Shown here in pieces: positions 1-29,321 of a stretch of 29,321 nucleotides of DNA. Every line of letters starts with the position of its first letter. Position 1 is the stretch's first letter. The position numbers and the translations under genes were made by a program. The notes under the pieces are model-generated. The model saw only the letters and a list, made by a program, of their open reading frames with translations, did no database searches and was not told where the DNA came from. Origin of the DNA: a virus. The stretch spans positions 1 to 29,321 of IMG/VR virus record IMGVR_UViG_3300028025_000858, one strand, 5' to 3'.

Positions 1-1
1 G

Positions 2-1039
2 CGTCCATCTATTGATGGAAAGCCTCGCGGACAATTTGATGATGTAATTTTTGTACAACTTGCTCGTGCTCGTTTTGCAAACCTTGCCATGGAAGCGGCT
101 GAAAAGTCCATCCAGGCTCCACTGGTTGTACCTGATGATGTTCTGGATATGCCTATGGGCCCAGATGCAATCATCCGTACTAACCAACCTAATGGTGTTG
201 GGCGTGTTCGTTTGGACATTCCCGCGGCTACTTTCCAGGAGCAATCAGCCCTCCAATCTGAATTGCGTTTAGGTGCTCGATATCCTGAGGGTAGAACTGG
301 AAACATCGACGCTAGTGTTATCACTGGCCAAGGTGTCCAGGCATTACTTGGTGCTTTCGATTCTCAGATTAAGGCTGGTCAAACAGTTCTTGCTGAGGTA
401 TTGGAAGATGTAATCAAGTTATGTTTTGAAATGGATGAAGTCCTTTTCAATAAAGAAAAGAGCGTCAGAGGCGTAGCGCAAGGAACACCGTACGAGTTAA
501 AGTACATGCCAAGCAAGGACATTAAGGGCGATACTTCTGTAGAAGTCCGATATGGCTTGATGGCTGGATTAGACCCTTCACGTGCCCTGATTTTCTCTCT
601 TCAAGCATTAGGTGCTGATTTAGTATCTAAAGACTTTATCCGCCGTGAGTTGCCATGGAGCGTTAACGTTACTATGGAAGAACAGCGTATTGAGATTGAA
701 AAGATGCGCGAAAACCTTACTGCATCAATTACTGCAAGCGCACAAGCGATTCCAGCAATGGTTGCACAGGGTCAAGACCCTACTAAGTTAATTCAAAATA
801 TTGCCGACGTTATTGAACGTCGTCGTAAAGGGGAGAGTATAGAGTCTGCTGCGTTGGCAGTGTTTAAGGTGGAAACACCTGAACAGCCTCCACAGACAGA
901 GATGGCTCCGCCAGGCACACAAGGCCCAGTTGAGCAAGCGCCCCCGTCCCCAGCGGCTCCTGGACAACCTTCTGGCGGAGCCCCTCAACAACAGGGAGCA
1001 CCAGCAGATTTAGCGACAATGTTAGCAGGACTAGGATAA
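2..1039 (+). CDS. Portal protein, C-terminal part (5' end outside window)
   Basis: The frame is open from the first full codon of the window, so the gene starts upstream and only the last ~345 residues are seen. Portal proteins form the dodecameric ring through which DNA enters and leaves the head. The visible part has the alpha/beta wing-to-stem style of phage portals, including a Gly-rich stretch around IDASVITGQGVQALLGAFDS, a long helical region with MEEQRIEIEKMRENL, and a low-complexity Pro/Gln/Gly tail over the last ~55 residues, as is common in portals of this type. It is followed after 9 nt by a small gene and then by large virion-protein genes, scaffold and capsid, which is the expected place for a portal. 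The call rests on sequence style and position; no catalytic motif exists to confirm it. Confidence 0.75.
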   Translation, partial: RPSIDGKPRGQFDDVIFVQLARARFANLAMEAAEKSIQAPLVVPDDVLDMPMGPDAIIRTNQPNGVGRVRLDIPAATFQEQSALQSELRLGARYPEGRTGNIDASVITGQGVQALLGAFDSQIKAGQTVLAEVLEDVIKLCFEMDEVLFNKEKSVRGVAQGTPYELKYMPSKDIKGDTSVEVRYGLMAGLDPSRALIFSLQALGADLVSKDFIRRELPWSVNVTMEEQRIEIEKMRENLTASITASAQAIPAMVAQGQDPTKLIQNIADVIERRRKGESIESAALAVFKVETPEQPPQTEMAPPGTQGPVEQAPPSPAAPGQPSGGAPQQQGAPADLATMLAGLG

Positions 1040-1048
1040 GGAACTCAA

Positions 1049-1267
1049 ATGGCTACAAGGAAAAGAAAAGTAGTTGACGAAGACTACTCAAAACTAGACC
1101 AGTACGCTATTGAGTTACATGAATTTTACAAGTCATTGCGTAAAGCAGGATTTTCAGTTGAAATTGCACTAGGGGTTCTAGGTATGAAAGAAATCCATCC
1201 TGAGTGGATGGTAACAGCACCAACTTTAGATGATGTAAGAAAACACTTAGAAGAGGACGAAGACTAA
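1049..1267 (+). CDS. Small hypothetical virion-cluster protein (72 aa)
   Basis: I do not recognise a family. The protein is short and highly charged: a basic start (ATRKRKVV), a helical middle (YAIELHEFYKSLRKAGFS) and an acidic end (LEEDED). It contains no cysteine pair or membrane segment. The start is preceded by GGAAC in the 9-nt gap after the portal stop. Its stop overlaps the next start in the sequence TAATG, so translation of the two is probably coupled. Its place directly after the portal in the late operon suggests a structural or assembly role, but that is inference only. Confidence 0.7.
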   Translation: MATRKRKVVDEDYSKLDQYAIELHEFYKSLRKAGFSVEIALGVLGMKEIHPEWMVTAPTLDDVRKHLEEDED

Positions 1268-1704
1268 TGGCTATTAATGAAAAAGTCTCAGGTGTGGGAG
1301 CAAATGCTTCTCGTACTGATAAAAACCTCTCTGAGCGTGTAGCACGCGTACAGCGCGATGCTAAGATGCAAAATGCATCTGGTGGGGGATATGGTCAGCG
1401 TGCTGACTTAACATCAATTGCTGGCGGTGCATCTACTAATGTACCTAGCCCAAGCATGCCAGAACCATCACGCGTATCTACTATTCCTTCTGTCAATGCC
1501 TTTGAGCCTGGTTCAGGTCGTCAAGGCATTCCTCTTTCAGATGGCGCAGAATTTGGTCCTGGACGCGGCGTAGAAGCACAACCATTTCCTGTTAATGCAC
1601 CAAATCCTGATTCTATCTTCGTTCGCGCTATGGCTGCTGCAAACCCAGAGTCACGTCAACTTATGATGATGGTTGAGGCGTACAACGAGATGGAATCGAT
1701 GTAA
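1267..1704 (+). CDS. Hypothetical Gly/Pro/Ser-rich virion-cluster protein (145 aa)
   Basis: No family is recognised. The first ~40 residues are polar and probably helical (DKNLSERVARVQRDAKM). Residues ~45-110 are rich in Gly, Pro, Ser and Asn and look disordered. The last ~30 residues (SIFVRAMAAANPESRQLMMM) look like an amphipathic helix. Start and stop both sit in TAATG overlaps with the neighbouring genes, at 1267 and 1704, so it is translated as part of the portal-to-capsid block. A disordered linker with terminal helices would suit a minor head protein or a partner of the 1930-residue protein that follows. This is a guess from composition and place. Confidence 0.7.
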   Translation: MAINEKVSGVGANASRTDKNLSERVARVQRDAKMQNASGGGYGQRADLTSIAGGASTNVPSPSMPEPSRVSTIPSVNAFEPGSGRQGIPLSDGAEFGPGRGVEAQPFPVNAPNPDSIFVRAMAAANPESRQLMMMVEAYNEMESM

Positions 1705-4700
1705 TGCCAGAAATTTTAACACCAGCACAGCGTCTTATGCAAGTTCAGATGGGGTCATTAACTCCTCAGACCTATGCAAATTTTAATTCTATTACTAACA
1801 AGTATCCTGGTATGAGCAAGGACCTTGTTATGTCTATGGTACGCCAAGGATTAGATGCAAATACTCCTGGGCTGGATAAAATTACAACAGTAGACGGAAT
1901 TGCTGCGCTCAAAGCAGATGCTTTTAATGTAGATAAACTTAAGAAAAAAGTTACTCCTGACCGTGGAATTTTAGGTTCAGTGCAGAATGTTTTCAAAGAA
2001 ACAATCTACGACCCATTTAAGGGTACTACACGTTTACTATTTGCTGCACTTCGCTCTCCTTACGATGCAACTACTGTTAATATTCGTAACCTTGTTGCTA
2101 TGTCACGAGGCGAAGAAGGTGCTGGAGAGCAATTTATCTCAGACCTTGCCGCAGGTCCTCTTGGTGAGTCTACTCAACTTGGACAAATTGCACGTAATCT
2201 TAATACTGGTACTGGTTCTGGTTTCTTTGTAACACCTGAAACTAAGGTTGGCAAAGCACAGGCTGCTGCCATGGGTAAGTACGGTCAGATTAATGGTAAG
2301 TCATTTACTATTGGTCGTAGTATTTTTAACGGCATAGGAATGAATCCAAATGGTAATGCTTATCGCGTATCATCTGGAATCGTAGATGCTGTTCTTAACG
2401 TGGCTGCAGACCCATCAACTTGGTTTGGACCTGGTGCTGTAGGTAAGATTATAAGCCAAGGCAAGACAGTAACTAATCTTACTAAAGAATTGTCACAAGT
2501 CAACAAGGCTGGCTTTGATAACATGGCTAAAGAAGCCATTGATAACCTAGAAAATACTAATCAGATTTTAAGAGATGCTCAATCAAAGAAAATCTCTAGT
2601 CCTTACAAGCGTTATGCTTCTAAGTACAAAAAAGCAGAGCAAGAAATCATTGCAAGAGAAACAGAAATTACAAATGTTCAAGTTAATACATTTAAGAAAC
2701 TTCTGAATACCTCTAAAGATATCTATGCTTGGGAAGGTGTAGACAAAGCAGCCGATGCTGTACTGTCTCCTACCGCTCTTGCTAAGTGGATTGTAGAAAA
2801 TCCTACAGTTCAGACTGGTGAATTGACCAAGGCTATTGGACTTCTCAGTGCTGACATGAAAAACACTGGTGGATTCTTTGATGGTTTCCTCATTATGGAC
2901 GAAGTTCCACGTGCAAACGCAATTTCAATTGGTGTTCACGCTGCAGATGAGTTTGCTGTCACATTAAAGGGTCAAGGTGAACTTAAACTCCTTGATATGG
3001 CAGATACATTTGTCAATGCTAGTGAAAAAGCACGCATTGCAGAAAGTGCAAACCGCACTAAATTTGCAGATGCTCTAGATAAAGTTGCAAGAACCAAAAA
3101 AGATGAAGTTGAATTCCGTATTCTTACACAGTTATCTGGAAGAATACGCGAAGATATGTCTAACCTTGAAGGCTTTATTGGTTCATTGTTCTCAATGGGT
3201 GATGAATTAGTAGCAGCAACACCTATGGGCAAACTTATTGCAGATGTTATTGAGTATAAAAATCCTAAAGTTATGGACCAAATTTCTAGTTTAATACGAG
3301 AAGTTTGGAAAGTAGACGGCTTTACAAATATTCGTTCTATCTATGGTGAAACTGGTGGCGTTGTAGTAACTAATACTAAGCGTCTTGCTGCTAAGAACGC
3401 AGAGTTTGGTAATGCTGCTGCAGAGATTTTAGACCCAACTAATCTTGGTCCTAATGTTCTTAAACTTCTTGATTCAGTTAAGAATTCAAAAGATGAGATT
3501 GCTCGTTTAGAAAACGAAATCAATACTCTATCTAATAAAACATTGGACTTAAAGGATAAAGAAAATTGGTTTAACATGCTGCGCGAAAAGGCACATGGAG
3601 ACCCAGATATCCTCAAGGAACTTATCCAAGACCCAGCAAATGCTGGTATCAAGAACCTTCTTAAACTTGAACTTGAGATTACAGAAAACAATGTATTCAA
3701 AGAGTCAATTATGGCTCAAATTGGTGTAACAGATAACTTCATGGGTGAAGTTCTAGATACACCTAATGCTGAAAAGGCACTTAAGTTTATTCTTGGACGT
3801 CAATTCCAGCCTATTGCTGATTTGATTGCAAAAGAAACCAATCCTGTACGTCTTCGTCGTCTATTTGGTCGCAAGTTAGATGACAATATGGTTACAGAAC
3901 TTGCTGCTGCAACTAACTCTGATGAGGTATTTAAGGTATTCTTAAACCAATTTGTACCTGGTGGAGACCCTGTAGCAATCAAGCAGGCATTAACTGCTGG
4001 TATAAAGGTTGCTACCAATCCTGTTGCTCGTATGGTTCCTGGTGTTAATCTTGACGCTATCCGCTATGCAGAGAATATCAACAAGGCATTTGGACGATTC
4101 TATATCCGTTCTACAGCACTTAATCTAAATGATTTGACAGCACTCAACAATGGTGTTGAGGACTGGATGAGTTCTCTAGGTATCAAGCGTATTGTTGGTA
4201 AGGGTGCACAGGAAAAGATTATTGCTGATACCCAACTTAATATCTTTAAGGCTGCTACAAACGCAGAACGTGCTAAAGCCGTTTCTAGTGGCATTGGTAA
4301 GTTGATGGATGAAGTAGGTCGTACTCTCAATCTTACAGATGCTGATATTGCAGAACTTAAGAATGTAACCAGAATTGCTGGAAACGAAGAAGCATTTATC
4401 AAGTCTTACTCCCTAGAAAACGCTATCAACAATAACGGTGGCGCAGTTATCAAGACACCTAATGGTGATATTAGACTGCCTGGTGGAATCCTTGAAGGTC
4501 AGTTGGTACATGATGTTATCAACCTTCCAGATAGCCGTAAGATTAACGAAGCGGTAGTTGGTTACAAGACTAACGTTCCTTTGTATGGTAAGGGTAAGTC
4601 TCTAAAGATTTTACTAGAAGAGACTAACGACTTGTGGCGTACAGCACAGTTAGTTGGTCGTGCATCTTACATCTTCCGTAACATTGCAGAAATGCAGATG

Positions 4701-7496
4701 CGTCAATTCTTCTCTGGTCATAACAGCCTATTTAATAATCCTCTTGGATTTATTACAATGGTAATGTCAGATGCAGAGGGTAACAAGTTGCAGAAGATGC
4801 TTGCCAAGGGTTCTAAGTATAACGTCAATGCAATGGGTGACTACTTTAAGACAGTAGATGCAGAAGTAGAACTATCAGAATCAATTATTGCTCGTCGTGG
4901 GCTAATGCGTGGTACATCTGTTGGTGACTATGGTGCTCCTGGACGTCAGGCTAGCATATTCAAGGCTTATCAAACTGTTGGAGTAGAACATCCTGATTTC
5001 CTAAAGGCACTTGGTTGGACTATGAACAACTTCTCATCAGATAAGTTCATGCCAGATGTAATTAGAATTCTTGAAATGGGTAACCCTCAAGCACAGATTG
5101 ATTACGTTGATAATCTTATTGCTACATTTGACGAGCCAGGAAATAAGTTAAGAGAGTTCGCAGCAGCAATCTATGATAACAATGAAGGTATGCGCGAGAT
5201 TCTTCTTAGGAACCCCGGCCTAGAAACTGGTCCTGGTCTTGTAAAGGATAACCTTAATAAAGAAAATATTCTTATCTGGTTATTTGATGAAGGACAACCT
5301 AGCAGTTATGCAGGTCAACTCAACCTTCTTGCAGGTCAAGGTGCTAAAAGAAACACAGTCTTGAGTCTTATTCGCGATGGTGAAGTACTAATCACCACAG
5401 AGAATGGCAAGGTTGTCAAACTTAAGACTCCTTACCGCCAACAAGGACTAACCACTGAGCAAGTTCTTGCTGCTGAAAAAGAATACCTTGCACGCGTTGA
5501 GAATCTATTTAAGCGTGAAGAACTAACTGGTTCTGTCGCAACTAACATGGTTGAAAAAACAAGCGTTCAAGGTGTCACAAAGCAAGGTCAAAAGTTTGTA
5601 GACTGGTTCTTTAATCTAGCAGCACGTGCTGAAAGTAAGATGAACTTTGGTCCAGAGTTTGATGCTGCATATTGGGATTACATTGCTGGCTATGCAGATA
5701 TGCTAGATACAAAAGATTTAATTACTCTACGCAATAATGCAAACAAGGCATTTGCTCCTCGTGGTGGAAAGAAGATTATTGGTCGTACTCCACCAGCACT
5801 TCGTGTTATTAACAAGACTCTTAAAGACCGTCTTAAGAAAACAGATTATGTGCATGTTGGTGGTACCTCAATTAAAACACTTGATGGTATTGCTGCAGAC
5901 CAGGCTTCTAAGTATGTCAAGGACTTGTTCTATGATGCTGCAAAGCAGAAGCAATGGGCTAATGCCTATCGTTTGGTAGCACCGTTTGCCCAGGCACATT
6001 ACAATACGCTTGGCAAGTGGAGTCAACTAACTGTTTCTAATCCAGTGCCTATCTATAAGTTTGGTAAAGCATTTGATGCTGCTACTAAAGAAGGCTCAAA
6101 TGTTATCTATGACGTGTCAGGTATGACATATGATGATAACCAAGGTTTCCTTTACAAGGATGAGCAGACACAACAACTACGCTTTAAGATGCCACTTGTT
6201 GGTAGCGTACTAGGTGCTTTGGCTGCGCAAAATATTAATGCAAAGGATGCTCTACAGATTACAACACCTGTAGAATCACTTAACCTTGCATTTGGTTCTC
6301 TTAACCCAGTTATCCCTGGTATTGGACCTGCACTAGTTGCAGCATACCAAGTTACTGGAAGAGATAATGCTTTTGGTCCAGTAGATGATGTTGTTCGTGA
6401 TATCTTGACTCCTTTTGGTGAGCCTAAGACAGCAACAGACATTGTATTCCCAGCATGGCTAAAGAAAACTTCTAATGCAATCCTGGGAAGCGATGCAACT
6501 ACATTGCGTGGCGTTAAAGACTGGGCTTCATACCTAGCATCAACTGGTGAGTATGGAGACAATCCACTTGGTAATGACCAAGAGCGCATAAGATTATTCA
6601 ACGATGCAACTCGTATTGCACGCTGGGGTGGCATATTCGGTGGCTTGCTACAGTCTATTAGCCCATCAGTTCCTATAGAAGAAGTTCTAGTTAGCATTAA
6701 GAACCCTGAGAACAAGCAAAACTTCATGACAATGACTATGCTTTACAATCAACTAAAGACTCTAAAGGATAGATATCCTGGAGACCAAGGTAAGGCAATC
6801 TCAGAGTTTGCTGCACAGTTTGGTGCTCGTAACCTTCTTGTTGCAGTAAGTGGAACTACACCTGGTTCATCAGGTATGGAAGATGCTTGGACATTCTTAA
6901 ATAATAATCCAGGTGCCAACGATAAGTATGCTCGTCCTAACGAGGATGTAATTCCATACTTCTTCCCAGGTGGAGAGTACTCACAGAAGTACTACAACTG
7001 GCAGGTTAAGACTGGTGCTCGTCGTAAACTATCTACCGCTGAGATTATGCAAGAATCAGAAGGCATGGTTTATGCAATGCTCAAGAGCCAGATTGCTGAG
7101 AAGCAGATTGCTGGCTACTACACAGGTGAATGGTATGCAGAACAGATTGCTATGCTAGACAAGCAATTTGGTGGTGCTCGTCCAGTAGATACTCTTGTTA
7201 CTAACATTTCAGATGCTCGTATTGCAGTCCTTGAGAAGGCTTTACAGGACCCTGCAATGCAATCATCACCAGTCTACAAGCAGATATCTGAATTCTACCC
7301 AGTGTTCAAGAGGTTCAAAGATTCACTTAATGAGATAAAGGTTACCAATTATGCGGAACTTTCATCTAAGGGTGGACTTCCAACATTAATGCGCGATGAA
7401 CTTGTTGCATTAGGAGAAAGATTAATGACAGAAAATCCTGACTTTATCCGTATGTACTACGGAGTATTTGCTGGAATATTAAAGGAGAATAAGTAA
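1704..7496 (+). CDS. Giant virion protein (1930 aa), probable internal/ejection protein
   Basis: This single uninterrupted frame is by far the largest gene here. The N-terminal region (~97-125, YDPFKGTTRLLFAALRSPYD) is amphipathic. Residues ~280-330 are charged and coiled-coil-like. Around residue 1000 is an aromatic/basic stretch (ASYIFRNIAEMQMRQFFSGH), and around 1495-1545 there is a Gly/Ala-rich, weakly hydrophobic region. The C-terminal third is rich in Tyr, Trp and Pro. Large helical proteins encoded beside portal and capsid in phages without a tape measure usually sit inside the head and are ejected with the DNA (T7 gp16 and P22 gp16/gp20 are the classic cases). I inspected the translation for polymerase motifs, a lysozyme domain and Walker motifs and saw none. 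Start and stop are TAATG overlaps. Function is inferred from size, composition and position. Confidence 0.7.
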   Translation: MPEILTPAQRLMQVQMGSLTPQTYANFNSITNKYPGMSKDLVMSMVRQGLDANTPGLDKITTVDGIAALKADAFNVDKLKKKVTPDRGILGSVQNVFKETIYDPFKGTTRLLFAALRSPYDATTVNIRNLVAMSRGEEGAGEQFISDLAAGPLGESTQLGQIARNLNTGTGSGFFVTPETKVGKAQAAAMGKYGQINGKSFTIGRSIFNGIGMNPNGNAYRVSSGIVDAVLNVAADPSTWFGPGAVGKIISQGKTVTNLTKELSQVNKAGFDNMAKEAIDNLENTNQILRDAQSKKISSPYKRYASKYKKAEQEIIARETEITNVQVNTFKKLLNTSKDIYAWEGVDKAADAVLSPTALAKWIVENPTVQTGELTKAIGLLSADMKNTGGFFDGFLIMDEVPRANAISIGVHAADEFAVTLKGQGELKLLDMADTFVNASEKARIAESANRTKFADALDKVARTKKDEVEFRILTQLSGRIREDMSNLEGFIGSLFSMGDELVAATPMGKLIADVIEYKNPKVMDQISSLIREVWKVDGFTNIRSIYGETGGVVVTNTKRLAAKNAEFGNAAAEILDPTNLGPNVLKLLDSVKNSKDEIARLENEINTLSNKTLDLKDKENWFNMLREKAHGDPDILKELIQDPANAGIKNLLKLELEITENNVFKESIMAQIGVTDNFMGEVLDTPNAEKALKFILGRQFQPIADLIAKETNPVRLRRLFGRKLDDNMVTELAAATNSDEVFKVFLNQFVPGGDPVAIKQALTAGIKVATNPVARMVPGVNLDAIRYAENINKAFGRFYIRSTALNLNDLTALNNGVEDWMSSLGIKRIVGKGAQEKIIADTQLNIFKAATNAERAKAVSSGIGKLMDEVGRTLNLTDADIAELKNVTRIAGNEEAFIKSYSLENAINNNGGAVIKTPNGDIRLPGGILEGQLVHDVINLPDSRKINEAVVGYKTNVPLYGKGKSLKILLEETNDLWRTAQLVGRASYIFRNIAEMQMRQFFSGHNSLFNNPLGFITMVMSDAEGNKLQKMLAKGSKYNVNAMGDYFKTVDAEVELSESIIARRGLMRGTSVGDYGAPGRQASIFKAYQTVGVEHPDFLKALGWTMNNFSSDKFMPDVIRILEMGNPQAQIDYVDNLIATFDEPGNKLREFAAAIYDNNEGMREILLRNPGLETGPGLVKDNLNKENILIWLFDEGQPSSYAGQLNLLAGQGAKRNTVLSLIRDGEVLITTENGKVVKLKTPYRQQGLTTEQVLAAEKEYLARVENLFKREELTGSVATNMVEKTSVQGVTKQGQKFVDWFFNLAARAESKMNFGPEFDAAYWDYIAGYADMLDTKDLITLRNNANKAFAPRGGKKIIGRTPPALRVINKTLKDRLKKTDYVHVGGTSIKTLDGIAADQASKYVKDLFYDAAKQKQWANAYRLVAPFAQAHYNTLGKWSQLTVSNPVPIYKFGKAFDAATKEGSNVIYDVSGMTYDDNQGFLYKDEQTQQLRFKMPLVGSVLGALAAQNINAKDALQITTPVESLNLAFGSLNPVIPGIGPALVAAYQVTGRDNAFGPVDDVVRDILTPFGEPKTATDIVFPAWLKKTSNAILGSDATTLRGVKDWASYLASTGEYGDNPLGNDQERIRLFNDATRIARWGGIFGGLLQSISPSVPIEEVLVSIKNPENKQNFMTMTMLYNQLKTLKDRYPGDQGKAISEFAAQFGARNLLVAVSGTTPGSSGMEDAWTFLNNNPGANDKYARPNEDVIPYFFPGGEYSQKYYNWQVKTGARRKLSTAEIMQESEGMVYAMLKSQIAEKQIAGYYTGEWYAEQIAMLDKQFGGARPVDTLVTNISDARIAVLEKALQDPAMQSSPVYKQISEFYPVFKRFKDSLNEIKVTNYAELSSKGGLPTLMRDELVALGERLMTENPDFIRMYYGVFAGILKENK

Positions 7497-8848
7497 TGGC
7501 TGATGTTAAAGTACCTTATGCTCCATCACAGGGCGGTTTTACAAGTAAACCAACTGCATTTGCTCAGATGTCAAACGTTCCAGGTACTGGTAATCTTAAT
7601 GCTCCTAACATCTGGACTGACCAGGAGAATCTATTCTATAAGTTTGCATTTGCAACAGAACCATTAGCAAAGGCTCAGGCTTATCAGAATCTTAACCGTG
7701 CTCTAAATGCAACTGCTGGACCTGCAGGTTTCAAGAATCAGTTTGATTACATTTCAAGCCTATTAGTTAAGACTGGACTAACTAAGAATTCACTAGGTTT
7801 TGCTAGCGCTTTGGATAAGGTAGTTGCTGCCTCTGTCGGTACTAACACTGACCCGTTTACATTCCTTGAGACCTATAATAAGAGCCTTGCTGGCGCCAAG
7901 GCTGTTAAACAACCAGATACTACAACTCGTTATGCAAAGCAAATCCAGACAGCATTACAGTTCAAGGACCTAGGCGATGCTCGTCAGTATTACAATGATG
8001 CATACTTTACAGCATGGGGTAAAAACCCATCTGCTGAGTTAGATAAAAAGTTTCAGGATGCTTGGAATAAGCAAGTTCAAGAACAAGACAAGCCAACAAC
8101 TACCAAGACTGTAACCGAGTTTGCTCCTATCTATGATAAGAAGAGTAAACCAGTTATTGACCCTAAGACTAAGAAGCAAAAGGTTGATAAGTTTGGCAAC
8201 CCTGTCTACTCTAAAATTGCTGTAGACCAGTCAGGTCAAAAGCGTTATACAAGTGTAGTTACTGGAACAACAACATCCGCTGCAGAAGGCTTTACACCAG
8301 AAGAGCAGAAGCAATTTCTTGCGGATTTCCTAGTAGCCAACAACCCTAATACTACTTGGAGTGTTGATGACCTAGGAGGTTCTGCTAAGTCTCTTTATGA
8401 CACTATTGCATCCTTCCATAAGGCTAACTATACTAAGGTTCCAGACCTTGCTACTTTGTCTCCTTTGATTAACAATGTTCTTTCTAGTACAGATGAGAAG
8501 GTTGCTACAGAGTATATTACTCAGTATCAGAATACAATTCGCAAGCAAACTGCTAATAAGTATATGAGTATTGCTGAGTATGTAAATGCTGGAGAAGATG
8601 CCGATAAGTATGTCAAGCCACTTATTGAAGTATTCAGCACAGCACTTGAAAAGCAATTTTCAGAAAATGACCCATTCGTACTGCAGGCTCTTAACTTCAA
8701 AGATGATAAAGGTGTATACCGTATGCCTAACGCGCTTGAATTAAATCAGATGGTTATGAACCACCCTGACTATGGTAAGACAGCAAAGGCTGTAAATGAG
8801 GCTGTTGACTTAACCCAGAATCTAAGAAGCAAGTTAGGACGCGGATAA
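7496..8848 (+). CDS. Probable internal virion protein (450 aa)
   Basis: No domain is recognised. The first ~45 residues are low-complexity and rich in Asn, Gly and Pro; the rest looks mostly helical, with regular Lys/Gln/Ala spacing (DARQYYNDAYFTAWGKNPSA, FTPEEQKQFLADFLVANNP). A Lys/Thr-rich linker covers residues ~195-235. There is no signal peptide or membrane segment. The gene is coupled on both sides by TAATG, upstream to the 1930-residue protein and downstream to the 477-residue protein. Three consecutive large helical proteins resemble the sets of three ejection proteins of T7 (gp14, gp15, gp16) or P22 (gp7, gp16, gp20). They lie before scaffold and capsid here rather than after the tail genes. 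Confidence 0.65.
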   Translation: MADVKVPYAPSQGGFTSKPTAFAQMSNVPGTGNLNAPNIWTDQENLFYKFAFATEPLAKAQAYQNLNRALNATAGPAGFKNQFDYISSLLVKTGLTKNSLGFASALDKVVAASVGTNTDPFTFLETYNKSLAGAKAVKQPDTTTRYAKQIQTALQFKDLGDARQYYNDAYFTAWGKNPSAELDKKFQDAWNKQVQEQDKPTTTKTVTEFAPIYDKKSKPVIDPKTKKQKVDKFGNPVYSKIAVDQSGQKRYTSVVTGTTTSAAEGFTPEEQKQFLADFLVANNPNTTWSVDDLGGSAKSLYDTIASFHKANYTKVPDLATLSPLINNVLSSTDEKVATEYITQYQNTIRKQTANKYMSIAEYVNAGEDADKYVKPLIEVFSTALEKQFSENDPFVLQALNFKDDKGVYRMPNALELNQMVMNHPDYGKTAKAVNEAVDLTQNLRSKLGRG

Positions 8849-10281
8849 TGGCCGATGCATCATCAGCATTACGAAAGTTACAATCTGGTCAGACCTTAAC
8901 GGCTGCTGAAAATAAGTTACTTGGTATTTCTGTAACAACACCTGTTAAGGCTACTACAACAGAAACATCAACAAAACTTCAATCACCTGTCGAAGTTGCA
9001 TTAGGTAGAGACATTGGAAAATCTGCTGCAAGCACAGAAACAGCAGCACAACGCCTTGAACGTATTAGATTAGAACGTGAAAAAACACAGGCTGGATTAA
9101 ATCCAGATAATCCAAAACCAACCGAAGACCCAGGCGAGGGAATGTATTGGGCTAATTATGGTGGTGTTTGGCGTAAGTACAAGTATATAGTAGCGCAATC
9201 TTTTGGCGACCCAGGCGCTGGAGGCAACGGCGGAAAAACAATAGTCTCTAGAGTTAGTAATGGTGATGGCACCTTTACTGTTACTTACAGCGATGGTACC
9301 AGCGAAGTAACTGGAACTAAAACTAGCACTAGTACTAGCACAACTGATACTCCAACGACCAACATTGATGTTCTTAAAGCAGCACTTAAAGGAATGGGAT
9401 TTTCATCAACTATCGTTGAATCATCCACAGCATTTCTTAATGGACTTCTTAGAGATGGTCTTGATTATGACAATGCTACAGAAATCTTTCTAAACAGCAA
9501 AGAATATACTCTTAAAAATGGTCAGAAGATTACATCTCCATTCTACACAGAATATGGCTATCTTAACGAAGGGCTAACTGTACCTAAGACAGCCAACGAA
9601 CTATTTAACACAGTCGAAGGTTTTAAGGGTGTAGTAGACAAGTACAAGTTGAGTTCTAAGTATCTTACACAGGATGCACTTAAGGCATACATTAAAAATG
9701 ATGTCACAGTTGCAGACCTTGCAGAGCGTGCTGGAACTGCTCAACTACGAGCACTTGAGGCAGACCCATTCCAAGTTAATGCGCTTATCAAGCAAGGCTT
9801 CATTTCATCTGCAGCAGACCTAGCAGACTTCTACCTAGACCCTAAGATTGGTAAAGAGCAGTTAGAACTGAATCGTCAGACTGGTGTATTTACAGCAGAG
9901 GCACTTCGTCGTGCTAAGTCTGGTATCTCAACATCAGCGGCTCAACTATCAGGATTCAAGCAACTTACAGCAACTCTTGCTGCTAAGGGTTATTCAGAAG
10001 CACAGATTGCACAACTTGCTGGAACTGGCTTTGAGAACATTTCTGAAACATTAATGCCTACAACCCAACTTGCTCAGATTTATGAGAAGGCTGGTGGCAC
10101 TGTTGAATCTAATGCTGCACTTACAGAAAATATCCAAAACAGTCTTCTACAAGAAGAGTTTATGGGTACAGCATCAGAGCGTCGTAAAAGATTATCTGAG
10201 CAGAATGTTCGTGCCTTCCAAGGCTCAGCAGGTACCACAACAGGTTCCCTACGTCAAACTAACGTACTAGGAATCCTATAA
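8848..10281 (+). CDS. Probable internal virion protein (477 aa)
   Basis: No family is recognised. Residues 1-75 are helical and polar; ~95-110 contain a Trp/Tyr/Gly patch (GEGMYWANYGGVWRKYKYIV) followed by a short beta segment (GTFTVTYSDGTSEVTG). A Ser/Thr-rich linker is at ~155-170, and the remaining ~300 residues are helical. The helical part has two similar-looking segments ending in ISSAADLADFYLD and YSEAQIAQLAGTGF, which may be internal repeats. The C-terminus is basic and Gln-rich (ASERRKRLSEQNVRAFQGSA), and that could contact DNA or the portal. The start overlaps the previous stop (TAATG). After the stop comes the largest intergenic gap of the late operon (117 nt), which separates these genes from scaffold and capsid. 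Confidence 0.65.
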   Translation: MADASSALRKLQSGQTLTAAENKLLGISVTTPVKATTTETSTKLQSPVEVALGRDIGKSAASTETAAQRLERIRLEREKTQAGLNPDNPKPTEDPGEGMYWANYGGVWRKYKYIVAQSFGDPGAGGNGGKTIVSRVSNGDGTFTVTYSDGTSEVTGTKTSTSTSTTDTPTTNIDVLKAALKGMGFSSTIVESSTAFLNGLLRDGLDYDNATEIFLNSKEYTLKNGQKITSPFYTEYGYLNEGLTVPKTANELFNTVEGFKGVVDKYKLSSKYLTQDALKAYIKNDVTVADLAERAGTAQLRALEADPFQVNALIKQGFISSAADLADFYLDPKIGKEQLELNRQTGVFTAEALRRAKSGISTSAAQLSGFKQLTATLAAKGYSEAQIAQLAGTGFENISETLMPTTQLAQIYEKAGGTVESNAALTENIQNSLLQEEFMGTASERRKRLSEQNVRAFQGSAGTTTGSLRQTNVLGIL

Positions 10282-10286
10282 AGAAT

Positions 10287-10316
10287 CCCCACCTGGACCC
10301 ATCGGCCCCAGGGGGC
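10287..10316 (+). promoter_or_regulatory. GC-rich hairpin in the gap before the scaffold gene
   Basis: In the 117-nt gap between the 477-residue gene and scaffold, CCTGG (10292-10296) pairs with CCAGG (10308-10312). CCC (10288-10290) and GGG (10313-10315) extend the stem past a bulged A at 10291. There is no run of T after it, so it is unlikely to be an intrinsic terminator. A stem here could be an RNA processing or stabilising site that raises scaffold and capsid expression relative to upstream genes. The rest of the gap shows a usable Shine-Dalgarno (AAAGGGAG) but no promoter I can defend. Confidence 0.4.
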
Positions 10317-10398
10317 GTAATAGACCGATAGTACAAGCCAATGCAGATACCCCATCTGAAATTGAGGTGTGCGATAACTACTAAAAGGGAGACTCGCT

Positions 10399-10878
10399 AT
10401 GAGCGAAAACCGCGACAACTACTGGGCAGATGACGAAGACGAAGAAGAGACAACCACACCTGTGTTTGAATCAGATTCGGACCTTGTTAAGCGACTACGT
10501 AAGCAACTAAAGGCTGAACAGCGTAAAAGCAAGGAACTTGAGGCATCATATGGTGAACTCACCAAAGCCCAAAAAGAGCGGATTCTAAAGGATGTACTTA
10601 CATCCAAGGGTGTCAATCAAAAGATTGCACAATTCATTCCAAATGATATCGAGGCATCTGAGGATGCTATCAGCGCTTGGTTAGATGCAAATGGTGATGT
10701 CTTCGGATACACACCAGCACCTAAGCAAGCAGTTAACGAAAATGATATCGCTGCTATGCAGAGAATGGATTCTGTGCTAACTAATGCTGAGACACCTGCT
10801 TCTTCTAACGATTTACAAAATCGTCTTGCTAACGCAACAACAGAAGAAGAGATTCTATCCATTCTCAGCGGTCAGTAA
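10399..10878 (+). CDS. Capsid scaffolding protein (159 aa)
   Basis: Scaffolding proteins guide procapsid assembly from the inside and leave before or during DNA packaging. This one has the usual features: small, very acidic N-terminus (DDEDEEETTTP, residues ~12-22), a helical coiled-coil-like centre rich in Lys, Glu and Gln (LVKRLRKQLKAEQRKSKELE, ~30-49), and a polar C-terminus. It stands immediately before the major capsid gene, the normal position. AAAGGGAG lies ~10 nt before the ATG. There is no protease gene beside it, so it is probably removed whole rather than cut. The identification rests on composition and gene order. Confidence 0.8.
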   Translation: MSENRDNYWADDEDEEETTTPVFESDSDLVKRLRKQLKAEQRKSKELEASYGELTKAQKERILKDVLTSKGVNQKIAQFIPNDIEASEDAISAWLDANGDVFGYTPAPKQAVNENDIAAMQRMDSVLTNAETPASSNDLQNRLANATTEEEILSILSGQ

Positions 10879-10914
10879 AAAACCGCACACTAACCAGAAA
10901 GGGGATATCGCCAA

Positions 10915-12102
10915 ATGGCTGATGTCTTTTCAACTACAACCTCTGGGTTAGGTTCCAATCTTGTAACTATGGCGTATGACAAGTTGATTGAACTCAACTT
11001 GCGTTCAACACCACAGTTCCGTGCAATCGCGGACAAGAAGGTCGGAAACCCAACTCACGACGGTTCTTCAATTCGTTTCCAGTTCCACAACGATATTTCT
11101 GACACCTCAATCGCAGGTGCCACACTCGATGAGACTGTTGACCCAGATGCAGTAGCACTACCAGCAACTACAACACTAGATGTCGCACAGACAGAACTAG
11201 GTCGCGTAGTACTTCCAACACGCAAGTTGTCACTTATGACTCTTGCTGACGTTGACCCATGGATTGCTAACGCAGTTGCGTTCAACATGGCAACTACACT
11301 AGATAACGGTATTGCCGCTATCCTAGACGCAGGAACAAACGTTATCCGTGAGTCTGCTGGCGCACTTTCAACATCTGCTGCTAAGTCAACAATCACAACA
11401 ACAGACACATTCAAGGGACGCGACGTACGTTACGCTGTAACAAAGTTGCGTGCTGCAAATGTTGTACCTCGTGGCGGAATGTATGTTTCATACATCCACC
11501 CAGAGGTTTCACACGACCTACGCACAGAGACAGGTAACAACATCTGGCGTACACCACATGAGTACCAGAATGCTGGTCCACTACTTGCTGGTGAACTTGG
11601 CGCATGGGAAGGTGTCCGTTTCATCGAGACACCACGCATGACTAACACTAACACAGGTGCTGCTCAAACAGCATTGGCTACTGCTCCTGCAGTATCAGGT
11701 GCTTCAGGTGCGTTCACAATCGTCGTAGCAAACGGCGCATTCGGTGGACTCGCTGAGGTTGGCGATGCTATCTCAGGTACTAACGTAGGTTCATCTGCTT
11801 TGATTACAGCAATCTCAGTTGGTACAACAAACACAACACTTACGGTGTCTGTTGCTAACTCAGGAACTGTTGGAACAAACACACTTACAGTTACTCCAAA
11901 GGCACGTGTTTACAACACTTACGTACTAGGACAGCAAGCACTTGCTGAAGCAGTATGGAAGGAACCAGGCATTGAGTTTGGTAACGTTGTAGACAAGTTG
12001 AACCGTTTCCGCCCAGTCGGCTGGCACGGTATCATCAACTGGTCAATCTACCGTCAAGAGGCGCTATACCGCATCGAGACTGCTTCATCAGTTCGTCCAT
12101 AA
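10915..12102 (+). CDS. Major capsid protein, N4-gp56 / HK97-fold family (395 aa)
   Basis: The sequence follows the N4-gp56 capsid family closely: N-terminal SNLVTMAYDKLIELNLRSTP (with LGSNLVTMAYDK at ~12-23), a VDPDAVALPATTTL segment, the RGGMYVSYIHPEVSHDLR region around 182-199, and EGVRFIETPR near 232-241. The protein builds the icosahedral shell. A stretch of ~80 residues (about 245-328, 11650-11900) rich in Gly, Thr, Val and Ala interrupts the family pattern between the FIETPR segment and the C-terminal VYNTYVLGQQALAEAVW. It looks like an inserted beta-rich domain displayed on the capsid surface. Scaffold lies 36 nt upstream; AAAGGGGAT is the ribosome site. This is one of the firmest calls in the window. 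Confidence 0.93.
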   Translation: MADVFSTTTSGLGSNLVTMAYDKLIELNLRSTPQFRAIADKKVGNPTHDGSSIRFQFHNDISDTSIAGATLDETVDPDAVALPATTTLDVAQTELGRVVLPTRKLSLMTLADVDPWIANAVAFNMATTLDNGIAAILDAGTNVIRESAGALSTSAAKSTITTTDTFKGRDVRYAVTKLRAANVVPRGGMYVSYIHPEVSHDLRTETGNNIWRTPHEYQNAGPLLAGELGAWEGVRFIETPRMTNTNTGAAQTALATAPAVSGASGAFTIVVANGAFGGLAEVGDAISGTNVGSSALITAISVGTTNTTLTVSVANSGTVGTNTLTVTPKARVYNTYVLGQQALAEAVWKEPGIEFGNVVDKLNRFRPVGWHGIINWSIYRQEALYRIETASSVRP

Positions 12103-12142
12103 TCTAAGTATTTAGATGGGTGGGGCAGGGGGTAACTCCTGC
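12102..12142 (+). promoter_or_regulatory. Two tandem hairpins just after the capsid gene
   Basis: ATCTAA (12102-12107) and TTAGAT (12112-12117) form a perfect 6-bp stem with a GTAT loop, starting at the last base of the capsid stop codon. A second stem pairs GCAGGGG (12125-12131) with CTCCTGC (12136-12142), with one G-T pair and a GTAA loop. Neither is followed by a T run, so complete termination is not expected. Their place behind the most highly needed transcript of the phage suggests 3'-end protection or partial attenuation. A clear AGGAGG at 12162-12167 serves the next gene. Confidence 0.45.
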
Positions 12143-12171
12143 TCTATCCATAAAACGGCTTAGGAGGCTAT

Positions 12172-12423
12172 ATGGCATACAGATTCACAACACCTACAAT
12201 AAGCGAAGGCCCTGCAGGTGAAGGCCGTCTATTTGGCCGTTACAGGCTTACTAGAGGCGTTACAGTCTTGAAGATAGATGGCGAATACTACGAAACTCGC
12301 TATCCATCCTCAGAAGAGGTAGACGCTGCTGACGAAGCATACTTGGGAGGATACTCCTATGAAGTTAGTCCAGGAGAAAAAGCCAGCCTTGAGGCTGCAG
12401 GTTATACAGTGGAGACGGTATGA
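12172..12423 (+). CDS. Conserved actinophage small protein after capsid (83 aa)
   Basis: The sequence resembles, from memory, a small protein often found directly after the capsid gene in actinophages, with the pattern GPAGEGRLFGRYRLTRGVTV, then YYETRYPSSEEVDAAD and a closing LGGYSYEVS ... AGYTVETV. No enzymatic motif is visible. It appears to be a compact beta-rich protein. The ATG has a strong AGGAGG four bases upstream, unusual in this operon, where most starts are coupled overlaps, so the gene may be translated independently and well. It ends in an ATGA overlap with the next gene. Role unknown; a head-decoration or head-tail joining role is possible. Confidence 0.72.
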   Translation: MAYRFTTPTISEGPAGEGRLFGRYRLTRGVTVLKIDGEYYETRYPSSEEVDAADEAYLGGYSYEVSPGEKASLEAAGYTVETV

Positions 12424-12734
12424 GACACAGATTAGACCATCCAGAGGATGTTGAAGGTTGCTTTGGGTGCAAGGTTATTGGACTTCAAATGAGTCCAGGA
12501 GATGCATCATCTCAGAAGATGGTAAGTAATAAAAAGTGGGACGGTGAGTTAGAAGCCTATCGCGCAGCACGCGCTGATGGTATTCAACCTGCTGGTACAA
12601 GTATGAAAAAGATTCAAGAAGCACGTCGTGCCTCTGATGTCATGGGGAAGGCATTTGATGCCAACACCATGGGCGATAGCAAGATAATTCAAAACAAGAC
12701 AGTAGCAACACTCAAGGAAGTGGGAGCAATATAA
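12420..12734 (+). CDS. Conserved actinophage hypothetical protein (104 aa)
   Basis: The N-terminus HPEDVEGCFGCKVIGLQMSP has a Cys-Phe-Gly-Cys pair (C14, C17) of the kind I recall in actinophage proteins encoded just after the capsid gene. The middle (KKWDGELEAYRAARADGIQP) is helical and the end is polar. With only two cysteines it would need partners to bind a metal. The start ATG overlaps the previous TGA (ATGA), and the stop overlaps the next start (TAATG). No function is known to me. Conservation in actinophages is a recollection, not a search result. Confidence 0.72.
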   Translation: MRHRLDHPEDVEGCFGCKVIGLQMSPGDASSQKMVSNKKWDGELEAYRAARADGIQPAGTSMKKIQEARRASDVMGKAFDANTMGDSKIIQNKTVATLKEVGAI

Positions 12735-12871
12735 TGCCAGTAGTAAACGGGAAAGAATACCCATACACCGCTAAGGGTATGGCTATGGCTAAAGCAGCAG
12801 CAAAGAAGAAGACAACTAAGAAGGCTGCTAAGAAGAAGGTTGTACGTCGTGGATTGTTTGGTGCTAAGTAA
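12734..12871 (+). CDS. Tiny Lys/Ala-rich basic protein (45 aa)
   Basis: A 45-residue frame fits exactly between two TAATG overlaps (12734 and 12871), which supports it as real despite its size. It begins MPVVNGKEYPYTAKGMAMAK and continues with alternating Ala and Lys doublets or triplets, ending in VVRRGLFGAK. It is strongly basic and resembles the tail of a histone H1-like protein. A short protein with this pattern (a NGK-YPYT start followed by a Lys/Ala tail) is, from memory, common in uncultured aquatic phages. DNA neutralisation inside the head or an anchor inside the capsid are possible jobs. Confidence 0.7.
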   Translation: MPVVNGKEYPYTAKGMAMAKAAAKKKTTKKAAKKKVVRRGLFGAK

Positions 12872-13128
12872 TGGCTAAGAAGATGTCATACTTAGATAAT
12901 CTTAAGAAAGAAATGTCAGACCGTGCTAAAGCGGCTGATAGATTCTCTAGGGCTAATTACGAAGCAAGATACGGAGTCCAGGGTATCAAGCAACCTGGTT
13001 CACAAGCCCGTGCTTCACAGGCTAGCAGAAGTCTTACTAAGGCTACAGGTCAACTTTTTGGTGCAGTTCTCCAGGGTCGTCGTTATGACGATAAAACTGG
13101 AAAGCAGATTAAGGCTAAAAAGAAGTAA
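12871..13128 (+). CDS. Basic small hypothetical protein (85 aa)
   Basis: No family is recognised with certainty. The protein starts MAKKMSYLDNLKKEMSDRAK with a charged helix, has a Gln/Ser/Ala-rich middle, and ends with LFGAVLQGRRYDDKTGKQIK followed by a Lys run. The GAVLQGRRYD segment is one I recall from aquatic phage proteins of unknown function. It is strongly basic, like its neighbours. Both ends are TAATG overlaps, so it is translated in step with the 45- and 50-residue genes on either side. A DNA-contacting minor head protein is possible. Confidence 0.7.
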   Translation: MAKKMSYLDNLKKEMSDRAKAADRFSRANYEARYGVQGIKQPGSQARASQASRSLTKATGQLFGAVLQGRRYDDKTGKQIKAKKK

Positions 13129-13280
13129 TGAAGCAAGCGTTCTGGGATAAGAAGAATCCTAAAAAGAAATCAATACCCTTAACGCCAGCACAGAAGGCTA
13201 GGGCTAGAGCACGTGCTAGAGCAGCAGGTCGCCCTTATCCAAACCTAGTTGACAATGCAGCAGCAAGGAAAAAGAAATGA
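13128..13280 (+). CDS. Tiny basic protein (50 aa)
   Basis: The 50-residue frame starts in a TAATG overlap at 13128 and ends in an ATGA overlap at 13277-13280, so it fills the gap perfectly. It begins MKQAFWDKKNPKKKSIPLTP, followed by a helix of alternating Ala and Arg (AQKARARARARAAG) and RPYPNLVDNAAARKKK. The Ala-Gly-Arg-Pro-Tyr-Pro-Asn-Leu-Val-Asp motif is one I recall from small proteins of uncultured aquatic phages. It is very basic and without Cys. Function unknown; it belongs with the other basic proteins behind the capsid gene. Confidence 0.7.
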   Translation: MKQAFWDKKNPKKKSIPLTPAQKARARARARAAGRPYPNLVDNAAARKKK

Positions 13281-13555
13281 AAGACTCACGATTAACACGG
13301 GCTGGAGTGTCTGGCTATAACAAGCCAAAGGCTACTCCAAGTCACCCTACTAAGTCACACGTTGTTGTGGCTAAGGTAGGTAGCCAGGTTAGGACCATAC
13401 GTTTTGGACAGCAAGGCGTTTCTGGCTCACCTAGAAAAGCAGGAGAATCTGCATCATATGCAGCACGGCGTAAGTCTTTCAAAGCAAGACATGCAAAGAA
13501 TATATCCAAGGGAAAAATGAGTGCCGCATATTGGGCAGATAAGGTGAAATGGTAA
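13277..13555 (+). CDS. Basic conserved phage protein (92 aa)
   Basis: The N-terminus is Lys/Ser/Pro-rich; residues ~35-50 (VGSQVRTIRFGQQGV) look like a beta hairpin. The C-terminal third (SFKARHAKNISKGKMSAAYW, then ADKVKW) is a distinctive motif that I recall in short proteins of aquatic podoviruses and other uncultured phages, where it is unannotated. The start overlaps the previous stop (ATGA). The stop at 13553-13555 shares its last base with the following start. The pI should be high. The conserved Trp/Lys ending suggests a specific binding surface rather than just a charge sink. Confidence 0.72.
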   Translation: MKDSRLTRAGVSGYNKPKATPSHPTKSHVVVAKVGSQVRTIRFGQQGVSGSPRKAGESASYAARRKSFKARHAKNISKGKMSAAYWADKVKW

Positions 13556-14256
13556 TGCCAGTAGATAATTCAGGAGCACCAAGCAACTACGGTGCAAAGA
13601 AATCCTCAGAGTACAGAGGCAGTGCCTCTGGTGTAGCAAAGAAGAAGGCTGCAACAAGAAAGACAGTAGCAACTCCTGGAACTAAGGTTTCACAGTCTAC
13701 TATTGATAAGATTAAGTCAATGGGAATGAAGAAGGCTCTTGCTGGTGCAGCAAATGCTTCTCCAGAAATGCGTGAAGGTTTGAAGCGCATGTATGGTGCT
13801 AGCCGTGTAGCAGCAGCAAGTGGTTCTAGTAAGCCAGCAGCAAGTTCAGCAGACGCTGCTCGTGCCGCTGCTATGAAGCCAAAGGCTACTGGTGGTGGAA
13901 AGTATGTTGGGTCTAGATTTGTCCCTAACACACCAGCACCAAAAAAGCCATCTGCCTCAGGTTCTGTTTACAAATCAGCAGACGCTGCTCGTGCCGCTGC
14001 AACAAAGACTTCTACTACTCGTATGGGCGCTAATACAGTAATGGCTAAGCCTACTGTAAAGGCTTCTGGTGCTCTTCCAAAAAGAAAGCCAGCAACTAAC
14101 CCAGCCGCTAAAGCAGTAGTTAGCATTTTATCAGGACAGGGTTTAAGAGGAAACAACAGCAAGACTCCATCACAGGTAGCAGCAACTAATGCAAAGCGTA
14201 TGGGTATTTCAGTTGCTGAGTACAACCGACGTTTAGCAGCAGCAAAGAAGAAGTAA
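13555..14256 (+). CDS. Ala/Lys/Ser-rich basic virion-cluster protein (233 aa)
   Basis: I choose ATG 13555 because it forms the TAATG overlap typical of this operon and leaves 8 nt after AAGGTG; an ATG at 13549 would leave only 2. The protein is low-complexity and basic throughout (KKKAATRKTVATPGTKVSQS near the start). A short helical part, IDKIKSMGMKKALAGAANAS, is followed by Pro/Ala/Lys linkers with two SADAARAAA copies. The C-terminus, VAATNAKRMGISVAEYNRRL, looks like a small folded helix pair. It resembles DNA-condensing tails of histone H1 type. Its role is unknown; it closes the run of basic genes before the neck protein. Confidence 0.7.
   Translation: MPVDNSGAPSNYGAKKSSEYRGSASGVAKKKAATRKTVATPGTKVSQSTIDKIKSMGMKKALAGAANASPEMREGLKRMYGASRVAAASGSSKPAASSADAARAAAMKPKATGGGKYVGSRFVPNTPAPKKPSASGSVYKSADAARAAATKTSTTRMGANTVMAKPTVKASGALPKRKPATNPAAKAVVSILSGQGLRGNNSKTPSQVAATNAKRMGISVAEYNRRLAAAKKK
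13846..14000 (+). repeat. Exact 26-bp direct repeat within the basic-protein gene
   Basis: The 26 bases at 13846-13871 recur unchanged at 13975-14000, 129 nt (43 codons) apart and in the same frame, coding for the SADAARAAA element. Elsewhere in this gene Ala codons vary, so an unchanged copy suggests a recent duplication or local gene conversion rather than protein-level convergence. Confidence 0.85.
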
Positions 14257-14275
14257 TTCAAACTAAAGGAATCCA

Positions 14276-15181
14276 ATGACAACGACCTATGCCAATTTGG
14301 TAGATGAGATTACTCTCAATCTGTCAGGCTATACATTAAGGCAAGACCGTACTACTCACTTGACTGCTGATGTGACCTCTTCTGGTCTATCGCTAAGTCT
14401 TGGTAGTGTGACCAATATTGGTAAAGGTGTTGTTGAAATTGATGACGAGTTGATATGGCTAGATACATATGACCGTATTTCATCAGTTGGTAACATCGCT
14501 CCTTATGGTCGTGGCTACCACGGTACAACTGCTGCAGCACACACAGCAAACACTAAGGTAACAATCGCTCCTACCTTCCCACGAGCAACTATTAAGAAGG
14601 CTATCAATGATACAATTGATGCAGTATTTCCTAATCTATTTGCTATCGGAGTACACACCTTTACTTACAATACAGTTAAGACAACATACTCGCTTCCTGC
14701 TGAGACCGAAACAATTCTGTACGTATCGTACAAGCCAACAGGACCAACAGAAGAGTGGCTACCTGTAAGAAACTATCGTGCAGACGCATTTGCAAATACG
14801 ACATCATTTGCAACAGCACAGAGTATTTCAATCTATGACCGCATCGAGTCAGGTCGTACAGTTCAAGTTTATTATACAAAGAAGCCATCTACATTAACAG
14901 CATCTGCATCTAATGCAGTATTTGAGACTGTTACAGGATTACCTTCATCTTGCAAGGATGTCATTATTTATGGTGCAGCATATCGTCTAGCATCCTTCGT
15001 TGACCCAGGTCGACTTAACTACTCATCTGCAGAAGCAGACAATGCAGACACCAAGATTCAATATGGCTCTGGTGCATCTACTGCCCGATTCCTTCTTGCT
15101 CTTTATCAGCAACGTCTGAATGAAGAAACCAAGAAACTCCGTGACGTTTACCCAACCCGAATCCACTACACGAGGTACTAA
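14276..15181 (+). CDS. Neck / head-to-tail adaptor protein (301 aa)
   Basis: This position, between the head genes and the fibre genes, is where T7 gp11-like and P22 gp4-like adaptors lie; these rings join the portal to the tail. The protein opens with an adaptor-like helix (TYANLVDEITLNLSGYTL), then has a beta insert at ~35-100 ending RGYHGTTAAAHTANTKVTI. The centre is mixed alpha/beta. The C-terminus is a long amphipathic helix (LLALYQQRLNEETKKLRDVY, ~273-292) with a short basic tail of the kind that docks into a portal. AAAGGA precedes the start by 6 nt. The call is inference from order and secondary-structure style. Confidence 0.65.
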   Translation: MTTTYANLVDEITLNLSGYTLRQDRTTHLTADVTSSGLSLSLGSVTNIGKGVVEIDDELIWLDTYDRISSVGNIAPYGRGYHGTTAAAHTANTKVTIAPTFPRATIKKAINDTIDAVFPNLFAIGVHTFTYNTVKTTYSLPAETETILYVSYKPTGPTEEWLPVRNYRADAFANTTSFATAQSISIYDRIESGRTVQVYYTKKPSTLTASASNAVFETVTGLPSSCKDVIIYGAAYRLASFVDPGRLNYSSAEADNADTKIQYGSGASTARFLLALYQQRLNEETKKLRDVYPTRIHYTRY

Positions 15182-15184
15182 AAT

Positions 15185-17011
15185 ATGACAGTCCGCAGAT
15201 ATTCCTCCACTTCCCAGGAAACTAACCTTGCCTCAGCGCTAAACTCTAGCGCAACTACTATGGTGGTCAACTCCGCATCAGCGCTTCTTTCTAGTATTAC
15301 GCCTGGTGCTGGTGAAACATTTACTGTTGTTATTGACCCAGATACAGCGCTTGAAGAAATTGTAGATGTCATAAGTCCTAGTGCACCAGGCAGCAATACA
15401 CTAACAATTACTCGTGGTACTGGAGTAGATGGCACTAACGCTATTGCCCACTCTGCTGGTGCAAAGGTACGTCACATGGCTATTGGCCGTGACTTCCGCG
15501 AGGCTAACAACCACATTGAGAATACAACAACTGCTCATGGGTTAACTCTTGCTAACGTAACTTTGTCAACTGGTACAGGTAACGTATCAACTGCAATGCT
15601 TGCATCTAACGCTGTGACAACTGCAAAGATTACTGACGCTAACGTTACAACTGCTAAAATTGCAGATAGCGCAATTACCTCTGCCAAGATAGCAGACCTT
15701 ACAATTGCTACAGGTGATATTGCAGACTCTGCTATTACAAGTGGTAAGATTGCAACAGGTGCCGTTGGCACAACCAAGATTGATGATTTGTCAGTTACAG
15801 AGGGCAAGTTAGCCCCTAACTCAGTTACATCAGCCAAAATTGTTGATGGAACTATTGTCGCTGGTGACCTAGCAGACGGAGCAGTAACATCTGCTAAGAT
15901 TCTAGACGGTACAATTGTTAATGCTGATATTAACGCAAGCGCTGCTATTGATAAAACTAAAATTTCAGGCACAGCAATTACTGCTGGAGATACTGGAACT
16001 GTCACATCAACAATGATTGCTGATGGAACTATCGTCAACGCTGACATCAATACTTCTGCTCAAATTGCTTACAGTAAGACTAACCTAACTAATAGCATTG
16101 TAGATGCAGATGTTAATGCTTCTGCTGCTATTGCTTGGACAAAGATTGCTCCATCATCCACAGTATCTACAACTGAACTTGGATATCTAGATGGCGTTAC
16201 CTCTGCCATCCAGACTCAGTTAGATGCCAAATTGGCAACCGCTACAGCAGCGAGCACATATGCTCCGCTTGCTAGCCCAGCATTGACTGGTGTGCCTACT
16301 GCCCCAACTGCAGCGGCTAATACCAACACAACTCAGATTGCTACTACTGCTTACGTCCAGACAGAAATTGCTGACCTGATTGCATCTGCTCCTGGAGCAC
16401 TAGATACTCTTGATGAATTAGCAGCAGCCCTTGGCGATGATGCTAACTTTGCTACAACAGTTACTAACAACCTAGCAACTAAGTTGCCTTTGGCTGGTGG
16501 CACTATGACTGGTGCTATCGCAATGGGTACTAACAAGATTACAGGTCTTGGTGACCCTACCAATGCACAGGATGCAGCAACTAAGAATTACATTGACACA
16601 GTAACAATTGCTCCTAGCAACTTGACTGGTCCAATTACATCTGTAGGTTCTGCAACTTCAATTGCATCTCAGACTGGTACTGGCAGCAAGTTCGTAATGG
16701 ATAACAGCCCTACACTTATTACTCCAGTGTTAGGCGTAGCCACTGCTACCAGCATTAATGGAACAACGATTCCATCATCAAAGACTTTGGTTGCTACAGA
16801 CTCAACAGCATATGTAGTGCCAAGCCAGACAGGTAACTCAGGCAAGTATCTGACTACCAATGGTACAACTTCTTCTTGGGGAGCAGTCGATGCACTACCT
16901 TCACAGACTGGTAACTCAGGAAAATATCTAACAACCAATGGCTCAGCACCAAGTTGGGCAGCAATTGTAACCGACCCTACACCTTCAATCTTTATGCTAA
17001 TGGGAGCCTAA
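15185..17011 (+). CDS. Tail fibre protein with long repeat shaft (608 aa)
   Basis: Residues 1-~110 form a globular, probably virion-attaching domain with RGTGVDGTNAIAHSAGAKV, similar to the insert in the preceding neck protein. Residues ~137-320 contain many imperfect ~10-residue units of the type (I/V)TSAKIADGTIV, a pattern expected for a trimeric beta-helical shaft. ASPALTGVPTAPTA (~360) and LPLAGGTMTGAIAMG (~434) are classic tail-fibre motifs, followed by AATKNYID. Near the C-terminus two copies of SQTGNSGKYLTTNG (~545 and ~571) are typical of phage fibre ends. No chaperone domain with autoproteolysis is seen. The protein recognises the host surface or carries proteins that do so. Confidence 0.88.
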   Translation: MTVRRYSSTSQETNLASALNSSATTMVVNSASALLSSITPGAGETFTVVIDPDTALEEIVDVISPSAPGSNTLTITRGTGVDGTNAIAHSAGAKVRHMAIGRDFREANNHIENTTTAHGLTLANVTLSTGTGNVSTAMLASNAVTTAKITDANVTTAKIADSAITSAKIADLTIATGDIADSAITSGKIATGAVGTTKIDDLSVTEGKLAPNSVTSAKIVDGTIVAGDLADGAVTSAKILDGTIVNADINASAAIDKTKISGTAITAGDTGTVTSTMIADGTIVNADINTSAQIAYSKTNLTNSIVDADVNASAAIAWTKIAPSSTVSTTELGYLDGVTSAIQTQLDAKLATATAASTYAPLASPALTGVPTAPTAAANTNTTQIATTAYVQTEIADLIASAPGALDTLDELAAALGDDANFATTVTNNLATKLPLAGGTMTGAIAMGTNKITGLGDPTNAQDAATKNYIDTVTIAPSNLTGPITSVGSATSIASQTGTGSKFVMDNSPTLITPVLGVATATSINGTTIPSSKTLVATDSTAYVVPSQTGNSGKYLTTNGTTSSWGAVDALPSQTGNSGKYLTTNGSAPSWAAIVTDPTPSIFMLMGA

Positions 17012-17012
17012 T

Positions 17013-17339
17013 ATGTCAAAGAAAGTCCTTGGTCAATCCAATCCATCTGCTGTTACAGCCACTACGCTGTACACAGTACCTGCTTCTAAGGAAGCAGTAA
17101 TCTCTAGCATCTCAGTATGCAACCTTGCATCTTCATCTGCTACCTACCGTATTGCTATCCGTCCTGCTGGAGCAGCCTTGGCTAACCAGCACTACCTTGC
17201 ATACGATGTAACAGTAGGTGCATCTGATACTACAATCATCACAGTAGGTATCACACTTGCTACTACAGATGTAGTAACCGTATATGCTTCAACTGCAAAC
17301 CTAGCCTTCTCAGCATTTGGAGATGAGGCTTCCGTCTAA
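17013..17339 (+). CDS. Small fibre-associated beta protein (108 aa)
   Basis: The 108 residues are almost all predicted beta strands: LGQSNPSAVTATTLYTVPAS, then EAVISSISVCNLASSSATYR, IRPAGAALANQHYLAYD and a hydrophobic C-terminal sandwich. From memory, this small domain is common beside tail-fibre genes of aquatic phages and appears fused to fibres in others. There is one base between the fibre stop and this start. It shares the beta style of the nine following paralogs but not their IPQ-Tyr-Thr motif. A fibre tip, adhesin or trimer-cap role is likely. Confidence 0.7.
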   Translation: MSKKVLGQSNPSAVTATTLYTVPASKEAVISSISVCNLASSSATYRIAIRPAGAALANQHYLAYDVTVGASDTTIITVGITLATTDVVTVYASTANLAFSAFGDEASV

Positions 17340-17929
17340 TGTCAATTACTAGTGCAAAGACTGGCGCAACTGGCATCAGCCTTGCGCTAGAAAATAACTA
17401 TATGGAGCCTATTGCCAGTGTTCTTGTTGGCGCTGGCACAGCCGCTGAAATTGTATTTGATGAGATTCCGCAAAACTATAGGCATCTTCAAATACGAGCA
17501 ATTGGTCAAGTTACGTTAAGTAGTGACCCAGGTGGTTCGGGTGGTTGTGGAGTTAATTTTAATAAAGACTTTGGACCTAACTATACAAGACACGAACTAG
17601 GTGGCCCTGGTGGTGGAACAGTAGCACCATACGCAATTGCTGATTTATCAGGTGGTGCGCTACAAAGATTTCCATTTAGACAAACCAATGACAATATCTA
17701 TGGTGTTGCCATTGGAGATATATTAGATTACTCAAACTCTACTAAATTCAAAACATTAAAAAATATTGGTGGATTTGATAAGAATAGCGCGTCTGGCGTA
17801 ACTGGTGACGTGTATATGAACTCATTTTTATGGCGCTCAACAGCACCAATTTCAACTATCTCTTTAACAACTGGTGTTTGGAATTGGAAACAACATTCAA
17901 GGATTTCACTATACGGAATTAAGGGGTAA
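17339..17929 (+). CDS. Tail-fibre-type paralog A1 (196 aa)
   Basis: First of nine tandem paralogs, type A. Type A proteins are ~195 residues and carry a ~25-residue N-terminal extension before the common PIASV strand. The shared core begins with EIPQNYRHLQIR (~42-53), continues with FNKDFGPNYTRHEL, then IGDILDYSNSTKFKTLKNIG, and ends ISLYGIKG. It looks like a single beta-sandwich domain without a shaft, so it probably sits on the 608-residue fibre or on the tail and binds the host surface. The start shares a base with the previous stop. Receptor binding is inferred from neighbourhood and from my recollection of this family in uncultured phages. Confidence 0.75.
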   Translation: MSITSAKTGATGISLALENNYMEPIASVLVGAGTAAEIVFDEIPQNYRHLQIRAIGQVTLSSDPGGSGGCGVNFNKDFGPNYTRHELGGPGGGTVAPYAIADLSGGALQRFPFRQTNDNIYGVAIGDILDYSNSTKFKTLKNIGGFDKNSASGVTGDVYMNSFLWRSTAPISTISLTTGVWNWKQHSRISLYGIKG

Positions 17930-17932
17930 CCA

Positions 17933-18454
17933 ATGGCTGCAAAAACAGGCACGTTTACTTTAATTGCAAACAATACTTTGGGTTCTGCTACATCTTCCGT
18001 AACATTTAGTTCTATTCCACAAACATATACTGATTTAAGATTAGTAATTAACTGTGGTACATCAACCAATGGTGATGGAATTTTTATTAGATTTAATGGA
18101 GATACTTCTTCTATTTATTCTGACACTGGACTTTGGGGAACTGGTTCTTCTGCATCAACTGGAAGACACGTTGCTGCAACAGGTGCTGCTTTAAGCATTG
18201 CAACTGGTGGCAGTACAACTGCATCTAGTATGATTGCACTTGTTGATTTTATTGACTATTCAAATACAACTACCTACAAAAGTTTTATTTCAAGAGCAGG
18301 TAATGCAACAAGTACTGCATCTTATCCAGCAACAGAAATAACTGTAGGTATGCGAAGTTCAACCTCTGCAATTACTTCTTTTACAGTTCTGTGTGCAAGT
18401 AACATTGTTGTGGGTTCTACCTTTGAACTTTATGGAATCGAGGCAGCAAAGTAA
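17933..18454 (+). CDS. Tail-fibre-type paralog B1 (173 aa)
   Basis: Second paralog, type B. Type B lacks the long N-terminal extension, has an FIRFNGDTSSIYSDTGLWGTG-like strand pair after the SIPQTYTDLRLV motif (28-38), then FIDYSNTTTYKSF and RSSTSAITSF, and ends FELYGIEAAK. Strong Ser/Thr/Gly content and alternating hydrophobics point to a beta sandwich. AAGGGG encoded at the end of the A1 gene lies 6 nt before this ATG. The most similar neighbours by eye are 19544 and 21147, not the adjacent genes. Confidence 0.75.
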   Translation: MAAKTGTFTLIANNTLGSATSSVTFSSIPQTYTDLRLVINCGTSTNGDGIFIRFNGDTSSIYSDTGLWGTGSSASTGRHVAATGAALSIATGGSTTASSMIALVDFIDYSNTTTYKSFISRAGNATSTASYPATEITVGMRSSTSAITSFTVLCASNIVVGSTFELYGIEAAK

Positions 18455-18957
18455 TGGCCCTACAATTATTCAAAATTGAAACCGTAGACGTTGCAAGCCC
18501 TGTGTCATCTGTTACCTTTAGCAACATCCCACAGACTTATAGTGACTTGAAACTTGTAGCAAGTGTTCGCTCAAACCGAGCAGCAGCCGAAGATGGTTTT
18601 GGCATTACAGTTAATTCAGCAAGCAGTGGATACACTTATAGAGTTCTAAGTAGTAATGGAACTTCAGCATCTAATGCGTCTACATCCTTTGAGCAAATCT
18701 GGGTTGCAAGAGTTAACGGTAATACAACTACCGCTAATGCATTTGCTCATGTAGATGTCCTATTTCCAAACTACACTAGTTCAAATGCAAAGACATATTC
18801 TGTAGATGGAGCAACGGAAAGCAATACAGTTGAAGGCTACATTACATTTTCTACAGTCGCACAAAGTTCAACTAGTGCTATTACTTCTTTAACTGTTCAG
18901 ACTATCAATGGAACTGTTGGAACTAACTCATCCTTTACATTATACGGAGTACTATAA
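18454..18957 (+). CDS. Tail-fibre-type paralog C1 (167 aa)
   Basis: Third paralog, type C. After NIPQTYSDLKLV (~25-36), type C has SVRSNRAAAEDGF in place of the B-type loop. A long Ser/Thr/Asn stretch follows, then the signature FAHVDVLFPNYTSSNAKTYS (~103-122), and the end is FTLYGVL. The Asn-Ala-Phe-Ala-His/Asn and Pro-Asn-Tyr pattern recurs at 20039 and 21646. Starts in TAATG with the B1 stop and ends in TAATG with A2. Beta-sandwich adhesin is the likely fold. Confidence 0.75.
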   Translation: MALQLFKIETVDVASPVSSVTFSNIPQTYSDLKLVASVRSNRAAAEDGFGITVNSASSGYTYRVLSSNGTSASNASTSFEQIWVARVNGNTTTANAFAHVDVLFPNYTSSNAKTYSVDGATESNTVEGYITFSTVAQSSTSAITSLTVQTINGTVGTNSSFTLYGVL

Positions 18958-19544
18958 TGGCTATTAGAAGTCTTAAGAGTGGTACATTCAGCAGAAGCGG
19001 TTTGGTTGGTAACCCTGTCATTATGCCTGGCTCCTATGAGTCTATTGCTACTGTGACTGTTGGAGCAGGTGGAGCGTCAAGCGTTAGTTTTACTGGCATC
19101 CCATCTACCTATACACATTTGCAACTGCGTATGTTCTGTCAATTTAATGATACTACTGCTGGTTTAGGTGGAGCATCTTTACAGTTCAATTCTGATACTG
19201 GAACAGGTTATACACGCCACGAACTTATTGGTGAAGGAACCGCTGCAAGTTCAGTTGGTTTTGGTACTGGCACTTATAATGGTGCAACTGTAGGAAGATT
19301 TTATTTTACTCCTAGTTCTAGTATTTTTAGCCCTGCTGTTATAGATATTTTGGACTATACAAATACAAATAAATATACAACCGTAAGAGCATTGGGTGGA
19401 ACAGATGTTAATGGTTCTGGCGGTGAGTTAAGATTTAGTTCATCAGTATGGACTAATACGGCAGCAGTAACAAGCATTACAATTCCTGCATCTACTTATA
19501 ATTTTAAGCAGTATTCTTCTATTGCACTATATGGAGTTAACTAA
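18957..19544 (+). CDS. Tail-fibre-type paralog A2 (195 aa)
   Basis: Fourth paralog, type A. It has the N-terminal extension AIRSLKSGTFSRSGLVGNPV before SIATVTVGAGGASSVSF, then GIPSTYTHLQLR (~47-58), FNSDTGTGYTRHELIGEG, VIDILDYTNTNKYTTVRALG and the end IALYGVN. The His-Leu-Gln-(I/L)-Arg and Tyr-Thr-Arg-His-Glu-Leu residues match A1 closely and are absent from B and C types. GGAG in the last codons of C1 lies 7 nt before its start. This gene begins the second A-B-C cassette. Confidence 0.75.
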   Translation: MAIRSLKSGTFSRSGLVGNPVIMPGSYESIATVTVGAGGASSVSFTGIPSTYTHLQLRMFCQFNDTTAGLGGASLQFNSDTGTGYTRHELIGEGTAASSVGFGTGTYNGATVGRFYFTPSSSIFSPAVIDILDYTNTNKYTTVRALGGTDVNGSGGELRFSSSVWTNTAAVTSITIPASTYNFKQYSSIALYGVN

Positions 19545-20038
19545 TGCCTAAGACATATACGCCAATCTCAACTGTAAAAATTGACAACTCTAGTACAACA
19601 ACACTTGATTTTACATCAATACCACAAACATATACAGACCTAGTTCTTGTATGTAGTTATGGATTGACTGCTGGAGACTTATATCTTCGCATCAATAACG
19701 ATACTGCAAATTATTCAGATACAGAATTGTATGGCAATGGAACGGCTGCTAATTCAACAAGATTATCAAACCGAAGCGGTTATTATTTAAGTGACCAGGG
19801 TATTACCAAGCCTGGACCAGCAACAGTTTCAACTGTGCATTTTAATAACTATAGCAATACCACTACTTATAAAAATGTTTTATGGCGTTCAGATGATGTT
19901 GGTGTATCAACAGAGGCTCACATTGGATTATGGAGAAGTACTGCTGCAATAACTAGTATTAACTGCATCATTATCAATGTCTCTGGAGTAATAACACCTG
20001 GCTCTCAATTTACTTTATATGGAATTAAGGCGGCTTAA
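19544..20038 (+). CDS. Tail-fibre-type paralog B2 (164 aa)
   Basis: Fifth paralog, type B. SIPQTYTDLVLV (~25-36) is followed by LYLRINNDTANYSDTELYGN, a good match to the B1 strand pair; then FNNYSNTTTYKNVLWRSDDV and GLWRSTAAITSI, ending FTLYGIKAA. It is shorter than B1 because the loop after the first Arg-rich strand is reduced. GGAG from the last codons of A2 lies 7 nt before the ATG, and the stop/start junction is TAATG. Confidence 0.75.
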   Translation: MPKTYTPISTVKIDNSSTTTLDFTSIPQTYTDLVLVCSYGLTAGDLYLRINNDTANYSDTELYGNGTAANSTRLSNRSGYYLSDQGITKPGPATVSTVHFNNYSNTTTYKNVLWRSDDVGVSTEAHIGLWRSTAAITSINCIIINVSGVITPGSQFTLYGIKAA

Positions 20039-20557
20039 ATGGCATATACATACAGCAAGATAGCCACCTATACCGTAGGTAGTGGTGGTGTTGGAACAAT
20101 TAATTTTATTAATATTCCACAAACCTATACCGACTTAAAACTTGTAGTCAGTGGTAGAACAAATAATGCCGCTAATTATGATTATCTTACAATTAAGTTT
20201 AATGCTTCTACCTCTGGATATTCTTCTAAACTTCTTTATGGAACTGGTGCAGGTGCATCATCTACTGCAGCAGCATCTGATATTACATTTGGTGCCTTAA
20301 ATGGAGACAATGCTACTGCTAACACATTTGCTAATGCCGAATATTATATTCCTAATTATACTAGAAATAGTTATAAAGCAATTAACCAAGATGGTGTAGA
20401 AGAATCTAGCGCAACTAGCACAGTTTTTGCTTTTTTAACTTCTGGATTATGGGCAAACACTGACCCAATTAATAGCATTACATTGTCAATGGCATTTGGC
20501 ACATTGTTCAAGCAATATACAACAGCCCATCTCTACGGCATTAAGGCGGAAATCTAA
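20039..20557 (+). CDS. Tail-fibre-type paralog C2 (172 aa)
   Basis: Sixth paralog, type C. NIPQTYTDLKLVVSGRTNNA (~25-44) matches the C1 and C3 start of the core. The C signature is TFANAEYYIPNYTRNSYKAI, with the same Pro-Asn-Tyr. The end is HLYGIKAEI. The previous stop ends one base before this start. AGGCGG, contributed by the Lys-Ala-Ala codons of B2, serves as the ribosome site. Probable beta-sandwich host-binding protein. Confidence 0.75.
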   Translation: MAYTYSKIATYTVGSGGVGTINFINIPQTYTDLKLVVSGRTNNAANYDYLTIKFNASTSGYSSKLLYGTGAGASSTAAASDITFGALNGDNATANTFANAEYYIPNYTRNSYKAINQDGVEESSATSTVFAFLTSGLWANTDPINSITLSMAFGTLFKQYTTAHLYGIKAEI

Positions 20558-21147
20558 TGGCTTCCATCAGTCTTAAGAATAAATCTAAATCAGGCAACCT
20601 TACAGCCCCTGGTGATGTAGACCCTGGTGCAATGATTCCAATTGCCACCGTTACTCTTAGTAGCCAAACAACAAATATTGACTTTACTAATATCCCACAA
20701 GATTATACACACCTACAGATACGTGGAGTCGGCAATGTTATTTACGCTGGACTTGACTACGGTGACTTGTCCCTTAATTTTAATAGTGACACTGGCGCTA
20801 ACTATTCTTGGACCAGAATGAGAGGCAACTCGTCAAACGTTAACACTGATTTACAGACAGGATATAATTCTGCCCGTGCTGTTTATATGTGCCTGACAAC
20901 AAGTTCTAGCAGTTTTTATGGGTCAACTATTATAGACATACTAGATTACTCTAATGCTAGTAAATACAAAACTGCCTACTCTATGGGTGGTATTGATTTT
21001 AATGCTGCTGGTAGTGGAGTTGGTAGTACTTCTTCGCTTTGGTTAAATACAAATCCTATTACTTCAATAAGATGCTCTTCTTCAAACGGAGACTTCCGAG
21101 CAAATACTACTCTTGCCTTGTACGGCATAAAGACAGCAGGTGCATAA
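20557..21147 (+). CDS. Tail-fibre-type paralog A3 (196 aa)
   Basis: Seventh paralog, type A. N-terminal extension ASISLKNKSKSGNLTAPGDV precedes PIATVTL; the core has NIPQDYTHLQIR (~45-56), LNFNSDTGANYSWTRMRG, IDILDYSNASKYKTAYSMGG and the end LALYGIKTAGA. The Tyr-Thr-Arg-His-Glu-Leu element of A1 and A2 is changed to Tyr-Ser-Trp-Thr-Arg-Met, so this copy is the most divergent of the three in the putative ligand loop. It starts the third cassette. AGGCGG from C2 lies before its start. Confidence 0.75.
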   Translation: MASISLKNKSKSGNLTAPGDVDPGAMIPIATVTLSSQTTNIDFTNIPQDYTHLQIRGVGNVIYAGLDYGDLSLNFNSDTGANYSWTRMRGNSSNVNTDLQTGYNSARAVYMCLTTSSSSFYGSTIIDILDYSNASKYKTAYSMGGIDFNAAGSGVGSTSSLWLNTNPITSIRCSSSNGDFRANTTLALYGIKTAGA

Positions 21148-21644
21148 TGCCATTACCATCAACATTAACACCAATTGCCAACCTAACATTAAACTCAGCA
21201 ACTCAAACAGTAACATTCCAAAACCTTCCCCAGAACTATACTGACATAATGTTGGTATCTGTATTTGGCGCGACTTCTGGTATGGATGTACACATCCGTT
21301 TTAATGGAGATAGCAACGCAAGTAATTATGGAACTGTACGTATGTTTAGCCAATCAGCAGGTGCATTTAGTAGCAGAGTTACTGACGCTGGTATACAGCC
21401 ACGCACTAGCCTTAACCAAACAGCAGGTGCGTTATCTTGTATCTTAAGAACAAATATAATGAATTACAAAAGCACATCTATGTACAAACCAGTAATAGGT
21501 AGATATGACTTTGTTGGACAAACAGAACAGCACTCTGGAACTTGGATGAGTACAGCAGCAATTAATAAAATTGAACTAGTTGCACTAGCAAACACCTTTA
21601 CCGCTGGTTCTTCATTTACGCTCTACGGAATAAAGGCGGCTTAG
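21147..21644 (+). CDS. Tail-fibre-type paralog B3 (165 aa)
   Basis: Eighth paralog, type B. The ATG at 21147 makes the usual TAATG overlap with the A3 stop; an in-frame ATG further upstream (21039) would overlap A3 by ~100 nt and add residues unlike any paralog, so I reject it. NLPQNYTDIMLV (~26-37), VHIRFNGDSNASNYG, IMNYKSTSMYKPVIGRYD and GTWMSTAAINKI match B1 and B2. The end is FTLYGIKAA, identical to B2. Beta-rich, no Cys pair beyond a single Cys. Confidence 0.75.
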   Translation: MPLPSTLTPIANLTLNSATQTVTFQNLPQNYTDIMLVSVFGATSGMDVHIRFNGDSNASNYGTVRMFSQSAGAFSSRVTDAGIQPRTSLNQTAGALSCILRTNIMNYKSTSMYKPVIGRYDFVGQTEQHSGTWMSTAAINKIELVALANTFTAGSSFTLYGIKAA

Positions 21645-21645
21645 T

Positions 21646-22158
21646 ATGTCTAATATGATTCCAATTCAAACGGTTACTGTTGGTAGCAGTGGGGCAAGTC
21701 GTATTGATTTTACTAATATTCCCCAGAACTATACCGATTTAAGATTAGTTATATCTGGTAGACAAAATGCTGGTAGTGGATTTGGTTATTCGACATTATC
21801 GTTTAATAACGATGCAACAACAACCAATACTACTTTTAGAAATATGGTAACAGAAGGTTCATCTACTGTTGCAACATATAATCAAGGCGCATACGGTACT
21901 GGTGGTGAAATCAATGCTGCTGGTTTACCTGGTGCTACATCTACATTTGGTCATATGGAAGTATATATACCAAACTATTCTAGTTATAATATTAAACCTT
22001 ATTCAATTAATTCTGCTACTCCTAACTTGTATTGGTGGTGGCAGGGTAGTCATCTGTACAATTCAACAAGACCAATCACAGCAATTAAATATACTAATAT
22101 AAATTATAATTTAACCCAGCATACAACAGCAACTCTTTACGGAATCCGTAAATACTAA
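21646..22158 (+). CDS. Tail-fibre-type paralog C3 (170 aa)
   Basis: Ninth and last paralog, type C. NIPQNYTDLRLVISGRQNAG (~25-44) and the signature TFGHMEVYIPNYSSYNIKPY match C1 and C2; the end is ATLYGIRKY. A Trp-rich stretch (NLYWWWQGSHLYN, ~130) is unique to this copy and would be an obvious sugar-binding surface. AAAGGCGG from the B3 end lies 6 nt before the start. After its stop the next gene has its own AGGAGA, so the coupling pattern of the array ends here. Confidence 0.75.
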   Translation: MSNMIPIQTVTVGSSGASRIDFTNIPQNYTDLRLVISGRQNAGSGFGYSTLSFNNDATTTNTTFRNMVTEGSSTVATYNQGAYGTGGEINAAGLPGATSTFGHMEVYIPNYSSYNIKPYSINSATPNLYWWWQGSHLYNSTRPITAIKYTNINYNLTQHTTATLYGIRKY

Positions 22159-22173
22159 CCTAGGAGAAACACA

Positions 22174-22401
22174 ATGACAGATACAAAAATCGTAGTTAAC
22201 TGCGAAACAGGCGAGACAACTGTGGTAACTCTTACCTCAGAAGAAATGGCACAGCGTGAAGCAGATGCAGCAGCATTCGCAGTAGAAGAAGCAGCACGTC
22301 TAGCAGCAGAGGAAGCAGCAAAGGCTGCTAAGGAATCTGCACAGGCAAAGTTAGCAGCACTTGGTTTGACTGCTGACGAAATCGCTGCACTATCTAAGTA
22401 A
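22174..22401 (+). CDS. Small coiled-coil protein after the fibre array (75 aa)
   Basis: N-terminal beta part (TKIVVNCETGETTVVTLT, 3-20), then a long Ala/Glu helix (EEAARLAAEEAAKAAKESAQ) and a C-terminal ALGLTADEIAALSK turn. Small proteins of this build stand behind fibre genes in many phages, and the pattern recalls XkdW or tail-fibre-assembly-type proteins. I cannot assign it firmly. It has its own good AGGAGA site 7 nt before the ATG, unlike the coupled paralogs. A chaperone or attachment role for the fibre array is a reasonable guess from place. Confidence 0.65.
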   Translation: MTDTKIVVNCETGETTVVTLTSEEMAQREADAAAFAVEEAARLAAEEAAKAAKESAQAKLAALGLTADEIAALSK

Positions 22402-22426
22402 TAAAACTTTCTAACTAAGGAGCACA

Positions 22427-24406
22427 ATGGCAACGCCAGACATTACGGAAAATATACCGTTAAACGTTGGTAACCCTGGAACCTCTGGTTTCTGGAGCAA
22501 CAACGCTGAGGACTATGATGTTGCTGTCGGTGGCTTGCCATTCTTCTTAGCACCTACAGACCAGACTCCTTACCAAAGAGAGACTGCTCCATACCGCAAA
22601 GACCAATTCGACAATGGTTCTGAGCCAGGAGAACAATCACTGACTGGTTGGTGGATTCGTTCACAATCATCTTTCCATGTTGGCAATGGCATTAAATTCT
22701 ATGACCCATCAGCAGGTGAAGCAACTAAGTATCGCTTTGCTGATTCACAAGGCGTAGATGTTTGGACTAAAGGACAAGTAACGTTACTTAAGGATATGGA
22801 TAACAACCATGAGACCCTAGCAGCAGTTACTGGTACTGACCATCAACACCCAAATCAACACGTACGTTCTATTCAATACAATGGCACCAATGCTGTGTTG
22901 CTTCATGATGGATACGATGTAGATAAAATTGTTCCAGGTGCATCTCCTGTTCACTTTATTGACTATAACTCAGGCAGCGCTGAGGCTGTTTATGCTATCT
23001 GCGATGATGGTGTATATGCATACTGGGTAACTAATGCTGTGGCTGGTGGAGCCAATAAACTTCACATGTACAAAAAATTACTGACTGACAACACAACAAC
23101 TATTCCATCTCCAATGTTTACCGAAACTGGGCTTGTTATTGTTTATGCAGCCATGGAGTTTATCAAGGACCGTATTATCTTATGTGTAAACAATAAAGTT
23201 TATGAGTTAGCAACTACTGCTACTGCGCTTCCAAGCCCTGTATACACTAACCCTAATACTAATTACCACTACACATCTGTTGCTGCATCTGGTCCTGCTA
23301 TCTACACAGCGGGTCATTCAGGTATCTATTCAACAATCCAGAAGTACACACTAACTACTGCTGGTGCTATGCCTACCCTTACACAGGCTGTAGTTGCTGC
23401 AGAATTTCCTACTGGTGAAGTAGTTGAAAAACTATACTACTACCTAGGCTATATGATGATTGGTACATCTAAAGGTGTGCGTGTGGCTACAATCAATGAC
23501 CAAGATGGCTCTCTTGCCTATGGCCCGCTTGTTGTTGAAACATCTCAGCCAGTCTATGACTTTGCTGCTCGTGACCGTTTCGTATGGTGTGCATCAGGTA
23601 TTGGTGCTTTAGATGCTGGACTTATCCGTATCGACTTAGGCCAGAGCATTGAGGGTGAACCACTTCGCTTTGCCTATGCAAATGACTTACAGGTAACCCA
23701 ATCTGCAGAACACTATACAACAGGTGTTGCATTCATTGGCACTACTAATCGTCTTGCTTTCTGCACTGCATACAATACTACCGATGGTGCTATCTACACA
23801 GAGTCTGCAACAGTGCTACGTCCAACAGGATACGTGACCACTGGTGCTATCCGTTATGGAACACTTGAGCCAAAAAACTTTAAGTTAATCCGTGCTCGTG
23901 GTGACTTTACCCATGGCGCTATGGATATCTATGCTATTGATTCAAGCAACAATACATACACAATTATTACCTACAATTCTGCAGTAGGAACTCCTGAGGC
24001 TGCTACAACCAACCCAGAAGGTCCACAAGAGTATCTGTCATACAAGTTTACGCTCTCACGCAGCGCAACCAGTACCAGCCAAGGCCCTGTATTTAAGGGT
24101 TATCAAGCCAAGGCTCTACCTGCTACAGCACGTCAACGGGTGATTCAGTTCCCTGTATGGTGCTATGACGTAGAGACCGACAGATATAACGTAAAGACTG
24201 GATACGAAGGACGTGCGTGGGAGCGTATTCAATTACTTGAAGATGTAGAAAAACTAGGCGATATTGTGAACGTACAAGACTTTACCACTGGTGAGCGCGT
24301 ACAAGCACTGATTGAAAAAGTTAACTTCGTACGTAAGACTCCACCATCAGGTCAGTTTGATGGCTTCGGAGGACTTCTCCTCATCACAGTTAGGACTGTC
24401 TTATAA
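22427..24406 (+). CDS. Large beta-propeller-like tail protein (659 aa)
   Basis: The N-terminus (VGGLPFFLAPTDQTPYQRET, then GEQSLTGWWIRSQSSFHVGN) is of a type I recall from actinophage minor tail proteins. Residues ~180-460 show at least six repeated beta units with a small hydrophobic, Tyr/Asp/Gly pattern (for example AVYAICDDGVYAYWV, RIILCVNNKVYELAT, YMMIGTSKGVRVATI, RFVWCASGIGALDAG), which suggests a beta propeller. The C-terminal ~90 residues (GRAWERIQLLEDVEKLGDIV) form a mixed domain. In T7-like phages the nozzle gp12 also has a propeller, so this may be the nozzle or tail platform that carries the fibres. AAGGAG precedes the start. No catalytic triad is seen. Confidence 0.7.
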   Translation: MATPDITENIPLNVGNPGTSGFWSNNAEDYDVAVGGLPFFLAPTDQTPYQRETAPYRKDQFDNGSEPGEQSLTGWWIRSQSSFHVGNGIKFYDPSAGEATKYRFADSQGVDVWTKGQVTLLKDMDNNHETLAAVTGTDHQHPNQHVRSIQYNGTNAVLLHDGYDVDKIVPGASPVHFIDYNSGSAEAVYAICDDGVYAYWVTNAVAGGANKLHMYKKLLTDNTTTIPSPMFTETGLVIVYAAMEFIKDRIILCVNNKVYELATTATALPSPVYTNPNTNYHYTSVAASGPAIYTAGHSGIYSTIQKYTLTTAGAMPTLTQAVVAAEFPTGEVVEKLYYYLGYMMIGTSKGVRVATINDQDGSLAYGPLVVETSQPVYDFAARDRFVWCASGIGALDAGLIRIDLGQSIEGEPLRFAYANDLQVTQSAEHYTTGVAFIGTTNRLAFCTAYNTTDGAIYTESATVLRPTGYVTTGAIRYGTLEPKNFKLIRARGDFTHGAMDIYAIDSSNNTYTIITYNSAVGTPEAATTNPEGPQEYLSYKFTLSRSATSTSQGPVFKGYQAKALPATARQRVIQFPVWCYDVETDRYNVKTGYEGRAWERIQLLEDVEKLGDIVNVQDFTTGERVQALIEKVNFVRKTPPSGQFDGFGGLLLITVRTVL

Positions 24407-24606
24407 TGAGCGCAGTAGATTGGGCAGCATTAGTCCTGTCAGTCACAACAATTGCAGCAGCGTTTGCTGGTGGAGTTAGATGGCTAGTTAAACATTACCT
24501 TTATGAACTCAGACCCAATGGAGGTGGAAGTGTCAAAGACCAAGTTAACCGTCTCGAAAGTCGCGTTGATGATATCTATCGCATTCTCTGCGAGCGTACT
24601 GAGTAG
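24406..24606 (+). CDS. Single-span membrane protein of lysis cassette (66 aa)
   Basis: One hydrophobic helix (WAALVLSVTTIAAAFAGGVR, ~6-25) is followed by WLVKHYLYELRPNGGGSVKD and a heptad-like end VNRLESRVDDIYRILCERTE (~48-66). From memory this KHYL-EL-PNGG pattern is common in actinophage proteins next to endolysin genes. Topology fits a small holin-associated protein or an i-spanin-like protein with a coiled coil. It starts in TAATG with the tail gene. Its last 77 nt also encode the start of a lipoprotein in the +1 frame. Exact role is unknown. Confidence 0.7.
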   Translation: MSAVDWAALVLSVTTIAAAFAGGVRWLVKHYLYELRPNGGGSVKDQVNRLESRVDDIYRILCERTE

Positions 24607-24751
24607 TTGCGGATATCAAGGCTGGGTTAGATACCCTTGCCAAGAGTACGAAAACTGGCAAAAGCCAGAGTGTAACCCACCTCAATGTATCCCTACTGGT
24701 ACTTGTACCAAAGACATTCTGCCTGGAGTATTAGATGAGCCAAAGAAATAA
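24530..24751 (+). CDS. Lipoprotein, nested out of frame (73 aa, GTG start)
   Basis: I choose GTG 24530 over the ATGs at 24503 and 24518: GGAGGT at 24520-24525 lies 4 nt before it, and the product then has a textbook lipoprotein signal: basic SKTKLTVSK, hydrophobic VALMISIAFSASVL and the lipobox Leu-Ser-Ser-Cys at 24-27. The mature part is ~47 residues with four Cys (37, 48, 53, 59), Trp and Pro (RYPCQEYENWQKPEC, then NPPQC and GTCTKD). I recall this Cys/Pro motif in small lipoproteins of aquatic phages. Overlap with a membrane-protein gene imitates Rz/Rz1 spanin pairs, but an actinobacterial host would have no typical outer membrane. It could instead block superinfection. Confidence 0.75.
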   Translation: MSKTKLTVSKVALMISIAFSASVLSSCGYQGWVRYPCQEYENWQKPECNPPQCIPTGTCTKDILPGVLDEPKK

Positions 24752-25010
24752 ATTTACCCCCGAAGATTTACATGCTAGACTTATTGTAACTATCGGAATC
24801 ATACTAGCCATTGTGTTTGCTGGTTCCGTTTTTGGATTACTGTACGCTTTACTATTTATCACACAGCCATTAGGAGAGCAGGCCCCCAACGATGCTGCAT
24901 TTATTGACCTTGTTAGTACCCTCTGCGTGTTTCTTACTGGTTCTCTTGCTGGCGTACTTGCAGGAAACGGATTAAAGTCAAAACCAAAGGAAAAGAAAGA
25001 TGGAGAATAA
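24735..25010 (+). CDS. Two-span membrane protein, probable holin (91 aa)
   Basis: Two hydrophobic helices (LIVTIGIILAIVFAGSVFGL at ~16-35 extending to ~42, and LVSTLCVFLTGSLAGVLAGN at ~59-78) are joined by a short loop with LGEQAPNDAAF. A basic/acidic tail (KSKPKEKKDGE) follows. Small size, two helices, charged C-terminus and position directly before an endolysin gene fit a class II holin. A FTPEDLHARL start and the loop motif are familiar from actinophage membrane proteins. The start overlaps the lipoprotein gene by 17 nt; the stop overlaps the endolysin start (TAATG). Confidence 0.7.
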   Translation: MSQRNKFTPEDLHARLIVTIGIILAIVFAGSVFGLLYALLFITQPLGEQAPNDAAFIDLVSTLCVFLTGSLAGVLAGNGLKSKPKEKKDGE

Positions 25011-25510
25011 TGAAGAAAGTTGTAAAGAAAGCCACACCTGCCGCTATTGCTGTACTTCGACAAGCCACAGCATTGGCGCCATCTCGTATGAAAGCCAGCG
25101 ATGGTCTCCTTCCTTCCCAAGCGCATATCAAACAGAGTCCCAACTCTGACCACAACACAGGTCTAGCAGTTGATTTAACTCACGACCCTAAGAAGGGTAT
25201 CGACTGCGTTGATATCTTCGAAAAGGTCAAGGAAGATAAGCGGGTTGAATACTTGATTTTCCAGGGGAAGATTTGGTCAAAGGCTCGTGCTAAAGAGGGC
25301 AACCGTAAGTACACAGGTTCTAACCCTCACAACAAGCACCTACATATTTCCATCAAAGAGGACCAGGCAAACGATACTAGCCCATGGTTCTGGTGGCTCA
25401 ATCAACCTGGCATAGTTGCCCAGGTTACTGCTAAAGTAGTACCTGTGCCTGCTAAGAAGGCATACAAGACAGAAGTTTGCACCTGCTGTAAATTACACGG
25501 TGTAAAGTAA
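25010..25510 (+). CDS. Endolysin, M15-family zinc peptidase (166 aa)
   Basis: The zinc motif of M15 D,D/L,D-peptidases is present: SDHNTGLAVDLTH places His48 and Asp55 with the usual six-residue spacing, and HLHIS gives the third ligand, His112, with His110 next to it. Such enzymes cut peptide cross-links or stems of peptidoglycan and act as phage endolysins. The N-terminal part (AIAVLRQATALAPSRMKASD) is a short helix pair. The C-terminal ~50 residues contain PWFWWLNQPG, a Val/Ala/Pro linker and a CTCCKLHG cluster (Cys157, 159, 160, His163), possibly a small wall- or metal-binding tail. No signal peptide, so holin is needed. Lies between two holin candidates. Confidence 0.85.
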   Translation: MKKVVKKATPAAIAVLRQATALAPSRMKASDGLLPSQAHIKQSPNSDHNTGLAVDLTHDPKKGIDCVDIFEKVKEDKRVEYLIFQGKIWSKARAKEGNRKYTGSNPHNKHLHISIKEDQANDTSPWFWWLNQPGIVAQVTAKVVPVPAKKAYKTEVCTCCKLHGVK

Positions 25511-25525
25511 TCCTAGGAGGATACA

Positions 25526-25711
25526 ATGGAACAATTTAAGCAAGTAGCACTCTCATGGTTCCGCGCTGCAGCATCTGCTGCGGTAGCCCTTTACCTTGCT
25601 GGTGAGACAGACCTTAAGACTCTAGCAATGGCAGCGGCCGCAGGATTCGCTGGACCACTACTTAAGTGGCTAGACCCATCTGCAACCGAGTTTGGTCGAG
25701 GCTCTAAGTAG
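25526..25711 (+). CDS. Small holin-like membrane protein (61 aa)
   Basis: Two short Ala-rich hydrophobic stretches (FRAAASAAVALYLAGE, ~12-27, and TLAMAAAAGFAGPLLKWLD, ~32-50) are followed by PSATEFGRGSK. The Leu-Lys-Trp-Leu-(Asp/Asn)-Pro ... Phe-Gly-(Arg) ending is one I associate with small holins of actinophages. It lies 15 nt behind the endolysin gene and has a strong AGGAGG. Two holin-like proteins flanking one endolysin may be holin and antiholin. It is the last gene before the terminator of the late operon. Confidence 0.75.
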   Translation: MEQFKQVALSWFRAAASAAVALYLAGETDLKTLAMAAAAGFAGPLLKWLDPSATEFGRGSK

Positions 25712-25749
25712 GCTTTATAAGCCTCTAGAAGCCCCATAGAGACGAGATT

Positions 25750-25791
25750 ACCCCTCTCCTTAGTAGAAATACTAGGGACGAGGGGTTTTTT
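25750..25791 (+). terminator. Strong intrinsic terminator of the late operon
   Basis: A stem of ~16 bp runs from A25750 to A25765 and from T25770 to T25786, with a GAAA tetraloop (25766-25769), one G-T pair (25760/25775) and one bulged C (25779). T6 at 25786-25791 and another T5 at 25796-25800 follow. It lies ~40 nt after the 61-residue holin-like gene. A smaller perfect hairpin, AGGCTT-TAT-AAGCCT at 25710-25724, precedes it. Read on the minus strand, the stem is not followed by T, so it should stop plus-strand transcripts mainly. Confidence 0.92.
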
Positions 25792-25798
25792 CTTGTTT

Positions 25799-25975
25799 TT
25801 ATCCGCCCGTTGAGTAGAAACCCTTGGCATTGAACTTAACAGGGGCAGAGTTATAGACCCTACTCATAGGTTCATTACAGGTATCGCAATAAGGTATAAT
25901 CTCGTCATCTGTCATACCTCTGGTAACGATGACAACCTCTGAATCGTTTTCACACTTGTATTCATAACTAGCCAT
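25799..25975 (-). CDS. FmdB-like zinc-ribbon protein (58 aa)
   Basis: This short minus-strand gene is the only one opposed to the others. The translation starts MASYEYKCENDSEVVIVTRG and continues through DDEIIPYCDTCNEPMSRVYN to an end APVKFNAKGFYSTGG, the layout of FmdB-type putative regulatory zinc ribbons (Tyr-Glu-Tyr-(K)-Cys start, Cys-x2-Cys, then Lys-Phe-x2-x-Gly-Phe-Tyr). Only three Cys are present (8, 30, 33): Asp11 stands where the second Cys of the first knuckle normally is, so zinc binding may use Asp or be altered. GGAGGG lies 7 nt before the ATG, and an extended -10 box lies upstream. It sits between late and early operons, so a regulatory role is attractive but unproven. Confidence 0.8.
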   Translation of the reverse strand: MASYEYKCENDSEVVIVTRGMTDDEIIPYCDTCNEPMSRVYNSAPVKFNAKGFYSTGG

Positions 25976-26002
25976 TATTCAACCCTCCAAAGTCAGTAAC
26001 TT

Positions 26003-26011
26003 AGTGTACCA
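26003..26011 (-). promoter_or_regulatory. Extended -10 promoter of the FmdB-like gene
   Basis: Read on the minus strand, TGGTACACT fits the extended -10 pattern TG-n-TAnnnT. Transcription would begin near 25996, giving a ~21-nt leader that contains GGAGGG (25983-25988) before the start codon at 25975. I see no good -35 box, which extended -10 promoters often lack. Confidence 0.55.
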
Positions 26012-26102
26012 TAGAAGTGCGGGAAACCGTGGGGCGGAAACTTCAAATGACGGTGACGACATATGTCTGATTCCAACTCCCTGAACCACCATTAATTTTT
26101 AT

Positions 26103-26116
26103 GGGGGGTAGGGGGG
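26103..26116 (+). other. Two G6 runs in the promoter region
   Basis: GGGGGG-TA-GGGGGG stands out in an AT-leaning sequence, just behind an ATTAATTTTTAT stretch and before the inverted repeat. It codes for nothing convincing on either strand. G runs of this kind could form a quadruplex or be a protein site, or mark a replication start. Between 25976 and 26102 there is also a perfect palindrome GACATATGTC (26058-26067). Confidence 0.5.
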
Positions 26117-26117
26117 C

Positions 26118-26154
26118 GTTTCTTAAAATCTGGTTCAGACAGCATTTAAGAAAC
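26118..26154. promoter_or_regulatory. 10-bp inverted repeat, likely operator
   Basis: GTTTCTTAAA (26118-26127) is exactly mirrored by TTTAAGAAAC (26145-26154) with a 17-nt spacer. Inside the spacer TCTG (26129-26132) and CAGA (26136-26139) are mirrored too. The right arm ends 5 nt before the extended -10 box of the early operon, in the place of a -35 element, so a bound dimer could block or recruit RNA polymerase. A transcript hairpin is the other reading, but the predicted start lies downstream, which speaks against it. Confidence 0.6.
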
Positions 26155-26159
26155 CCGTG

Positions 26160-26168
26160 TGGTATCGT
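26160..26168 (+). promoter_or_regulatory. Extended -10 promoter of the early operon, leaderless
   Basis: TGGTATCGT fits TG-n-TAnnnT. The next likely start codon, ATG at 26175, begins seven bases after the last T of the box, where transcription would start. No Shine-Dalgarno precedes that ATG. Leaderless messages are common in actinobacteria, so promoter and gene support each other. A regular -35 box is not visible. Confidence 0.55.
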
Positions 26169-26174
26169 ATCCGT

Positions 26175-26342
26175 ATGACAAAATTTATAGACGAAACCGA
26201 GAACTACTTCATCATGGATGTAACACATCTTTGCTGTGATGAGGTCCAATTCAAATACGTATGCCGTGTTTGCCAAGAAACCATGGATTGTTACTACTGT
26301 GGATTCGACCCATATGGTCCTCATGGTTGTGATACACTATGA
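26175..26342 (+). CDS. Cys-rich mini-protein, probable zinc binder (55 aa)
   Basis: Seven Cys in 55 residues (20, 21, 30, 33, 39, 42, 52), including two Cys-x2-Cys pairs (VCRVCQ and CYYCG), suggest one or two zinc sites. The start at ATG 26175 is preferred over GTG 26157 because the promoter box at 26160-26168 overlaps the latter. No Shine-Dalgarno is seen, so the message is probably leaderless. The stop overlaps the nuclease start (ATGA). First gene of its operon; small zinc proteins in early phage operons often bind nucleic acid or host factors, which is inference here. Confidence 0.7.
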   Translation: MTKFIDETENYFIMDVTHLCCDEVQFKYVCRVCQETMDCYYCGFDPYGPHGCDTL

Positions 26343-27121
26343 CCATGAATCAATTACCTAAGCATATTTCCTATTCCAGTTTTACCACTTGGCAAGAGTG
26401 TGGCTGGAAGTACTATCTACAAAAGGTTGAAGGCGTACAGGAAGCACACGCAGTGTGGTTTACTGGTGGCTCAGCCGTTCACAAGGCTACCGAGAACTTT
26501 GACCTTGCAAATTATAATATTTACTCTGACATACCTTTGCGTTCTGAATACCTTGATACTGTCTGGAACGATGCTTGGTTTAACCAAGTAAAGCAAGACG
26601 AAGAAATTAATGGTGACATGAACACTTGGCAATACGCCAAGAAGGAAGATATGTCATGGTGGTATGGAGAGGGTCGTTGGATGCTAGAGAACTGGGCTAA
26701 GTTCCGTAGCAACGGCTGGAATATCTACGAAGACTTTGTTGAAAAAGAATACGAGATTGAAATTGACGATGCAACAGTCAAGATGGCAATTGACCGTGTG
26801 ATGGTGGACTTCGAGGGGAATCGGGTGCTCCTCGACATCAAGACTGGTGCGTCATCCCAGAGGCATCCTTTGCAACTCGCTGTCTATGCGTGGGCACTAG
26901 AGAAGCATGGGGTTACTGTCGATAAGGCAGGCTTCTGGGATGCACGTACTGGTTATGTTTCACTATGGAACCTAAACAATTTGCATTCAGAGCGAGTAGA
27001 AGATATGCTCAATACCTTCGACAAAGCACGCAAGGAAACAATCTTTCTACCGAATCTATCTAACTGTGGTCGTTGTGGAGTCACATCTTCCTGTAAGTTT
27101 GTCAATGGACACGCTAGTTAG
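26339..27121 (+). CDS. Cas4/RecB-like PD-(D/E)XK exonuclease with Fe-S cysteines (260 aa)
   Basis: The nuclease core is clear: ISYSSFTTWQECGWKYYL at the start, GSAVHKATE with His48, AIDRVMVD with Asp152, LLDIKTG with Asp166 and Lys168, and the QLAVYAWALEKHG helix (the Gln-Tyr motif). Cys21 together with Cys243, Cys246 and Cys252 (Cys ... Cys-x2-Cys-x5-Cys) is the 4Fe-4S arrangement of Cas4 and AddB. Such phage enzymes resect DNA ends for recombination or degrade host DNA. No CRISPR gene or array is near, so this is a phage recombination or replication nuclease. It is translationally coupled to the Cys-rich gene upstream. Confidence 0.88.
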   Translation: MTMNQLPKHISYSSFTTWQECGWKYYLQKVEGVQEAHAVWFTGGSAVHKATENFDLANYNIYSDIPLRSEYLDTVWNDAWFNQVKQDEEINGDMNTWQYAKKEDMSWWYGEGRWMLENWAKFRSNGWNIYEDFVEKEYEIEIDDATVKMAIDRVMVDFEGNRVLLDIKTGASSQRHPLQLAVYAWALEKHGVTVDKAGFWDARTGYVSLWNLNNLHSERVEDMLNTFDKARKETIFLPNLSNCGRCGVTSSCKFVNGHAS

Positions 27122-27218
27122 TGATATAGTCCCACTCATCACTTCACTCGATGATGCAATAGATGCATGGGACAACATAGGGTTCAAACTCGAACATAAA
27201 GAGGGGATAAACAAATGA
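27105..27218 (+). CDS. Tiny hypothetical protein (37 aa)
   Basis: A 37-residue frame (MDTLVSDIVPLITSLDDAID to the middle, ending KLEHKEGINK) starts inside the last codons of the nuclease gene and stops in an ATGA overlap with the following gene. That fit, as in other small genes here, is the main support. The product would be acidic and helical. The ribosome site is weak. If it is not translated, the gap 27122-27214 holds only an AGAGGGG ribosome site for the next gene. Confidence 0.45.
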   Translation: MDTLVSDIVPLITSLDDAIDAWDNIGFKLEHKEGINK

Positions 27219-27643
27219 CTGGTAATTTCCAAGTCAGTAGCAAACTCAACGATGGACGAATCTTCGTCGTTGCATCAGAGACCTACGCATCATTTTGCGA
27301 GGCTCTAGAACAAGCCGTAGGCATTGAGGAGTCACAAGAACTCCTTAAGGTCATGGCGCAATCACTAGCAGGTGCTCCACAGAGCGCATCACAGGCAGTG
27401 GAGAACATCCGTTCTGCATACCCTAATGCACAAGTGGACCATACTGCACATCCAACACAAACTGCAGGCAATACGCTAGGACCTGAGGCTAAGAAGTGTC
27501 ACCACGGTGTCATGACAAAGCGACAGGGACAGGGTGCTAAGGGACCATGGAAGGGCTATATGTGCCCATCTCCAAAGGGTACTCCTGACCAGTGTGAGCC
27601 AGTATTCATCCGACGCAATGATGCAGAATGGAATACATTCTAA
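27215..27643 (+). CDS. Hypothetical protein with C-terminal zinc-finger-like motif (142 aa)
   Basis: The N-terminal ~45 residues (VSSKLNDGRIFVVASETYAS) form a short alpha/beta part; ~50-92 are polar and probably linker. The C-terminus has Cys95-His-His97 (KKCHHGVMTKR), GPWKGYMCPSPKGTPDQCEP with Cys117 and Cys127, a zinc-binding layout. From memory, CxHG ... GPW-GY-CP-PKGTPDQC is a recurring element in actinophage early genes, unannotated. Placed between a recombination nuclease and a helicase-like ATPase, so single-strand DNA binding is a fair guess, nothing more. AGAGGGG precedes the start. Confidence 0.7.
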   Translation: MTGNFQVSSKLNDGRIFVVASETYASFCEALEQAVGIEESQELLKVMAQSLAGAPQSASQAVENIRSAYPNAQVDHTAHPTQTAGNTLGPEAKKCHHGVMTKRQGQGAKGPWKGYMCPSPKGTPDQCEPVFIRRNDAEWNTF

Positions 27644-27646
27644 ACA

Positions 27647-28438
27647 ATGAGAACACTTGCCCGCGCCGTAGGTAGCAAAGACATAGGTGGCGAACCGCTA
27701 CCAACAGTCTTTCGTACCTTTGAATTAAACAAAGTCGTGTTTCGGCGTGCCGAAATTTCGATGATTGCTGGTACACCTGGTGCTGGCAAGTCTTCCGTTG
27801 CTTTAGCAATTGCGTTACGAGCAAAGGTACCAACACTCTATGTTAGTGCTGATACCAATGCTCATACAATGGCCATGCGTTTGCTGGCTATGATAACTGG
27901 CAAGCCTCAATCTGATGTAGAACTTTTACTTGAGACAGAGGTAGCCACATCTAGAAAAGTAATCAACGAACATGCACAGCACATCTTTTGGTCTTTCGAT
28001 TCTAGTCCTACCCTAGATGACTTAGACCAAGAGGTTGCTGCGTTCGAAGAACTATGGGGATGCTCACCTACTCTTATCGTTATCGATAACCTTATGGATA
28101 TTGCTAACGATGGCGGAGAAGAGTTTGCAAATATGCGCTCTACTCTGAAAGAACTCAAGTACCTCGCAAGAGATACTAACGCTGCTGTTATAGTACTCCA
28201 TCATACCAAGGAGTCCTATGTAGGTACACCGTGCCAACCTCGCTCTGCTTTGCAGGGCATGGTTGCACAGTTACCTGCACTTATCTGTACAGTTGGCACT
28301 GATGCACCTGGCTTCATCGCCGTAGCACCAGTGAAGAACCGTTATGGTAAGGCAGACCCATCAGGCAACACTGCCTTTTGGTTGAACTTTAACCCCGAAT
28401 ACATGGATGTTTCTGACATCGCTGAGAGGTTAAAATGA
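27647..28438 (+). CDS. DnaB/RecA-like ATPase, probable replicative helicase core (263 aa)
   Basis: Walker A GTPGAGKSS lies at 42-50 and Walker B LIVIDN at 143-148 with Asp147. RHxSALQG-like PRSALQGMVAQLPAL and the late strand APVKNRYGKADPSGNTAFWL (Lys/Arg finger region) fit the C-terminal motor domain of DnaB-type helicases or RecA-like phage ATPases (RepA, AAA_25 group). The N-terminal DnaB domain is missing: the family core starts within ~25 residues of the Met, so this is a motor-only form. It would form a hexamer and move on DNA or load other proteins. Four bases follow the previous stop; no strong ribosome site. Confidence 0.83.
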   Translation: MRTLARAVGSKDIGGEPLPTVFRTFELNKVVFRRAEISMIAGTPGAGKSSVALAIALRAKVPTLYVSADTNAHTMAMRLLAMITGKPQSDVELLLETEVATSRKVINEHAQHIFWSFDSSPTLDDLDQEVAAFEELWGCSPTLIVIDNLMDIANDGGEEFANMRSTLKELKYLARDTNAAVIVLHHTKESYVGTPCQPRSALQGMVAQLPALICTVGTDAPGFIAVAPVKNRYGKADPSGNTAFWLNFNPEYMDVSDIAERLK

Positions 28439-28527
28439 GTTTCATCGACCCTATCGTACCCAATCCTGATTGGGGTAATCCGTTTCCAAACGTAGAACCC
28501 GAGGAATGGGAAGATGACGATGACTAA
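28435..28527 (+). CDS. Tiny acidic protein (30 aa)
   Basis: Starts in an ATGA overlap with the ATPase stop and overlaps the next start by ~14 nt. The product, MSFIDPIVPNPDWGNPFPNV followed by EPEEWEDDDD, is rich in Pro and ends in an acidic run. No family known. An acidic tail on a mini-protein could mimic DNA or bind the ATPase, but this is speculation. Overlaps at both ends support translation. Confidence 0.5.
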   Translation: MSFIDPIVPNPDWGNPFPNVEPEEWEDDDD

Positions 28528-28723
28528 AGATATAAACGAACTTAAGCCAGATTACACAAGGGCAATGGATATCCGTGGTGAGCCAACCACGGTATGTATC
28601 TGTGGGTGTTACATTTGGAATCTCAAGGTATCCTTCCAAGAGGATGGTACCATTGGGATGTATTTCAGAGATATGGAGTGTGCTGACTGTGGAACACAGG
28701 CAACCGCGCCAATTGAGGAGTAA
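28514..28723 (+). CDS. Small zinc-ribbon protein, actinophage type (69 aa)
   Basis: The pattern ELKPDYTRAMDIRGEPTTVC at 9-28 followed by CICGC, then YFRDMECADCGTQATAP, is one I recall from many actinophages. Cys28, 30, 32, 56 and 59 can form a zinc ribbon. Function is not known to me. Start 28514 has GAGGAA 7 nt upstream; ATG 28520 is also possible and would shorten the protein by two residues. It is followed by a signal-peptide protein after two nucleotides. Confidence 0.75.
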   Translation: MTMTKDINELKPDYTRAMDIRGEPTTVCICGCYIWNLKVSFQEDGTIGMYFRDMECADCGTQATAPIEE

Positions 28724-28725
28724 GA

Positions 28726-29157
28726 ATGAAACTAACAACATACGCTTGGATTATGGCTGCTGTAGTCTTTGTGGGAACTTTGCCTCACGCTGTGGGTGCG
28801 ATGTTTTTGGAAAGACAGATAGCAATCAGGGAGAACTGCGCTAAACCAATTTTTGGTGCACTCTCAATATCCGAGATGAAGAAAATGGCAAAATGGATTG
28901 CAAAGGGCAAAGTCCTAGAGCAGTACAGAAGTAATCGTGAGTGGCAGGCACTATTTACTTTATGGAACAGGGAGTCTCGTTGGGATTACACCGCAGACAA
29001 CCCTCGTTCAACTGCTTACGGAATACCTCAGATGCTGAAAATGCCTAAGGATACTCCAATGGTAAAGCAGATTGATTTAGGTCTCAAATATATAAAACAT
29101 CGCTATGGCAGTCCATCAAAAGCCTTAGCGTTTCATAATCAGAACGGCTGGTACTAG
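28726..29157 (+). CDS. Secreted transglycosylase/lysozyme-like protein (143 aa)
   Basis: N-terminal signal or anchor: MKLTTYAWIMAAVVFVGTL with Ala-x-Ala-like sites near 22-25. The catalytic domain has LFTLWNRESRWDYTADNP with the expected Glu83, then STAYGIPQML, and near the end YIKHRYGSPSKALAFHNQ plus GWY, the pattern of actinobacterial SLT-type transglycosylases. It would cleave the glycan strands of peptidoglycan outside the membrane. GGAG lies ~6 nt before the start. It is in the early/replication operon and not in the lysis cassette, which is odd for a cell-wall enzyme. The domain is small (~75 residues). Confidence 0.8.
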   Translation: MKLTTYAWIMAAVVFVGTLPHAVGAMFLERQIAIRENCAKPIFGALSISEMKKMAKWIAKGKVLEQYRSNREWQALFTLWNRESRWDYTADNPRSTAYGIPQMLKMPKDTPMVKQIDLGLKYIKHRYGSPSKALAFHNQNGWY

Positions 29158-29321
29158 ATGAGTGGTCGCGCCTCTAAGGCTAAAGGTGCAGGGGCAGAGC
29201 GAGATGTAGTAAAATACCTCAAGCAATGGTTTCCCTATGTAGACAGACGTCTTGCAGGTGCGACCCTCGATAAAGGTGACATCTCAGGTATACCTGGTGT
29301 TACTATAGAGATAAAGAACCA
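29158..29321 (+). CDS. Holliday-junction-resolvase-like nuclease, N-terminal part
   Basis: Starts right behind the TAG of the transglycosylase gene and runs out of the window after 54 codons. SKAKGAGAERDVVKYLKQWF with Glu14, DKGDISGIPG with Asp41, and TIEIKN with Glu51 and Lys53 give the Glu ... Asp ... Glu-x-Lys layout of PD-(D/E)XK Holliday-junction resolvases seen in actinophages (GDI-GIPGV-IE-KN). It would resolve branched DNA before packaging and pairs functionally with the Cas4-like nuclease and the ATPase upstream. The 3' part is missing, so length and C-terminal domain are unknown. Confidence 0.8.
   Translation, partial: MSGRASKAKGAGAERDVVKYLKQWFPYVDRRLAGATLDKGDISGIPGVTIEIKN

Follow-up and report, generated by a model that had tools for sequence, protein, structure and literature searches.

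The window, by which we mean the whole stretch of 29,321 nucleotides that was analysed (positions 1 to 29,321 of the IMG/VR virus record IMGVR_UViG_3300028025_000858), holds nine consecutive genes for one protein domain. The domain comes in three types, A, B and C, which follow each other three times in the same order. Sets at the same position are orthologous between phages, an N-terminal tail is found on one type per set and is conserved, and genes have been exchanged at their borders. From these observations we infer a trimer, its location on the virion, its docking by the tail and its binding to a receptor: we hold it probable that each A-B-C set is an obligate 1:1:1 heterotrimer forming a receptor-binding head, that the three addressed sets are used together and that their genes are exchanged slot by slot.

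Nine genes of three types

The nine open reading frames (164-196 aa) occupy positions 17339-22158, all on the plus strand, in one operon-like run where each gene touches the next or shares a single base with it. Set 1 consists of a type A gene that encodes an N-terminal tail and the domain (17339..17929, 196 aa; the position-specific tail of 24 aa is encoded by 17339..17410), a type B gene (17933..18454, 173 aa) and a type C gene (18454..18957, 167 aa). It is followed by set 2, with A (18957..19544, 195 aa; tail of 29 aa, 18957..19043), B (19544..20038, 164 aa) and C (20039..20557, 172 aa), and by set 3, with A (20557..21147, 196 aa; tail of 28 aa, 20557..20640), B (21147..21644) and C (21646..22158, 170 aa). 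For the B gene of set 3, the eighth of the run, the reading frame had been called from 21039; its start is the ATG at 21147, which gives a protein of 165 aa. Genes of the same type are spaced by 1585-1618 bp as calculated from the coordinates (1585 and 1607 bp for the C genes). The regular period that the original prediction had put at 1600-1618 bp is thus retained, with its lower end corrected.

Upstream of the sets and on the same strand lie the genes for a 608-aa fibre-like protein (15185..17011), which matches PHROG tail fibre families, and for a 108-aa protein of the tail-fibre type (17013..17339; PHROG 11338/693, tail fiber); a portal fragment as well as scaffold-like and major head proteins are also encoded upstream. 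After the last set there follow, again on the plus strand, a small Ala/Glu-rich protein of 75 aa (22174..22401) and a conserved 659-aa protein (22427..24406, PHROG 11667) that marks the phage lineage. Small proteins resembling the 75-aa one are located between or after the sets in the loci L004, L174 and L053.

By eye, the N-terminus of the 608-aa protein resembles FlowerPower gp44, which has the same genomic place, and the protein is probably a virion-attached shaft. FlowerPower has a single 473-aa gene just before its homologue of the 659-aa protein, and this gene stands in place of the fibre gene, the 108-aa gene and the nine set genes of the window. The head protein of the window is related to its Streptomyces phage counterpart, and the 659-aa protein matches Streptomyces phages at about 33% (tblastn). 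In the collection of species-representative genomes the sole match was to an uncultured actinobacterium, one of whose contigs carries a single A-B-C set. The window likely comes from a tailed phage of freshwater bacteria, with an actinobacterial host.

That the nine consecutive genes share one domain, as had been claimed, was borne out by their alignment, which has 11 invariant columns, and by an HMM built from the nine, which recovers all of them. A Pfam search of the nine proteins gave no family match, and the sole match in a PHROG search, a weak one, was for gene 7. Among viral matches, the best are for the most part uncharacterised proteins from uncultured phages, and those closest over their full length are about 40% identical.

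The original prediction further held that genes three apart are more alike than neighbours and fall into the groups (1,4,7), (2,5,8) and (3,6,9). An all-against-all comparison and a tree agree with it on both counts. The mean pairwise score is 241 within a type, 125 between types and 129 between neighbours, and when each of the 280 possible divisions of the nine into triples was scored, the predicted one came out highest (summed score 2166, with 1912 for the runner-up). In a maximum likelihood tree of the nine every type forms one side of a branch, with firm support for B (99/99), good support for C (93/91) and weak support for A (69/78); a grouping equally clean was obtained in 1 of 200 shuffles. 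When 84 domains from 15 phages were placed in one tree, A, B and C formed three clades with support values of 91, 81 and 99.

The same domain occurs alone at the C-terminus of proteins of about 396 aa that are encoded near the tail genes of the Streptomyces phages Intolerant (gp29), Stuff (gp30) and Microdon (gp29). These phages have one such gene and no triplet, whereas the window has A-B-C triplets. Since the lone-domain Streptomyces phage protein falls outside the A, B and C clades in the tree of 84 domains, a path is suggested in which the three specialised copies would have arisen from one fibre gene with a presumably homotrimeric product; the lone-domain proteins probably represent the homotrimeric form.

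Order of the types and predicted packing of a set

Relatives were collected as IMG/VR contigs from profile and pattern scans with separate A, B and C queries. Each of three scans gave at least 560-583 confirmed relatives, and the family must therefore far exceed our sample, which consists of the 299 non-redundant loci that were left among the matches listed once overlapping loci had been removed. These loci contain 332 A, 331 B and 320 C domains. Away from the locus ends, 232 of the 245 modules in the sample are exactly (ABC)n. The neighbour pairs are AB (311), BC (305), CA (22, and 6 more that are fused), BA (3) and AC (3), and there are no AA, BB, CC or CB neighbours in the 299 loci. The type of the query is immaterial; all usable loci from the B queries (53/53) are (ABC)n.

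Departures from this pattern comprise one small lineage with the order B-A-C, a few additional B-like genes (L033, L053, L169 and L331) and contigs cut inside a module. The small lineages that deviate from A-B-C are L079, L173 and L260, and the loci with a lone C begin less than 1 kb from a contig end. In some relatives A is separated from B, or B from C, by inserted genes; we rejected these as extra subunits because by eye they resemble HNH endonucleases. The A-B-C order is a rule and not a peculiarity of the window phage, and related phages have, as foreseen, each of the three types once and in the same order instead of random numbers and orders. Full sets were found in 278 loci, with one set in 252, two sets in 20 and three sets in 6 (the window, L001, L003, L109, L110 and L067). 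The ordered triplication had been singled out as unusual: the triplication is indeed rare, with these six loci, whereas the ordered set itself is general.

The three types differ in their termini. An N-terminal tail of at least 15 aa before the domain is present in 93% of A, 2% of B and 0.3% of C, and a C-terminal extension of at least 60 aa in 0 of 317 A, 25 of 321 B and 51 of 306 C. Most of the B and C extensions form one sequence cluster, and those members that were tested match the Pfam family Gly_rich_2 (PF21722) and, weakly, PHROG 863; the Pfam search of the nine window proteins gave no Gly_rich_2 match. In T-even phages, the Gly-rich adhesin of the gp38 kind is a protein of its own at the tip of a homotrimeric fibre. 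Compared with this kind of adhesin (T-even phages and S16), the Gly-rich part of the relatives differs in being an extension on the B and C subunits. Fibronectin III is present in long A extensions and in one C extension. Furthermore, six loci encode a C that is joined in one protein to the A of the following set, and the FN3-like linkers of these fusions cluster with the extensions that contain fibronectin III. The three B-A-C loci have the tail on the product of their first gene and none on A. There is one tail per set, on whichever type comes first.

In 13 loci A, B and C lie in one frame, with only a few bases besides the stop codon between them (one of these loci has a further stop). An ABC alignment of 13 paired rows was made from these in-frame triples only, and with it we modelled the read-through A-B-C chain of a relative (L211) in AF2, as a single chain in which the read-through stops give artificial short linkers. 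The prediction has a pTM of 0.80 and a pLDDT of 78, with three folded domains. Three randomly placed domains would by our estimate give a pTM of about 0.3-0.4 (a domain has about 170 of the 541 residues), so the relative positions of the domains are confidently modelled. The first A protein of the window was predicted as a monomer with a pTM of 0.77. The fold is a predicted beta-sandwich with weak matches to known folds. Against the PDB, the top match of the three-domain chain was to the laminin-511 LG domains (E 2.9e-9, probability 0.97), but with a TM score of 0.16. The monomer had no PDB match below E 0.001, with lectins and alginate lyases appearing weakly and only above that value, and the profiles A2 and A4 matched no PDB chain.

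The order among relatives and the confident packing of A+B+C by AF2 uphold the earlier suggestion that the three types act as a set. We propose that A, B and C would be diverged versions of a single beta-sandwich domain, that they would assemble 1:1:1, and that the heterotrimer would be the receptor-binding head of a tail fibre. A would be the anchor, with its N-terminal tail docking the trimer on the virion, and in other lineages fibronectin III and virion-binding domains on A would do the docking; B and C, almost without an N-terminus, would rely on A. The C-termini of B and C would face outward, and some phages would add glycine-rich domains of the adhesin kind there.

The gene order allows a different arrangement, in which A, B and C are stacked serially along the fibre, with A proximal, then B and C, and each layer a homotrimer. 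In many fibre operons the gene order is the physical order, and a stack would go well with a fixed order with one of each type, with a tail on the first gene only, and with the C-FN3-A fusions, which would continue the chain from C to the next A. B and C, however, have no N-terminal module by which they could rest on the layer beneath, one copy of each type is packed together in the AF2 model at the pTM given above, and three homologous domains of equal size would better fit a pseudo-threefold trimer. We therefore consider serial stacking rather unlikely.

Three sets in one phage and the exchange of genes

Positions were compared in five of the triple-set phages (the window, L001, L003, L109 and L110); the sixth, L067, is a separate lineage. 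In trees of A from the five phages, set 1 groups together with support 100/99, set 2 with 95/95 and set 3 with 91/92. Set 1 is also grouped in B (99/97) and C (98/98), and set 3 in C (99/98). Within a position, the tails of A in the five phages are far more similar than the bodies, with a mean identity of 0.91 vs 0.42 in set 1, 0.79 vs 0.47 in set 2 and 0.81 vs 0.47 in set 3; between positions the tails are 0.29-0.35 identical. The codons of the tails carry synonymous changes, so that the conservation acts at the protein level. Two-set phages have their own recurring A tails. A recent tandem triplication in the window phage was rejected, because each of the three sets groups with its counterpart in other phages and the nearest relative of a set is almost never in the same phage.

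Going by their sequences, we read the A tails as addresses for three docking sites. Sets 1, 2 and 3 look like three positions used together and not like alternatives: by means of their different A tails, the three sets of the window would occupy three distinct docking places simultaneously. The C-A fusions in six loci also tie sets together physically.

The original prediction had taken the three sets as alternatives, and this is not borne out: the positional orthology, the conserved set-specific A tails and the C-A fusions speak against it. Such a phage would carry alternative adhesins and use one per virion, with a switchable or bet-hedging host range, and the bodies of the sets are indeed strongly diverged. 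The comparison of the window with L001 could be read in the same way: the small genes on either side (100% for both the 108-aa and the 75-aa gene) and set 1 (96/91/95%) are identical or nearly so, in contrast to an identity of no more than about 36-57% for sets 2 and 3; the drop in identity begins about 80-140 bp into gene 4, at about the end of the tail. We nevertheless regard one set per virion as quite unlikely, since the sets are positional orthologues with different tails, all genes lie in one tightly packed run, and fusions join the sets. Between positions 16500 and 23000 there are only short imperfect inverted repeats (20-26 nt) and no long ones, and no recombinase is found among those window genes, including part of the small reading frames, that were scanned against families. 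Phase-variable invertible tail fibres have inverted repeats and an invertase, whereas the nine genes of the window are all on one strand, and within that same scope neither long repeats nor a recombinase was found.

Among the relatives, genes of the sets are exchanged one by one. We counted exchanges in 312 distinct sets, from which only identical sets had been removed (de-replicated loci favour mosaics). There are 33 pairs of sets with A more than 80% identical, and B is less than 65% identical in 24 of them and C likewise in 24. The nearest relative is rarely common to A, B and C of one set; for both reasons we rejected the sets as strict units of inheritance as a general rule, although set 1 is common in full to the window and L001. 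For example, the loci L116 and L228 differ in B only, with nucleotide identities of 94 upstream, 98 in A, 50 in B, 95 in C and 98 downstream; identity drops at 7524 and returns at 7994, and the B gene lies at 7507-7989. In aligned DNA of further pairs A and C (L226/L015), A and B (L217/L394) or B and C (L281/L293) are replaced and the rest is near-identical, and in L188/L186 it is mainly C that is replaced. The bodies diverge and whole genes are swapped between phages, A for A, B for B and C for C. Such like-for-like replacement is what would be expected if the subunits of a complex are interchangeable.

The phage fibre of the textbooks is a homotrimer of a single protein. That the nine would be homotrimeric tip proteins independent of each other, with ABC a frozen old duplication without joint function, is very unlikely here: the single-domain proteins of Intolerant, Stuff and Microdon indicate that the domain is able to function by itself, yet hardly any complete module misses a type although the genes reassort between phages, which makes a frozen order unexpected, and B and C have no attachment part. 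Separate homotrimers would need self-attachment by each protein, and the missing tails of B and C therefore favour the heterotrimer.

Comparison with known systems

The principle of a heterotrimer of three consecutive tail proteins is already known from two systems. The report on virophage DSLV2 (PMC12724248, J Virol 2025) describes its tail proteins QIG59353-QIG59355 as three consecutive paralogues whose clades follow gene position in related viruses; the three bind cyanobacterial cells and are co-purified as a 1:1:1 heterotrimer. The window resembles DSLV2, as described there, in having three consecutive paralogous genes per set and in that proteins at the same position in different viruses are more alike than neighbours within one virus. 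The same genomic signature has thus been shown biochemically to be a heterotrimer in DSLV2, which supports a heterotrimer here. On the other hand, DSLV2 is a virophage and the window a tailed phage. According to the same report, DSLV2 has a T4 gp37-like needle with the Pfam tail collar domain PF07484, and the nine proteins of the window have no Pfam match; judged by these domains, membership in the DSLV2 family is excluded. DSLV2 has one set only, and the sections consulted describe no tails, tandem sets or slot exchange (PMC12724248).

In the mycobacteriophage Mysterious, gp35, gp36 and gp37 form a beta-sandwich heterotrimer held by the baseplate, six copies of which form a bowl in the baseplate, and N-terminal hairpin arms are described (PMC13252515, preprint 2026). 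Compared by description, the window is similar in being a likely actinobacteriophage with three gene products in a heterotrimer, which for the window is predicted. At E <= 1, tblastn gave no mycobacteriophage match and found only Streptomyces phages and OX376640/1. We found no description of the family or of ct2KA10 in the literature, which is weak evidence as subscription journals were mostly outside the scope of the search; the same literature, again mostly excluding subscription journals, has no description of repeated addressed sets or slot-wise exchange. The protein family, the tandem addressed sets and the slot-wise reassortment look new.

Slot-by-slot exchange would make the trimer combinatorial. 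We are evenly divided on whether the window encodes an addressed combinatorial adhesin, that is, several heterotrimers per virion, each placed by the position-specific tail of one subunit, that draw their receptor specificity from three separately inherited subunits exchangeable within a large pool of environmental phages. If this is true, an obligatory trio of diverged paralogues in a widespread family, with one anchor and three slots recombining one gene at a time, would be a second route to diversify host recognition, in which diversity comes from combining parts and not from mutating one protein. The cultured Streptomyces phages with a lone copy would offer the presumed homomeric form for comparison, and ordered triplets of paralogues with a tail on the first only may serve as a genomic signature for heteromeric fibres elsewhere.

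Gene order and variants of A, B and C

One small lineage among the relatives, consisting of three loci on IMG/VR contigs (L079:853-2480, L173:5023-7410 and L260:3396-5826), has the gene order B-A-C. Here the first gene bears the tail (the short N-terminal stretch before the domain, proposed as the docking part and typically found on A only), and A is without it. The C-A fusion, that is, C of one set joined in a single protein to A of the next, is present in two of these three loci.

We also see long variants of all three types. In those of B and C, roughly 270 aa at the C-terminal end form a Gly_rich_2 domain (for example, L080:6383-7711, L066:8596-9930 and L055:8589-9941). The long A variants (L124, L065) start with a virion-protein-like N-terminus and fibronectin III. 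Additional divergent B-like genes (220-249 aa) are located outside the sets in L033, L053, L169 and L331, and possibly constitute a fourth type.

Genes flanking the sets

At many loci, the product of the gene immediately 5' of set 1 frequently has WYVVGDIA/WYIVGGIA as its C-terminal sequence; this recurring end is perhaps a fibre tip at which the set docks. A protein of 75-78 aa, rich in Ala and Glu, recurs between the sets or after them (window 22174-22401; L004, L053, L174). Further upstream in the window, an ORF of 1930 aa (1704-7496) lies between a portal fragment and a head protein gene; its comparison with PHROG gave zero matches.

HNH-like genes within the sets

Inside the sets of many relatives there are free-standing genes of 121-190 aa that resemble HNH homing endonucleases, a family assigned by eye. 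They lie between A and B or between B and C (L008, L042, L137, L206, L219, L232, L244, L268, L325, L341, L353, L358, L379, L383, L399), and gene-wise exchange may in part be driven by these HNH-like genes between set members.
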